Position numbers and translations under genes: made by a program | From: a virus | IMG/VR virus record: IMGVR_UViG_3300020463_002739 | Span: 1-58,694 of that record | Strand: one strand, 5' to 3' | DNA: 58,694 nucleotides | Notes under the pieces: generated by a model | What the model was told of the DNA's origin: nothing | Database searches by the model: none | The model's input: only the letters and a program-made list of their open reading frames with translations | Shown here: positions 1 to 58,694 of the stretch, one piece after another | Position numbering within the stretch: position 1 is the stretch's first letter | Layout: every line of letters begins with the position of its first letter

Positions 1-157
1 TATTTCGGAAAGTGGTATATTGGCAGCTGCACATCTTGGAGGACAGGGTTCAGTAAAAAGGTACTTTAAGAATGGTAAAGTTTTTAAAGATGCTTATGGA
101 ACAAAGATAACATCGTATATGAAACTTTTTAGTGGATACGATATTAAATTAAATTAA
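1..157 (+). CDS. C-terminal end of a probable peptidoglycan hydrolase (partial)
   Basis: An open frame enters from the left edge (first full codon at base 2) and stops at 155-157. The visible 51 residues include SGILAAAHLGG followed by a basic stretch and the ending KLFSGYD. From memory, an LAAAHLGG-type motif occurs near the C-terminus of phage and bacterial proteins linked to lysozyme or transglycosylase domains, so a cell-wall hydrolase is the best guess. The catalytic part lies outside the window. The next start codon follows the stop by one base, so this gene is probably co-transcribed with the small membrane protein and the late sigma factor. The family assignment is tentative. Confidence 0.5.
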   Translation, partial: ISESGILAAAHLGGQGSVKRYFKNGKVFKDAYGTKITSYMKLFSGYDIKLN

Positions 158-158
158 A

Positions 159-428
159 ATGGTTATAGAAATATTATTAGGAGTATCAGCAGTAATTAAC
201 ATAGGACTGTTGATTGGTGTACGAAACTTGAACAGACAAAACGAACAGTATCAAGATTATATTGAAACTGAAATATCATCAACAGATGAAATTCGTTCAC
301 AAGTTCAACTTGCGTATGAAAAAATGAAAAATGCAGATATCAAAGGTTCATTTGAATCAGATGATGAAGTTGGTTCAGCATTCACACAGCTTAAAACTAT
401 TGTTGAAGAATTAAATAACGAAATATAA
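159..428 (+). CDS. small membrane-anchored coiled-coil protein
   Basis: This 89-residue protein starts with a hydrophobic segment (about residues 2-21, rich in I, L and V). A charged, probably helical region rich in E, Q and K follows, with the acidic sequence FESDDEVGSAF near residue 65. The architecture is one N-terminal transmembrane helix and a cytoplasmic coiled coil. I recall similar small proteins with an ESDDEVG-like patch in marine T4-like phages, where they have no known function. It is packed between the hydrolase end (one base upstream) and the sigma factor (one base downstream), which suggests one operon. A role in lysis timing or membrane attachment is only a guess. Confidence 0.6.
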   Translation: MVIEILLGVSAVINIGLLIGVRNLNRQNEQYQDYIETEISSTDEIRSQVQLAYEKMKNADIKGSFESDDEVGSAFTQLKTIVEELNNEI

Positions 429-429
429 A

Positions 430-1149
430 ATGCCTAAAAAAAGAAGAAAAAAATCCAAAATGTATTTTGGTACACCTGCCCAAGAAGCAATTATCGAATA
501 CAACAAAGAAAAAGACCCTGCAAAAAGGAATGAGATTTATAAAACAAGAATCAAACATCCTTTTGAAAAACTTGCAGAAAATGTTCTTAATACATTCAAG
601 TTTACTTATTTCGATGTACCAAAAAAAGATGTCCAAACAGAAGTAGTTTCTACGATGGTGGAAAAAATACATATGTTTAAAGAGGGTAAGGGTAAAGCGT
701 TTTCTTACTTTACAATTATTGCAAAGAACCATTTAATTTTAAAGAACAATGGTAACTACAAAAGATGGAAACAAAATTCACTACTTTCAGAAATGCCTCC
801 AACATGGAATCCGGAGAATGATTTTTATCATGAACAAGAAAATAATGAGATGAAACAGTTCAAAAAACTGATGCTAGATTATTGGGATAAAAATCTTACT
901 ATTGTATTTACAAAGAAAAGAGATATCCAAATAGCAGATGCAGTTTTAGAATTATTTAGAAGAAGTGAACATATAGAAAATTTTAACAAAAAACATTTAT
1001 ACCTTTTAATTAGAGAAATGACTGATGTTAAAACACATTATATTACTAAGGTTGTAAATGTAATGAAATCACATCAGAGAAAAATTCTTAATGAATATTT
1101 AGAATATGGCGAGTTTACAACAGAAGAAAATACTTTCTGGCAAGGATAG
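430..1149 (+). CDS. 55: gp55-like sigma factor for late transcription
   Basis: This 239-residue basic protein resembles the T4 gp55 family of late sigma factors. Those factors direct host RNA polymerase to short late promoters that have a -10-like box and no -35 element. The recognisable part is around residues 39-105: HPFEKLAENVLNTFKF, then a conserved stretch with VSTMVEKIHMF and GKAFSYFTIIAKNHLI, which corresponds to sigma region 2 (core binding and -10 recognition). The N-terminus is a lysine/arginine run. Its likely target in this genome is the repeated ATATTTATATA box seen before the late genes. The end overlaps the start of the carbamoyltransferase by 44 bases. The assignment rests on motif resemblance and length. 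Confidence 0.8.
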   Translation: MPKKRRKKSKMYFGTPAQEAIIEYNKEKDPAKRNEIYKTRIKHPFEKLAENVLNTFKFTYFDVPKKDVQTEVVSTMVEKIHMFKEGKGKAFSYFTIIAKNHLILKNNGNYKRWKQNSLLSEMPPTWNPENDFYHEQENNEMKQFKKLMLDYWDKNLTIVFTKKRDIQIADAVLELFRRSEHIENFNKKHLYLLIREMTDVKTHYITKVVNVMKSHQRKILNEYLEYGEFTTEENTFWQG

Positions 1150-2851
1150 TTACATATTAGGAATCTCTTTTGGATTTCATGATTCAGCAGTTGCACTAAT
1201 ACAAAATGGTAAAGTTTTAAACGCAGTAGAAGAAGAAAGATTTACTGGTGTAAAACACGATAATAGTTTTCCATTGAATTCCATAAGTTGGATTTTAAAA
1301 GAAAACAGTATTACCAAAAAAGATATTAGTGTAGTTTGTTATTATGAAAATCCAATTCTTAAAAAAGATAGGATTGTACGAATCGCAAGAAAAACATTTT
1401 TCAAAAATCCTATAAGTAACTTCAAACTTTTATTTACAAAGGAATATGATATATCTAAATTATTTAGAAAAGTATTTCACAAAAATGTAAAGGTTGTTTT
1501 TTCATCACATCACCAATCACATCAAGCATATTCTTTCTTTACTTCTAAATTTAAAGAATCAGCAGTTCTTACAGTTGATGGTGTGGGTGAGTTTGAAACT
1601 ACAACAATGTCTAAGTATACTAACAACAAAGTAAAATGTTTAGGAAAAGTAGAGTTTCCACATTCACTTGGTATGCTGTACTCAACAATCACTGCATTTC
1701 TTGGATTCAAACCAAATGAAGGTGAGTATAAAGTTATGGGGTTGGCACCATATGGTACACATCTTTTCCATCACAAGAAGTTTGATGAATTAATCAAATA
1801 CACTAAAGATGGATTTGAATTAAATCCTAAATACTTTACTTATGAATACTCTGATAAAACAATGTTTAACGAAAGCCTATCTAAGTTATTAGGAATTCCA
1901 AATAGATTACCAGAAGAACCTATTAATGATATTCACAAAAACATTGCTGCAGCACTTCAATACACCTACGAAAAACATTTTTTTAGATTATTAAATCAGT
2001 TATACGAAAAAACTAAATCAATTAATCTTTGTTTAGGTGGTGGATGTGCGTACAATGGAACTGCAAATGGTAAGATTAGAGAAAAAACAAAATTCAAAAA
2101 TGTATGGATTCCACCAGCACCATCTGATGCAGGTTCTGCAATCGGTGCAGCACTTTTATTTTATTACACCTCTACTAATGATACACGAGTTGATAACCAA
2201 ACACCATTCCTTGGTCCTCAACAATCACATGATGAATCTTTAAAAATTATTAAACAGAACAGAAACAAAGTAGAGTTTGAGTTTTTAGGAGATGGTGATT
2301 TGATAAATAAAACTGCTCAACTTATTTCTGAGGGAAATATTATTGGATGGGTTCAAGATAGGTTAGAGTTTGGAGCAAGAGCATTAGGAAATCGTTCTAT
2401 CTTAGCAGACCCACGAGACCCACAAATGAAAAAAAGAGTTAACATGGTTATAAAGAAAAGAGAAGGATTCAGACCGTTTGCTCCTATGGTTACATTTGAA
2501 GATAGGATACATTATTTTACACCCGCATATGAAATACCTTACATGAATCAAATAGTTAAGGTTACCGAAAAGTACAAAGATAAACTACCAGCAATTACAC
2601 ATACCGATGGTTCTGCAAGAATACAAACAGTAAGAGAATCGTTTAATCCAAAGATTTATAAACTCTTAAAAGTATACAAAAAAATTACAGGTTATCCAAT
2701 ACTACTTAACACATCATTCAATCTTAAAGACCAAACTATGGTTAGAGATACTCAAGAAGCAATCGATACATTTATGAATTGTGATATGGATTATCTAATT
2801 ATTGGTAATTTATTTTTATCTAAAAAAATAGTTTCTGAAACTTTAACATAA
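1106..2851 (+). CDS. carbamoyltransferase (NodU/CmcH/TobZ family)
   Basis: This 581-residue enzyme has both halves of the family. The N-terminal Kae1-like domain begins with ILGISFGFHDSAVALI and has an EEERFTGVKHD segment and the metal-site histidines SHHQSH (H135, H136, H139). The C-terminal YrdC-like domain contains QDRLEFGARALGNRSI and the following LADPRDP. Family members move a carbamoyl group from carbamoyl phosphate to a hydroxyl, with a carbamoyl-adenylate intermediate. The substrate here is not evident. It could be a sugar hydroxyl of the glycan made by the downstream cluster, or a hydroxymethylated base in phage DNA, since phage carbamoyltransferases that make 5-carbamoyloxymethylcytosine have been described. 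The start at 1106 overlaps the sigma gene by 44 bases; no later ATG precedes the conserved N-terminus, so the exact start is uncertain. Confidence 0.88.
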   Translation: MASLQQKKILSGKDSYILGISFGFHDSAVALIQNGKVLNAVEEERFTGVKHDNSFPLNSISWILKENSITKKDISVVCYYENPILKKDRIVRIARKTFFKNPISNFKLLFTKEYDISKLFRKVFHKNVKVVFSSHHQSHQAYSFFTSKFKESAVLTVDGVGEFETTTMSKYTNNKVKCLGKVEFPHSLGMLYSTITAFLGFKPNEGEYKVMGLAPYGTHLFHHKKFDELIKYTKDGFELNPKYFTYEYSDKTMFNESLSKLLGIPNRLPEEPINDIHKNIAAALQYTYEKHFFRLLNQLYEKTKSINLCLGGGCAYNGTANGKIREKTKFKNVWIPPAPSDAGSAIGAALLFYYTSTNDTRVDNQTPFLGPQQSHDESLKIIKQNRNKVEFEFLGDGDLINKTAQLISEGNIIGWVQDRLEFGARALGNRSILADPRDPQMKKRVNMVIKKREGFRPFAPMVTFEDRIHYFTPAYEIPYMNQIVKVTEKYKDKLPAITHTDGSARIQTVRESFNPKIYKLLKVYKKITGYPILLNTSFNLKDQTMVRDTQEAIDTFMNCDMDYLIIGNLFLSKKIVSETLT

Positions 2852-2891
2852 CATTGTGTTAACAATTTCTTAACATTGATATACTTATAAT

Positions 2892-2901
2892 AAAGGAGGT
2901 A
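2892..2901 (+). promoter_or_regulatory. strong Shine-Dalgarno for the secreted protein
   Basis: AAAGGAGGT lies just before the ATG at 2906. It fits the anti-Shine-Dalgarno of 16S rRNA almost fully and fixes the start. Upstream, TATACTTATAAT (2880-2891) could be part of a promoter, but I cannot assign it to a class. Confidence 0.6.
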
Positions 2902-2905
2902 TATT

Positions 2906-3256
2906 ATGAAAAGAATGATTACTACAATCCTCCTACTCTTATTATTTGTTCCACTATTTAGTCAAGATAGAACATTAGAGAAGGTGGATGAAAATGTGTA
3001 CAGATATAGAGTCACAAACAACGAAGGCTCTGTTACACAAAAAGGAACTTACATCAAAAACAGAGAAGGTAACCTATTGATGCATGGTTATTGGAGTAAT
3101 GATTTAGGTACAAAAGCATTGTATAGAAGAGGAATTTTAGTGTGGATTAAACCTAAAGGACATCCTCGTTATACTTATAAACAGATAGAGCTTGAACAAC
3201 TGAAGGCGGAAGTTAGAAGATTGAGAAACTTAATAGCTCTAAATGACCAGTCGTAA
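2906..3256 (+). CDS. secreted protein with a MORN/YwqK-like repeat region
   Basis: This 116-residue protein has a classical signal peptide: MKR, then about 14 hydrophobic residues, ending LFSQD near residue 21, a cleavage style common in Flavobacteria. The mature part holds glycine/aromatic repeats (KGTYIKNREGNLLMHGYW, then ALYRRGILVW) that resemble MORN or YwqK-type repeats of Bacteroidetes surface proteins. It ends in a short helical segment, EQLKAEVRRLRNLIAL. It has a near-perfect Shine-Dalgarno, AAAGGAGGT, 4 bases before the ATG, stronger than that of most genes here. A terminator follows about 20 bases after the stop. It could act in the periplasm during infection or lysis, or it could be a gene taken from the host. 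The function is unknown. Confidence 0.7.
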   Translation: MKRMITTILLLLLFVPLFSQDRTLEKVDENVYRYRVTNNEGSVTQKGTYIKNREGNLLMHGYWSNDLGTKALYRRGILVWIKPKGHPRYTYKQIELEQLKAEVRRLRNLIALNDQS

Positions 3257-3276
3257 TTCAAAGAGATTGGATATAG

Positions 3277-3306
3277 ACCCAGCCCCGTAAGGCTGGGTTC
3301 TTTGTT
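3277..3306 (+). terminator. intrinsic terminator after the secreted protein
   Basis: An 8-bp perfect stem, ACCCAGCC (3277-3284) with GGCTGGGT (3291-3298), encloses a 6-base loop and is followed by TCTTTGTT. It is GC-rich against a very AT-rich background. The U-tract is interrupted, so termination may be partial. Confidence 0.8.
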
Positions 3307-3339
3307 AGCTCCAAATAACGAAGAGTATTTGATGTTTAT

Positions 3340-3351
3340 ATATTTATGTTT
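3340..3351 (+). promoter_or_regulatory. possible late promoter (weak copy of the ATATTTATATA box)
   Basis: ATATTTATGTTT matches the first eight bases of the repeated box and sits after a terminator, the same arrangement as at 3753. It lies about 100 bases before the next gene, so the leader would be long. This is the weakest copy. Confidence 0.35.
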
Positions 3352-3448
3352 CGTGTTTCCCAATATATACTATACTTAATAGTTGGACAGTCCGATGTTT
3401 TGTAATATGGAAAAGTTATTTTCATTAATTTAAACAAAGGAGTAATAT

Positions 3449-3685
3449 ATGGAATTTCTTAAAAAGATTGGCTCTTGGGCTAATCACCTAACAGAAATCG
3501 GTATATCAATCATAGCTCTTGGAGTAGTATTAGAAGTACTATTTAAAGGTGCAGTGATTCCATTCTGGCCGAATGTATCTGTAGTAGATAATATTATGGG
3601 TATTTTGGGTGGATTGAGTAACGAAGGTTTACTTGGATTAGTAGGTGCGTTCGTAATATACCACATTCTTAAAAAGAAAGCTTAA
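3449..3685 (+). CDS. small membrane protein, two transmembrane segments (holin-like size)
   Basis: This 78-residue protein has two hydrophobic segments, about residues 15-33 (IGISIIALGVVLEVLFKG) and 50-72 (IMGILGGLSN then LLGLVGAFVIYHIL). It begins with a short amphipathic stretch, MEFLKKIGSWANHL, and ends with a lysine cluster, KKKA. Small size, two helices and a basic tail are compatible with a holin, but also with a minor membrane or capsid protein. I recall similar short proteins in marine phages but no proven function. A good Shine-Dalgarno (AAAGGAGT) precedes the ATG, and a strong terminator follows, so it is a single-gene unit. Confidence 0.6.
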   Translation: MEFLKKIGSWANHLTEIGISIIALGVVLEVLFKGAVIPFWPNVSVVDNIMGILGGLSNEGLLGLVGAFVIYHILKKKA

Positions 3686-3714
3686 GAATATTTACCATAA
3701 CCGGTTAAGATATG

Positions 3715-3747
3715 AAAACCTCACCGTAAAAAGTGAGGTTTTTTTAT
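3715..3747 (+). terminator. strong intrinsic terminator after the small membrane protein
   Basis: A 10-bp stem, AAAACCTCAC (3715-3724) with GTGAGGTTTT (3733-3742), has an 8-base loop and runs into seven T bases (3739-3745). The next late-promoter box starts 8 bases after the T-tract, so this separates two transcription units. Confidence 0.9.
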
Positions 3748-3752
3748 TTACG

Positions 3753-3764
3753 ATATTTATATAC
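3753..3764 (+). promoter_or_regulatory. candidate late promoter, ATATTTATATAC
   Basis: An exact copy of the box lies right after a terminator and 19 bases before the ATG at 3784. No -35-like element is evident, as expected for T4-type late promoters. It would drive the virion gene run that starts at 3784. Confidence 0.65.
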
Positions 3765-3783
3765 AAGATAATGTATAAAAATT

Positions 3784-4200
3784 ATGAGTACAAATTTTGA
3801 ACTTTTTCCTGGCAAAAACCTAAGTGGATTGTTTGAAGATATCTACGAGAATCAAAAAAACAAAAAACAAAGAATATCAGAATTAATTGCTGAAATGAAA
3901 AAGGTAATTAGGCATTCTGGTGATATGGCAGTGATTGGACCAATCATAAAAGATTTAGTTGATACTTCAGTTAGAAACGATGAATCACTAATTAAGATGG
4001 CAGCAATTGCACAACGAATGATTGCATCAAAAGATAAAGTAGAAGGTGATACTGGTTTCCTTACCGATAAAGAAAAAGAACAATTACTAAATCAATTAGA
4101 AGAGGTTGTTGTAGATGCATCTCAAGAGGCAGATGAAAAGGTTGACGAACTTACTAATGAAGTTGAAGAACTAAAACAAAAGATAAACAAAGATGTTTAG
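3784..4200 (+). CDS. conserved virion-associated coiled-coil protein
   Basis: This 138-residue acidic, largely helical protein opens with FELFPGKNLSGLFEDIYENQ. I recall an FPGKNLS..F.DIY motif in uncharacterised proteins of marine T4-like phages. The C-terminal third (about residues 95-138) is a heptad-like run of E, V, L and K. It is the first gene behind a late promoter and overlaps the spike-like gene by 8 bases, so it is probably a structural or assembly protein of the tail or baseplate. The precise role is unknown. Confidence 0.6.
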   Translation: MSTNFELFPGKNLSGLFEDIYENQKNKKQRISELIAEMKKVIRHSGDMAVIGPIIKDLVDTSVRNDESLIKMAAIAQRMIASKDKVEGDTGFLTDKEKEQLLNQLEEVVVDASQEADEKVDELTNEVEELKQKINKDV

Positions 4201-5461
4201 ACAAACCTCTAACAATACACAAACCGCTAGACAAAAAAGATTCAATCTAAAAAAGACAGATGTAGGTATTGTAACCGAAGTTATTTTAGATGAAGCAAAT
4301 GAATCATTACCAAAATTTAAAACAGTTGGTGAAGGTGCTACTGCCGTACATACTGGTAAGGTTGGTGGGGTAAAGGTAAGATTACTATCGAATCAAGAAG
4401 TAAATGATGATGATTTAAAAATAGTATATCCATTAGATGATACACTTAAAACTTTACCATTGCTTGGGGAAGAAGTACAAGTACACACTATATCAGGTAA
4501 AAAGTTTTATAGTAGGTTGTTAGTTGATGGAACATTAAATATACAAAATACTGGTAACGATAAATACAAAGACCAGTTTGGTGAAGGAGAAAATGTACAA
4601 GGCGGTGGTGGGGGATATTCATCAAACCAATCAACTGGTATTTCACAACCACAAGGAGGACCAAGTAGTAACAAAGGCCAATATGGTGATTACTTTACTG
4701 CTGATGAAAAAATACATAAACTTAAACTTTATGAGGGTGATACTATTTTAGAATCAAGGTTTGGTCAATCAATTAGATTTAGTGGATACAACAATGATGA
4801 TAATACATTCTCCCCAACTGTTATAATAAGAAACCGAGAATCAGACCCTTCAAGAGAAGCACAAGGTGAGTATCAATCACAAAAAATCGGTGGTACAACT
4901 GAAGAAGATGTAAATAGAGATGGTTCTATTATAGCAATGGGTTCAAGAGATAAACAAATTGATTTTATACCTGGTACAGTAGATGATAAAGGTACATCTG
5001 ATTTTGAGCAAATGCCAGATACATTTAAAGATTATCCTTCAGAACTTAGTGGAGACCAAATCTTAATCAATAGTGGTAGATTAATATTCTCTTCAAAAAC
5101 AGCAGAGATGATTTTCTACTCAAAAGGTAATTATGGATTTATCTCTGATTCAAATATGTCTATAGATAATGCAGGTGGTATTGATATAACAACTGGTGAT
5201 AATATAAACATAACAACAACCGATAATGATTTTAGTATTCTTGCTGGACAGGGTAGGATTAATATAGGAGATGATTCTGAAGAACAACTCGTAAGAGGAA
5301 ACGCATTAGTAGATTTATTAGATGAACTACTTACAGAACTAGCAAGTGAAACACATCCAACTCCCGCAGGGCCTTCTGCACCACCCATCAATGCACCAAA
5401 GTATAATGCGATAAAAAGTAAACTAAGGGATATTCTATCTCCAAATAATTACACAAACTAA
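4193..5461 (+). CDS. baseplate central-spike-like protein (gp5-like, no lysozyme domain)
   Basis: This 422-residue protein appears to have an N-terminal OB-fold-like region (about residues 20-125, with VGIVTEVILDE, VRLLSNQEVNDDDLKIVYP and GEEVQVHTISGKKFYSRLL). A flexible Gly/Ser/Gln-rich linker follows (about 128-165). The C-terminal part has short repeating beta strands (GGIDITTGDNINITTTDND, then GQGRINIGDD) like the triple beta-helix needle of gp5/VgrG. In T4 gp5 a lysozyme domain lies between OB fold and needle; here there is only the linker. A Pro-rich segment (HPTPAGPSAPPINAP) precedes a last helix. Its place just before the gp25 and gp6 genes supports a baseplate hub or spike role. Confidence 0.65.
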   Translation: MFRQTSNNTQTARQKRFNLKKTDVGIVTEVILDEANESLPKFKTVGEGATAVHTGKVGGVKVRLLSNQEVNDDDLKIVYPLDDTLKTLPLLGEEVQVHTISGKKFYSRLLVDGTLNIQNTGNDKYKDQFGEGENVQGGGGGYSSNQSTGISQPQGGPSSNKGQYGDYFTADEKIHKLKLYEGDTILESRFGQSIRFSGYNNDDNTFSPTVIIRNRESDPSREAQGEYQSQKIGGTTEEDVNRDGSIIAMGSRDKQIDFIPGTVDDKGTSDFEQMPDTFKDYPSELSGDQILINSGRLIFSSKTAEMIFYSKGNYGFISDSNMSIDNAGGIDITTGDNINITTTDNDFSILAGQGRINIGDDSEEQLVRGNALVDLLDELLTELASETHPTPAGPSAPPINAPKYNAIKSKLRDILSPNNYTN

Positions 5462-6018
5462 TGTCATTAAATGTATTCAAGACACAGCTTCTTCGATATA
5501 TGCAAACAGAACCAGATAACTCTGATGATTTTGCTGAATACTTAACATCACAATATGATGCAGCAGTAAAGCGAGGATATGATACACTTAACTTAGTACC
5601 AATACAGACAGGTAATACTGATACTATGGAAGCGGTACTAAAGGCACTTTTTAAAAAAAATAATACAATACAAAGTGGGGTTTTAACAATAGCAGATTAC
5701 GGGCCAGCGTTTCAATCATATTGGACTGGTGCACAAGGTGCTTTATTTCCTTTACCAGTAATTCCCGCACCTGGTTCATTTCAAAATATAGTATCAAATA
5801 CTCACATTATTGTAAATCCTGGTGTATGGAGTGCTGTTATACCAACACCACCTACAACATTACCCACTTCATGGATTGATGCTTTAACATTAGGTATAAT
5901 TACTCACTTACCAACGATTCAAGGGCTAATAGTAACAACCTCATTATATCCAACTGCTCCTGTACCTACTCCTGCCCCTGGTATTATTAATTGGACTGGA
6001 TATAGTATACCTGGATAA
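5461..6018 (+). CDS. probable baseplate/tail protein of unknown function
   Basis: This 185-residue protein begins with a helical part (MSLNVFKTQLLRYMQ, SDDFAEYLTSQYDAAVKRG). A beta- and proline-rich region follows, including PLPVIPAPGSF and PTAPVPTPAPG. The ATG shares one base with the spike gene's stop (TAATG), which indicates translational coupling. I do not recognise a domain. The position between spike and wedge genes suggests a virion component. Confidence 0.55.
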   Translation: MSLNVFKTQLLRYMQTEPDNSDDFAEYLTSQYDAAVKRGYDTLNLVPIQTGNTDTMEAVLKALFKKNNTIQSGVLTIADYGPAFQSYWTGAQGALFPLPVIPAPGSFQNIVSNTHIIVNPGVWSAVIPTPPTTLPTSWIDALTLGIITHLPTIQGLIVTTSLYPTAPVPTPAPGIINWTGYSIPG

Positions 6019-6039
6019 TCATCAAAAATAAAATAATAG

Positions 6040-6051
6040 ATATTTATATAA
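6040..6051 (+). promoter_or_regulatory. candidate late promoter, ATATTTATATAA
   Basis: A copy of the repeated box (first 11 bases identical) sits in a 50-base intergenic gap, 17 bases before the ATG at 6069. No terminator precedes it, so it would add to read-through transcription. Confidence 0.6.
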
Positions 6052-6068
6052 AGTAAACGAGAACAATT

Positions 6069-6599
6069 ATGAACGCGAAAAAAATAGCAAAACTGGTCAA
6101 GGCATTGGTAGAAGTTGAAGTTGCGAAAAAACACGAACACTTTCTGACCAAAACTTTTCCTAAAATTTTAAGTGAAGAAGTAAACAAAAAACTCAACAAA
6201 AAAGTGGTGCAAGAAACTACTCAACAAAAAGAGATTGACCCATTTTCTCTTGCAAACGCTGTATTGGATGAGGATAGAACTCAAGTAGAGAAAAAAACAT
6301 ATGCAAAGAATCCAGCATTAAACGAAGCAATTGCTAATGCAAAAGGGTTTGAACATATGGATAAAACTATTAGTTTAGGAACACAAGATGTTCCAATGGG
6401 AGGAGGTGTTCCTCCTAACCTACAAACTTCTATGGCAGCAAAGATGGGTTATAATGATATAGGAAGTATGGGAGGACAAAAAGACGGTTTAGGAGTTCAG
6501 ACAGGATTGGCTGGATTAGATAGAGTATTAAATAGAGATAACAGTGCTTTAGTAAAGGCATTTAACAAAAATAAAAATTGGAGACCTGGACAGGATTAG
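6069..6599 (+). CDS. hypothetical virion assembly/baseplate protein
   Basis: This 176-residue protein has a helical N-terminus rich in K, E and V (about residues 1-60). A Gly/Met-rich flexible C-terminal half contains VPMGGGVPPNLQ and GSMGGQKDGLGVQTG and ends KNWRPGQD. It has no recognised domain. It has its own candidate late promoter and lies three bases before the gp25 gene, so it is probably expressed with the baseplate wedge. Confidence 0.55.
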   Translation: MNAKKIAKLVKALVEVEVAKKHEHFLTKTFPKILSEEVNKKLNKKVVQETTQQKEIDPFSLANAVLDEDRTQVEKKTYAKNPALNEAIANAKGFEHMDKTISLGTQDVPMGGGVPPNLQTSMAAKMGYNDIGSMGGQKDGLGVQTGLAGLDRVLNRDNSALVKAFNKNKNWRPGQD

Positions 6600-6602
6600 T
6601 AA

Positions 6603-7034
6603 ATGGCTTACGAACTATCCAAAAAAGTTGTAATCGATACTGAAGAGTTTAACGACTATGCAGTAGGATTATCATTACCATTAAAAAATGGTGATGGTGG
6701 ATTTTTCGAACAAAACCTTACAACCTTTGACCAAGCAAGAAGTAACCTTAAAAACTTACTACTTACTAAAAAAGGTGAAAGAGTTTTACAACCTAATTTT
6801 GGTAGTGGTTTACAAGATTTATTATTTGAACCAATCGATGAAGAATTCGAAGGAAAATTAGTTGATACAATAACAGAATCGGTATCAACTTGGTTACCAT
6901 ATATTAACATTGAAGATATTGATGTTAACATGAACGACGAAAATAAAGACAACAATAGAGTTGGAGTAGAAATTAAATTTAAGGTTGGCGATAGTTTAGA
7001 TTTAAACTCGGTAACATTTACAGTAGGCGGATAG
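6603..7034 (+). CDS. 25: gp25-like baseplate wedge subunit
   Basis: This 143-residue protein has the length and pattern of the GPW/gp25 family. The diagnostic segment is NLKNLLLTKKGERVLQPNF followed by GSGLQDLLFEP (about residues 46-78). In this family it contains the conserved arginine-rich turn and the G..L..LLFEP motif. A helix and a terminal beta hairpin follow. In T4, gp25 joins gp6 and gp53 in the inner wedge and starts sheath polymerisation. The gp6 gene follows one base after the stop, the same gene order as in many contractile-tail phages. Confidence 0.9.
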   Translation: MAYELSKKVVIDTEEFNDYAVGLSLPLKNGDGGFFEQNLTTFDQARSNLKNLLLTKKGERVLQPNFGSGLQDLLFEPIDEEFEGKLVDTITESVSTWLPYINIEDIDVNMNDENKDNNRVGVEIKFKVGDSLDLNSVTFTVGG

Positions 7035-7035
7035 T

Positions 7036-9063
7036 ATGGCAATAAATAATAAAGTAAATAATAATTTTAGGGATAAAGGAAAGTCAATTAACTATCTTAA
7101 TAAAGATTTTAAATCATTTAGAGAGAATTTAATTGAATTTGCAAAAACATATTTTCCTAAAACCCATGCGGATTTTAATGAATCATCACCTGGTATGATG
7201 TTTATAGAAATGGCATCTTATATTGGAGATGTTCTTGGATATTATATAGATGATACATTAAAAGAATCCTTAATGCCATACGCAGAAGATAAAAGAAATG
7301 TATTGGCACTTGCGAAATATCTTGGATATAAAACTAAAGTAACTGCACCTGCAGTAACAGAAATAAGTGTATTTCAACTTGTTCCTTCAAAATATAAAAC
7401 TGGTACAAATAATGATTATGAACCAGATACCAAATTTTATCTTAGAATAAAAGAAGGAATGCAAACTACATCAACAAATGGTGTAACTTTTGTAACTACT
7501 GAGTTATTAGATTTTAACGAATCGGAAGGAAGAGAGATAACAGTATATTCAAGAAACGCCTCTACTGGTGAGCCAGAGTTTTACTTAGTAAAGAAAATTG
7601 TAAAAGCAATATCCGCAGTATTAAAAGAAAAAGATATTTCTTTTGGTCCAAGTAGTGATTTTGCTAAAATAGATTTAGATGATACTGATGTAATTTCAAT
7701 ATACGATATTAGAGATGCGAACTCAAACAAATACTATGAAGTACCTTACTTAGGTCAAGAAATGGTTTTTGTAGATTATCCAAATACTGCAGCAAACGAA
7801 CCAGATTTCTTTCAGTTCAGAGAAGATGTTCCATCTATACTAAGAACTTTAAAAACCTCAAGAAGATTTACAACAGTAGTAAATGAAGATTTTACAACTA
7901 CAATACAGTTTGGTTCTGGTGATGGAAATACTAATGATGAATTAATTATTCCAAACTTTGATAATATTGGTTTAGGATTAGTAAGTAGTGATGATAGATT
8001 AAATGAATACTATGACCCTGCAAATTTCTTAAAAACAAAATCATATGGTCAATCACCAACCAATACAACAATAACAGTAAAGTATTTTGTTGGTGGTGGT
8101 ATTAGTTCAAATGTTAAAAAAGGTGATATAAAACAAATCACTGCAGTAGAGTTTGAAGATGATACTGCATCTTTTTCAAATGAAGAATTACTACTAAGAA
8201 ATACTGTAATCAATTCTATTGCTTGTGAAAATGAAATTCCTGCTACTGGTGGTAGGGGTGCAGAAACAATAACTGAAATAAAAGAAAACTCATTAGCATA
8301 TTTTGGAGCACAAAACAGAGCAGTAACTGCAGAAGATTATACAGTTCGTGCTCTTGCAATGCCAGCAAAGTTTGGTTCGGTTGCTAAAGCATTTGTTGTA
8401 CAAGATAGTAAGTTAGACCAAAACTCACCAAGTGGTCTTATTGCACAACCAAAGAAACAAAAAGAATTTCTTGATTTAGCAAAATCAGTCCAAACCTTAG
8501 ATGATGCTAAGGCAATAAACCAATTAGATAATTTTGTAAAATCAAATATTAACAAAGCAAATGATGGTTCAAATCCATTTAGTATTAACATTTATACTCT
8601 TGGATATAATACAAATAAAAATTTAACAACCATAAATTCTGCTATTAAAGAAAATTTAAAAACCTACATTAATCAATATAAGATGATTAGTGATGGAATT
8701 AACATTGTAGATGGGTATATTATAAACTTTGCAATAGAGTTCGATATATCTATCCTAAGCGGGTATAACAGAAGAGAAGTACTTACTAACTGTAATCTCG
8801 CATTAAAAGATTATTTTAACATTGACAATTGGACATTTAACGATACTATAAACATTAATGAAGTTGAGTTAATATTGGCAAACCAAGAAGGTGTAGTATC
8901 GGTTGCTAAATTAGTATTTACAAATAAATGTGGTGGTAACTATTCTCCTCGTTCATATAACTTTGAAGAGGCAACACGAAGTAAAATCATTTATCCTTCA
9001 TTAGACCCATCAGTATTTGAACTTAAATTTCCAAATCAAGATATAAAAGGGAGAGTGATATAA
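7036..9063 (+). CDS. 6: gp6-like baseplate wedge subunit (baseplate J-like)
   Basis: This 675-residue protein matches T4 gp6 in size (about 660). The N-terminus has the family signature NYLNKDFKSFRENLIEFAK and then SSPGMMFIEMASYIGDVLGYY. This is the region of the gp6 dimer that interlocks wedges around the hub. The central part contains the GAETITEIKENSLAYFGAQNR-like J segment with AVTAEDY. The C-terminus carries the conserved fold with NINEVELILANQEGVVSV. gp6 with gp25 and gp53 forms the inner ring of the baseplate. The next gene starts on the last base of the stop codon (TAATG). Confidence 0.9.
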   Translation: MAINNKVNNNFRDKGKSINYLNKDFKSFRENLIEFAKTYFPKTHADFNESSPGMMFIEMASYIGDVLGYYIDDTLKESLMPYAEDKRNVLALAKYLGYKTKVTAPAVTEISVFQLVPSKYKTGTNNDYEPDTKFYLRIKEGMQTTSTNGVTFVTTELLDFNESEGREITVYSRNASTGEPEFYLVKKIVKAISAVLKEKDISFGPSSDFAKIDLDDTDVISIYDIRDANSNKYYEVPYLGQEMVFVDYPNTAANEPDFFQFREDVPSILRTLKTSRRFTTVVNEDFTTTIQFGSGDGNTNDELIIPNFDNIGLGLVSSDDRLNEYYDPANFLKTKSYGQSPTNTTITVKYFVGGGISSNVKKGDIKQITAVEFEDDTASFSNEELLLRNTVINSIACENEIPATGGRGAETITEIKENSLAYFGAQNRAVTAEDYTVRALAMPAKFGSVAKAFVVQDSKLDQNSPSGLIAQPKKQKEFLDLAKSVQTLDDAKAINQLDNFVKSNINKANDGSNPFSINIYTLGYNTNKNLTTINSAIKENLKTYINQYKMISDGINIVDGYIINFAIEFDISILSGYNRREVLTNCNLALKDYFNIDNWTFNDTININEVELILANQEGVVSVAKLVFTNKCGGNYSPRSYNFEEATRSKIIYPSLDPSVFELKFPNQDIKGRVI

Positions 9064-10121
9064 TGTATTATTTTGTTACAGCATCGATAGATTCAAGCAT
9101 ATATTTACAACAACCATCTCAAAACACTGGTTTAGATGAGGTACTTGAAGTATCTAAAGTGTATTATGGTTCGTTAAAAGATATATCTCGTACACTTATT
9201 AAGTTTGATATCAATGGATTATCATCTTCATTAGCAAGTGGTGATGTAACAATGAGTGCTGCAGATTTAATTTTAAGAGAATGTGAATCTTCAGAAATCC
9301 CCTTACAGTATGTTATTGAAGCATATCCTATCTCACAATCTTGGGAAATGGGAATCGGTACACGATTTGATGATATATCAACTGATGGTGTAACTTGGAA
9401 CTATAGAGCAAGTGGTTCTAATTGGTTAAATGGAACGATGAATCCACAAACAACTGGTTCATTTAATGGTAAGGGTGGTACTTGGTATACTGGTTCCGAA
9501 GCAACACAATCATTCTCATATGAAAGTGCAGATATTAGTATGAATGTTTTATCTGCAATGAACAGTTGGATTAGTAGTACTTTTCCAAACGAAGGTTTTA
9601 TAATCAAACACGAATCATCTAAAGAGAATAATACCATTGATTATGGTCAATTAAAGTTCTTTGGAAAAGAAACACACACAATACACCAACCAAAGGTGAG
9701 AATTGCGTGGGACGATTCGGTTTTTCAAACTGGTTCACTATCTTCAATTACTTTAACTGAGGATATAAAAATAAACTGTAAGAGATTAAAGAAATCATAT
9801 AAAGTTAATACTACCCCAAGAATAGAAGTACATGGTAGAGAACTTTATCCAGCAAGAACTTTTAGTAACGAATTTGCATATAATGATGTTAAGTATTTAC
9901 CAACCTCATCGTATTATCAAATTACAGATTTGAACAGTAACGATATTGTAATTCCATTTGGTGATTATTCTAAACTTTCATGCGATGCGAATGGTAATTA
10001 TTTTAAAGTTAATCTTAAAAACTTTGAAATCAACAGAGAATATAAAGTTGAATTTAAAGTTGAAAGAAGTGGTTCTGTAGAATATTTTGATAACGATTTA
10101 AGTTTTGAAGTGGTTAAATAA
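9063..10121 (+). CDS. DNRLRE-domain-like virion protein
   Basis: This 352-residue beta-rich protein has an N-terminal half that looks like the DNRLRE/disaggregatase-type beta-sandwich used in surface and carbohydrate-contacting proteins. Visible elements are ISRTLIKFDINGL, AADLILRECESSEIPLQY, PISQSWEMGIGTRFDD and a Trp/Gly-rich block around residues 120-150. The C-terminal part (about 230-352) is a second beta domain. It sits directly between gp6 and a coiled-coil tail protein with one-base overlaps at both ends, so it is probably a peripheral baseplate protein. The domain name is a by-eye assignment. Confidence 0.6.
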   Translation: MYYFVTASIDSSIYLQQPSQNTGLDEVLEVSKVYYGSLKDISRTLIKFDINGLSSSLASGDVTMSAADLILRECESSEIPLQYVIEAYPISQSWEMGIGTRFDDISTDGVTWNYRASGSNWLNGTMNPQTTGSFNGKGGTWYTGSEATQSFSYESADISMNVLSAMNSWISSTFPNEGFIIKHESSKENNTIDYGQLKFFGKETHTIHQPKVRIAWDDSVFQTGSLSSITLTEDIKINCKRLKKSYKVNTTPRIEVHGRELYPARTFSNEFAYNDVKYLPTSSYYQITDLNSNDIVIPFGDYSKLSCDANGNYFKVNLKNFEINREYKVEFKVERSGSVEYFDNDLSFEVVK

Positions 10122-11272
10122 TGGCATTAGGAGATAAAGAAAGAGCAAAAGAATTAATAGATAAGAGTAGTTCAAAAACAGTTAAGTATTTTGAACAAGA
10201 AACTCGACAAATCCACCTTGCAAAAGACGGTAAGGATGGAGAATCTGTTGCCTTTTTAGAACTTCCCAAATATGTTGATGAAGAAATTAAAAAATCTATT
10301 GATATCAATGTTGATGAACTTGTTAAAAATAGAAAAGATTTACCCGATGTAGTACTAAGAAGTTTATATGATGAAGTAGTTGCAGATTTAGCAGCAGCAA
10401 ATTCAAGAATAGAAACATTAGAAGGTGAAGTTGCTGATTTGACCGCACAGCTTGCATCTATGACTGCTCAGAGAGATAACGAAAGAGAACAAAGAATAGC
10501 AGCAGAAATGGCTCTTGCAGAACTTGAAAACTTATATATAGCACTATCAGACCAATTTCAAGATACAACTCTTGAATTACAAAGAGCGATAGAGCGTTCA
10601 ACTCAAGAGGCAGTTGAGAGAGTATCACTTGAAGCACGATTCGAAGCAATTAAAGCAAGATTGGCAGCATCGTTACTAGCAATTGAAGTAGCAGAAGAAC
10701 AAACTGAATTAGCACAACAAAGAAATTATTTAAATTCTAATTTACTTGAAGAGGGTAACCAATTTGTTTGGAAGATACCTGTAAACAATATTACAAAAGC
10801 AGACTTTAGTGGTTTCTTTATTGATTATGGTGGGAATAAGTCAACGACCTCAACACCAAAGAATGGTGAAGAAGTAGTATTCTATAACTTTACAGACCAA
10901 GAGATGACGGTAACAGTAACAAGGTCACATCCAGATGGTCCTAACTCTGGTCAATCACAATCAATGAAGTTCCCAACTTCGTTTAAAATATCTGCAGGTA
11001 GTGGTGAGGCTAATCCAGATACTGGTAGAGTTGCAGTTCCAGGTGTAACATCAATCCAGGCAGGATTTATTAGACCAGGTGGTTGGAGTGAAACTAATGG
11101 AAGTAGTTGGAGAAAGAGACCAGAAACTGCATTCACATTCAATGCAAGTAATGGAGATAGTTTAACAACATTTAAATACAGATATAAAAGGTCGTACAAA
11201 ACATCTGCAGATGCAGATAATAGATATAGTAACACCTATGAAATAAAAAGAGATGTAGATGTTTCAGAATAA
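10121..11272 (+). CDS. coiled-coil baseplate/tail protein with C-terminal beta domain
   Basis: This 383-residue protein has a long coiled coil from about residue 80 to 205 (many A, E, L and Q heptads, for example RIETLEGEVADLTAQLASM). A globular beta domain (about 215-383) contains KISAGSGEANPDTGRVAVPG and ends in charged strands. Near residue 32 there is a short AKDGKDGESV turn. A rod with a beta head suits a short fibre or connector protein at the baseplate rim. No family was recognised. Confidence 0.6.
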   Translation: MALGDKERAKELIDKSSSKTVKYFEQETRQIHLAKDGKDGESVAFLELPKYVDEEIKKSIDINVDELVKNRKDLPDVVLRSLYDEVVADLAAANSRIETLEGEVADLTAQLASMTAQRDNEREQRIAAEMALAELENLYIALSDQFQDTTLELQRAIERSTQEAVERVSLEARFEAIKARLAASLLAIEVAEEQTELAQQRNYLNSNLLEEGNQFVWKIPVNNITKADFSGFFIDYGGNKSTTSTPKNGEEVVFYNFTDQEMTVTVTRSHPDGPNSGQSQSMKFPTSFKISAGSGEANPDTGRVAVPGVTSIQAGFIRPGGWSETNGSSWRKRPETAFTFNASNGDSLTTFKYRYKRSYKTSADADNRYSNTYEIKRDVDVSE

Positions 11273-11274
11273 TT

Positions 11275-12732
11275 ATGGCAGCAGAGGATTTTAAAAATAT
11301 AGACACAAGGACAGGGTTTAGGATACTCGATAAAGATAGAGCTATCATTGAACGCGGTAAAATGGAATCTTACTTCGGTAGAGGTAAAGAAGATTTTATT
11401 GAGTTTTCTATATTTGATGCAAGCGATAATCAGTTGCCTCAAGGAGAAGCCGGCGAACTAACAAGACACATTTCTTTAAATAGATTAAATATCAACGAGT
11501 ATTTCTTAGTAAAAGATAATGGTAAAGATGGTGGTGTTGAGTATTTTATTGATGTAGAAAAAATTATTAGAGAGGCAGGATACGAACAAGGTTTGTTTAA
11601 AATACAATATCAACTTTTAAACAACAGAGTTGGTAGATATAATACCGAAAAAATGTTTATCCACGAAATCGCACCATCAAGAACTGAGATTAGATTAGTA
11701 CCAGTTACCGATAATGATGGTAAGGTAGATGAAGAATTGTTCAAAAGATATGATGGATTTACAAAAGGAAAAACATTTAGAGATGATGTAATTTATATGT
11801 ACGATGCTTTTATCGATACTATAAAGGTTGAAGAAATTATTACAAGATTTTTAAATAAATATGGTGCACCATATAGAGATTTAATTTTAAAAGAATTCAA
11901 TGTTACTTCTTTTGAACAACTAATTAAAAGAATTGTAGATAAGTTAAAACAAGCAATGCAATATTATACAGAAGGAAAGTACTTTGACCCTGCAGACCAA
12001 ATAAATTACGGTAAACCAAATCCAAATTCAGATGATACTTTTTTAGATGTTAATGAGTTATTAAAAAATATATTAAAGATAACCTGTGATATTACTGATA
12101 TAGAACTTCCAAAAAGAAACTTACAAGATGAAACCTATCTTTCAATGACTATGGATGATAGTGTTGATGTAAGAGACGAAATAAATACAATTAGAGGAGA
12201 TGCAACATTTGAACCAACACCGACAGTAGATGATACTACAGATGACACTGATGTTGTAGATACTACAGATGATACAGATGATACAGATAGTGGAGATATC
12301 ACATCCTTCTTAACAGTAACACCAGGTCAAGTTGATAATGGTAGAAAAGAAGGAGGTAGTTTTGGTTTGGCTGTTAATTCATCTTCAAGAGGTGTAATCT
12401 CTATTTCATATAATGATGGTAATGGATGGGTAAGTGCAAATAGAAATAAATTCAATGCAGGTAATACTTTAGTTACCTTTACTTATCAAAGGAATGATGG
12501 TATAATAGCTGTAGATGATGATATCGATATCAAGCCAAATGATGAAATTATATCAATCGGACCAGGTAGTGGTGACCAAGATGGGGCGAGACCATTCACT
12601 GGTGGTGGTGGAAGTGGAATAGAATTTGAATTTGATGTAAACGCATATTTAGAATCTATGTCTGAACGAGGTAGACAGTTAGGTAATAATATACAATTAG
12701 GTGGAAGAATTTCCGACCCACAATATAGATAG
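11275..12732 (+). CDS. virion structural protein with Asp/Thr repeat linker
   Basis: This 485-residue protein has an N-terminal globular part (about residues 1-310) with ERGKMESYFGRGKEDFIEF, a helical middle (residues 180-235) and a conserved-looking segment NEYFLVKDNGKDGGVEYF. A run of 20 residues made only of D, T and V (bases 12229-12288) forms an acidic linker. It leads to a small C-terminal beta domain and a tail with GARPFTGGGGSGIEFEF. The acidic linker probably spaces two domains or binds metal ions. It belongs to the baseplate run by position; I could not match it to gp7, gp8 or gp10. Confidence 0.6.
   Translation: MAAEDFKNIDTRTGFRILDKDRAIIERGKMESYFGRGKEDFIEFSIFDASDNQLPQGEAGELTRHISLNRLNINEYFLVKDNGKDGGVEYFIDVEKIIREAGYEQGLFKIQYQLLNNRVGRYNTEKMFIHEIAPSRTEIRLVPVTDNDGKVDEELFKRYDGFTKGKTFRDDVIYMYDAFIDTIKVEEIITRFLNKYGAPYRDLILKEFNVTSFEQLIKRIVDKLKQAMQYYTEGKYFDPADQINYGKPNPNSDDTFLDVNELLKNILKITCDITDIELPKRNLQDETYLSMTMDDSVDVRDEINTIRGDATFEPTPTVDDTTDDTDVVDTTDDTDDTDSGDITSFLTVTPGQVDNGRKEGGSFGLAVNSSSRGVISISYNDGNGWVSANRNKFNAGNTLVTFTYQRNDGIIAVDDDIDIKPNDEIISIGPGSGDQDGARPFTGGGGSGIEFEFDVNAYLESMSERGRQLGNNIQLGGRISDPQYR
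12229..12288 (+). repeat. Asp/Thr low-complexity repeat inside a virion gene
   Basis: Imperfect GAT/ACT/ACA codon repeats encode 20 residues of only D, T and V. Such tracts change length easily by slippage. Confidence 0.8.
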
Positions 12733-12740
12733 GAGAAAAA

Positions 12741-13289
12741 ATGGCATTTAGAAGCGTTAGAATAACTTTTACAAATGAAGATGGTAATTCAAAACAAATT
12801 ACCTTCAAACAAGAAGTTGGTAAACCAATTACAATACCAGTTAGAGATGAGCCAGTAGCTGTAAAACCAACACCTCAGCCAACACCATCTCCAGCAGTAC
12901 AAACAACACCAGAAGAAATTGGTAATCAATTAAATCAACCAATATCTTACTTACAAGCTGCTGTTCAACCATATAATGATGGTAGATTTAGTCAACCAAT
13001 AGGAATGATAAACTCACCAACTTATGATGAACCTAAACTTGAAGCACCTAAACCGCCACCACCAAAATCATCTGGTGCAAGTATGGGAGCTGGATATACA
13101 CAAAATATACAAGTAAAAGATAGTTCGACTGGACAAATGATAACACAGGCAGTTACACAAGAAATGATAAATAGTAATCCTTCATTAGCAAGTTTTTACG
13201 CAGACAATGGTTACATAACATCAAACCAATGGCAAATGGCAAATGGTAATACAACGGGTAGATTCCCAACCGGAAGGCCGGAATTTTAA
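12741..13289 (+). CDS. proline/glutamine-rich virion protein
   Basis: This 182-residue protein starts with a beta-hairpin-like segment (SVRITFTNEDGNSKQITFKQ). A Pro/Thr/Gln-rich extended region follows (about residues 40-120; PTPQPTPSPAVQTTPEE, PKPPPPKSSGAS), then a short polar C-terminus with the direct sequence MITQAVTQEMI. GGAGAAAA before the ATG is a plausible ribosome site. Extended proline-rich chains of this type are common as flexible arms that tie tail proteins together. No function is recognised. Confidence 0.5.
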   Translation: MAFRSVRITFTNEDGNSKQITFKQEVGKPITIPVRDEPVAVKPTPQPTPSPAVQTTPEEIGNQLNQPISYLQAAVQPYNDGRFSQPIGMINSPTYDEPKLEAPKPPPPKSSGASMGAGYTQNIQVKDSSTGQMITQAVTQEMINSNPSLASFYADNGYITSNQWQMANGNTTGRFPTGRPEF

Positions 13290-13302
13290 AAGGATATAGA
13301 TT

Positions 13303-16300
13303 ATGTTTGGAAATATGGGAAATAGTAGTTTTGCGTTCTTAAACTCGATAGCAGAGTCATTCAATGACCCTGCAGCAAGAGCTAGTGCGTATAACCCATT
13401 TCCACAAAATCAAACTCAAAATACTTTCTCACCTGGTAATTATTCTTTACCAGTTACTACATATGTGCCTGGCCCTCCAACTACCTCACCAACTACTGTA
13501 CGAACAAACCCTATACCAAATACCAGTCCACTTACTGGTATGAGTACTAACTATAGTAGTGGTGGAAGTACAAGAACTTTTAATCAACAAGATAGGGATT
13601 TAATAATATCAAGTGGTAATGCACCAGCTGCAGGTATCAGTACTGGTGTACCCGCGGGTTCAACGAAGGTAAATGCAACTACAAGTGTTGCAACAAATGT
13701 ACCCGTACAATCACAACCTACAGTACAGTTAACGCAGGTAGCTTCAAATGCTACAACCAAAGAAGTAACTCAAGTAACTGATAGTGATGCACTTGGTCTT
13801 ACCTCGGCAGGATTTACAGTTGATGAAATTGGAATATCAGATGGTGGAGCTGGAGCTATTAATAGTGGTGGATTGGGTGATAGTGGTGCAGGTAATAGAA
13901 ACATATCATTAAGACCTACTAAAGTTACAAGATTTTTATATGGCCCATATCTTGATTTTTGTAGTGCGTACGCAGGACGAAAACAAATGGGTAGGAGAAC
14001 TGTTTACATTGATAATGCTAGTGACCCAACATATCAGGCATATGATTTTTATGGTTCTCCTGATAATGCAGATAGTAGATTTAGAGGTCAAAATAGATTT
14101 TACTATGATGATATATATGGAGGAGTAGTTCAAATAGGTTTTGGTGGTCAAAGTATGGGTATGCTGGATGAAGAAGAACTCCAAGTTGAATGTAAAGTTA
14201 AAATCCCAATAAAACCTAAAAAAGTTAGTGTAACTTTAAATTTTAGCAAAGGAAACAATCACCCTTCACCACAATCTATAGTAAACCCTTCAGGTCAATT
14301 TACATCAAGAGTAAGTGGTACTATAGATAGAACAGGTGGAAGTAGAACAGAGGTAGTTGAACTTACAACGACTTCTGCTGGATTACAAACAACATTTTTT
14401 AGAGCATATAATGGTACAGTTAATAATGGTTCTATTACAGAATACAAATTAGAGTATTATGGTAAGTGGTATTTTAAATTATATAAAAGAACAAATATTA
14501 ATGGTTCACCAACTCCATATAGTGTAGTTTCTACACAAAGGATTACTGATAAAGGAAACTCTGTATCTCCAACGAGTATTAGTTTTAATTTATCTTTTGA
14601 TTATTTAAAGATAACACCACCACCAGTAAGGTCATTAACTGTATCTCCACCAACAGTAAACTTAAAAAGCACTGCTCAAGCAAGAGGAACTTTTACTATT
14701 ATAAGTTCACATCTTACAAAAGTTAACGCAATAAATGGTGCAACAAATGTAAAACACTCTGCACAGAGACAGGGACCAGATGGTAAGTATATTTCTACTG
14801 TTGATTATATTATTCCAGCAGCATCTGAGTTCGAATCATTTTCAGGTGAAAAAGAAGTGTATACATTTAAAGTTATGCACACCGATGTTAGTGGGCCAGG
14901 TCAAGCAGGTACATATGCTCAACACATGGTTTATCAACCAAAGTTGGTACAAATAAAAATTGACCCCCCTAAATCATATCCAGTCCAATTTAAGGTTAGA
15001 TATAAATTGGGTGAAAATGGAGTAAAGAGTGCAACAATAAATTGTGCTGGTGACTCCTCAATGAATGGTAGGATAGGTGAAACTAAAACAACAAGTAAAG
15101 TACAATTCTCTGAAACTTTTACTGGTTCACAAAAGGCGTTTACATGGACTGCATCAGCTCCAAATAGAATAGGAATAGATACTTACACTGCTAATGTTGT
15201 TGGTTCAAATAGAAATCCAGGCCCATCAAGTTTAGAAATTTATAGAAATGGTAAACTCTTTGCAAAACAAGAATTAAGTTTTGGTCAATTTGGTTATAAA
15301 GGCTCTTTAGTTTATGATGCAGGAAACCAACCTATAGATTTATTATTTGGATTTAACACAGTAGTTAAAGATGAAGAAAAAGACCCTGCACAATTAATAA
15401 TTAGGTCAAACATAAATACGGGTAATTGGGGTTATATTGAAATTCAAGATTTTGATGGTGATATAATATGGGAAGGGGATATAAGTTCATTTGATTCTAA
15501 CGATGAAAGCGATATCAAATCATCTGCTAAAATTGGATTTCAATATAAAGTAAATCTTAATAAAGGATTTGTAGTTGAAAAAATTGAACAAAAATCACCA
15601 GTTGTTCGAGCAGTTGACCCTAAATTATTAGGTACTGGATTTAGACAAGTTTCAGATGGAACATTAGATGAATACGAAGTTTCTGTAAGAAGAGAAGTAA
15701 ATGAAGAGGTTAATCCAGAAGTATTTCCAGCAAGAACAACATTTGAGTATCCAATAAATAGTGGAGCTAATGTAAACATACCATATTCTTCAAGAAATAC
15801 TTCTTATGTGAATTTCAAACTTCCATTTAATGAGGTAAATAACCAACCAGCAAATGGTAACTTTAAATTAGATGATAAGTACTTTACTAAAGGATTAGGA
15901 AGGTATCTAATAAATCTTTGTCCATATGGACCAAATGGTGAAAAGGGTGAAGAAAAACAAGTAGAAATAAATGTTGTAAGAAAAGAAACTACTAATTTTC
16001 CTGATATTAGAAAGATTAGTTATCCAAAATTAATTAAAGGAAAAGATTTTATAGGTTTAAATGTACCATTCTCATTCTCATATCAATCTGTCTATACAGA
16101 TTATGTAAAAGTATTTTTACATGATAAAGGAACTCGTATAGGTGGTAATAGGGCTGCAACAGATGCTATTAAATTAAATGTTCAAGATTTAGTAAAATAC
16201 ACAAACAAGTTTACAAAATCTGGTGATAAATATACATTTAACTTTTTACTTGTTCCATTTGGAAACGCTAATGGAAAAACTCTTGAGGGTAAGACAGAAC

Positions 16301-19300
16301 AAATTACAATCGTATTTGATGAGGGAGATTTTACATTAAATAGAGATGAAGTAATAGATAGAATATGTAAATCAGTTGCTTCCCAATTAGACCCAGATTT
16401 CTTTGATGGAAGAACTTCTAAATTACTAACACATCTATTACACTTTGGAGATGCTAACAATGAAATAATTTCTAATTGGGAAGCGGATACAGAAACATTT
16501 AGAGAATACAAAGTAGACCCAAAAACTGGTAGAGAGACAAACGAAAAGAAAGAAGGTGGATTCGATGCACTTGTACTTAAAATGTACGAACCACTTGAAA
16601 CAACTGTACAACCAAATCAACAAGTTTGGGTTACTAAAATACAATCTAAACCTCAAATTCATGAGGTAATTTTAAGGGAGAGTCAAGAAGATAGTTGTCC
16701 TCCTCTTGCAGCACCTAACTTTACTATTGATGTTAGTTCTGGTATGCAGTATGAAATATTTGATGATATTTTAGCAGTAAGTGAAAGTGCAACTAACGCA
16801 TCTTTAGTAAATACATTTGTATCACAAAGTGGAATCGATACTACTAAATTAGATATTGATTATATAAGTGGTTCAATAACTTATAACACAAGTTCAAACT
16901 CATATGAAAGTGCATCTTTACAACTTGCATATGAAAACTTTTCTCACTTTGGTTCTGCAGAAGAAAGAATTAAAAACTTTTACTACAAAGTTGGTTTAAT
17001 AGAAAACTATACAAATATTTCTGCATCACTTGAAACTGGTAGTTCAAAAACATCTTTATCTGTTGTTGCTGAAAAACAGAGACAGATTAGAAAAATAAAC
17101 GAAGTTAAGGCAGGATTTGATGGATTCGAAGAGTTCCTATATACAGACACAGGCTCTCTCGCATATCCAAAAAATTCAGGTGGTAATCTTTTAGGAACTG
17201 GTAGTTCAGATGCACTGGCATGGTATAACAATAATGTTTTTAGTGCAAGTAAATACGATTACGATAATGTAAACTACTTACCGAATAACATTCCACAATT
17301 CGTAAAAGACGATGAGGAAAATGGTGAGTTCATTATGTTTTTAGATATGATTGGTCAACACTTTGATATTTTGTGGACATATGTTGAATCTATTAATAGA
17401 ACAAGAAAAATAGAACACAAACAAAAATCAGGTCTTTCAGATGAGTTAGTGAGAGAGATGTTGCGTTCGTTTGGATATAAACCAAACTCATCAATCGAAA
17501 CTGCACCTTTATGGGAATTTGCCTTAGGACAATATAACTCAGCAAATTCAACAAGAACTGATGGAACTAGTCAATCAGTAATGACTGGTAAAGATAGACA
17601 GAATCAAATATGGAGAAGAATATTAAATAATCTTCCTTACTTATATAAATCTAAAGGTACTAAGCGAGGATTACAGGCAACTCTTGCAACATATGGTATT
17701 GGTGAAAATTTACTTAGAATAAAAGAATTTGGAGGCCCACCTGCTCAATTAACAACTTTAACAAAGATAAAAAATACAGAAAGGGTTAACTCTGCACAAT
17801 TAGTAAGTAATGCTAATTCTAAAGTAATAATACCATGGCACACTGGTTCTTCGTATCCACAAACAATAGAATTTTCTTTACAAACAGATACGAGACAAAA
17901 CGCAAAAATTGTATCTCATGATAATTTTTACTTAACACTAAATACAGATACTGGTTCTCAAGCAACATTTACCTTCCACATAACTGGTAGTGATACATCC
18001 ATATCTGCATCAACTGCACCTATAACATTCTTTAATGAAGAAATCAATACCTTCATGATAAGAAGAAGTGCTACTGCAGTTAATGAGGTATTTGATATCT
18101 TTGTAAAAGAACCAAGAGCAAAAAGAATACGAGCAGAAGTATCTCAATCAGTATCAACTGCAATCGGACAATCTGGTTGGGGTAGTGGTTCAACACTTGA
18201 AATAGGTGGTGTAGTAGGAACGATTGATAATGTAAAACTTTGGAAAACTGCTTTATCGGAATCGATATTTAATGAGCATGTTCTTGCACCTGATATGTAC
18301 AATGGTAACTCTATCACTGCATCTACTGAAGATTTATTTGTAAGACTAGATTTTGAAAAAGTAAAAGATTTGAGTACAAATGACTCTTTCTCTAATAGTG
18401 GTTCTTATAAAAATGTTGCACCAAACACTTCATTATATGGTGATACTTTTGTAACAATGAGTAAATTTACAACAAGTGGTACATATCCTCATAGTAGTTT
18501 TGAAGTTAAAACTGTAGAAAGAACAAGAACAATTCCATCTGTTGGGTTTGGTGAATCTGATAAAATATCAGCAATAAACCCAACACTCCAAACAGAATTA
18601 TCAGCAAAAGCAAGAGCAACAAAAACATTAACTGCAACTACTGGTATTGAATCAAATAGAATTGGTATATTTATTTCACCAACTGCTAATGTTAATAGAG
18701 ATATTATAAAAGCTCTTGGTGGAACATTTAGACTTGATGATTTTATTGGAGACCCATGTGACCAGTATGAAGAAGAATATACAGACCTTATAAACTTTAG
18801 AAAAAAATTCTTTAGTAAGTATTCGATAAATTACGATGGATTCTACAATCTCATAAAATATATTGACAAAACATTATTCAAAACATTATTAGGTGGAACT
18901 CCTGCTAGGTCAAAACCAAATACAGGTTTACTTATTGAACCACACTTACTTGAAAGAAATAAAGCTAGGAGAAAAAAACCATCTGGTATTGTTTTCGAAG
19001 AACAAATAGGTGTAGAAGATATATCAAAAGGCTCAGTAATTAGCATTGATGGAGATAGTATACAAATAGAAGGATTGTATTCACAATCACAATTACAACC
19101 AGAATTTAGTGGTGATACTGTAAACTTTGAAACAACGATGTCTCATGACTTTGTTAATAATCTATCAAGTGAAACTGTAAACTTTGAAACAACTATGTCT
19201 CATGATTTTGTTAATAACTTAACATCATCATTTTCTTTACTTGAAAGTTTTATAACTGGCTCTGCACCAAGTCCTATCAATACAACTATTGCGAGTGTGA

Positions 19301-19887
19301 ATAGTAACGAAGGTTCAATTATATTTAATATACCATCCCCATTAACTGGTTCTGCAGTTGGTATCTATGTAAGGGATGCATTTGAAACAGTACCTCCACA
19401 AGAAAATGATTATACATCATTTGGGTTTGGGGTAACTGGTGGTAAGAATGGACACTCAATAGTAACATTTAATACACCAAATGGTAGAGATAAAGAAAGA
19501 AGAAAATATTATTTAATAACAGAAACAGAAACAGATATATTTCCAATATTGAATAATAGTAACGACCAATCGAGTGGATATAATAATCAAACTGTTACAA
19601 CAAGTAAACAAAAAATAACATTTACATCCATCTCAGGTTCGGCACCTTCAGTTGCAGGAAACATCACGGCGGTTAAACCACTTGTAGGAAATTTACCGTC
19701 TCATTATATTTATATTAAAGACACTTCATTAGGGATGGAAAATTCTTTCTTTAATGGATGTAAACAAACACAAGCAACAACTATTGATGGTGGTCCTGCT
19801 TTTGAAACTTTTGTTACTAATCCTAACACATTGAAGGTTTCTGATAGTGGAAGAGGTAGTGGAGAACCAATATTAGATGTTGAATAA
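13303..19887 (+). CDS. giant tail/baseplate structural protein with LamG-like domain
   Basis: This 2194-residue protein is the largest complete gene in the window. The first 200 residues are a low-complexity P/T/S/G/N region. A series of beta-sandwich domains with Ig/FN3-like spacing follows to about residue 1000, and then a mixed region. Around residue 1442 is NNLPYLYKSKGTKRG with LATYGIGENLLRIKEFGGP after it. I recall this signature from very large structural proteins of marine tailed phages. Next, residues about 1510-1660 look like a concanavalin/LamG fold ending GTIDNVKLWKTALSE. Two tandem 19-residue repeats lie near residues 1939-1976. It may be a gp7- or gp10-like scaffold or a long side fibre; the class is not certain. 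Confidence 0.7.
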   Translation: MFGNMGNSSFAFLNSIAESFNDPAARASAYNPFPQNQTQNTFSPGNYSLPVTTYVPGPPTTSPTTVRTNPIPNTSPLTGMSTNYSSGGSTRTFNQQDRDLIISSGNAPAAGISTGVPAGSTKVNATTSVATNVPVQSQPTVQLTQVASNATTKEVTQVTDSDALGLTSAGFTVDEIGISDGGAGAINSGGLGDSGAGNRNISLRPTKVTRFLYGPYLDFCSAYAGRKQMGRRTVYIDNASDPTYQAYDFYGSPDNADSRFRGQNRFYYDDIYGGVVQIGFGGQSMGMLDEEELQVECKVKIPIKPKKVSVTLNFSKGNNHPSPQSIVNPSGQFTSRVSGTIDRTGGSRTEVVELTTTSAGLQTTFFRAYNGTVNNGSITEYKLEYYGKWYFKLYKRTNINGSPTPYSVVSTQRITDKGNSVSPTSISFNLSFDYLKITPPPVRSLTVSPPTVNLKSTAQARGTFTIISSHLTKVNAINGATNVKHSAQRQGPDGKYISTVDYIIPAASEFESFSGEKEVYTFKVMHTDVSGPGQAGTYAQHMVYQPKLVQIKIDPPKSYPVQFKVRYKLGENGVKSATINCAGDSSMNGRIGETKTTSKVQFSETFTGSQKAFTWTASAPNRIGIDTYTANVVGSNRNPGPSSLEIYRNGKLFAKQELSFGQFGYKGSLVYDAGNQPIDLLFGFNTVVKDEEKDPAQLIIRSNINTGNWGYIEIQDFDGDIIWEGDISSFDSNDESDIKSSAKIGFQYKVNLNKGFVVEKIEQKSPVVRAVDPKLLGTGFRQVSDGTLDEYEVSVRREVNEEVNPEVFPARTTFEYPINSGANVNIPYSSRNTSYVNFKLPFNEVNNQPANGNFKLDDKYFTKGLGRYLINLCPYGPNGEKGEEKQVEINVVRKETTNFPDIRKISYPKLIKGKDFIGLNVPFSFSYQSVYTDYVKVFLHDKGTRIGGNRAATDAIKLNVQDLVKYTNKFTKSGDKYTFNFLLVPFGNANGKTLEGKTEQITIVFDEGDFTLNRDEVIDRICKSVASQLDPDFFDGRTSKLLTHLLHFGDANNEIISNWEADTETFREYKVDPKTGRETNEKKEGGFDALVLKMYEPLETTVQPNQQVWVTKIQSKPQIHEVILRESQEDSCPPLAAPNFTIDVSSGMQYEIFDDILAVSESATNASLVNTFVSQSGIDTTKLDIDYISGSITYNTSSNSYESASLQLAYENFSHFGSAEERIKNFYYKVGLIENYTNISASLETGSSKTSLSVVAEKQRQIRKINEVKAGFDGFEEFLYTDTGSLAYPKNSGGNLLGTGSSDALAWYNNNVFSASKYDYDNVNYLPNNIPQFVKDDEENGEFIMFLDMIGQHFDILWTYVESINRTRKIEHKQKSGLSDELVREMLRSFGYKPNSSIETAPLWEFALGQYNSANSTRTDGTSQSVMTGKDRQNQIWRRILNNLPYLYKSKGTKRGLQATLATYGIGENLLRIKEFGGPPAQLTTLTKIKNTERVNSAQLVSNANSKVIIPWHTGSSYPQTIEFSLQTDTRQNAKIVSHDNFYLTLNTDTGSQATFTFHITGSDTSISASTAPITFFNEEINTFMIRRSATAVNEVFDIFVKEPRAKRIRAEVSQSVSTAIGQSGWGSGSTLEIGGVVGTIDNVKLWKTALSESIFNEHVLAPDMYNGNSITASTEDLFVRLDFEKVKDLSTNDSFSNSGSYKNVAPNTSLYGDTFVTMSKFTTSGTYPHSSFEVKTVERTRTIPSVGFGESDKISAINPTLQTELSAKARATKTLTATTGIESNRIGIFISPTANVNRDIIKALGGTFRLDDFIGDPCDQYEEEYTDLINFRKKFFSKYSINYDGFYNLIKYIDKTLFKTLLGGTPARSKPNTGLLIEPHLLERNKARRKKPSGIVFEEQIGVEDISKGSVISIDGDSIQIEGLYSQSQLQPEFSGDTVNFETTMSHDFVNNLSSETVNFETTMSHDFVNNLTSSFSLLESFITGSAPSPINTTIASVNSNEGSIIFNIPSPLTGSAVGIYVRDAFETVPPQENDYTSFGFGVTGGKNGHSIVTFNTPNGRDKERRKYYLITETETDIFPILNNSNDQSSGYNNQTVTTSKQKITFTSISGSAPSVAGNITAVKPLVGNLPSHYIYIKDTSLGMENSFFNGCKQTQATTIDGGPAFETFVTNPNTLKVSDSGRGSGEPILDVE
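19117..19230 (+). repeat. tandem 57-bp repeat (2 copies) in the giant tail gene
   Basis: Copies at 19117-19173 and 19174-19230 both encode TVNFETTMSHDFVNNL plus three residues. They differ at only a few bases, mostly silent, which indicates a recent in-frame duplication or selection to keep both. Confidence 0.9.
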
Positions 19888-19908
19888 TATTTATTTTTGA
19901 AAAAACTT

Positions 19909-19920
19909 ATATTTATATAC
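19909..19920 (+). promoter_or_regulatory. candidate late promoter, ATATTTATATAC
   Basis: An exact copy of the repeated box sits in the 59-base gap after the giant tail gene, 26 bases before the ATG at 19947. It gives this virion gene separate high expression. No clear terminator hairpin precedes it. Confidence 0.65.
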
Positions 19921-19946
19921 TGAAAGGTTAAAAAGGAAAAAAAATT

Positions 19947-20570
19947 ATGGCTTATTTAGATAATACTTCAATTACAGTCGATGCAATCCTTACGAAAAAG
20001 GGTAGAGAGAAATTAGCTGCCGGTCAAGGATTGAACATCACACAATTCGCATTAGCTGATGATGAGATAGATTATGGTTTGTATGAACCAGCACATCCAA
20101 AGGGTTCAGCGTTCTATGATGCAGCAATAAAAGCAATACCAGTTCTTGAGGCATCACCAGATGAAACTCAAGTAATGAGATTTAAATTGGTAACTTTACC
20201 AAAGAATACAACTCGTATTCCAAAAGTATCATTTGGTATTCCAAATATCGCGGTATCACAAGATGAGGGAGAAGTTGCGTTAACACCAACTACTTCACCA
20301 AGTGGTAACACAACTGCAGGATATACTGTTGTTCTTGCTAATAAAGAGGCAGGAAGTATTATCGGTAGTGGAACAACAACTGCAAGTGGAACTACTCCAA
20401 TATTCTTAGGAGATGAAGTAACCACAACTGCAGCAGTCGTAACAGGTAGAGTATTTAAATTTATACCTAATCCTAACTTAACTCAAACAGTACAAACAAC
20501 AATAACAGTTTATGGTAATGAAACGGGTGGTTCACAAACCATACCTGTAACAGTAACATATGTAGCTTAA
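19947..20570 (+). CDS. virion structural protein (tail-associated)
   Basis: This 207-residue protein begins MAYLDNTSITVDAILTKKGR and continues with LNITQFALADDEIDYGLYEP, a pair of segments I associate with a structural family of marine T4-like phages. The second half is Thr/Gly/Val-rich beta structure, probably an Ig-like domain. It has its own late promoter box and is followed 15 bases later by another structural gene. A high-copy virion protein is likely; whether it is in the tail or decorates the capsid cannot be seen. Confidence 0.6.
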   Translation: MAYLDNTSITVDAILTKKGREKLAAGQGLNITQFALADDEIDYGLYEPAHPKGSAFYDAAIKAIPVLEASPDETQVMRFKLVTLPKNTTRIPKVSFGIPNIAVSQDEGEVALTPTTSPSGNTTAGYTVVLANKEAGSIIGSGTTTASGTTPIFLGDEVTTTAAVVTGRVFKFIPNPNLTQTVQTTITVYGNETGGSQTIPVTVTYVA

Positions 20571-20585
20571 AAGGAATAAAAAGAT

Positions 20586-21773
20586 ATGCCACAAATAACA
20601 GGACAAGACGGAAGAAATCTAACATCGGCTATTCAAGGATATTTGAATGGTTCGGCAGGTGCCGTACAATCGGAACAGTTAGTAAATATTTTGAATGATT
20701 ATCTTCAAGGCGGTGATAAGATATCTGCTGCAGGAGGTAATATCAATAACGGTATCTTCAAAAAATTTGGAGAATTCGATACAGTAACAGGTAAGGTTGA
20801 AGTTGTAACAACAGGCCTTTGGACTGGTGATACTGGTTCATTAACAACATTTTTTACATCATCTGCACAAGTTACTAATAGTGGAAACTATTACTATAAT
20901 GTGTATAACTCAGCAGCAACCTCTTCAGTACAGTTCGCAGTGGCATATGGGCATGTAAGTGGAAGTGGTTCAGTTTCTTTAGCAAACAATGATGATGCTA
21001 AACTTCCTTCAAAAGCAACATATAACCAATATAGAACAGTACTACTTGACCAAACAGATGCACTATTTACAGTACTTAACTCTTCTGGTGTTGAAGCAGT
21101 AGATTTATCAGATATCTATGTTATCAACTTAGCAAGAGCAAGATACAAAGAATCAATCGATGCAGGAAACTGGTCATTAAACTTAAGTGGTTCTGCTGGT
21201 AAAGAAGTAACACTTATCGATAATAGTGGAAAGAAATTCTCAGATAAGGTTGGAAAAGCTGGTAGAGTATTTGATGTTGTAAGTGGTTCACTTAATTTAG
21301 GAACTGATTCAGCAGCAACAATTAATTCTACAACTTCTTCAAATGGAGAAGGATGGGGTAAGTTTTATCCAGACCAAGGATTCATTATACTTAACCCAAC
21401 TGCAATTTCTGCTTCAATCGGTTTAGAACCTGATTTAGGAGTTAACGCTGATAAAGAAAATCACAAACAAATCTACAACGCAATCGTTGCAGGTAAAGAT
21501 TTCGAAGCAAGAAGAACAGAAAATGTATCTACTTCTCATTACTTTGTAAGAGCAACAAACAGAGAATTTAACTATTCTAACAACCCAACATTTATAAGTG
21601 GTTCGGATAACACACTTAGATATGATGCATTCAAGAGAGACCCTAAAATATTTATTACTTCAGTAGGGTTATACAACGATGCTTCTGAGTTGTTGGCAGT
21701 TGCTAAAACATCACAACCAATTCAAAAATCATTTGATAAGGAAGTATTAATCAAAGTAAAACTTGATTTCTAA
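20586..21773 (+). CDS. virion structural protein A with shared C-terminal domain
   Basis: This 395-residue protein begins MPQITGQDGRNLTSAIQGYL and is rich in S, G, T and N. The C-terminal 40 residues (KIFITSVGLYNDASELLAVA, then TSQPIQKSFDKEVLIKVKLDF) are clearly homologous to the end of the next gene. A clean terminator follows the stop, so this is the last gene of the unit that starts at 19947. The SVGLYND..ELLA.AK motif is familiar from structural proteins of marine myoviruses. The shared end may be the part that docks to a common partner in the particle. Confidence 0.65.
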   Translation: MPQITGQDGRNLTSAIQGYLNGSAGAVQSEQLVNILNDYLQGGDKISAAGGNINNGIFKKFGEFDTVTGKVEVVTTGLWTGDTGSLTTFFTSSAQVTNSGNYYYNVYNSAATSSVQFAVAYGHVSGSGSVSLANNDDAKLPSKATYNQYRTVLLDQTDALFTVLNSSGVEAVDLSDIYVINLARARYKESIDAGNWSLNLSGSAGKEVTLIDNSGKKFSDKVGKAGRVFDVVSGSLNLGTDSAATINSTTSSNGEGWGKFYPDQGFIILNPTAISASIGLEPDLGVNADKENHKQIYNAIVAGKDFEARRTENVSTSHYFVRATNREFNYSNNPTFISGSDNTLRYDAFKRDPKIFITSVGLYNDASELLAVAKTSQPIQKSFDKEVLIKVKLDF

Positions 21774-21793
21774 GATAAATTATATATCAGATT

Positions 21794-21822
21794 AACCCCA
21801 CCACGAGTGGGGTTTTTTGTTT
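21794..21822 (+). terminator. intrinsic terminator after virion protein A
   Basis: An 8-bp stem, AACCCCAC (21794-21801) with GTGGGGTT (21807-21814), encloses a 5-base loop and runs into T-rich sequence. A late promoter box begins 5 bases after it. Confidence 0.9.
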
Positions 21823-21826
21823 TAGT

Positions 21827-21838
21827 ATATTTATATAG
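21827..21838 (+). promoter_or_regulatory. candidate late promoter, ATATTTATATAG
   Basis: The first 11 bases match the repeated box. It lies directly after a terminator and 12 bases before the ATG at 21851, with a GAGAGGAAA ribosome site between. Confidence 0.65.
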
Positions 21839-21850
21839 AGAGGAAAATCT

Positions 21851-23002
21851 ATGTTTAAAAAAATACCACAAGACCAAATCACTCGAAGATTATTCAATGT
21901 TTACAAAAATGTTGAACTAACTCAAGATGATGTAACTGTATTTCAAGTACACAATGTTACTGGTTCATTCAATGCAAAAACTGAACCTGTCGTTGGTGTA
22001 AGTGGTAGTTTTCCTGGCTTTTCTAAAAGAGGATTATATAACTCTGCAAAACTAAGATACTACAACACTTCGGGTTCTTTACTACAACATGGTGGAGGAT
22101 TTTCGAGTAAACAAACTTATGTAACAGAAGCACCCGCAACAATGAGTATTCTTTCATTTGCTCAATGTGTTAGGGGTGAGGCAGTATTACCTGGTTCATT
22201 TCGATTAGTAGATAGTGGTAGTGGATTAACTGTTGTAGATAATGAAGGAAGTAATGTAATTACAAATACAGACCCCGAGTATGCATTTGATAGTATAGAT
22301 TTCAATACTGGCAAAGTATCACTTACAAATGGTTCGATATTATATATAGAATCTATAGATTATAATACTGGTGAAACAGAAATCTCATATCAAGGTGATG
22401 TTGAAACTCCAAATCCAACATTAATAAATACTGACCTTACTGGTAGTAAATTAATATTTACAGAACCTTTAGATGTATTAACAGAAGTACAAGATGCAGC
22501 AACAGCATATGGTAACCTATTCGCCAAATCTGGTGATTTAATTCTTGATACAGGACAAAATCCTGGTTTCCTTGAAACATTTAATCTTTCTTTTAAATCA
22601 ACAACTCCAATATCAGAAATGGAGATTTTAATAAATATAGAACCAGGTGAGTTTACAACATCAACAAACCCAACTGCAATAGATTTCTTTAATTTAACAA
22701 CATCTTCTTTTGAAACTACAGAGTATGATGAACGAGGAAATCAAAGGGTAGAAATAATAAAAAACTTTACTCCAAGAAAAAAACAGCATATTTATAGTAG
22801 TTACGCTAATTCAACTGGTAGTTTTAACGATTATGACGTAAGTTCTTCGTTAGACCCGACTGGTTCATATTTAACTACATATGTTACAAGTGTAGGGTTA
22901 TATAATGATGATTCGGAATTATTGGCGATTGCTAAAATGGCAAGACCAATAAAAATATTACCAGATTATCCAATTAACTTTTTAATTAAATTAGATTTAT
23001 AA
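21851..23002 (+). CDS. virion structural protein B, paralogous at its C-terminus to protein A
   Basis: This 383-residue beta-rich protein has NVTGSFNAKTEPVVGVSGSF near the N-terminus and TYVTSVGLYNDDSELLAIAK near the end. The end matches the preceding structural protein, while the N-terminal parts look unrelated. It has its own late promoter, and a terminator separates it from the previous gene, so the two are transcribed independently. It is likely a neck, tail or fibre-attachment component. Confidence 0.65.
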   Translation: MFKKIPQDQITRRLFNVYKNVELTQDDVTVFQVHNVTGSFNAKTEPVVGVSGSFPGFSKRGLYNSAKLRYYNTSGSLLQHGGGFSSKQTYVTEAPATMSILSFAQCVRGEAVLPGSFRLVDSGSGLTVVDNEGSNVITNTDPEYAFDSIDFNTGKVSLTNGSILYIESIDYNTGETEISYQGDVETPNPTLINTDLTGSKLIFTEPLDVLTEVQDAATAYGNLFAKSGDLILDTGQNPGFLETFNLSFKSTTPISEMEILINIEPGEFTTSTNPTAIDFFNLTTSSFETTEYDERGNQRVEIIKNFTPRKKQHIYSSYANSTGSFNDYDVSSSLDPTGSYLTTYVTSVGLYNDDSELLAIAKMARPIKILPDYPINFLIKLDL

Positions 23003-23006
23003 CATT

Positions 23007-23201
23007 ATGGCATTTGAAATTTTAGATAGAAAAGGAAATCTATTAGAAACTATCGAAGATGATTCACAATTTGATATCATCTTAGAAGGAGCAGAAAAAA
23101 ACCCATCAGACATTGCATACTTTTTATGGGATGTTGATATGGTAGAAAGATTAGCCGAAACAGAAGATGATTCGGATATAAGATTATTAAAGAAAATATA
23201 A
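23007..23201 (+). CDS. small acidic protein
   Basis: This 64-residue protein is strongly acidic (MAFEILDRKGNLLETIEDD, later ETEDDSD) and has one likely beta hairpin and a helix. It lies 4 bases after virion protein B. No family is recognised. By position it may be a minor virion or chaperone protein. Confidence 0.55.
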   Translation: MAFEILDRKGNLLETIEDDSQFDIILEGAEKNPSDIAYFLWDVDMVERLAETEDDSDIRLLKKI

Positions 23202-23214
23202 AAAGGACTAAATT

Positions 23215-23394
23215 ATGGCATCTATACAAGACTTATACAAAAATTCAGATTTTGCTAAATTACCTAACAAGGGTGAGGATAAAACTCCTATCGAATTGGA
23301 CGGTGGAAAAGATTTGAGAAAAGAATCAAATCTTGAAAGAGCAAGAGGTGGTAAAGTTAACCTCAAAAAATATTCTGATTCTGTAGATAGATAA
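23215..23394 (+). CDS. small charged protein (59 residues)
   Basis: A short open frame starts at ATG 23215 after the ribosome site AAAAGGA and encodes 59 residues: MASIQDLYKNSDFAKLPN, then polar, charged sequence ending KKYSDSVDR. It fills the gap between two other genes with only a few bases to spare, and the codon use looks like that of its neighbours. It is probably disordered. No function is recognised. Confidence 0.6.
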   Translation: MASIQDLYKNSDFAKLPNKGEDKTPIELDGGKDLRKESNLERARGGKVNLKKYSDSVDR

Positions 23395-23396
23395 TA

Positions 23397-23960
23397 TTGG
23401 GATTATTACAATCTGATAAATGGTTATTTGTGCATGTACCTAAAACAGCAGGTACATCTATTTCCAATGTTCTTAAAGAAAAGGATTGTGTTGAATTAGC
23501 AACACATGGTAAATTAGAATCTCAAAGAGATTTGGGAAATAGATTTGTTTTCGCATTTGTTCGAAATCCATTTGAATGGTTTGGTTCTTTATACCATTCC
23601 CATATTAGACAGCACAGAAAATTACCAATCGAAGAATTTATAAAAACGCATGAATCTTGGGACTATTTTTTTGATACACAAACAAGTTGGATTAAATATA
23701 ATGGTTTGTTAGATAGAATTAATTTTATAGGAAAGTATGAAAATCTGAATAAAGATTTTAAAATAGTTTGTGAAAGTATAGATTACAAAGATAGTAGTTT
23801 AACTTTAGAAAACTATAATACGATAAGAGATATATATCCAAATATGGATATGTATGATTACTACAGAAAAAGATGTTACACTAATCCAAAAGTTGTAGAA
23901 TTCGTTAGAGAAAAATACAAAGAGGATTTTAAAAATTTTGACTATGGCTTGGCATTATGA
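23397..23960 (+). CDS. sulfotransferase-like protein
   Basis: This 187-residue protein carries the two PAPS-binding signatures of sulfotransferases. The 5'-phosphosulfate loop is FVHVPKTAGTS (residues 11-21), and the 3'-phosphate site is FAFVRNPFEWFGSLYH (about 52-67). It is short for the family (usually 250 or more) but has the core. The start must be TTG at 23397, because an in-frame stop lies at 23388-23390 and there is no ATG before the P-loop. The enzyme would move sulfate from PAPS to a sugar or protein. It lies at the end of the virion genes, 12 kb before the glycan cluster, and could act on the same glycan. Confidence 0.75.
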   Translation: MGLLQSDKWLFVHVPKTAGTSISNVLKEKDCVELATHGKLESQRDLGNRFVFAFVRNPFEWFGSLYHSHIRQHRKLPIEEFIKTHESWDYFFDTQTSWIKYNGLLDRINFIGKYENLNKDFKIVCESIDYKDSSLTLENYNTIRDIYPNMDMYDYYRKRCYTNPKVVEFVREKYKEDFKNFDYGLAL

Positions 23961-24339
23961 GGGAAAGGTGATTTCTGAAATCACAGATATGCCCGAAGGT
24001 ACTATCGGTTTTGTTTACATGATTACAAACAAAGAAGATGGTAAATTCTATATAGGTAAAAAATCTCTATATTCACATAGAACATTACCCCCACTAAAAG
24101 GATACAAACGAAAAAGAAAAGTTATAAAAGAATCTAATTGGAGACATTATAACTCATCGAATAAGGAAGTTGCATCATGGATAGAAACTCACAAAAAAAT
24201 TCTAAGATTCTGTTTTTCTAAAAAGGCACTAACTTATTATGAACTAAAAGAACAATTTGATAAAGATTGTTTAGAAAGAGAAGAATCATTAAATGATAAT
24301 TTATTAGGAAAATTTTTTAAAAAAGATTTGGAAAATTGA
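23944..24339 (+). CDS. GIY-YIG-type nuclease
   Basis: This 131-residue protein starts at ATG 23944; a TTG two codons earlier is possible. It has the GIY-YIG core GFVYMITNKEDGKFYIGKK (about residues 22-40), with a conserved basic segment KGYKRKRKVIKESNWRHY and SSNKEV. The pattern resembles small single-domain endonucleases found in T4-like phages, including the Seg-type group. A second domain for DNA specificity is not visible, so it may be a structure-specific or repair nuclease rather than a homing enzyme. It overlaps the end of the sulfotransferase by 17 bases. Confidence 0.7.
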   Translation: MAWHYEGKVISEITDMPEGTIGFVYMITNKEDGKFYIGKKSLYSHRTLPPLKGYKRKRKVIKESNWRHYNSSNKEVASWIETHKKILRFCFSKKALTYYELKEQFDKDCLEREESLNDNLLGKFFKKDLEN

Positions 24340-24358
24340 AAAATTTTTCGTATATTAG
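24327..24358 (+). promoter_or_regulatory. Bacteroidetes-type host promoter before the primase
   Basis: TTTG (24327-24330), a 20-base spacer and TATATTAG (24351-24358) match the Bacteroidetes primary-sigma consensus TTTG-N19-21-TAnnTTTG with one mismatch in the -7 box. The expected start of transcription is about 24365, before the ATG at 24379. This suggests early expression of the primase and nuclease genes by the host polymerase. Confidence 0.55.
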
Positions 24359-24378
24359 CTCTGTATATTGTATAAATT

Positions 24379-25320
24379 ATGCTCTCACAACGAGATAAAT
24401 CAGTTATTATTGGTATTTTAGATGAAGTTTTAGGTGTTGGTACATCCCTAAGAGGTAATGAACAGGCACACCATTGTCCATTCTGCCATCACCATAAGAA
24501 AAAGTTACAAGTTAACTTAGAAACACAACAATGGCACTGCTGGGTTTGTGATTCAAAAGGTAGAAAGATACAAACTTTACTTAAAAGGTTGCATGTAGAT
24601 TCTAAAAAGATTAGAAAAGTTTTTGAAATATATGGTGATGATTACATCGTAACATCAACATCTACTGATGAAGAGAAGGTAGAACTAAGGTTACCATCGG
24701 AATTCAAATCACTATTGGTAAAACCAAAGGGATTGAATCCATTATATAAGAAGGTGGTACAATATGCAAAAGATAGGGGAATCACTAAAGAAGATATTAT
24801 TAGATATAATATTGGTTATTGTGATGGTGGTATTTATACTAATCGTATTATTATTCCTTCCTACGATGTGGATAATAGACTTAATTACTTCATCGCGAGG
24901 TCTGTATTTGCTGAGGAAAAATTTAAATATAAAAATCCGCCAGTATCGAAAAATGTTACAATCTTCGAAAACCACATAAATTGGAAAAAACCTATTACAC
25001 TTTGTGAAGGAGTTTTTGATGCGATGAGTATCAAAAGAAATGCTATTCCTCTCTTGGGTAAATTTATCCCAAAAACTCTAATGGATAGTATATATAAAAA
25101 GGGAGTACGAGATATTAAAATAGTATTAGATAAAGATGCACAAGACCAGGCACTTTATTATGTAAACTATTTTATGAATAATGGTGTAACTGTTACAAAT
25201 ATATTACCTACCGAAAAAGATGCAGGTGATATGGGATTCACCAAAGTAAATAAAATTTTAAAAGAAACAAAGAATACTGGTTTTGAGGATATTGTTTCTC
25301 AAAAACTACAAGGGTTATGA
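24379..25320 (+). CDS. 61: DnaG-type primase (gp61-like)
   Basis: This 313-residue primase has an N-terminal zinc finger of four cysteines (C33, C36, C54, C57; CPFCHHHKK and WHCWVC) that reads the template. The TOPRIM catalytic domain contains TLCEGVFDAMSIKR (about residues 211-224) with the invariant Glu, and VLDKDAQDQA with the acidic pair. It synthesises RNA primers for lagging-strand replication, together with the replicative helicase, which is not in the window. A host-like promoter lies just upstream. The next gene starts within its stop codon (ATGA). Confidence 0.88.
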   Translation: MLSQRDKSVIIGILDEVLGVGTSLRGNEQAHHCPFCHHHKKKLQVNLETQQWHCWVCDSKGRKIQTLLKRLHVDSKKIRKVFEIYGDDYIVTSTSTDEEKVELRLPSEFKSLLVKPKGLNPLYKKVVQYAKDRGITKEDIIRYNIGYCDGGIYTNRIIIPSYDVDNRLNYFIARSVFAEEKFKYKNPPVSKNVTIFENHINWKKPITLCEGVFDAMSIKRNAIPLLGKFIPKTLMDSIYKKGVRDIKIVLDKDAQDQALYYVNYFMNNGVTVTNILPTEKDAGDMGFTKVNKILKETKNTGFEDIVSQKLQGL

Positions 25321-26504
25321 TATACATTTTAGATAAACCATACAATCAAGGCTTGTATGAACAATGGATAGATGTTGTAGATAGAACTAACATTCCATAT
25401 GAAGTTATAGTTTTGAACAGACAAGAGGCGGATTTAAAGTTTCCTAATTATTTAGGTAATAAAAAAACATTAAATTTTCTCAAAAATAAAATAAAAACTG
25501 ATGATTTACTATTAATTGATAGTGCATTCTTCCAACCGATTGAAGGGGATGTGGAGAGTAATATAAAGTACATCCAAAAAGAATTAGGTTGTAAAATTAT
25601 AGTATTTCATCCAGATACTGGTTTTGATACCAAACTAAGATTCGGAGATAAAGTAAAAGTATTATCACCAACTTATCATATAGATGAAGATGTTGAATCA
25701 AAAAAAGATTCATATAATTTTTATCTTGTAAATGGAGGATATCAAGAACTAAGATGGTTAGCAGAAACTGTATGGTTAAGATACAGAGAAATGTTAAGAT
25801 ATAAAAAGTTTTTATCTCATAATGGTGTTTATAAACTACAAAGAACTTTAATCTATAAAACACTAAAAGAAAATAATTTACTAAAAGATAGTTTTTTCTC
25901 ATATAATGCCTATAATATTTTTGATGATAATATAAATCATAATAAAGATGAAGATACTAAATACGAAAATCATATAATAGAAAATATAGAACCAATATAT
26001 AGTAAAACTACACATGAAGAACTTTTAAAAGATTTACCAATAGTATTAGATTATATACCAAATCTATCAAATGTAGACCAATATGCATTTACTCTTCCAT
26101 ATACTTCAAACGCATACATAGAACTAATTGGATGTACTACTATTGATTCTAGCGATGTTGTTTACACATCCGAAAAAATATTCAAACCATTTATGGCTTT
26201 TATGATACCTGTATTTGTAGGCCCATCGAACTTATGTAAAACTTTACAACAACTTGGGTTTGATTTATTTGATGATATGATTGATTTATCATATGATGAA
26301 GAAATAGATACTGTAAAAAGATTATCTATGGTGATGGAAGAAATAAAAAGATTAGGAAAATATAGTATACAAGACCTACATAATATGTATTGGACCAGAG
26401 AACAAGGTCTACGCAACAACCATCAACTGATGCAAGAACTGGCAAGAAATCAAGTAGAAACAATTAGAGGATTACTCGAACCTCATAAGAACAAACTAAT
26501 ATGA
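25317..26504 (+). CDS. glycosyltransferase-like protein (paralogue 1 of 3)
   Basis: This 395-residue protein has a C-terminal segment SEKIFKPFMAFMIPVFVGP followed by LQQLGFDLFDDMIDLSYDEE. The same segment recurs in the proteins at 43927-45342 and 49971-51410. A (T/S)EK..KP....P..... pattern of this kind resembles the nucleotide-sugar end of fucosyltransferase-like GT-B enzymes. The N-terminal half is variable. It is wedged between primase and the SbcCD-like fusion with ATGA overlaps on both sides, so it is expressed with replication genes. Whether it is active on DNA, a nucleotide or a glycan is unknown. Confidence 0.6.
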   Translation: MIYILDKPYNQGLYEQWIDVVDRTNIPYEVIVLNRQEADLKFPNYLGNKKTLNFLKNKIKTDDLLLIDSAFFQPIEGDVESNIKYIQKELGCKIIVFHPDTGFDTKLRFGDKVKVLSPTYHIDEDVESKKDSYNFYLVNGGYQELRWLAETVWLRYREMLRYKKFLSHNGVYKLQRTLIYKTLKENNLLKDSFFSYNAYNIFDDNINHNKDEDTKYENHIIENIEPIYSKTTHEELLKDLPIVLDYIPNLSNVDQYAFTLPYTSNAYIELIGCTTIDSSDVVYTSEKIFKPFMAFMIPVFVGPSNLCKTLQQLGFDLFDDMIDLSYDEEIDTVKRLSMVMEEIKRLGKYSIQDLHNMYWTREQGLRNNHQLMQELARNQVETIRGLLEPHKNKLI

Positions 26505-29500
26505 TAATAAATAAAGTTTATCATTTGGCAGATTTACATATTCGTAATCTCCAAAGACACAAAGAATATAAAATTATATTCAAAAAGTTTTTAAAACAAG
26601 TTAAAGAAGATAAGATAGAAGATTCTATCATTTATATCGCTGGTGATATTGCTCATGCCAAAACAGAGATGTCACCTGAACTCGTACAAGAAATCAGTTG
26701 GTTTCTTACCGAGTGCTCTAAACTTAGAGAAACTGTATTGATTACAGGTAATCACGATTGTAACTTAAATAACTCACACAGACTAGATGTACTCACACCT
26801 ATTATCGAAAATCTTAACAACGATAGAATTCATTATCTTCGTGATACTGGTATCTATAATATCTATAACCTTACTTTTGTTGTCTACTCTATATTGGATG
26901 ACAAGGAAAATTGGCCTAAAGGAGATACCATTGATGGAGAGAATACAATATGTCTTTTTCATGGACCGGTAAACAAGGCACAAACTGATATTGGATACAC
27001 CGTATCATCTAACTCATTTACTGTAGATATGTTTGATGGGTTCGATATGGTTATGTTAGGAGATATCCACAAAAGACAAACTTTTGGAAAAGGATACGAA
27101 CATATTGCATATGCAGGTTCTATGATTCAACAAAATCATGGAGAACTCCTTGAGAATCATGGATATTTGTTATGGGATATTACAACACGAACTTTTACTG
27201 AACATCATCTTCACAACGATTATGGGTTCTTAACTGTTGATGTAGTAAAAGGAAAAATACCTCAATGGGTTTATGATGAAGTTGGTACGAAACTTCCTAA
27301 ACATCCAAGATTAAGATTAAGGTTTACTCAAACAGAGGCAGCTGATATGAAACGAAAAATAACTGAACTCAAAAAGTTATTTAAAGTTCAAGAGGTTACT
27401 GTTACAAGAACCGATACAATCGGACAACTTAAAACAAATCAAAAGGTAAATAAAAACATTGTTGGTAATGTCAAGGATGAAACCTTCCAAAACCAACTTA
27501 TCAGAGATTACTTAGAAAGACAGTATCTATTAGAAGATGAGGAACTAAATAAGATTACAGAACTAAATACAGAATTAAACTCTCGTATTAATCAAGATGA
27601 CTTAGCAGAGAACATTCTATGGACACCTAAAGATTTTGAGTTCTCTAATATGTTCTCGTATGGTGAAAACAACTTAGTAAGGTTTGATAGAGCACAAGGT
27701 ATCATTGGTATCTTCGCTCCTAACGCAAGTGGTAAATCATCACTCTTCGATGCACTCTGTTTCTGTATCTATGATAGAACAAGTAGAACTGCCATCTCTA
27801 AAAACATTTTAAACAATCGTAGAGATAACTTCTATTGTAAGTTTAACTTTGAGATAGATGGAGTTGACTTCTTCATTGAGAGACGTGCTAAATGGACAAG
27901 GAAGGGTACTAACCTTAAAGTTGATGTAAGCTTTTGGAAAGTAGATGGTGGAGTAACTCAATCACTTAATGGTGAACAACGAAGAGAAACTAACAAGAAC
28001 ATTGAGAAGTATCTTGGTAAGTTCGAGGATTTTGTACTAACTACTCTTTCACTACAAGGAAACAACGCACTCTTTATTGATAAATCACAATCGGAAAGAA
28101 AAGAAATACTTTCACAATTTATTGGAGTAGATATCTTTGATAAACTCTACCAAAGTGCAGCAGATGAGAATAGGGATAATGCAACACTTATCAGAAAGTT
28201 CAAGTCTGACGATTTTACGACGCGACTCGCACAAATCGAAACAGATTTAAAGGAGGTTAAACAAGAGTACAAACTTTTAGATATAGAACAAGAATCATCT
28301 GTAAAGAAAGAAGATGATTTACAAAATCAAATTGTAAGATTAAATGAGAAGATTGTAAAGTTAAATGCAGATAGTGGTGTATCTATTGAAGAGTTAGAAA
28401 AAAGATTAAAAATTTTACAAAAGAAGAAGGAAGATAGCACCTCTCAAAAAGATTCTATACAAGATAGAATAAGTCATAGAGAAGATATACAACTTGAATT
28501 AGAAGAAATACTTGATAAATTTGATGAAGAAGATTTAGAAAAAAGTATTGGTATTTTAAATCTAAAAAAGATAAAATTATCTGATGTAGAATCTGATATC
28601 GAAAAGGTAAATATAAAATTAGAATCTCTCTACGAAAGAAAAGACCATTTAGATTCTCACAAATACAACGAGGATTGTGATATTTGTATGGAAAATTCAC
28701 AAACTATTTTAGAAACAAAAGAAAAAGTAGAATCTGAAATAAAAAAGAATCAATCAGAACTTCAAGGTTTTGAAAAAGAAAAATTAGAATTTAATCTTGA
28801 AATAGATTCTTTAAAAGGTTACGAAAAAGAATGGAAAAACTTTCAAGAGGCTAAACAAAAAGAAGATAAGATTGATAGAGAGATATCTCAACTTATTAAC
28901 AAGTTATCAACAACTGAAACTGAAGAATACAAGTTTGTAACCCAAATAGCACAGCAAGAACAACTTATTGAGGAATATTATAAGAACGAAAAACAAATTA
29001 AGAAAAACAAAGAAATCCGAGATGAAATCGTAGATGTTCGTTCTGATTTAGATAAAGTAAAACAGATTATCAAAAACAATAACGCAGAGATTCTTTCACT
29101 TAATGGTAAAATATCTGCACTTCAAAATCAAAAAGAAACTATTGAAGATAGAATTCAAGAAGTTAAAGATTTAGAAGAACAATCAAAATTATATCAGTTT
29201 TACTTAAATGCACTTTCAAAAGATGGTGTATCTTATGAGTTGATTGAAAAATCATTACCGATGATTGAAGGTGAGGTAAATAACATTTTAGGACAAATTG
29301 TAGATTTCGGTATGCAGTTAGAGATTGATGGTAAGAACATCAATGCGTATCTTGTATATGGAGACCAAAGATGGAGTTTAGAAATGTGTAGTGGTATGGA
29401 AAGATTTATTAGTGGTTTAGCAATCCGAGTTGCTCTAATCAATGTATGTAATCTACCACGACCTAATTTCCTTGTGATAGATGAAGGATTTGGTACATTA

Positions 29501-29659
29501 GATAGTGAGAACCTACAATCCTTATTTATGTTGTTTACATATCTTAAAACACAATTTGACTTTGTAATGATTATATCTCACATTGATTCCATGCGAGATG
29601 TTGTAGATGGATTAGTTGAAATTAAAAAAGATAATGGATTCTCAAATGTTAAGTATTAA
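26501..29659 (+). CDS. 47-46: fused recombination nuclease gp47-gp46 (Mre11/SbcD plus Rad50/SbcC)
   Basis: This 1052-residue protein joins two subunits that are separate genes in T4 and bacteria. Residues 1 to about 340 are the calcineurin-like nuclease, with HLADLHIR (8-15), GDIAHAK (48-54), GNHD (83-86), LFHGPV and LGDIHKRQ. Residues about 375-1052 are the SMC-like ATPase: Walker A with K412 (NASGKSS), a long coiled coil, the zinc hook CDIC (C726, C729), the signature SGMERFISGLA and Walker B LVIDEG (D994, E995). The pair resects DNA ends for recombination-dependent replication. All catalytic motifs of both parts are present, so the fusion is probably active. The ATG overlaps the previous stop (ATGA). 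Confidence 0.93.
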   Translation: MIINKVYHLADLHIRNLQRHKEYKIIFKKFLKQVKEDKIEDSIIYIAGDIAHAKTEMSPELVQEISWFLTECSKLRETVLITGNHDCNLNNSHRLDVLTPIIENLNNDRIHYLRDTGIYNIYNLTFVVYSILDDKENWPKGDTIDGENTICLFHGPVNKAQTDIGYTVSSNSFTVDMFDGFDMVMLGDIHKRQTFGKGYEHIAYAGSMIQQNHGELLENHGYLLWDITTRTFTEHHLHNDYGFLTVDVVKGKIPQWVYDEVGTKLPKHPRLRLRFTQTEAADMKRKITELKKLFKVQEVTVTRTDTIGQLKTNQKVNKNIVGNVKDETFQNQLIRDYLERQYLLEDEELNKITELNTELNSRINQDDLAENILWTPKDFEFSNMFSYGENNLVRFDRAQGIIGIFAPNASGKSSLFDALCFCIYDRTSRTAISKNILNNRRDNFYCKFNFEIDGVDFFIERRAKWTRKGTNLKVDVSFWKVDGGVTQSLNGEQRRETNKNIEKYLGKFEDFVLTTLSLQGNNALFIDKSQSERKEILSQFIGVDIFDKLYQSAADENRDNATLIRKFKSDDFTTRLAQIETDLKEVKQEYKLLDIEQESSVKKEDDLQNQIVRLNEKIVKLNADSGVSIEELEKRLKILQKKKEDSTSQKDSIQDRISHREDIQLELEEILDKFDEEDLEKSIGILNLKKIKLSDVESDIEKVNIKLESLYERKDHLDSHKYNEDCDICMENSQTILETKEKVESEIKKNQSELQGFEKEKLEFNLEIDSLKGYEKEWKNFQEAKQKEDKIDREISQLINKLSTTETEEYKFVTQIAQQEQLIEEYYKNEKQIKKNKEIRDEIVDVRSDLDKVKQIIKNNNAEILSLNGKISALQNQKETIEDRIQEVKDLEEQSKLYQFYLNALSKDGVSYELIEKSLPMIEGEVNNILGQIVDFGMQLEIDGKNINAYLVYGDQRWSLEMCSGMERFISGLAIRVALINVCNLPRPNFLVIDEGFGTLDSENLQSLFMLFTYLKTQFDFVMIISHIDSMRDVVDGLVEIKKDNGFSNVKY

Positions 29660-29810
29660 CTCTTAAAACATTTGTTGGAGGTTTTGCAGAAACTTTTTCT
29701 TTAATTAACTTTTCAATCAATCCACTTTTACTATAACCATTGTCCGCACAATAATCACTTAGTAATTTAAGTGTTTCTTTCCTTATTTGTATAGTAGAAT
29801 ATTTTCCCAT
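29649..29810 (-). CDS. ribbon-helix-helix DNA-binding protein
   Basis: This 53-residue protein is encoded on the minus strand, the only such gene found. It begins MGKYSTIQIRKETLKLLSDY, with the beta-strand motif STIQIRKET typical of Arc/CopG/MetJ repressors, followed by two helices (LKLLSDYCADNG and SGLIEKLIKEKV). RHH proteins are dimeric repressors. Its 3' end overlaps the fused nuclease gene by 11 bases, and its upstream side faces the tail-fibre promoter. It may regulate that divergent region or itself. A partial copy of the late box (ATATTTATTCTA, minus strand, 29820-29831) lies before it. Confidence 0.75.
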   Translation of the reverse strand: MGKYSTIQIRKETLKLLSDYCADNGYSKSGLIEKLIKEKVSAKPPTNVLRVNT

Positions 29811-29850
29811 AGATTTCTATAGAATAAATATAAAGATATTATTTTTGTTT

Positions 29851-29862
29851 ATATTTATATCC
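29851..29862 (+). promoter_or_regulatory. candidate late promoter abutting the tail-fibre start, ATATTTATATCC
   Basis: The first 10 bases match the box. It ends only 2 bases before the ATG at 29865. If transcription starts about 5-7 bases after the box, as in T4 late promoters, the fibre mRNA would be leaderless. It lies in the intergenic region shared with the minus-strand RHH gene. Confidence 0.5.
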
Positions 29863-29864
29863 AC

Positions 29865-32800
29865 ATGGCTATTATAAAGAAATTTTCACCTTATCAAAAT
29901 TTAAGTGGGTATGGTGTCTTTTTAAAAGATACAAACCCTAACTCAGATTACTTTAGAATTACTGAGCTAGGAGAGAACTTGACTGGTGGTAAGAATGGAT
30001 TCCTCATTGAAGGTTCTGAGTGTTTAAAAGAAACAACAGAAATAAAAATAGAAATATTAGATGTAAATGGAAATCCAGTCTATTTCGAACCAGGTGGAGG
30101 TGCACCAGAATATTTTGAAGGATTATCAAAAGTAGTAGGTGTTTACATTTACGAGGATACTCCAATCGGACTTGGTAAGATAACGATATTAGGTGAACTA
30201 AAAGATTACTTTGATGAAGAAGGAAACAAAATAGATATACCAGATGATTGGAAAGATATCTATAATGTTAAATGGGAAAAACAGCTTAACATAAACAGAA
30301 ACCTTCCAAATGAATCAAGAGTACGATTTTTTAAAAGACCAAAGATATCAATAGAGGAATTATCAAAACCTTTATTTACAAAAACAATCCCAACTATTAC
30401 ACAAACTGGTAGTTTAGAGGGTACACCACAAGTTCCTGCCGAAGGACAGGATTATAGACAATATGCAGGTGGAGTACTTTATAAACTAACAAAAACTTCA
30501 GGTCCGAACTTTACCTCTTCTATTGATGAAAATGTAATATCATTCCCTTCAATCAATTATTTCCCAAATGTTAAAGAAGTGTTAAGTGAAACTGAGGTGT
30601 TGGTTGATACTCCATTTACAAGTTCGACGGGAATAGTACAACCATTCAGTAGTACTACATACACATCATCCTTTGAAAATAATGCGGGTGCAACAGTAGT
30701 AGAATCTGCACTGACTGGTTCATTTGCAAAAATAAAAATTACAAATTTAAAAACATTTGTTGGTGATGTTGCAAGAGTAAAAGTATTTAGAAAATCAAGA
30801 AACGAAACTGGTGATTTTCAATTTGTTCAAGAACAGTTATTAGAATCAACTGAATTACTAAAAGATATAACTACAGCAGCAGATACAGAATTATCTTATG
30901 GTGTATTCGATGATTACAATCTAACAACATATTGGATTAGTGGTTCTTCTACCCATCCAATTACACTTAATAACTCACAATTATTAAATGGTGTAAAGAT
31001 TGATTATGCAGGAAGTGGTACACAATTATTTTATACTTCTGAATCTATTGATTTTGGAAACAATATTGAATATAATCTAAGTTTCAAAACAAAACTAAGT
31101 GGTTCGGTAGATGAATCAAAACAAATCAGAGCATTTTTAAGTTCATCTGCATTCACACAATCCATAGTAACTGTTAGTGGTTCTGCCGATACATTACAAA
31201 AATTTGATGTATCAAAAAATATAATATCAGCAAATTCTGGTAGTGCAAGATTAGTATTTGAAATAAATGGTGATGATTGGTATATATCAAATGTATCTTT
31301 AAGAAACGCACAAGAATCGAGTTTTTCACCAGATGAATTCACATTAGTACAAGAAGTACCGAGAAAGTTAGATACTGAATTTTTTGATTTTAAATTTGAA
31401 TTCTACGATATAAATAACAATTTTATTCCTATCAAAGTAAAAGCAGCAAAAGAGTTTAGTGGAGGTAATTTAACAACAACATCAAATGTTAGATTATTAG
31501 AATTCGAAACTGATAGAACTGCATTTAGATTTTCAAGTGGTTCATTAGGTAATCCACCATTCCAACAATCGAGATTTAAAGTAACATCAAATGGGTTGAC
31601 TGGTTCAATTACATTTGCATCTGCAGCATTCGATAAAGCAGGAACATATATTAACCCATCATCTTACTCTGGGCCATATCCAGGTGGATTAACAACTAAC
31701 AATGTTTTAACTATTTCTTCATTTAGTGGGTCTGATACAAATTATATAGTAGGTTCAATAACCTATACCGCATCTATCGAAGATAAAGAAGAAATAGAAA
31801 CTATAACAAGATTCGAAGATGGTGAACCTGCATCTGCACTTATTGTAACATCAAACCAAAATCAGTTCTTTTATAAAGCAACAGATTTATCAGTTGAACC
31901 AAGTGGACAAGTAATAACGATTCAAGCACAAAGAAAAAACTTAGTATCAGATACTACTACAATCACTGCTAATAGTGGTAGTGGTAAACCTGGCCTTACT
32001 GTAGGTTCAACAACAAATGGTATAACTACATTTACTCTAAATGCATCTGATTATCCATTTGGGACAGGAAACACCACATATGAATTTAGTGGTTCTGATG
32101 AATTTGGTTCTGTATTTACAGATAGAATTTCTGTATCACCAGTCAAAAAATTAGATGGTATTAGTTTTAGTACTACAACAAATAATCAAACATTTAATGC
32201 AACTTCACAGAGTGCAGTATCATCACTAGCGGATAGTAGTGGTTCAGTAACATTTAGAATTGGTTCTGAAACTATTCAACACCAAAATGGATTATCATCA
32301 AATAACAGATTTGATATTGTTGGTATTACTGGTTCTGGTGTAACACCAACAGATACTACTCCAAGTAAAAATGAATATTCAATTTCTGCATTTGGTTCGG
32401 ATAGTGGTTCACTAACAATTAACATAAATTATAAAGATGGTAGTGGAGATGTAACTGAACATCAACAAATAGTAAATTATACAAAAGCAATTGCTGGTAA
32501 TGTGGGTTCAGATGGTGCAGATGGTGCAAGTGGTTCTGATGGTGCACCTGGAGCTGTTGGACCTGGAATAACTTACAGAGGAACATGGACTCTTAATGAA
32601 ACTTATGTTTCTTCATCTTTGAGAAGAGATGTTGTACAAGGTTCTAATGGAGAATATTATTTAGCTAAATCTTCTCATACTGCAAATAACGCTAATCAAA
32701 GACCAATTGATGGTGGTTCATACACAACATATTGGGATGCATTTGGTGCAACATTTAGTTCAGTTGCAACTGATATTTTATTCTCACAAGATGTATACGC

Positions 32801-35513
32801 AAATAGAACAGTAAATGTAGGTTCAAGTGGTTCTGGCTATCCAGTCATAGCATTAAATGCAGATACCTCAAACGCAGGAACAAATCAAAACCCATATATT
32901 GCAATTGGTGGAATTACTGCATATGCTGCATCAGAAGGAATTTATATAGGTAGACATGGTGGTAATAGTAATGTAATGAGTTTAAAGGGTGGTGCATCCG
33001 ATGGATTCCTTACATGGGATGGTAGTAATCTGAATATACAAGGTTCAATCAATATAACAGGTGGAGCAACAGCAGATTCCTTAAGTGCATTAAATGCAGA
33101 AACAAGTTCACTACAAACTGGTGTAACTAATTCTGTACTAAGTGGTTCTGCAGCAGCTTCAACTGCTCAATCAAATGCTCAAACTTTCGCGAGTACCGCA
33201 GCAGGAGATGCAGTAACAAGTGGTTCTTCAGCAGCTTCAACTGCTCAATCAAATGCAATTGCTTCATCAACTACACTTTTGAATACAAGTGCATCTGCTC
33301 TTCAAGGAAACATCGATACCGCTCAAACAACTGCAAATACTGGTGTTTCAAATGCTGCAACTGCTCAATCAACCGCAAATACTGGTGTTTCAAATGCTGC
33401 AACTGCTCAATCAACCGCAAATACGGCTATTGCTTCTGCTGGAGCTAGTGGTTCTGTTGACCCTACAACTGGTAAGTTAATAAAAGCAATATCACCAAGT
33501 GGAGCTGGTTTATTTTTGGGTGCAGACCAACTTGGATATTATGCAGGTGGTGCCTGGACATCATATCTATCAAGTAGTGGGGATTTTGAATTAAGTGGTA
33601 GTACTGGTTTCTTACAATGGAATCAAGGTTCGTCATCATTATTAGTACATGGTAGAATTAGTGGTTCACAAATAGAAGGTGGTTCTCTTGCAGGTAGTAC
33701 TATATCAATAGGTGCAGATGTAAACAATCCAAAATTCAATGTAGATGCTGATGGGAACATGACTTGTCAAGATGCAAATGTATCAGGTTCGATTAAATTA
33801 ACATCTGGTGTTGTAGGATTATGGGAAGCACAAGAATCATCTTCTGGTGGAAAATTTGTATCTGTAAATGATGATTTGATTTTAGACCCGGTCGTACCTG
33901 AAATAATATTCAAAACTGGTTCTGAAACTAAGTTAAGATTAAAACCAGCAGATGAATGGGCATCAACAAGTGGTGGAAATATCTCTATAAATGATATGAA
34001 TGTTTCACAGGCCGGAGGTTCACCACCATTACCAACAAGTTCTACAACCAGTACTTATTTGGTTTATGCAGCTGAAGAAGCACAATCATTAACATCAACA
34101 ACCTATACAATAGACCAAACTGGTACATATGAACTACAAGTCTATACTCCAAGTGCACTTGATATAAGTACACCCTCTTCAACTTCAGGTGGGACTGCTC
34201 AATATCCAAATTATAGTCCATCTTATCAAAATCAAACGCATCCACCATTTGCATTTAGTGGAAGTCCAAAAGCCCATTACTTTTACGTCTATGTGAGAGC
34301 AGTAAATCAATCAACAAGTGCTACAACTGATGTTTTAGTAAGTAGTGGTAATCGTCGTGGTGCCTATACAACAACTCAAACTTGGCAAGCTGTCTCGGCT
34401 GGATATGGATTACAATGGCAATCAAATTCTGGAACATACTATGCATCAAGTGATAGTGGTATAGTTTCATCAAATAGTCAAAAAACAGTTAATATAACAT
34501 TGGCTGCAGGAACTTATAAATTTCAGTATTATATAAAAATAGGTGCTTCAAGTGGGTTATATACTAATTATGATTCTTCTGGTAACGCCACAAATTATTA
34601 TCAAACAACAACTCCGAGTTCTGCAACATACACACTTACATCAACAAATCAGTATATGACTATCGTTATACCAACGAATGTTGTTGAATTAACTTCAAAA
34701 GGATTACAGGTTTTAAATGATTCAACAAAATATGTTCAGATTGAAAGACAGGGTAGTGGATGGGGGTCTCAACCAGTACTTATCAATGTAAAAGGTGGAA
34801 AAATAGATATTAATGGTGATAACACTTCAACTCAAGCAGATTTAGAAGCAAAATATGGATACTTTGCAACTTCTTCGATAAACATATTAATGCTAAATTA
34901 TAATAGTTCTCAAACGACACTTGGGAATCTTCGAAGTACTATTTACGCAGCAGGAGATTTTGACCCTGCATATAGTAGTACTGGTAACTCAACTCGCGAT
35001 ATGGGTAATACAAGTAGATGGTGGGATGAGATATACGCAGATAACTTTAACAACGAATCTGATGAAAGAATTAAAGAAAATATTAGTGGTTCAGAACTTG
35101 GATTAGATTTTATAAATTCATTAAGACCAGTACAATATAACTTTAAACAAAGTAGTAAGAAAAGAACCAGATACGGTCTTATTGCTCAAGAAGTTTCGGC
35201 ATCTCTTGGTCAATTTGGAAAAACTACTCAAAATTTTAAAGGATTAAATACAGGTTCAAGTAAAATTGCTGGTATAGAAAGTAAATTTAACAAACCAATT
35301 TCTGAAATAGTATCGAGTGGTTCACACTACTTACACACAGATTTAGAAGGAACTGGTTCAGGAGAAATAACACAAGAGTGGGTTGATAATGAAATTAGTT
35401 CATCTATATGGACACTAACTTACAATGAATTTATATCACCTTTAATTAAATCAGTACAAGAGTTATCTGCAAAGGTAACACAATTAGAAAATCAAATAAG
35501 TGGTTCTGAGTGA
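29865..35513 (+). CDS. tail fibre with C-terminal S74 chaperone
   Basis: This 1882-residue fibre begins with an attachment-type N-terminus (IIKKFSPYQNLSGYGVFLKD). Long S/T/G-rich beta regions follow, then a seven-triplet collagen-like stretch (near residues 881-901) and a Trp/Tyr-rich module (YRGTWTLNETYVSS) that looks like a chitin-binding type 3 fold. Next come Ala/Ser/Gln repeats with heptad character around residues 1080-1195, and receptor-binding-like beta structure. The end is an intramolecular chaperone of peptidase S74 type: SDERIKENISG from S1732, then RTRYGLIAQEVSASLGQ. In this family the chaperone trimerises the fibre and cleaves itself off. Host recognition is the likely role. The next gene, a glycosyltransferase, overlaps the stop (GTGA). 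Confidence 0.88.
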   Translation: MAIIKKFSPYQNLSGYGVFLKDTNPNSDYFRITELGENLTGGKNGFLIEGSECLKETTEIKIEILDVNGNPVYFEPGGGAPEYFEGLSKVVGVYIYEDTPIGLGKITILGELKDYFDEEGNKIDIPDDWKDIYNVKWEKQLNINRNLPNESRVRFFKRPKISIEELSKPLFTKTIPTITQTGSLEGTPQVPAEGQDYRQYAGGVLYKLTKTSGPNFTSSIDENVISFPSINYFPNVKEVLSETEVLVDTPFTSSTGIVQPFSSTTYTSSFENNAGATVVESALTGSFAKIKITNLKTFVGDVARVKVFRKSRNETGDFQFVQEQLLESTELLKDITTAADTELSYGVFDDYNLTTYWISGSSTHPITLNNSQLLNGVKIDYAGSGTQLFYTSESIDFGNNIEYNLSFKTKLSGSVDESKQIRAFLSSSAFTQSIVTVSGSADTLQKFDVSKNIISANSGSARLVFEINGDDWYISNVSLRNAQESSFSPDEFTLVQEVPRKLDTEFFDFKFEFYDINNNFIPIKVKAAKEFSGGNLTTTSNVRLLEFETDRTAFRFSSGSLGNPPFQQSRFKVTSNGLTGSITFASAAFDKAGTYINPSSYSGPYPGGLTTNNVLTISSFSGSDTNYIVGSITYTASIEDKEEIETITRFEDGEPASALIVTSNQNQFFYKATDLSVEPSGQVITIQAQRKNLVSDTTTITANSGSGKPGLTVGSTTNGITTFTLNASDYPFGTGNTTYEFSGSDEFGSVFTDRISVSPVKKLDGISFSTTTNNQTFNATSQSAVSSLADSSGSVTFRIGSETIQHQNGLSSNNRFDIVGITGSGVTPTDTTPSKNEYSISAFGSDSGSLTININYKDGSGDVTEHQQIVNYTKAIAGNVGSDGADGASGSDGAPGAVGPGITYRGTWTLNETYVSSSLRRDVVQGSNGEYYLAKSSHTANNANQRPIDGGSYTTYWDAFGATFSSVATDILFSQDVYANRTVNVGSSGSGYPVIALNADTSNAGTNQNPYIAIGGITAYAASEGIYIGRHGGNSNVMSLKGGASDGFLTWDGSNLNIQGSINITGGATADSLSALNAETSSLQTGVTNSVLSGSAAASTAQSNAQTFASTAAGDAVTSGSSAASTAQSNAIASSTTLLNTSASALQGNIDTAQTTANTGVSNAATAQSTANTGVSNAATAQSTANTAIASAGASGSVDPTTGKLIKAISPSGAGLFLGADQLGYYAGGAWTSYLSSSGDFELSGSTGFLQWNQGSSSLLVHGRISGSQIEGGSLAGSTISIGADVNNPKFNVDADGNMTCQDANVSGSIKLTSGVVGLWEAQESSSGGKFVSVNDDLILDPVVPEIIFKTGSETKLRLKPADEWASTSGGNISINDMNVSQAGGSPPLPTSSTTSTYLVYAAEEAQSLTSTTYTIDQTGTYELQVYTPSALDISTPSSTSGGTAQYPNYSPSYQNQTHPPFAFSGSPKAHYFYVYVRAVNQSTSATTDVLVSSGNRRGAYTTTQTWQAVSAGYGLQWQSNSGTYYASSDSGIVSSNSQKTVNITLAAGTYKFQYYIKIGASSGLYTNYDSSGNATNYYQTTTPSSATYTLTSTNQYMTIVIPTNVVELTSKGLQVLNDSTKYVQIERQGSGWGSQPVLINVKGGKIDINGDNTSTQADLEAKYGYFATSSINILMLNYNSSQTTLGNLRSTIYAAGDFDPAYSSTGNSTRDMGNTSRWWDEIYADNFNNESDERIKENISGSELGLDFINSLRPVQYNFKQSSKKRTRYGLIAQEVSASLGQFGKTTQNFKGLNTGSSKIAGIESKFNKPISEIVSSGSHYLHTDLEGTGSGEITQEWVDNEISSSIWTLTYNEFISPLIKSVQELSAKVTQLENQISGSE
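32505..32567 (+). repeat. collagen-like G-X-Y stretch in the tail fibre
   Basis: Seven consecutive Gly-X-Y triplets (GSD, GAD, GAS, GSD, GAP, GAV, GPG) are typical of a triple-helical hinge in phage fibres. Confidence 0.85.
33333..33416 (+). repeat. tandem 42-bp repeat (2 copies) in the tail fibre
   Basis: Two copies (33333-33374 and 33375-33416) appear identical and encode the 14-residue unit ANTGVSNAATAQST. Related Ala/Ser/Gln segments lie just upstream. Identical copies suggest recent duplication in the fibre stalk. Confidence 0.85.
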
Positions 35514-36502
35514 AAATATTAGTAACAACAGGTTGTGGTAACATAATACAAGGTGGAGCAGATATATGGGTCAATCACTTTATTGATTTAGTTCTACCAA
35601 AACTCAAAGATGATTATTTTATATTTGTAGATGGAAAAAAGCCAGTAGGTTGGGAATCTGATATAAAAAATATTCACTTTCATGGAGATGATTCTAAACG
35701 CTCTAAAGAACTTTTAGAGGAGTGTGATGAAATACACTTCTTACACGCAAACTATCACAAGAGAGAACACTTATGGGAACATAAGGATAAGTGGGGAATT
35801 ATATTTGTACATGCATATTTACCTGATATGTTAAAGTATGGTGATTCAATAAAACAATTTAACACAAATGTAAATGAAGATGATTTCTTAGAATTACTAC
35901 ATCATTGTAAAAAAAGAATTTGGATAGGAAATAACGATTCTCAACTTTTTGAGGATTTTCCTAAAGAAACTTATACTGTAACAAATTTTTATCAATTCAA
36001 ACAAAATGCATTACCAAATGTTAAAAATTCAAAAATAGGATTTACATCTCGAATAGAATCAAGAAAAAATATTCACTATTTAAATGGATTTGATGGTGTT
36101 GTATTATCAAATCAATACGATTGGAAAAATATTACTGAAAACTCTGATTATGATTTTAGTAAATATAAATTTTATCAATGGGATATAAATATACTTGAAC
36201 CATTTATGAAATTAAATTGGGGGATTTCACATTCCTGTCACACTAATGAACCATTTGGATATTCAATCTTTCAAGCAATTGATTGGGGTAAGTTACCAAT
36301 CATTCACGAGGATTGGGGAAAAGAATGTGATTACAAATATCGTGCAAAAAATTTAGTAAGTTTTAAATTTGCTTACAACGAAATTCTTGGGGATACAAGA
36401 ATGAAACACTTAAAAGAGTTTATGAAACTAAAATCGTATATGAAAAAGTTTGATAACAAAGAAAAGTGGGCAAAGAAAATTTCTGTTTTCTTTAATTCTT
36501 AA
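35510..36502 (+). CDS. GT-B-fold glycosyltransferase
   Basis: This 330-residue protein begins at GTG 35510 (MKILVTTGCGNIIQGGADIW), overlapping the fibre stop. It has an N-terminal Rossmann-like half with the acceptor-type segment QGGADIWV. The C-terminal half carries GFTSRIESRKNIHYLNGF and the EPFGYSIFQAIDWGKLPII motif. The second motif corresponds to the E-x7-E nucleotide-sugar site of GT4-like enzymes, although the second Glu is not evident. It should transfer a sugar from a nucleotide donor. It leads the glycan cluster and is coupled to the tail-fibre gene, which hints that the fibre may be one target. Confidence 0.7.
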   Translation: MKILVTTGCGNIIQGGADIWVNHFIDLVLPKLKDDYFIFVDGKKPVGWESDIKNIHFHGDDSKRSKELLEECDEIHFLHANYHKREHLWEHKDKWGIIFVHAYLPDMLKYGDSIKQFNTNVNEDDFLELLHHCKKRIWIGNNDSQLFEDFPKETYTVTNFYQFKQNALPNVKNSKIGFTSRIESRKNIHYLNGFDGVVLSNQYDWKNITENSDYDFSKYKFYQWDINILEPFMKLNWGISHSCHTNEPFGYSIFQAIDWGKLPIIHEDWGKECDYKYRAKNLVSFKFAYNEILGDTRMKHLKEFMKLKSYMKKFDNKEKWAKKISVFFNS

Positions 36503-36505
36503 TAT

Positions 36506-36517
36506 ATATGTATATAC
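36506..36517 (+). promoter_or_regulatory. possible late promoter, one mismatch to the box
   Basis: ATATGTATATAC differs from ATATTTATATAC at one base. It sits in the 27-base gap before the methyltransferase ATG at 36530, the only sizeable gap in this part of the cluster. Confidence 0.4.
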
Positions 36518-36529
36518 GATTATTGTTAC

Positions 36530-37312
36530 ATGAGTCTTATAAACTTCAACTTGGTAAAAGAGTTTTTTACCAACAATCAAATTAAATATAAAGACAAGGA
36601 GGGTAAAGAACATACCCAACTTGAACCTGTGAAATATAGGTGGACTCATGGTGCAACTGATAAATATCTTGGTGATGGGTTATTGGTTTATTCCATCATC
36701 CAATATATGAAATACAAAACTTGTGTAGTTCTCGGTAGTGGTGGAGGATTCATACCAAGAATCATCTCTCAGGCAAGAATAGATTTACATGATTTCGGAA
36801 TTTTTGATGGAAACAAAGCAATGGAGTATGGTGATTCAGGCACTACTATCTTAGTAGATGCTAATAATGGAGTGAATGGACAACCAGATTGGGTAAAAGA
36901 AGATTCATTCTTTAGAAGTAACTTTCCATGTAGAATCATTCTAAATACTACCGAAGATGCGTACTACAACTATTTTGTAAAAGAAGAAATAAAGATAGAT
37001 TATTTGCATATTGATGCAGGACATTCCTACAAAGATGTAGCGAATGATTTCAACTTATATTCTAAGTTAGTAAAGGAAGATGGGATAATTGCTATCCACG
37101 ATACTGATTTAGATTACGAAGAAAACCACATTGTAACTGATGATGTTAAGGAAGAACAACATCAAAGTTATGCGGAGGGGCCGAATAAATTAATTAAAGA
37201 AATTCAAGATAGCGGAGGATGGGAAGTTTTCAATTTCTTCAATCACAAACAGAAAGTAAATTATCCAAGTTCAACTGGACTAACTTTTCTGCAGAGGAAG
37301 AAGATAAAATGA
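36530..37312 (+). CDS. class I SAM-dependent methyltransferase
   Basis: This 260-residue protein has the SAM-binding motif VVLGSGGGFIPRI (about residues 66-78) and the segment IDYLHIDAGHSYKDVANDF with IIAIHDTD after it. This is the pattern of Methyltransf_24-type enzymes that methylate sugars or small molecules. It lies inside the glycan cluster, so O-methylation of a sugar is the likely job. The next gene starts within its stop codon (ATGA). Confidence 0.75.
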   Translation: MSLINFNLVKEFFTNNQIKYKDKEGKEHTQLEPVKYRWTHGATDKYLGDGLLVYSIIQYMKYKTCVVLGSGGGFIPRIISQARIDLHDFGIFDGNKAMEYGDSGTTILVDANNGVNGQPDWVKEDSFFRSNFPCRIILNTTEDAYYNYFVKEEIKIDYLHIDAGHSYKDVANDFNLYSKLVKEDGIIAIHDTDLDYEENHIVTDDVKEEQHQSYAEGPNKLIKEIQDSGGWEVFNFFNHKQKVNYPSSTGLTFLQRKKIK

Positions 37313-38157
37313 TTAATTTAGTTACTGTTGTAGGACACAATACTACGATGTTGCCACATATGTTGAAACACTATCAAGATATCGTAGATGAAATATTCGT
37401 TGTTGTCTACCGACAACACGAAAACGACGGCATATTAGAAGATATTGAGAGTTTGGGAATAAAACCCTACAAGGTAGTAACCGAACCTAAATTTAATTGG
37501 GAAAGAGTTACTGAGTTGTATAATGAGGTTAAGATGACCAAACCAAATGAATGGTGGATAGTATCGGATGATGATGAATTTCATTTATATCCAAAACCTA
37601 TTAGAGAAATGATTGATGAATGTGATGAAAATGGTTGGGAGTTTATAACGGGTGGATTCATTGATAGAATAGGAGAGAATGGTACTTTTCCAAAAATAAA
37701 AAAAGAAAGTAACATATGGGAACTTTTTCCATATGCTGGTTTTTTTAGGTATCCACTTAGTGGTGCCTGTCCCAATAAATGTTGTGTGATGAAAGGTAAA
37801 ATTCATGTAACAAGTGGCCAACATTATGCAATCATTGATGGGGATACTGTGTGGGGAGAAGAGGGTGCAAAACATCCTCTTCGTTACCCGCCTGGTAGGG
37901 GTGAAGGATTTATACAAGTTCATCACTTCAAATGGGATTCAACTGTTTTAGAACGATTAAAAGAAGTTTCAGAAACAGAAGAAGATTACACTTTTTGGAA
38001 AGAATACAAAAAGATGTATGAGGCAATCAGAGATTCTGATTGGAAAATAAATGTTGACGAACCAAAGTTTGGATTAGAAAAACAAGTTCCTTTCGAAAAC
38101 GAACATTGGGATTATCAGCATTGGAATAGATTAAGTAAAGGAATAATTAAAATTTAA
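37309..38157 (+). CDS. GT-A-like glycosyltransferase
   Basis: This 282-residue protein starts at ATG 37309, giving an ATGA overlap; the longer frame from 37219 would overlap the methyltransferase by 94 bases. The start reads MINLVTVVGHNTTMLPHML and is followed by WWIVSDDDEFHLYP (residues 82-95), a metal- and nucleotide-binding DxD-type site like GT2/GT92 relatives that add a sugar. A cysteine cluster follows (GACPNKCCVMKGK). The C-terminal half contains HHFKWDSTVLERLKE, usual for this group. It is one of about nine candidate glycosyltransferases here. Confidence 0.7.
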   Translation: MINLVTVVGHNTTMLPHMLKHYQDIVDEIFVVVYRQHENDGILEDIESLGIKPYKVVTEPKFNWERVTELYNEVKMTKPNEWWIVSDDDEFHLYPKPIREMIDECDENGWEFITGGFIDRIGENGTFPKIKKESNIWELFPYAGFFRYPLSGACPNKCCVMKGKIHVTSGQHYAIIDGDTVWGEEGAKHPLRYPPGRGEGFIQVHHFKWDSTVLERLKEVSETEEDYTFWKEYKKMYEAIRDSDWKINVDEPKFGLEKQVPFENEHWDYQHWNRLSKGIIKI

Positions 38158-38161
38158 AATT

Positions 38162-38344
38162 ATGGCAAACGAAACACAAAAAGTTATCGAAGAAAGAAAA
38201 GTAAAGGCATTAGAAAAGATTGCTAATTCTTTAGATGCACTTACTTTATGGTTTGAAGAAATCGATAAAGATGAATGGGGACCAAGAATGGAATGGTATC
38301 TATCATTGTGGAAAGATAAGTACATAGGTAAAGATGAAGAATAA
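38162..38344 (+). CDS. small helical protein of the glycan cluster
   Basis: This 60-residue charged protein (MANETQKVIEERKVKALEKI, then LWFEEIDKDEWGPRMEW) is predicted to be helical. It starts 4 bases after the glycosyltransferase and overlaps the next one by 11 bases, so it is a real, coupled gene. It may be an accessory subunit. No function is known to me. Confidence 0.65.
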   Translation: MANETQKVIEERKVKALEKIANSLDALTLWFEEIDKDEWGPRMEWYLSLWKDKYIGKDEE

Positions 38345-39758
38345 ACTTGGTGTAATAGTTCCTTATAGAAATAGGTCAACTCATCTTGAAAAGTTTTTAA
38401 AAGAAGCACCAAAAAAGTTAAGAGAACAAGAAATCGATTATGAAATTATCGTTGTTGAACAAGCAGATGATAGTCCATTTAATCGAGGAAAGTTACTTAA
38501 CATTGGTGTAACGAAAGCAAAAGAGAGAGGTTGTACCTATGTTGCTCTACATGATGTGGATATGATACCATTACGCGTTGATTATTCACCCGTTGATAGA
38601 CCAACTCACCTTGCAACACATTTTACATCATATCATGGAGAAAAAAGAATTATCTTTGATGAATATTTTGGAGGAGTAACTTTGTTTCCTATTATGGATT
38701 ATTACAAAGTAAATGGTTACTCAAACAATTATTGGGGTTGGGGATATGAAGATGATGATTTGATGTATCGTTGTAGAGAAAACTATATGGACTTTAATAC
38801 CAAACAATTACCAATAAAAACAACTAATTCAGCTGGATTAAGATTTAATGGTATTGATTCTCAAGTTAAAATACCAAAACCATATCACTTTGATAATTTT
38901 ACTATATTACTAACATTTGAACCAGACCCGATTGAATGTGATGAACAAAGGGCAATAGATGAGTATTCTATTTTAGCAGTACCAGGTTATGATATGGGGT
39001 TTTCATATAATTCATTTAGAAGATTTAAGTTTGAAACATTTACAACTAAAAAAGAATGTATCAGTTTAAAATCTGTTATTACTGAACCAAGAAGAACTAC
39101 ACTTATGGTAGTGGTTGACCAGTATAACAAATTTATTAAGTTTTATCAAGATGGTGAATTAATAGATGAACATGAATATAAAGGTAGATTGATGAGATAT
39201 GATAAAGAAAAATTTATTTATCTTGGTCAAACTCCTCAAGCAGACCATAACGCGAGGAGACCATTTAAGGGTAGGATTGATTATCTTGCTATTTGGAATC
39301 ATTCTTTAGAAGAAGGACAAGTACAAGCAATTTATGAAAACTTACCAATGGGTGTGTTAGAGCAATTTAAAGGATACACTACACCACATTGTTTGGAAGG
39401 TGTTTACGATGCAAAGGCATCTACATACCACAAAATGATTGATTTGACTGGTAATAATAGGAATGGTAAGATATACCATTGTGATAGAGAAAATGTTTAC
39501 CACGAGGAAGATTTTAAAGAAGTTGCTGTACCATGGCGAAAAGAAGGACACTTTTTATTACTACCTCATGTAGATAATGGGTTCTACGAAAATAAATGGG
39601 TTTATACAGAAACAAGAAAAAATCAAGTTAGGTTTTACAATAAAGTTTTAAAAGGTAAAACTAATTGGAGAAGAGATGGGATGGATACATTAAGATATAA
39701 ACTAATGAGTGAAACTGAAATTGAAAATGGAATATTATTATCATGTCAACTAACATAA
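38334..39758 (+). CDS. beta-1,4-galactosyltransferase-like (GT7) enzyme fused to a LamG-like domain
   Basis: This 474-residue protein has an N-terminal part (1 to about 160) that follows the GT7 fold: VIVPYRNRSTHL (7-18), FNRGKLLN (49-56), HDVDMIP with the DVD metal site (73-79), FGGVTLF, and WGWGYEDDD (134-142). These are the hallmark motifs of animal beta-4-galactosyltransferases. From about residue 168 to 330 a LamG/concanavalin-like domain follows, with GIDSQVKIPKPYHFDNFTIL at its start and GRIDYLAIWNHSLE at its end. The last 120 residues are a third, unassigned region. The enzyme probably recognises its glycan acceptor through the LamG part. A close paralogue lies at 40307. Confidence 0.83.
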   Translation: MKNKLGVIVPYRNRSTHLEKFLKEAPKKLREQEIDYEIIVVEQADDSPFNRGKLLNIGVTKAKERGCTYVALHDVDMIPLRVDYSPVDRPTHLATHFTSYHGEKRIIFDEYFGGVTLFPIMDYYKVNGYSNNYWGWGYEDDDLMYRCRENYMDFNTKQLPIKTTNSAGLRFNGIDSQVKIPKPYHFDNFTILLTFEPDPIECDEQRAIDEYSILAVPGYDMGFSYNSFRRFKFETFTTKKECISLKSVITEPRRTTLMVVVDQYNKFIKFYQDGELIDEHEYKGRLMRYDKEKFIYLGQTPQADHNARRPFKGRIDYLAIWNHSLEEGQVQAIYENLPMGVLEQFKGYTTPHCLEGVYDAKASTYHKMIDLTGNNRNGKIYHCDRENVYHEEDFKEVAVPWRKEGHFLLLPHVDNGFYENKWVYTETRKNQVRFYNKVLKGKTNWRRDGMDTLRYKLMSETEIENGILLSCQLT

Positions 39759-40177
39759 CGAAATACGAATTAGGTGTTATCGCTGGAAACTTTGATGTAA
39801 TCCATCCAGGTTATATTAAGATGTTTCAAGAGTGTAAAGAATACTGTGATAGATTTTTAGTACTTTTACATAGTGACCCATCGATTGAAAGACCGGAAAA
39901 ATTAAAACCTATTTTATCTGTAGGAGAAAGAATAGAAATGTTACTTTCAATAAAATATATTAATGCAGTAGAAACATATACTTACGAATCTGAACTTTAT
40001 AAACTATTAGAAAAACATAATCCAAATATCAGATTTTTAGGAGATGATTATCGAGGTAAAACTTATACAGGTTTTGAATTAAACACACCCGTCCATTATC
40101 TAAACAGAGACCATGGATGGAGTACAACAAAATTTAAAAAATTAATTCACGATGGCGTTAAAAAACAAATGGGATGA
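39743..40177 (+). CDS. cytidylyltransferase-fold nucleotidyltransferase with a variant HxGH motif
   Basis: This 144-residue enzyme is of the TagD/RfaE-C size class. It has the nucleotide-binding segment VIAGNFDVIHPGYIKMF, where the usual HxGH is HPGY (H21, Y24). The C-terminal motif near residue 127 is WSTTKFKKL, in place of ISTT. Such enzymes make CDP-glycerol, ADP-heptose or CDP-alcohols. In this cluster it would activate a building block for the glycan. The changed second histidine may alter activity. It overlaps the GT7-LamG gene by 16 bases. Confidence 0.75.
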   Translation: MSTNITKYELGVIAGNFDVIHPGYIKMFQECKEYCDRFLVLLHSDPSIERPEKLKPILSVGERIEMLLSIKYINAVETYTYESELYKLLEKHNPNIRFLGDDYRGKTYTGFELNTPVHYLNRDHGWSTTKFKKLIHDGVKKQMG

Positions 40178-40310
40178 AATTGATGAAAAATTAAAATTCA
40201 TTCATAGAAACTTAGATATATGTTGTCAAGATTTATGTGAAGGACAAGAATCTAAATTTAAATTAGAAGAAATTATGGAACTATTAGTAGATATAAGAGA
40301 AGGTAAGTGA
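40152..40310 (+). CDS. small helical protein (52 residues)
   Basis: A short frame starts at ATG 40152 inside the end of the nucleotidyltransferase and ends 40310. It encodes MALKNKWDEIDEKLKFIHRN then ICCQDLCEGQ and an amphipathic helix ending VDIREGK. The next gene starts inside its stop codon (GTGA). The tight coupling at both ends supports a real gene. Three cysteines (CC and C) stand close together. No family is recognised; it resembles the 38162-38344 protein in size and helical character. Confidence 0.65.
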   Translation: MALKNKWDEIDEKLKFIHRNLDICCQDLCEGQESKFKLEEIMELLVDIREGK

Positions 40311-41779
40311 AGTTAGGAGTTTGTGTACCATATAGAAACAGAGAAGCTCATTTAAAAGAGTTTGTACCGAAGGTAGGTAAATATCTTGAAGAGAAGGGTA
40401 TCGAATATTGTATGTACTTTGGTCACCAAGTTGATGAACACTTGTTCAACAGAGGAGCAATGAAGAATGTAGCAGCAAAATACGCATTTGAAGATGGTTG
40501 TGATTATATAGTTTGGCATGATATAGATATGATACCAGAAGAAGGATGTGATTATTCTTTTCCAAAAGAACATCCTATTCATATTGCAACAAATATATCT
40601 CAAATGGATTACAAACTAAAGTATGAAGAATACTTTGGTGGTGCGGTACTATTTTCTAAAGAACAAGTAGAGGCAACAAATGGTTACTCTAATGATTATT
40701 GGGATTGGGGAATGGAAGATGATGATTTATTTTGGAGATGTGTTCTTGAAGGATATGCAGATGATTCTTATATGAAGTACACTAACAAAGAACAAAAGTA
40801 TTTTAATTTTGATGGTAAAAGTTCATACATAGAAATACCATATACTCGTTCACTAAGACACCTAACTTCAAAGTGTCATACAGTTTCAGTTTTAGTTCGT
40901 GCATATCAACAAGAAGAAAAAGTTCCTATTTGGTTAGTAGGAGATACTGAAAGAAGATTTTGTGAATATCCTATACTTCGTAGACCAGGATATGATTGGG
41001 GATTGAGTTATAATAATTCAAGGGCGTTTACTGCGTTACTTTGGAATCATAAACAACAACACTTGTATCAATGGATGAAACGATATGAGAATCAATGGAG
41101 TTGGATTACTTTAGCAGTAGATTCTGTAAATAATAAAATTCATTTTTATTTAAATGATAAAGAATCAGATGCAAGACATGGTCATGGAACACATTCTCCT
41201 CAATCATTCGAGGGTGTGCTTAAGAGATATGGAACACAGCCATATTATATAGGAACAACACCATCAGTAGGAATTCAAGATGTTAATAAATTCTTCAAAG
41301 GTGATATTGCTAAAGTGATGATGTGGGATAGAAAATTAGAAGAAAAAGAAATACAAAATATTTATAAAAGACCAGTAAGAGATGGTTTAAAATTATTTTA
41401 TGATTTTAATTTAGGAAACGCAAATGATTTAAGTGAAAACGAAAATCATGGTAAGATTTTTAATTGCATAAAAAAACGAGAAGTAATAAAAGTACCAAGA
41501 ACAATTATACCTCATCGAATAAAAGGGAGAATGAAATGTTTACCACATAAAGATGAAGGATTGGTTAAAGATGAGAATGGAAATGATAAATGGGCAAAGG
41601 GTGAAACCACCGCAAGAAATGAAAGAAGATATGTTTTACAGATGCAACAAGGTACTTGGGATTACAAATCCGATGGTATCAAACAACTAAAATATGAATT
41701 TGTTAATATAGAAGAAATCAACCCTAAGGCAAAAATAATCAATGTAACGCTTGATGGCAGAAAAAGAAGAACTAAATAA
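40307..41779 (+). CDS. second GT7-like galactosyltransferase fused to LamG
   Basis: This 490-residue protein starts at GTG 40307 (GTGA overlap). Like the 38334 protein it has VCVPYRNREAHL (5-16), FNRG (47-50), HDIDMIP (71-77), FGGAVLF and WDWGMEDDD (132-140). A LamG-like domain (about 160-375) begins FDGKSSYIEIPYTRS and ends DIAKVMMWDRKLEE, followed by a long third region (about 390-490) that has similarity to the first protein (PHKDEGL versus PHVDNGF). It is a gene duplicate that has diverged, probably with another donor or acceptor. Confidence 0.83.
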   Translation: MKLGVCVPYRNREAHLKEFVPKVGKYLEEKGIEYCMYFGHQVDEHLFNRGAMKNVAAKYAFEDGCDYIVWHDIDMIPEEGCDYSFPKEHPIHIATNISQMDYKLKYEEYFGGAVLFSKEQVEATNGYSNDYWDWGMEDDDLFWRCVLEGYADDSYMKYTNKEQKYFNFDGKSSYIEIPYTRSLRHLTSKCHTVSVLVRAYQQEEKVPIWLVGDTERRFCEYPILRRPGYDWGLSYNNSRAFTALLWNHKQQHLYQWMKRYENQWSWITLAVDSVNNKIHFYLNDKESDARHGHGTHSPQSFEGVLKRYGTQPYYIGTTPSVGIQDVNKFFKGDIAKVMMWDRKLEEKEIQNIYKRPVRDGLKLFYDFNLGNANDLSENENHGKIFNCIKKREVIKVPRTIIPHRIKGRMKCLPHKDEGLVKDENGNDKWAKGETTARNERRYVLQMQQGTWDYKSDGIKQLKYEFVNIEEINPKAKIINVTLDGRKRRTK

Positions 41780-43220
41780 AGAAATAGATACTAAAGAAAA
41801 AGAAGTTGTTGCATCGATTGATGGTGATAACCCATTTTATCTGAAAGTACGAGATAAACTAAATGGTCAAGGGTGTGGTATGTGTTTAGCTAAATGGACA
41901 CAAGTAACTTTACATTTACAATTAGGACACACTCATTCATGTCACCATCCAAGAACTCACCCAATATCAACTAAAGAGATAGCACGAAATCCATCGGCAC
42001 TTCATAACACAAGATATAAAAAACTTCGTAGAAAAGAAATGCTAAATGGAGAGAGACCAGAAGAATGTGATTACTGTTGGGGAGTAGAAGATAATTCAGA
42101 TAGATTTTCTGATAGAACTTTTAAATCAGGTGAATCTTGGTCTTGGCCATTTGCTGATGAAATTATGGCTTTAGATTGGAGAGAAGATTACAATCCAAAA
42201 TATGTAGAAGTTGCATTCTCAAACGCATGTAATTTTAAATGTTCATATTGTGGCCCTGCGTTTTCAACTCAACATATGCAAGAAATCGAAAAGTTTGGTG
42301 GGTATCCAACTACCGATAATTTCAATTCTCTTGAGTGGATGAAACAAGAAAATAAAATGCCAATACCACAATCAGAAGATAATCCTTATGTAGAGGCGTT
42401 TTGGAAGTGGTGGCCAGAATTATATAGAGATTTACACACATTTAGAATCACTGGTGGTGAACCTTTAATGAGTAAAGATACTTGGAAAGTTTTGGATTAT
42501 ATTATTGAAGAAAAAAATCCAAATAAAAACCTATCTCTAGCAATTAATTCAAATTTAGGTATACCAGATAAGTTAGTTGATAGGTTTATTGAAAAAATAA
42601 ATAGAATTACCGAAGAAGATAAAGTTAGAGAGTTTATTATATTCACTTCAGTAGATTCTGGTGAGGCTAAACAGGCAGAGTATATTAGAAATGGTTTAGT
42701 ATATAACAAATTTTGGGATAATGTAAATAAAATATTTACAAAGTGTCCAAGAGTGAATATAACATTTATGGTAACCTACAATGCGTTATCAGTTCCTAAC
42801 TATCACAAACTTATTGATGGAGTATATCAACTTAAAAAAGATTATGGTTCATCTGATAGGTATTGGAAATCAGCATCGTTCTTAGATACTTCGTATTTAA
42901 GATATCCAAGACACCAAACAGTACAAGTTTTACCAAAAGGATGGGAGAAGGCAGTTTATCAACAAGCAAAACAGGCAGATTTTCTTGGAGTTCCAGTCTT
43001 TGACCATGATTACATAGGATACTCAGATATAGAAATTCAAAAAATTAAAAGAACATACGATTGGATGATTTCACCGATTGACCCTGCACAACTTAAACTA
43101 CAAAGATATAACTTCGGAAAATATTTCGAGGCACATGATAATAGAAGAGGAACGAGTTTTAAAAGAACTTTTCCAGAACTTGCAGATTTCTTTGAAGAAT
43201 GTAAACGAATAAAGTTATGA
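41754..43220 (+). CDS. radical SAM enzyme (twitch/SPASM-like)
   Basis: This 488-residue protein starts at ATG 41754; a TTG one codon earlier is less likely. It has the radical SAM cluster CNFKCSYC (C159, C163, C166) and a downstream ITGGEPLM motif. The N-terminal region adds GCGMCLAKW and ECDYCW with several His and Cys (SCHHP), which could hold another iron-sulfur cluster. Twitch-type radical SAM proteins are known in marine T4-like phages and in glycan or peptide modification gene clusters. The reaction is unknown; a sugar or peptide C-H modification is plausible. Confidence 0.8.
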   Translation: MAEKEELNKEIDTKEKEVVASIDGDNPFYLKVRDKLNGQGCGMCLAKWTQVTLHLQLGHTHSCHHPRTHPISTKEIARNPSALHNTRYKKLRRKEMLNGERPEECDYCWGVEDNSDRFSDRTFKSGESWSWPFADEIMALDWREDYNPKYVEVAFSNACNFKCSYCGPAFSTQHMQEIEKFGGYPTTDNFNSLEWMKQENKMPIPQSEDNPYVEAFWKWWPELYRDLHTFRITGGEPLMSKDTWKVLDYIIEEKNPNKNLSLAINSNLGIPDKLVDRFIEKINRITEEDKVREFIIFTSVDSGEAKQAEYIRNGLVYNKFWDNVNKIFTKCPRVNITFMVTYNALSVPNYHKLIDGVYQLKKDYGSSDRYWKSASFLDTSYLRYPRHQTVQVLPKGWEKAVYQQAKQADFLGVPVFDHDYIGYSDIEIQKIKRTYDWMISPIDPAQLKLQRYNFGKYFEAHDNRRGTSFKRTFPELADFFEECKRIKL

Positions 43221-43942
43221 TAAAACTAAATGGTAGAGATTGCTACTTTGTTATACCAGAAAGTAAGTATGGATTATCAGATGTAGTACCAAAATATGTT
43301 ACAGAAAATGATTTTACCTTTGCAGTAAGATGTAAACCTGCATGGGATAAAATGAGAGAAGGAACATATTCTCAAGAAGGGGGTCTTGTTATAAAAAATG
43401 GAATGCATATGGGTATTTCATGTTTCGTAAACGATGGTAACAGATACTTTAAATGTACCTTGTGGGTAAAAGATAGAAAAGAAAAAATAGAATGTATAGA
43501 ACATCATTTTATTGTTTCACACGAAGAAAAAGATAAAGAGTATTTTATAACATTTAGACACAACTTTAAAGAAAAAAGAATGGTAATTGGTAATTACGAT
43601 TTTTTTAGAGAAAAAACATATAAAGGTGCGAGTCCTATAGATTATTCTGGTTCTTGGTTGTGGGTTGGTGCAGCAAATGCATTTAATAGTTGTGATGATG
43701 CACACAAACATTACTATAGAGGAGAGATTTCTTTTGTTGGTGTTTATGGAAGATATCTTTCAGATGATGAAATCAGAAAAGTTTATGATAACTCACAATC
43801 TGTTTGGCATCAAAAACAACTTCAAGATGAAACAACTGTATTGTTCAGTAACTTAGAAACAACAACACCTTACAAAATTTATGATGATTCTGATAATGGA
43901 AATCATCTTATCTTATACGATGAAGCATGGCTAAAAGATTAA
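43217..43942 (+). CDS. stand-alone LamG-like lectin-type protein
   Basis: This 241-residue protein looks like one LamG/concanavalin sandwich: MIKLNGRDCYFVIPES, TFAVRCKPAWD, YFITFRHNFKEKRMVIG, then GEISFVGVYGRYLSDDEIRK at the end of the fold. It resembles the LamG parts of the two GT7 fusions. It overlaps the radical SAM gene by 4 bases and the next by 16. A role in binding the glycan acceptor, with enzymes working in trans, is a reasonable inference. Confidence 0.7.
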   Translation: MIKLNGRDCYFVIPESKYGLSDVVPKYVTENDFTFAVRCKPAWDKMREGTYSQEGGLVIKNGMHMGISCFVNDGNRYFKCTLWVKDRKEKIECIEHHFIVSHEEKDKEYFITFRHNFKEKRMVIGNYDFFREKTYKGASPIDYSGSWLWVGAANAFNSCDDAHKHYYRGEISFVGVYGRYLSDDEIRKVYDNSQSVWHQKQLQDETTVLFSNLETTTPYKIYDDSDNGNHLILYDEAWLKD

Positions 43943-45342
43943 ATTTAATATTTGATTATATTACACCACACGGTCATTTAGGGTTTGGATATCAAAGAAA
44001 AGAGATACCCGAAATATTTGAATATATAACACATCTAAACTTTGATGAATCGCCTCGAATTTTTCATTGTAGGAGAAACGAAAACCAAGAAATAAAACAT
44101 TCTACATCTTTTTTCGTAGAAGAACTTGTTGCACAACATATTGATTCGACTGTAATAACACCAGTTGATATTAAAAAAGATAATGTAAACAAAAGGGAAT
44201 GGTATTTAATACCATTTGAATCAGTTAGTTTTAGAACACATTTTTCAGAAATATTAGAACCTACATTTAGTTTTGATGATTGTTTTTCTAAAAAACTCTT
44301 ACGTCTCATTAAAAAATATCCTAACTTTAAAATCTTTTTTGTAGATGCTAGAGAAGGTTCTTACTATGTAGATAAGGAGATTTTTACTAAAATGCAAACA
44401 TGGTTAGATTCTCATGAAATTAGACATAAAAATAAAATTATAATATCAACTTGTGATGACCTTCTTGAAAACAAAATACCAAAGGATGATAGATTTACCT
44501 TTTTTAACAATGATAGTTATATTTCAGCAGCAGGTAAATTTGTAATACAAGTACAAAAGCAAGATAGGACACTTTTAGGTGATATTGAAAGAGATAACTA
44601 CAAATATGATTTAAAATTAGAATTTGAAGATTCCAATCCAAAAAAATATTTTAATATGTTCAATAGAAATACTGAAAGAATACATAGACCGTATTTTGTA
44701 GGAAGATTGTATGAAGAAAATTTATTGGATAAAGGATATGTTTCTTTATTTAGAAATATTGGTTTTGAAAATTGGGTAGATAATGACATGGATGAAGAAA
44801 ATACTTCTTCAGTATATGGAATAGAACTTACTCCAACAATGAAAGAAACAATTAAAGAAATAAAAAATAAATATCCATACTATATTGATGAAGAAGATGC
44901 TGAGCGTGTTGCTAACTTACATAATTTTTTATCTGTAAAAAAACCATATGTAGAAAGTTTATTCACAATAGTTTCAGAAACAAATGCAAGCTCTGAATAT
45001 CTTTTCATAACAGAAAAAACTTTAAAACCAATTATGAATTTACATCCATTTTTTGTAGTTGGCAACCCACATACACTTAAAAAACTAAAAAGATTAGGAT
45101 TTCAAACATTTAGTATGTTGTGGGATGAATCTTACGATGATGAAATAGATTTTTCTAAAAGAACTGAGATGATACTAAAAGAAGTAAAAAAATTATGCAA
45201 TCTTTCTTTGGAAGAATTGACTGAAAAATTTAGAAAAATAAAAAATATATGTATATATAATAGAGAGGTTTTAGTAAAATTATATTATAGAAATCACAAA
45301 TACAATCAACTGTTACAATGTCAAAAAAAGGAAATTATATAA
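43927..45342 (+). CDS. glycosyltransferase-like protein (paralogue 2 of 3)
   Basis: This 471-residue protein ends with TEKTLKPIMNLHPFFVVGNP, then LKRLGFQTFSMLWDESYDDE, the segment shared with the proteins at 25317 and 49971. Its N-terminal part has a conserved start (LIFDYITPHGHLGFGY), unlike its paralogues. The family is large and variable in phages; I link it by motif to GT-B fucosyltransferase-like folds, but this is not certain. It is coupled to both neighbours by short overlaps. Confidence 0.65.
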   Translation: MAKRLNLIFDYITPHGHLGFGYQRKEIPEIFEYITHLNFDESPRIFHCRRNENQEIKHSTSFFVEELVAQHIDSTVITPVDIKKDNVNKREWYLIPFESVSFRTHFSEILEPTFSFDDCFSKKLLRLIKKYPNFKIFFVDAREGSYYVDKEIFTKMQTWLDSHEIRHKNKIIISTCDDLLENKIPKDDRFTFFNNDSYISAAGKFVIQVQKQDRTLLGDIERDNYKYDLKLEFEDSNPKKYFNMFNRNTERIHRPYFVGRLYEENLLDKGYVSLFRNIGFENWVDNDMDEENTSSVYGIELTPTMKETIKEIKNKYPYYIDEEDAERVANLHNFLSVKKPYVESLFTIVSETNASSEYLFITEKTLKPIMNLHPFFVVGNPHTLKKLKRLGFQTFSMLWDESYDDEIDFSKRTEMILKEVKKLCNLSLEELTEKFRKIKNICIYNREVLVKLYYRNHKYNQLLQCQKKEII

Positions 45343-46307
45343 ATGTTTTAATAACAGGCGGGTCAGGTTACTTAGGTTCAGTAATTACCGAGTTACTACT
45401 TTCTGCAGGTGAAATTAACAAACTAACAATTTACGATAACTTAATGTATAATCAAACATCAACGATTGTACATGCTCATAGAAAAAACTTTGAATTTGTT
45501 TATGGTGATGTTAGAGATGAAGAAAAACTACTACCATATGTTCAAGAGGCAGATGTAATTATTCCCCTAGCTGCAATAGTTGGATTCCCTGCGTGTGATA
45601 GAGATAAAGATTTAGCAACCGCAGTAAATTATACTCATGTTAAATTTATTTGTGATAACCTAACTGATAATCAAAAAATATTATACCCAAATACAAATAG
45701 TGGATATGGAATAGGAGAGAATGGTGAGTGTACTGAGAAGAGTCCACTCAACCCCATATCACATTATGGAGTGACCAAAGTAAAGGCTGAAAAAGAGATT
45801 TTAAGAGTCGGTGGTATTTCGTTAAGACTTGCCACTGTCTTTGGTTCATCTGCTAGAATGAGAATGGATTTATTAGTAAATGAATTTGTTTATAAGGCAC
45901 TATCAGATAAATACATAACAATATTCGAAAAGAACTTCGTAAGAAATTATATACACATTAGAGATGTTGCAATGGCATTTAGATTTATGATTGAAAGATA
46001 TGATAAATATAGTGGAGAGGCATTCAATGTGGGATTATCAAATGCAAACTTAAGTAAACAACAACTTGTTGAAAAAATAAAATCTTATGTATCTGATTTT
46101 GCAATCACTTATTCTGATTACTACCAAGACCCAGATAAACGAGATTATATAGTATCAAATAAAAAGATAGAGGATACTGGTTGGGCACCAATATTTTCTT
46201 TAGATGATGGAATAGTAGAATTAATTAAAACATATAAAATTTTAATTTCTGATTTGAGCTCAAAATACAGAAATGGATTTCCTTTAAGTTATGGCAATAG
46301 GACGTAG
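45318..46307 (+). CDS. NAD-dependent sugar epimerase/dehydratase (SDR, canonical)
   Basis: This 329-residue extended SDR has the NAD motif ITGGSGYLGS (12-21), the segment IPLAAIVGFPACDRD and the canonical catalytic pair SHYGVTK (Y-x3-K). Related enzymes convert UDP-, CDP- or dTDP-sugars at C4 or C4/C6. The overlap with its neighbour is 25 bases. Together with the RmlC-like gene next door it could supply an epimerised deoxy- or keto-sugar. Confidence 0.82.
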   Translation: MSKKGNYINVLITGGSGYLGSVITELLLSAGEINKLTIYDNLMYNQTSTIVHAHRKNFEFVYGDVRDEEKLLPYVQEADVIIPLAAIVGFPACDRDKDLATAVNYTHVKFICDNLTDNQKILYPNTNSGYGIGENGECTEKSPLNPISHYGVTKVKAEKEILRVGGISLRLATVFGSSARMRMDLLVNEFVYKALSDKYITIFEKNFVRNYIHIRDVAMAFRFMIERYDKYSGEAFNVGLSNANLSKQQLVEKIKSYVSDFAITYSDYYQDPDKRDYIVSNKKIEDTGWAPIFSLDDGIVELIKTYKILISDLSSKYRNGFPLSYGNRT

Positions 46308-46896
46308 TATATATTACAAAGAAAGAAGTTGGAATGATTTTCATTTTTACTCATCAAAGGTTCTTACTGGTGGAGTAAAAATTATACAACCATCGGTTTA
46401 CCACGAATCAAGAGGTGAAATATCTACAACATATCATTCAGATTATTATGACAAGTTAATACCAGTAGAAGAAAGAAATAAAGGTGTTGGATTTAAACAC
46501 GATAGATATTCAAAATCAGAAGAAGGTGTTCTAAGAGGATTACATTGGGATGATAAAACATGGAAACTTGTTTCGTGTTTGACTGGTAAAATTTATTTGG
46601 TAGTTTTGGATGTAAGGGAAGGTAATAGAACTCGAAATCCACAATATGGAAGTTGGGAAACTTATATACTTTCACCTTCAACACAAACACAAGTATTAAT
46701 CCCACCGGGATTTGCTAATGGACACTATGTAATGGAGAAAAACTCAGTTTTTTATTACAAGTTGGCATACGATGGTGAGTTTAATGATGTAGATAAACAA
46801 AAAACAATAAAATGGAATAGTAAGAAGTTCAATATAGAGTGGCCTTGTACTAATCCGATAATTTCAAAAAGAGATGCAAATGGAAGCGATTCGTAA
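46291..46896 (+). CDS. RmlC/RfbC-like sugar 3,5-epimerase
   Basis: This 201-residue cupin has the family marks: HESRGEISTTYH in place of the usual FxDxRGxF segment, VLRGLHW with the catalytic His, VVLDVREGNRTRNPQYGSW and IPPGFANGHYV. In the family these enzymes epimerise C3 and C5 of 4-keto-6-deoxy sugar nucleotides. It overlaps the preceding SDR by 17 bases and the following thiamine-enzyme gene by 23. It is probably part of one sugar-nucleotide pathway with them. Confidence 0.85.
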   Translation: MAIGRSIYYKERSWNDFHFYSSKVLTGGVKIIQPSVYHESRGEISTTYHSDYYDKLIPVEERNKGVGFKHDRYSKSEEGVLRGLHWDDKTWKLVSCLTGKIYLVVLDVREGNRTRNPQYGSWETYILSPSTQTQVLIPPGFANGHYVMEKNSVFYYKLAYDGEFNDVDKQKTIKWNSKKFNIEWPCTNPIISKRDANGSDS

Positions 46897-47521
46897 TTTA
46901 GATAATCATCAAGATAGATGGGTTGATGGTAATTGGTCTGAACAAGATTTGATTAACTTTGAAGATGATATCATATCCCATTGGGAAAATGGAGAAATCA
47001 GAGGCCCAATTCACCTATCAAATGGTAACGAAAAACAACTAATAGAAATATTCAAAAAAATAGGAGTCGGTGATTGGGTTTTCTCAACTTGGAGGTCTCA
47101 TTATCATGCACTTTTACATGGAATAGAACCATCTGTACTTAAACAAAAAATATTAGATGGAAAATCAATTACAATAGTGGATAAAGAGTGTAAGTTTTAC
47201 TCATCAGCTATTGTTACTGGTACTTTACCGATTGCGTTAGGTGTTGCGAAGGCACTAAAGTTAAAAGGTATTGATGAAAAAGTTTGGGTTTTCTTAGGAG
47301 ATATGGCTTTTGAAACAGGTCTTTTCTATGAAGTTCACAAATACGCACATAACTATGGGTTACCTCTTCATTTTATTGTGGAGGATAATGGTGTAAGTAC
47401 AAACACACCAACATTAGATACATGGAATGGACTTCAACGAGGTGTACCAGAAGATGTAATTTATTATAAGTATGAATCAAAGTACCCACATTATGGTACT
47501 GGTAAATGGGTAGTATTTTAA
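46874..47521 (+). CDS. transketolase-like enzyme, N-terminal (alpha) half, ThDP-binding
   Basis: This 215-residue protein has the thiamine-diphosphate motif GDMAFETG (from G142) ending EDNGVS (N172), 30 residues apart as in the family. It has a YSSAIVTGTLPIALGVAKAL segment before it, the same arrangement as transketolase and E1-alpha subunits. The C-terminal pyrimidine-binding half is missing here; it is encoded separately at 49433. The start may be ATG 46874 or 46880. It would form an active site with the 49433 product and transfer or remove a two-carbon unit. Confidence 0.8.
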   Translation: MQMEAIRNLDNHQDRWVDGNWSEQDLINFEDDIISHWENGEIRGPIHLSNGNEKQLIEIFKKIGVGDWVFSTWRSHYHALLHGIEPSVLKQKILDGKSITIVDKECKFYSSAIVTGTLPIALGVAKALKLKGIDEKVWVFLGDMAFETGLFYEVHKYAHNYGLPLHFIVEDNGVSTNTPTLDTWNGLQRGVPEDVIYYKYESKYPHYGTGKWVVF

Positions 47522-48462
47522 TGGCAACAAAAGGAATGATATTAGTAACTGGTTGTAGTGGTTTAGTAGGAACACATTTATGTCAAAAATTAGAAGAGAA
47601 TGGATACGCAGTAGTTGGTGTTGATATAAAATATTCTCATGAATTACCTGCAACTGAACAATTTCAATATCACAATATTGATTTAAGAGATGCAGATGAT
47701 GTTAGAGTTCTGTTTGACCAATACGAATTTACAGCAGTAATAAATGCGTTTGGTGTTAAGGGTTCACCAATTAGAGCAAAAGAAAAACCTATTGATTTTT
47801 TAGAACCATCAATTAAAGTAAATACAAATATTATAGATAATTGTGTAAGAACTAATTGTTGGTTAGTTTACATGAGTTCGGTGGGTGTATACGAACCTGC
47901 AGAGGTATTTGAAGAAAGTTCAGTATGGAAAACTTTACCATCACCAAACGATTGGTTTCCATCTTGGAGTAAAAGAATACCAGAACTTTATTTAGAAGCA
48001 TATAAAGTACAAGAAAAATACAAAAAATATACAATAGTTAGACCTGCAAACATCTTTGGGGAATACGATAACTTCGGTGAAGGTGCAACTGTAATCGGAG
48101 CAACTTGTAGAAAAGTTTATGAATCTGATGGTGAGATTGAAGCATGGGGAGATGGTACACCAACAAGAGATTTCATATATGCAGGGGATGTTGCTGATGG
48201 GTGTATTAAGTGTTTTGAAGAACGATTACATCTTATTACTAATTTAGGTAGTGGAGAAGAAATATCTATCAAGAGAATGATTGAAACAGTATCTAAAGTA
48301 AGTGGTAAAGAAATAAAAATTAATTGGGATACATCCAAACCCAATGGTGATATGAAAAGAAGAATGAGCACAAACATTCAAGAACAATTTAAATTATTAC
48401 CAAAACTTGGATTCGAAGAAGGAATACTAAGAACATACGAATATTATGAAAAAAACAGATAA
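47521..48462 (+). CDS. SDR-family epimerase/dehydratase lacking the usual catalytic tyrosine (1)
   Basis: This 313-residue protein starts at ATG 47521 (TAATG overlap; an upstream ATG at 47506 in frame is less likely). It has VTGCSGLVGTHL (9-20). Where the catalytic Y-x3-K normally lies it reads WFPSWSKRI, so the tyrosine position is P147 and only K151 is kept. The segment after it, IVRPANIFGEYDNFGEGATV, is typical. NAD binding should be kept, while the proton-relay step would differ. It lies between the two thiamine-enzyme halves. Confidence 0.8.
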   Translation: MATKGMILVTGCSGLVGTHLCQKLEENGYAVVGVDIKYSHELPATEQFQYHNIDLRDADDVRVLFDQYEFTAVINAFGVKGSPIRAKEKPIDFLEPSIKVNTNIIDNCVRTNCWLVYMSSVGVYEPAEVFEESSVWKTLPSPNDWFPSWSKRIPELYLEAYKVQEKYKKYTIVRPANIFGEYDNFGEGATVIGATCRKVYESDGEIEAWGDGTPTRDFIYAGDVADGCIKCFEERLHLITNLGSGEEISIKRMIETVSKVSGKEIKINWDTSKPNGDMKRRMSTNIQEQFKLLPKLGFEEGILRTYEYYEKNR

Positions 48463-49429
48463 AATTTTAGTTACAGGTGCAAGTGGGTTTATTGGTTCAA
48501 GATTAATAAAACACTTATACGAAAATGGATTTACAAATATAAGAACAACCTCATTTAGTAGAGATTTAAGAGAATACTACGATGGTATCGAACATATGAA
48601 AGGGAACTTACAAAACGCAGATTTTTGTGAAGAAGTTTCTAAAGATGTAGATGTTGTATTTCATGCAGCAGCAAATACATCAAACGCATTAGATACGAAA
48701 GTAAATCCTTTACTGCATGTTACACCCAATGTAGAGATGAATGTAAACCTTATGGAACAAAGTTGGAGAAACAAAGTTCGTAAGTTTATTTTTATTTCAT
48801 CTAATACAACTTATCCAGATATTGGAGATGAGTATTGTACAGAGGATATAAGTGTACAGACACCAAATATTTATCCTGTCTACAAAGCAGTGGGTTGGAT
48901 GAAGAGATATGGTGAAACACTTTGTGATTTCTTTTCTAATCAGATACATGACCCGATGCAGTGTGTAATCATAAGACCATCAAATGCATTTGGACCAAAT
49001 GATAAGTATGATTTTGAGAAGTGTCATGTTACACCTGCTAATATTAGAAAGGTAGCAGATAATCTAAATCCTATACCACTATGGGGTGATGGTACTGAGG
49101 TACGAGATATCATTCATGTAGATGATATGGTGAGTGGATTTGCAACAGTTGCAGAGAAAGTTGATACTTACGATATCTACAATGTATGTTATGGTGAAGG
49201 CTATACTGTAATGGAAGTATTAGAACTTATCAAAAAGATTGAGGGGAACGACAATCCTATCGAATTCGTAAACAACAAGGCACCTATGATTCCTAAAAGA
49301 TTATTATCAAACGAGAAACTAAAAAAGTTGGGATGGAAACCTAAGTACGATTTAAGAAGTGGATTAGAAAACGCAATAAATTGGTATAAAGAACACAAAC
49401 ACGAATATGACCCTAATTCAAAACCTTAA
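48446..49429 (+). CDS. SDR-family epimerase/dehydratase lacking the usual catalytic tyrosine (2)
   Basis: This 327-residue protein has VTGASGFIGSRL at the N-terminus and RPSNAFGPNDKYDFEKCHV in the substrate region. At the active site it reads KAVGWMKRYGETL: the lysine is present but valine takes the tyrosine position. I recall AVGWMKR-type SDRs in other bacteria, so this may be a family trait. It overlaps the previous SDR by 17 bases and ends 3 bases before the thiamine-enzyme C-terminal half. Confidence 0.8.
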   Translation: MKKTDKILVTGASGFIGSRLIKHLYENGFTNIRTTSFSRDLREYYDGIEHMKGNLQNADFCEEVSKDVDVVFHAAANTSNALDTKVNPLLHVTPNVEMNVNLMEQSWRNKVRKFIFISSNTTYPDIGDEYCTEDISVQTPNIYPVYKAVGWMKRYGETLCDFFSNQIHDPMQCVIIRPSNAFGPNDKYDFEKCHVTPANIRKVADNLNPIPLWGDGTEVRDIIHVDDMVSGFATVAEKVDTYDIYNVCYGEGYTVMEVLELIKKIEGNDNPIEFVNNKAPMIPKRLLSNEKLKKLGWKPKYDLRSGLENAINWYKEHKHEYDPNSKP

Positions 49430-49432
49430 ATT

Positions 49433-49981
49433 ATGAGTAAACCAGAATTTACACCTTATGTAGATGCATTAACAGAGGCAATGAAACTTTGTATGGAAGA
49501 TGATAAAACAATATTCATCGGACAACAAATAATTTATTATGGAAATCCAATGAGTAAAACGATTGAGGGGTTACCAAAAGAAAGAATGATAGAAACGCCC
49601 GTCATGGAAGAAACTCAAATGGGAATGAGTATGGGATTAGCAATGACAGGACATCAAGTTGTTACTTTTTACCCAAGATGGGATTTCTTAATTCTTGCAT
49701 GTAATCAATTAGTAAACCATTTAGATAAATTAGAAGCAATGTCTGATGGTACTTGGAAACCAAATGTAATTGTAAGAGTTGGCAAGGGTTCAGATAAACC
49801 ATTAGACCCCGGTCATCAACACAAGGCAGATTACACCGAACCATTTAAACAAATCTTAACTAATGCAACTGTGAAAGAATTAAAAAATCCAAATGATATT
49901 TTACCTGCTTACAAAAAAGCACTAAATGAAGGTGGAATACATATTTTAGTTGAATATCCAGAGTTGTATTATGAGCAATAA
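49433..49981 (+). CDS. transketolase-like enzyme, pyrimidine-binding (beta) half
   Basis: This 182-residue protein resembles the second domain of transketolase or E1-beta. Visible are DALTEAMKLCMEDDKTIFIG, ETPVMEETQMGMSMGLAMTGH with the conserved Glu that activates thiamine diphosphate, and FYPRWDFLILACNQL. A GHQHKADYTEP segment follows. It partners the 46874 product. The two halves are separated by two SDR genes instead of being adjacent. It overlaps the next gene by 11 bases. Confidence 0.78.
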   Translation: MSKPEFTPYVDALTEAMKLCMEDDKTIFIGQQIIYYGNPMSKTIEGLPKERMIETPVMEETQMGMSMGLAMTGHQVVTFYPRWDFLILACNQLVNHLDKLEAMSDGTWKPNVIVRVGKGSDKPLDPGHQHKADYTEPFKQILTNATVKELKNPNDILPAYKKALNEGGIHILVEYPELYYEQ

Positions 49982-51410
49982 GTTAATTAGAGTTTTTGAT
50001 TGGACAGGGCCACTCGGTCTTATACCAAATGGATTAAATTACAAATATTTAGATTCATATACTAAACACGATTTTACAAATCAACAACCTCTGTTTGATG
50101 ATTTCATAGGTAAATTCGAGCAAGTTGCAGTTTATGATTGTCATCACAATATAGACCCATGTATTTTAGAAGATGTTCATGTTTCAAAATATAATGATAA
50201 TAAATTTTCTATATATCCAATTACTGCATATGGTAGTTTAATGTGTTGTCTTGGGAGAGATTTTGGGTTTCACATGAATAGACCTATTTTTGATTTTATA
50301 TCAGAAAAATCCAAAGAAATAATTAGAAAACAAAAAAACTTATTTATCTTATTAGATTATAGTAGTGAAGGTGATATTAGAGAAGATGTATTTGAGGCTA
50401 TTCATGTTGGATTGGCCGATAATAATCTCCCCGCAAGTAAATTAATATTTACTTGTTCTGCATTAAACACTTTAGATATTTACAAAAGTTGGTTAAGTAA
50501 TAACGAGGTAGAAGAAAAAATTAAAGTTGCAACATATCCATGGGCAGTGATGGCAAAGGCAAAAGAATTAACTGATATTTTAACTCGTAATCAATTTACT
50601 TTTAAAGGTGGTAAATCAACATATGAACAAACTAATAAAATAGATTTCATAAACCCAAGAAAACACAAGTTTTTACTTTTAAATAGAAGGTTAAAACCAC
50701 ATCGAATTATTTTATTATCTCTTTTAGAACATGATGGGTTGTTAAAAGATAATCTTGTATCTTTTGATTTAGATTTGTTATATTGTAAAGAGGCAGGAAT
50801 GGAATTTGAAGCTACATTGATTCACGATAGAACTCATAGAGGTGTACCATACGAACCTAATAGACAAACTATACATAAAATACTAAAAGGTTATAGAAGT
50901 TTAAAGAAAAGAAAAAAACAAATAGTTGATAACGATAATATAGATTCTGTATGGGGGTTTGGTTATGAAAATAAAGAAGATTATCAAAATACTTACTTTA
51001 GTGTTGTTAGTGAAACCTTATTTTATGAAACTGGCACATATTTAAGTGAAAAAATATTTAAACCTATTGCACACTGTCATCCATTTGTATTAATTTCAAG
51101 ACCAAATAGTTTAGAGTATCTGAAAATTATAGGATTCAAAACCTTTGGTGATTTTTGGGATGAAAGTTATGATACCATAGTAGATGATTCTGAAAGAATG
51201 GATAAAATATATAAGTTAGTAAAACAATTAGCAGAAAAATCAGATGAAGAATGGATTGAGTTGTATAAAAAAATAAAACCAATACTAATCTATAACAGAA
51301 ATCATTTACTTAAGTTTCAAAAAGACCATGAACAGATTAGTGAAAAGTGGAGTAATAAATTAAAAAAGTTAGCATATGAATCTATTGAAGAAAATTATTC
51401 ACTTCTTTAA
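49971..51410 (+). CDS. glycosyltransferase-like protein (paralogue 3 of 3)
   Basis: This 479-residue protein starts at ATG 49971. Its C-terminal segment SEKIFKPIAHCHPFVLISRP followed by LKIIGFKTFGDFWDESYD matches the two paralogues. The N-terminal half (RVFDWTGPLGLIPNGLNYKY) is different. A basic middle stretch with NRRLKPHRIILLSLLE is typical of this phage family. It belongs to the glycan cluster; the donor sugar is unknown. Confidence 0.65.
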   Translation: MSNKLIRVFDWTGPLGLIPNGLNYKYLDSYTKHDFTNQQPLFDDFIGKFEQVAVYDCHHNIDPCILEDVHVSKYNDNKFSIYPITAYGSLMCCLGRDFGFHMNRPIFDFISEKSKEIIRKQKNLFILLDYSSEGDIREDVFEAIHVGLADNNLPASKLIFTCSALNTLDIYKSWLSNNEVEEKIKVATYPWAVMAKAKELTDILTRNQFTFKGGKSTYEQTNKIDFINPRKHKFLLLNRRLKPHRIILLSLLEHDGLLKDNLVSFDLDLLYCKEAGMEFEATLIHDRTHRGVPYEPNRQTIHKILKGYRSLKKRKKQIVDNDNIDSVWGFGYENKEDYQNTYFSVVSETLFYETGTYLSEKIFKPIAHCHPFVLISRPNSLEYLKIIGFKTFGDFWDESYDTIVDDSERMDKIYKLVKQLAEKSDEEWIELYKKIKPILIYNRNHLLKFQKDHEQISEKWSNKLKKLAYESIEENYSLL

Positions 51411-51504
51411 AGAAAGAAGAGAAAAGAAAGAAAAAGAAAAATTATACAGAAAGAAATTGGAAGAGCTCAGAAAGAGAGACCCATTTATCTATAAAAATAA
51501 ATAA
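51376..51504 (+). CDS. small basic protein (42 residues)
   Basis: ATG 51376 lies inside the end of the previous gene in another frame, and the stop is one base before the next ATG (51506). The product MNLLKKIIHFFKERREKKEK, then ELRKRDPFIYKNK, is very basic and helical. The RDPFIYK ending is a feature I recall in small proteins of phage glycosylation regions. It could bind a membrane through its N-terminal amphipathic helix or act as an accessory peptide. Confidence 0.6.
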   Translation: MNLLKKIIHFFKERREKKEKEKLYRKKLEELRKRDPFIYKNK

Positions 51505-51505
51505 T

Positions 51506-52519
51506 ATGAAAATAGTACACTCTTGGGCAGATGTTAAATCTAATTCCAATACTAAAGAAAATAAGTTTTTCTTAGTAATGACATTGTTAAGTGTTTTATC
51601 AGCAAAGAAAACTTTTGGTAACATTCACCTTGTTACTAATGAACGAGGTAAAAAACTTTTTGAAGAGTTGGAATTTCCATATGATTCAATTACAACTGAA
51701 TTAGAAGGAAAACAATTTCAACATGGTTCGTATGCGATGGGTAAGTTGTATGCGTATGTTGCACAAGATAAACCTTTTCTTCATATAGATAATGATACTT
51801 TCTTATTTGAATCAAGATTAGTAGGTAATTCATATCCAATCACATTTAGTTTTCCAGATATAAACCAACCACTAAATATGAAGGCATGGGAAATGGCAAA
51901 CAAAACTTATTTCGATACTTACACTAAATTAAAACATCTTTTTGATGAAGAGTTTTTTTATAGAACAAGATTTGATGTTGTTCCAAACGCATGTATCTTT
52001 GGAGGACATAATTTAAGATATATAAAGGATACTTACAATCAAATTTTACAAATATATGAAGAAAATGTAGATGAGTTATCTTCTTTAAAATATTCAAGTG
52101 CATTATTAGAGCAAGGATTATTTTTTCCAATGTTATCTTTACTATTCGAAGAAGTTACTGCATCAAAAAGATGGATAAACGATAATTCTTTTATTTGGTC
52201 ACAATCGCAACCACTACAAATTGAATTTGGTGAAGTATTAATACATGGTCAAAAACTTTTACAAATAAATCAAAGAGAAAGAACATTTCCAGGTGGTTCA
52301 AAAACATGCTTCTATGATAATAAATTAAAAATACTCATTGATAACTGGTTCGGTGGATTTTTACATCTTGGAGGATTTAGAGAAGATGTAGTTTTCCAAT
52401 GGATAGTTTTTGAAAAACTAAAAAAGTATTATGATTACAAAAAATGTTACAATAACATATGTAAAAAATATAAAGACCAAGAAAAATGGGAAACAAACAT
52501 ATTTGGGACAATCATTTAA
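51506..52519 (+). CDS. GT-A-like (DUF6734-type) protein A
   Basis: This 337-residue protein has GT-A-like topology. It has the nucleotide-type start MKIVHSWADVKSNSNTKEN, the DxD-like site FLHIDNDTFLFESRL, and later WFGGFLHLGGFREDV. The neighbour at 53823 has an equivalent FLDNDFIL site. It may be a transferase using a metal-bound sugar nucleotide. The end overlaps the next gene by 34 bases. The family name is from memory. Confidence 0.6.
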   Translation: MKIVHSWADVKSNSNTKENKFFLVMTLLSVLSAKKTFGNIHLVTNERGKKLFEELEFPYDSITTELEGKQFQHGSYAMGKLYAYVAQDKPFLHIDNDTFLFESRLVGNSYPITFSFPDINQPLNMKAWEMANKTYFDTYTKLKHLFDEEFFYRTRFDVVPNACIFGGHNLRYIKDTYNQILQIYEENVDELSSLKYSSALLEQGLFFPMLSLLFEEVTASKRWINDNSFIWSQSQPLQIEFGEVLIHGQKLLQINQRERTFPGGSKTCFYDNKLKILIDNWFGGFLHLGGFREDVVFQWIVFEKLKKYYDYKKCYNNICKKYKDQEKWETNIFGTII

Positions 52520-53826
52520 AAGTAAATCTTCACAACTTTGGATGTAAAAAGATTTTTGTAATCAGTAGAGATGATGCAACGAGGAGAAGAAAAGATTTCG
52601 AATCTGCATGGTCACATTTTGATGGATTTGATTACGAATTTGTAGATGCAGTTAAAACTGAAGATATAAATGTTGACGAGGTAAAGAGCGATAAGTTCTA
52701 TGATGCTGCAGGTTCTTTATCAAAAACAATTTATGCTACATTTTTATCTCATCAAAAAGTTTATAAAAAAATTTGTAAACAACCAGAGTTTCTTCAGAAA
52801 GACCAATCCATTCCCTTTCTTGTCATGGAAGATGATGCAAGACCTACACCTGCACTTATAGATTCTATTTACGATGGTGAATATAAAGAAATTCTAAAAA
52901 GATTAGATAAATATTCTTGGGATGTTGTATTTTGGGGTAGACAACACAAAAAAATAGATACACAAAAAAGAATTGATGATTTAATTGGAAAACCAACTTT
53001 ATTTGTTGGTTGGGGTGCACATGCATATGCACTTCCTTCATATTTTGCATATGAACTAATTCGAAGAGGTACTCCTATAGAAATGGCAGCAGATTGTTTC
53101 ATAGATTATGTACTTCATGAGAAACAAGGTAGATATCTTTCACCTTATTTTTCTTTTGTAAGACAGTTGGTTCATATAAATGGTCTAATAATATTAGAAC
53201 CAGACGATGAAAATTTTGAATACTCTTCAACTACACAAAGAAACTATAAAGTTCTTGGAAAACGAAAGGGTAAGTACGAATGGATTCATGAAGATATACA
53301 AGAATGGGTAGATGGTGTAGAAGATATAGAACTAAATGGTTGGCTAACTAAAAAGATTACTTTGAGTGGTACTAAACAAAAAAAATATTTACTTGACTGG
53401 CAAGAACAATGGAGAAAGGTATCAAAATCTAATCAACCAATTCTTGAGTTCTTAAATACTTTAGATGGGAAAAACAAATCATTATTAGATTTAGGATGTG
53501 GTGAAGGAGTTTTGTCTGAGTTGGCAATAAAAAGAGGATTCAAGGTTACATCAGTTGATAATGGTAATACACCTTATAAAAACAATACAAAATTAGATAC
53601 AAAGGATTTAGAGGGAGAGTGGGATTATATAGTTGCAGCAGGATTTCCACCAAGCCAGATACCTAAAAAAGTAAAATGTAAAAATTTTATTTACACTACT
53701 TCAAGAATTGATTTTCAAAAAATGTATGAGGGTGATTTATATATTTCAAATAAAATTTATGTAAGAACAAATTTAAAACCATTAGAAAATTGGGAAAAAA
53801 TTAATATAAAAGAAAGTTTGTTATGA
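52486..53826 (+). CDS. GT25-like glycosyltransferase fused to a methyltransferase
   Basis: This 446-residue protein has two parts. Residues about 20-250 resemble GT25 (LPS beta-galactosyltransferase family), with KIFVISRDDATRRRKDF, LSHQKVY, LVMEDDARP (E115, D116, D117) and GWGAHAYALP. Residues about 300-446 are a class I methyltransferase with the SAM motif LLDLGCGEG (D335, G337, G339). The two activities would add and then methylate a sugar. The start overlaps the previous gene by 34 bases; no later ATG gives a full N-terminus. Confidence 0.75.
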   Translation: MGNKHIWDNHLKVNLHNFGCKKIFVISRDDATRRRKDFESAWSHFDGFDYEFVDAVKTEDINVDEVKSDKFYDAAGSLSKTIYATFLSHQKVYKKICKQPEFLQKDQSIPFLVMEDDARPTPALIDSIYDGEYKEILKRLDKYSWDVVFWGRQHKKIDTQKRIDDLIGKPTLFVGWGAHAYALPSYFAYELIRRGTPIEMAADCFIDYVLHEKQGRYLSPYFSFVRQLVHINGLIILEPDDENFEYSSTTQRNYKVLGKRKGKYEWIHEDIQEWVDGVEDIELNGWLTKKITLSGTKQKKYLLDWQEQWRKVSKSNQPILEFLNTLDGKNKSLLDLGCGEGVLSELAIKRGFKVTSVDNGNTPYKNNTKLDTKDLEGEWDYIVAAGFPPSQIPKKVKCKNFIYTTSRIDFQKMYEGDLYISNKIYVRTNLKPLENWEKINIKESLL

Positions 53827-54755
53827 GTTATCCAATAAATGGTAAAATGGTCTTTGTTAATTGGACACCACCATATTTCGATAGTAAAAATATGACTGGT
53901 TATAGAAAGTTACAGTTAAATGAAATATATTCTTTAGATTTAGACGAGTACTCTATGGTTGATTATGAATACTATTCACATCAAGTTGCAATAATTAACG
54001 CAAGAAAGTGGTCAACATTCCCAACAAAACTATATACAGATAGAAATGGATTTAATTGGTATAAAAAAAATAATTTGTTAAAACTATTTGATGAAATTGA
54101 TTTCGAAGTTTTAGAAAACTACAAACAGAACTATAGCGTTAATAGTGGTAGATTTTGGGCTAGTGGTAAAGTTTATGCAATCTGTCATGAAGAACCACCT
54201 TTCATTTTTTTAGATAATGATTTTATATTAAACAGTAAACCACCAGAATGGATATTTGAGAAAGATTTAGTTTTTCCACAATGGGAGATACAAAGAGGTG
54301 ATTATTTCGTCACCCCAAAAATGTTAAATGATTATGATTTAGATATTCCTAATTTTTCACAAAATATGATGATGCCAAATACATCATTCTTGTATATCAA
54401 TAACAAAGAACTATTAACAAAGTTAAAAAAACAACATTTAGATATGGTTACTAAAGTTTACAAAAAAGATATACCAGATGTATTCAATGTTTTATCAGAC
54501 CAAGGCTTAATTGGTTATATAAGTAGAGAACTAAATTTAAATGTAGATACACTTGAAGATATGATGTACCTTGCATATCACGAGTTAGATGAAACTGTTG
54601 GTGCAACACCTATGTGGGTTGGTGAATCAACTGATAAAGAAAAACTTGATTATGAACATTTGTGGTTTGGTAAGTATAGATTAAAAGTAGATAAGCAATA
54701 TAAAGAAGAAAGAATAAAAGAGTGGAAAAAGGTAATTTTTAATTCACTAATTTAA
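53823..54755 (+). CDS. GT-A-like (DUF6734-type) protein B
   Basis: This 310-residue protein is related in layout to the 51506 protein: an NGKMVFVNWTPPYF start, SGKVYAICHEEPPFIFLDND with the DxD-like site, and a C-terminal DYEHLWFGKYRLKVD. It is the last gene of the glycan cluster and ends 37 bases before the giant multi-domain gene. It overlaps the GT25-methyltransferase gene by 4 bases (ATGA). The function as a transferase is inferred from the DxD-type site. Confidence 0.6.
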   Translation: MSYPINGKMVFVNWTPPYFDSKNMTGYRKLQLNEIYSLDLDEYSMVDYEYYSHQVAIINARKWSTFPTKLYTDRNGFNWYKKNNLLKLFDEIDFEVLENYKQNYSVNSGRFWASGKVYAICHEEPPFIFLDNDFILNSKPPEWIFEKDLVFPQWEIQRGDYFVTPKMLNDYDLDIPNFSQNMMMPNTSFLYINNKELLTKLKKQHLDMVTKVYKKDIPDVFNVLSDQGLIGYISRELNLNVDTLEDMMYLAYHELDETVGATPMWVGESTDKEKLDYEHLWFGKYRLKVDKQYKEERIKEWKKVIFNSLI

Positions 54756-54761
54756 TATTGC

Positions 54762-54773
54762 ATATTTATATAC
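54762..54773 (+). promoter_or_regulatory. candidate late promoter of the giant multi-domain gene, ATATTTATATAC
   Basis: An exact copy of the box lies 19 bases before the ATG at 54793, with ACAAGGAATATC as the leader ribosome site. It separates this gene from the glycan cluster and suggests late, particle-phase expression. Confidence 0.65.
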
Positions 54774-54792
54774 TGACAAGGAATATCACAAT

Positions 54793-57700
54793 ATGAACGA
54801 ACTTTCACAATTTTTAGTTGATTCTATTTTATTAGAAGAAAAATCACCTATAAAGAAAACTGTAGTAATTTATGTAGGTAGATTCCAACCTATGCATAAG
54901 GGACATTATGAAACTTATCAACATTTAGTTAAAAAATTTGGTAAGAATAGTGTGTATGTAGGTACTTCTGATAAAGTACAGTTACCAAAATCACCATTTA
55001 ACTTTAAAGAAAAAGTTAAAATTGCAAACTCAATGTTTGGTATTCCTAAAAATAAGATATTCAAAGTAAAAAATCCATACAAACCTGTCGAGATACTTAA
55101 AAAGTTTGATGAAAAAACAACGGCGTTCGTTACTGTTGTTGGTGAGAAAGATAAAAGTAGATTACGCATGGGCCCAGGAAGATATTTCCAACAATATAAA
55201 GGTGAACCAACCGAAGGATATGAAGATAGAGGATATGTTTATGTTTCACCATCACAAGGTGGAGGAATAAGTGGTACAGAAACTCGTAATGGTTTATCAG
55301 TTGGTTCAGATGACCAGAAAAAAGAATTTTTTAAGAAAAGAGCATATGGAAAGTTTAATGCTACTATTTTTAAAATGATTACTGATAAACTAAATGAAGA
55401 TATAGAAATTAAAAAAGAATGGATTTTGGATTCTTTAAATGAAATATCTAAAATTGCTGGAGATGGGTTAGATGTTGATGATGGACCAAATATAGTTTAT
55501 CCTTCAGCACCATTATTTAATAAAATATCTATTGAACGAGCTGCAAAGATTGGGTTTGAGGTAGTTGGTGATATTCTTGGAGGAGAAAAGGCGATTGATA
55601 AAACTGATTATAGAGTTTATGGAGATGGCCCAGTCGGAGCAGTATCGTATTTCCCTGCAGGTATTATCGGTGATATGTCACCAAACAACCAAGTAGATAT
55701 TTACTCAAAAGGTGCATACTCACAATGGTATAAACACGCAACAAGAACCGCATCACTCGTAGGATATGAAGTGATAAGAGGTTTAGGTATAAACCAAGAT
55801 GATGCACAACAATCTGGTGATGATGCTAAAGGTGCAAAGGAATTAGAAAAAGAATTCGAGGCATCTTTACAAGAAAGCATTGTACTACCTGTCAAAGTTG
55901 GTGATACAATTATGACTGGTAGATTTAAGAATAAAAAAACAGTTGTTAAAACTATTGGTAAAGATGAACATGGGATGCCAACTATCAATGGTAGAAAAGT
56001 CGTAACTTTTCGACTGATGAAAGAAGGATTTGTTGTTGAAGTAGCAGGAACAGAGATAGATTGTCCTAAGTGTAACCATTCATGGGAGTTAGAATCGGAT
56101 GATGATGAAAAATACCTTTGTCATAATTGTGGATATGATTCACAAAAACAAGAATACGATTTTGATGCATTCGAAACATGGCAAGAAAAGAATGGAATGT
56201 TGGATGAGAGAAGTAAAGGAAAACTAAGACCAGCAGATTTACTTAGGAGAAAGGCAGCAATGGCTGGTAAACGAGCTGCGATTGCAAGAAGAAGAGCAAG
56301 AACGATGAAAAGAAGAAAACCTCTTGCTAAACTAAAAAAGATTGCATACAAAAAAGCATACCTACAAGTTTATGATGAGTTTATGAAGGAATTATTTCCT
56401 GGCAAGAAAAAATCAGAACTATCTATTCAACAAGCAAAAGTAGTTCACAAAAATGTACTAAGAAAAAAGAAAAGAGTTCTTAAAAGAGCAAAATTCCAAT
56501 TTCTACCTGCACTAAGAGCAAAAGAGGCAGATAAGTTTGATGGTAAAGAGGCAGCAAGAGTACCAAGAAAAAAAGGACAACATAGAGGTTCATCCTCACA
56601 TTCTGATTTATATACAGATGAGAATCCAAAAGGAACAATTAAAGGATTAAAGTTTGCAACAGTAGATGATGCTAAAAAATCTGTAAGTAAAATAAAAGGT
56701 AGTGGTAAAACTCATGCACATAAGATTCAAGCAGCAATTGCTATGGAACAAAGAGCAAGAGTAATGGGTAAAACATCCGCTGCTGCTGTTTATAGAAAGT
56801 TCATCAATCAAATGAAGAAGAAAACCAAGAACGAAATTGATGAAGTAGGGGTAGGAACAGGTCAAAGTGGTATCAGAAAAGGATATCCTGGCAAAGATGA
56901 ACTTGCTGCAAGAATGAAAAAGGTAGCAAAGTATAGAGGATTGACAAATAGTGATAAAAAATATCAATACGATACTATAAAAGAAGTAAATGAATTCTTT
57001 TATATGGATTTTAAAAAGTATGTTTACAAACGAAGAGGAGAAATCAATAGAAAGATAAAAGGATTATCACCTAAAGAAAAGAAAAAATTCTTTGAATTAC
57101 TTTGGAAAAAACAATTTGGAAAAAATAAATCATGGAGTAAAGTAGATGGTAGTGAATTACACCAAATGTTAAAAAAGGATAAATATGTAAAAGAAGGATT
57201 GAAAGAAAAAGGAATCACAGATTTCAAATCACTATTCAAAAAGATGCCTTCTGATTTACAAAAGAGAGTTTACAATCTAAAGAACTTCGGCCAAAGATTA
57301 GATAAACATCCAGAGGGTAATGTTCTTAAACATACTATTATGGTTGTGAATCGTTCAATCAAAGATGATGATATTGATATTGCGATAGCAGCCATGTTTC
57401 ACGATATAGGAAAAGATGAAACTGCTGGTATCCATCCAAAGAAAGGACACATTACACACTTTGGACATGAGAAAGTATCGGCATCTTTAGTAAAAAAGTA
57501 TAAAAAGTTTATAGAATCAGTTGGTGGTAATACTGCAAATGTATTTTACATTGTTAAAAACCATATGAAGTATAAACAACTATCTGATATGAGACCAAAA
57601 AAAGCAGATAAAGTTAAATCATTCAGAGCATTCGATAAATTAGGTAAGTTTTCTAAACACGATAGAGGTGGGTTAGGTGAAGATGTGATAACAGAGGGTG

Positions 57701-58694
57701 GTGCGTATGGACATATGTCTCATCCATTTGATACTGATATCAATTTAACATTTGGACAACTTAAAGATATCGTAAATCGTGCATTAGAGGGTACATTAGA
57801 ATTTACACGAGAAAAAACAGATGGACAGGCACTAGCAATTTCATGGAAAGATGGGAGATTAGTTGCAGCAAGAAATAAAGGACACCTAAAAAACAAAGGT
57901 GAGAATGCTTTAGATATCAAAGGAGTATCAGATAAGTTTCAAGGAAGGGGTGGATTGAGTGATGCATACAATTATGCGATGAAAGACCTTTCAAATGCTA
58001 TATCTTCTCTTAGTGATAAACAAAGAGATAAGATTTTTAAACAAGGTGCGTGTTTTATGAACCTTGAAGTGATATATCCAACATCAGTTAATGTGATTCC
58101 TTATGGACAGGCACTACTTGTGTTCCATGGCACAATGGAATATGATGATGAGGGTGTTGCAATAGGTGAAAATGGTGAGGCAGCAAGAATCTTGGCAGGT
58201 ATGATTAAACAAGTTAATAAAGATGTACAAGATAACTACACAATCCAAGGCCCACCGATTGTAAAATTACCTAAATCGCAAGACCTTTCTAAGAAAAGGA
58301 GTAAATACTCATCTCAAATTTCTAAATTACAAAAACAATTTGGATTAAAGGATACAGATGGTGTTGCAAACTACCACCAGGCATGGTGGGAACAATGGGT
58401 TAGTAAAAACTCACCAGCATCACTTGATAATAAAACCAAAATGGGGTTAGTTAAGAGATGGGCATTCATGGATAAGAAGTTTAGATTAGATTCTAAAAAT
58501 ATTTCTGATTCCAAAACACTTGAATGGGCTAAAAAAACAGATAAAGATAATCATAAGAAGATATCTAAAGATAATTTAATGAAATTTGAAAAAATCTTCT
58601 TAGGATTGGGTGCAGAAGTATTAGAATTTACTTCATCAGCACTTACAGTTAATCCTGATAAGGCAGTTCGTGATATAAAGAAACGAATTGATAA
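54793..58694 (+). CDS. giant multi-domain protein: nucleotidyltransferase, zinc ribbon, HD phosphohydrolase, RNA-ligase-like (partial)
   Basis: The frame is open for 1300 codons to the window edge and continues. Domain order: residues about 22-175, cytidylyltransferase fold (NadM/PPAT-like) with GRFQPMHKGH (29-38) and ISGTETR (159-165). About 420-450 is a zinc ribbon (C424, C427, C443, C446). About 460-560 is a very basic stretch (RRKAAMAGKRAAIARRRART). About 835-950 is an HD domain of the CCA-adding-enzyme type: HPEGNVLKHT, then HDIGK (870-874) and FGHE. About 970-1300 is a ligase-like nucleotidyltransferase with GHMSHPF, EKTDGQAL (K1008 of motif I, KxDG) and FMNLEVIYP. From memory the last part resembles the phage family DUF6267. 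It is the largest incomplete gene here and has its own late promoter. Confidence 0.75.
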   Translation, partial: MNELSQFLVDSILLEEKSPIKKTVVIYVGRFQPMHKGHYETYQHLVKKFGKNSVYVGTSDKVQLPKSPFNFKEKVKIANSMFGIPKNKIFKVKNPYKPVEILKKFDEKTTAFVTVVGEKDKSRLRMGPGRYFQQYKGEPTEGYEDRGYVYVSPSQGGGISGTETRNGLSVGSDDQKKEFFKKRAYGKFNATIFKMITDKLNEDIEIKKEWILDSLNEISKIAGDGLDVDDGPNIVYPSAPLFNKISIERAAKIGFEVVGDILGGEKAIDKTDYRVYGDGPVGAVSYFPAGIIGDMSPNNQVDIYSKGAYSQWYKHATRTASLVGYEVIRGLGINQDDAQQSGDDAKGAKELEKEFEASLQESIVLPVKVGDTIMTGRFKNKKTVVKTIGKDEHGMPTINGRKVVTFRLMKEGFVVEVAGTEIDCPKCNHSWELESDDDEKYLCHNCGYDSQKQEYDFDAFETWQEKNGMLDERSKGKLRPADLLRRKAAMAGKRAAIARRRARTMKRRKPLAKLKKIAYKKAYLQVYDEFMKELFPGKKKSELSIQQAKVVHKNVLRKKKRVLKRAKFQFLPALRAKEADKFDGKEAARVPRKKGQHRGSSSHSDLYTDENPKGTIKGLKFATVDDAKKSVSKIKGSGKTHAHKIQAAIAMEQRARVMGKTSAAAVYRKFINQMKKKTKNEIDEVGVGTGQSGIRKGYPGKDELAARMKKVAKYRGLTNSDKKYQYDTIKEVNEFFYMDFKKYVYKRRGEINRKIKGLSPKEKKKFFELLWKKQFGKNKSWSKVDGSELHQMLKKDKYVKEGLKEKGITDFKSLFKKMPSDLQKRVYNLKNFGQRLDKHPEGNVLKHTIMVVNRSIKDDDIDIAIAAMFHDIGKDETAGIHPKKGHITHFGHEKVSASLVKKYKKFIESVGGNTANVFYIVKNHMKYKQLSDMRPKKADKVKSFRAFDKLGKFSKHDRGGLGEDVITEGGAYGHMSHPFDTDINLTFGQLKDIVNRALEGTLEFTREKTDGQALAISWKDGRLVAARNKGHLKNKGENALDIKGVSDKFQGRGGLSDAYNYAMKDLSNAISSLSDKQRDKIFKQGACFMNLEVIYPTSVNVIPYGQALLVFHGTMEYDDEGVAIGENGEAARILAGMIKQVNKDVQDNYTIQGPPIVKLPKSQDLSKKRSKYSSQISKLQKQFGLKDTDGVANYHQAWWEQWVSKNSPASLDNKTKMGLVKRWAFMDKKFRLDSKNISDSKTLEWAKKTDKDNHKKISKDNLMKFEKIFLGLGAEVLEFTSSALTVNPDKAVRDIKKRID

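Follow-up and report, generated by a model that had tools for sequence, protein, structure and literature searches.

A conserved ribbon-helix-helix gene divergent from the tail-fibre gene of large uncultured phages, with a putative tandem operator set at a constrained distance from the fibre promoter-like box

The small minus-strand ORF that precedes the tail-fibre gene in the phage DNA analysed here is a real gene, conserved across a family of large uncultured phages, and its product is predicted to be a ribbon-helix-helix (RHH) protein. The spacer shared by the two genes holds a well-defined putative operator, an array of near-palindromic boxes with a 10-bp period, which was overlooked in the initial annotation and is the strongest evidence. 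A constrained physical link joins this putative operator to the promoter-like box of the fibre gene. On these sequence grounds, the protein is probably an autorepressor that is dedicated to one spacer and acts on the fibre promoter too.

The stretch analysed, called the window hereafter, is the whole of IMG/VR record IMGVR_UViG_3300020463_002739 (58,694 bases, G+C content 31.6%). Fifty plus-strand ORFs, selected by hand from the ORF list, cover 98.3% of it, and its other genes include baseplate-wedge, primase and fused SbcD-SbcC genes. The RHH gene (29649..29810, minus strand; 53 aa from an ATG start, a call supported by conservation and dN/dS) occupies the biggest plus-strand inter-ORF gap of the window, 205 nt long. 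It is convergent with the fused SbcD-SbcC gene (SbcDC; 26501..29659, plus strand, a 1052-aa ORF), which it overlaps by 11 nt, and divergent from the tail-fibre gene (29865..35513, plus strand; 1882 aa, with an S74 chaperone domain near the C-terminus), both neighbours having been assigned from the ORF call and Pfam/PHROGs. The 53-residue frame of the initial annotation is thus present, as is its 54-base intergenic region, since the RHH start lies 54 nt from the fibre ATG at 29865. The annotation had also called this the only minus-strand gene: seven minus-strand ORFs of at least 20 aa occur, mostly in DNA uncovered by plus-strand ORFs, and the RHH ORF is the single one with an ATG start.

Some features of the surrounding DNA are recorded here. 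The SbcD phosphoesterase and SbcC ATPase domains are combined in a single ORF (26501-29659), for which the closest named phage relative is that of Microcystis phage Mel-JY01, at 37% identity; a search of genome contigs confirmed no SbcDC relative. The baseplate genes are followed by a 2194-aa ORF (13303-19887) with no PHROGs match at E 0.001, and Nol-like carbamoyltransferase and sulfotransferase-like genes are found at 1106-2851 and 23397-23960.

Conservation of the RHH gene is documented by several searches. A search of IMG/VR proteins with the RHH protein gave 12 relatives, all in the order SbcDC, RHH (minus strand), fibre, and an alignment search gave 26 loci, these 12 among them. A locus set that does not presuppose the RHH gene was fetched through SbcDC (the best 80 of 412 matching stretches, designated by L-numbers) and scanned with an RHH profile built from the relatives found earlier. 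The profile matches 72 of these 80 loci, on the minus strand in 72/72; these are matches of the family profile, the window protein alone being weak. RHH lies upstream of and divergent from the fibre gene in all 71 loci with the fibre in view, so that both the open frame and the divergent pair, which the initial annotation had suggested looking for in relatives, are conserved. The dN/dS of 17 pairs chosen by hand, calculated from their first 40 codons, is 0.02-0.12 in 13 and 0 in 2; the remaining pairs are L028/L046, with saturated dS, and L078/L081 (1.34), excluded as a pair whose sequences are offset by one codon. In four RHH-negative loci (L030, L031, L032 and L052) a homologue of the fibre (39-41% identity) is present and the profile finds no RHH, while L033, L042 and L088 stop within 1.2 kb of SbcDC and L099 is without the SbcDC end. 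Whole-record searches of 13 records found one convincing RHH each in 8; the four RHH-less records and Mel-JY01 yielded none, and the G001 record has an additional 15-bit match inside a 492-aa frame. No RHH relative was found by tblastn of annotated phages.

The RHH gene belongs with the fibre rather than with SbcDC, because its place upstream of the fibre is kept where further genes have come to lie towards SbcDC: its end is more than 200 nt from SbcDC in 25 of the 72 RHH loci, with intervening genes in the cases read. Where the two genes are adjacent, the RHH and fibre starts are 54-117 nt apart. They are 476-787 nt apart in 10 loci (L070, L074, L089, L091-L093, L095-L098), and in the five distinct cases read among these a minus-strand gene overlaps the RHH start in an operon-like manner. 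Minus-strand genes that overlap or abut the RHH start occur in 10/72 relatives, and two that were tested are without a PHROGs family. A minus-strand protein of 131-132 aa is encoded by a gene overlapping the RHH start in L074 (6809-7204), L089 (6082-6480), L092 (2168-2563) and L095 (6831-7226); this gene seems to be co-transcribed with RHH, and its L074 copy has no PHROGs family.

Assignment to the RHH fold is weak for the window protein alone and better for the family, and profiles are its main basis. The window protein alone matches RepB-RCR_reg in Pfam at E 0.0026 (18.1 bits, below the cut-off of 21) and an Arc-like repressor in PHROGs at E 8.5e-4. An Arc-like PHROG matches 9/9 family members at E <= 0.1, with a best value of 6.6e-6. 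Among 46 members, Pfam families RHH_1, RHH_4 and RHH_5 are reached at E <= 0.01 by 5/46, 6/46 and 5/46, respectively, and a RelB-family model of NCBIfam matches 7/46 weakly (best 9.2e-5); NCBIfam and Pfam matches at E <= 0.01 are weak and of mixed families. A monomer model predicted from the 46 sequences (pLDDT 77) has helices at residues 11-24 and 28-40, the strand not being assigned in the monomer. With this model, Foldseek places CopG, Arc and NikR among its top rows, none reaching E 0.001; for CopG 1ea4 the TM is 0.67 and the rmsd 1.7 Å over 44 columns, but E is 0.42. VIA-align Z values are 6.4 for PutA and 5.7 for CopG and AmrZ; with Arc, the four span 5 to 6.4, none of them 8 or above, and such values alone are not decisive. 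An earlier model, predicted from 9 sequences (pLDDT 62), had no structural match of use. In sequence searches of solved structures, the best match of the profile is NikR (E 0.27), and the single window protein matches only designed repeat proteins (E 0.07-0.08).

The boxes of the putative operator read TTCT(A/T)T(A/G)NNN (short form TTCT(A/T)TAGNN) and are near-palindromic; 68 stand with RHH proteins of the Thr type and 37 with those of the Met type, defined below. They were studied in 54 spacers, that of the window and those of 53 distinct loci, with L051 left out of the spacing counts since its contig ends there. With a strict pattern, CT[ATC]T[AG], the step from one box to the next is exactly 10 bp in 55 of 60 cases. 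At least two strict boxes in a 10- or 20-bp register are present in 40/54 spacers, and fewer than two in 14/54, including the window. The window has a clean box, TTCTATAGAA, a perfect palindrome (29815..29824, plus strand) located 34 bp, counted from its C to the box, from the fibre box. It also has a degenerate 10-bp box, TCCCATAGAT (29805..29814, plus strand), over the RHH start codon, which the strict pattern misses and which was assigned from its sequence (8/10 to TTCTATAGAT) and register. The inverted repeat ATAGATTTCTAT, first seen by eye, is better taken as two adjacent 10-bp boxes; its pattern with up to 2 mismatches has 8 window matches against 3.35 expected, the exact one only at the spacer.

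The 10-bp period is also apparent in the self-similarity of 42 distinct spacers, which peaks at lag 10 with a z of 10.3 (0.8 and -0.7 at lags 9 and 11), values inflated by related sequences in the sample. Lags 2, 4, 6 and 23-25 likewise exceed shuffles (z 3.7-8.6, the highest at lag 2) because the spacer sequence is TA-rich. In 12 records, a triple-box pattern has 5 matches, 5/5 at the RHH-fibre locus, and its reversed control none. A two-box pattern is no better than its reversed control outside this locus, and has 6 matches in the window against 4.07 expected. The four RHH-less loci retain the fibre box, and the 120 nt that precede their fibre gene contain no operator boxes; RHH is thus not needed for every such fibre. 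These four loci are identical (4/4) in AACAATTCTACTTTTACATATTTATATGT just before the fibre ATG, and differ in the preceding coding DNA.

The distance from the proximal operator box to the ATA(T/C)TTAT box of the fibre is 34 bp in 39/54 spacers, 33 bp in 11/54 and 44 bp in 3/54, L067 being without a clear box. The flanking distances vary more widely: in the same spacers the RHH start lies 6-45 bp from the proximal box (adjacent cases), and the fibre ATG 6-30 nt from the fibre box. The minimum numbers of length changes on the fibre and SbcDC trees are 10 and 12 for operator to fibre box, 19 and 25 for fibre box to ATG, and 23 on both trees for operator to RHH. In the 39 spacers of equal length, the 26 bp separating operator from fibre box have a mean identity of 49%, against 40% expected from composition, and therefore their length is held more than their sequence. 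When a minus-strand gene separates RHH from the array, the array keeps near the fibre box, at 34 bp in L070, L074, L092 and L095 and at 44 bp in L089. A composite of box, spacing and fibre box, derived from the RHH-fibre loci themselves with the window included, has one match in the window, at the spacer, where 0.03 are expected. In 12 records this composite has 10 matches, 7 at the RHH-fibre locus and the others at G004:104239, G002:29805 and G005:35031, against 1 for the reversed control; it misses its own locus in 4 of 11 RHH-bearing records.

The promoter-like box of the fibre gene is ATATTTATATC (29851..29861, plus strand), assigned from box counts in the window and its relatives. It begins at 29851 as ATATTTATA(TC), and ATATTTATA has 10 matches in the window against 4.4 expected, 9/10 on the plus strand. 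Exact copies of ATATTTATATA are found at 3753, 6040, 19909, 21827 and 54762, all of them in intergenic DNA on the plus strand, with a gene following after 13-27 nt. Across 12 related records, 137 copies of ATATTTATATA follow the majority direction and 6 go against it, to be read beside a reversed control that is not a clean null, having the core ATATTTATA in common and itself giving 87 to 9. One of the six contrary copies (G009:9181-9191) faces RHH and overlaps the operator at 9190-9214.

The late-type box of the initial annotation is therefore present, and its class exceeds chance, but it is not that of T4. The class is the reverse complement of the T4 late promoter TATAAATA: the exact TATAAATA that the spacer contains (29852-29859) is in minus-strand orientation, while the coding-strand element before genes is TATTTATA, in 5/5 exact 11-mers of the window. 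Identity with a T4-type late promoter is ruled out by this orientation. Copies of TATAAATA as such are no more frequent in the window than chance predicts (12 against 12.75 expected). A T4 gp55 query had no match in 8 relatives, and the gp55 families phrog_234 and phrog_12791, both positive for T4, had none in 5 relatives or in Mel-JY01, in records that may be incomplete and by searches that would miss a diverged sigma. In the literature searched, TATTTATA was not found as a phage late promoter.

The minus-strand partial copy described in the initial annotation exists as a ATATTTAT core running from 29831 to 29824 on the minus strand, a possible RHH promoter, but it does not exceed chance in the window, where the best minus-strand 11-mer scores 9/11 and is equalled by 24% of shuffled spacers. 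As a general RHH promoter the minus-strand copy was rejected, the mean best score being 8.8/11 against 8.2/11 in shuffles; it is at or under 5% against shuffles in 8/54 spacers only. Exact 11/11 copies face RHH in L038, L043, L050 and L053, and sigma-70-like -35/-10 elements were noticed by eye in some relatives. Before the fibre gene, the ATATTTAT core ends 6 nt from the ATG in the window, L023, L036 and L041, so that, if the core is compared to a -10 element, the fibre message may be leaderless in these four.

Residue 6, in the RHH strand, is Thr or Met, and its identity follows the type of box. Under a lenient rule, Thr6 goes with A-type boxes (CTAT) in 39/39 cases and Met6 with T-type boxes (CTTT) in 13/15, the exceptions being L089, whose CTATAG box is A-type, and L067, in which no box is clear. 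Under a strict rule, the Thr6 cases are A-type in 33/39 with 6 undecided, and the Met6 cases T-type in 13/15, with 1 undecided and 1 scored A-type from a match beyond the fibre box. The residue label switches five times on each best tree, and well-supported branches force four switches on the SbcDC tree and three on the fibre tree. Hitch-hiking could also produce the pairing, because the gene adjoins its boxes and is swapped with them; of the independent pairs, 2-3 of 3 agree with the pairing and none is opposite, which falls short of significance. In AmrZ (PMC3325190), three alternate strand residues contact bases and the middle one forms a hydrophobic pocket on two bases. By analogy, RHH residue 6 would be the counterpart of this middle residue.

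An exchange of regulators is seen in L075 (Met, T-type) and L076 (Thr, A-type), whose SbcDC and fibre segments are nearly identical. Going downstream, the DNA before their fibre genes turns alike at the fibre box, and therefore the exchanged unit is RHH with its operator, the fibre keeping its own box. A minus-strand gene beside the Met-type RHH of L075 (5839-6330) matches a PHROGs homing-endonuclease family (E 3.5e-8), and one in L067 (5855-6313, minus strand, also beside a Met-type RHH) is similar to it by eye. The homing-endonuclease-like gene of L075 is a possible vehicle for the exchange.

In the mechanism proposed, each near-palindromic box of the tandem 10-bp array would take up one RHH dimer, and binding at these positions, over or next to the start of the RHH gene, would shut off that gene's minus-strand transcription. 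Judged by the nearly constant distance between array and fibre box, the bound dimers would also influence the polymerase at the promoter of the fibre, and the protein would thereby set the level or timing of fibre expression. If the fibre box is -10-like, the centre of the proximal operator box would fall at about -45 in the numbering of the fibre transcript, and those of further boxes at about -55 and -65, with T4 geometry used for placing the operator relative to the transcript start; the same boxes would lie at or downstream of a transcript start set by the minus-strand core. The box positions fit activation, repression and a relief of competition between the two promoters alike. Activation, by contact or by silencing of a competing divergent promoter, is weighed somewhat above repression. 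The boxes adjoin the RHH start and stand ahead of the fibre box, a position from which they need not block the fibre. A fuller version can be put forward tentatively, as a speculative possibility: a dual switch in which RHH would be both autorepressor and contact activator of the fibre promoter, the regulator and operator would form an exchangeable cassette, the receptor-binding organelle would be under separate control, timed or varying from cell to cell, and residue 6 against the box centre would constitute a natural two-letter RHH recognition code.

The initial annotation had instead suggested that RHH represses the fibre gene until late infection. Control of the fibre as such is favoured by the putative operator and its 33-34 bp spacing in 50/54 spacers, whereas repression until late is not, the boxes having no need to block the fibre. 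Dimers spreading from the boxes over the fibre promoter, in the manner proposed for the archaeal virus protein SvtR (precedent in PMC5569661), would account for an operator held at a fixed distance from the fibre box. Yet the array extends away from that box, and the promoter-like box of the RHH gene in some relatives is the same as that of the fibre, so that both genes may share one temporal class; this explanation is possible and rather doubtful. A pure autorepressor controlling its own gene only, beside a fibre gene that adjoins by chance or by a convenient divergent layout, would equally place boxes over or beside the RHH start, and it agrees with the exact promoter-like boxes facing RHH in L038, L043, L050 and L053 and with the joint movement of RHH and operator in L075/L076 while the fibre retains its own box. 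It is nevertheless fairly unlikely, as the operator keeps a far more constant distance to the fibre box than to RHH, and RHH does not part from the fibre where genes have entered between it and SbcDC (25/72 more than 200 nt from SbcDC).

The fixed spacing could also reflect two divergent promoters built as one unit, and minus-strand box-like sequences do lie at a fairly constant distance from the plus-strand box in part of the loci. That such a bidirectional architecture explains both spacing and boxes, with RHH binding elsewhere or nowhere, is unlikely: the exact 10-bp repetition, the box palindromes and the residue-6 pairing would be left unexplained, and minus-strand boxes exceed chance at 5% in only 8 of 54 spacers. 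Most improbable of all is a solo antitoxin or a ParR-like partition protein with no part in fibre expression. Antitoxins and ParR commonly have the RHH fold, the RelB-family model of NCBIfam weakly matches 7/46 members (best 9.2e-5), and ParR of plasmid pB171 binds 10-bp repeats (PMC9426499). The linkage, however, is with the fibre, and the window has no same-strand partner: no toxin gene adjoins RHH on its strand, there being no other minus-strand gene, and no same-strand gene lies beside RHH to supply a ParM partner.

The reading preferred here, autorepression together with an action on the fibre promoter, bears on phage biology. Tailed phages are usually thought to make their fibres within bulk late expression. 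If the proposal is true, some large phages control their host-recognition organelle separately, through a dedicated, conserved and exchangeable fibre regulator. The L075/L076 exchange and the pairing of Thr/Met with A/T boxes make RHH specificity directly testable, and the operator of a phage RHH protein would be readable from metagenomes alone.

Among the matches listed in the literature search, no RHH regulator divergent from a bacteriophage tail-fibre gene was found. The predicted fold and autoregulatory position recall CopG, Arc and MetJ, and tandem short operators are known for MetJ, as proposed for the RHH boxes. The 10-bp period and box sequence of the RHH operator differ from those of these three repressors, and the window protein lies below Pfam cut-offs. 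In the ParR/parC system of plasmid pB171, an RHH protein binds two 10-bp direct repeats, according to PMC9426499; the window RHH differs in having no same-strand partner gene, one to three boxes and a phage fibre context. AmrZ, according to PMC3325190, is an RHH protein that autorepresses and activates other genes, but it is a bacterial host regulator with another DNA sequence and two half-sites joined by a linker. The nearest parallel in target is SvtR of the archaeal virus SIRV1 which, according to PMC5569661, binds its own promoter, has its highest affinity for the promoter of a tail-fibre structural gene and is thought to prevent premature fibre expression, with spreading proposed. Both are small virus-encoded RHH proteins with the fibre gene as a likely target. 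SvtR differs in that it works with archaeal transcription, from a site ~80 nt away from the promoter elements of gp30, and has an imperfect inverted repeat as its putative consensus; no sequence relation to the window RHH is shown, and regulation by the window RHH is putative, read from positions and spacing. The RHH protein looks like an autoregulating repressor that resembles SvtR in its likely target, a variant set apart by its geometry and cassette exchange.
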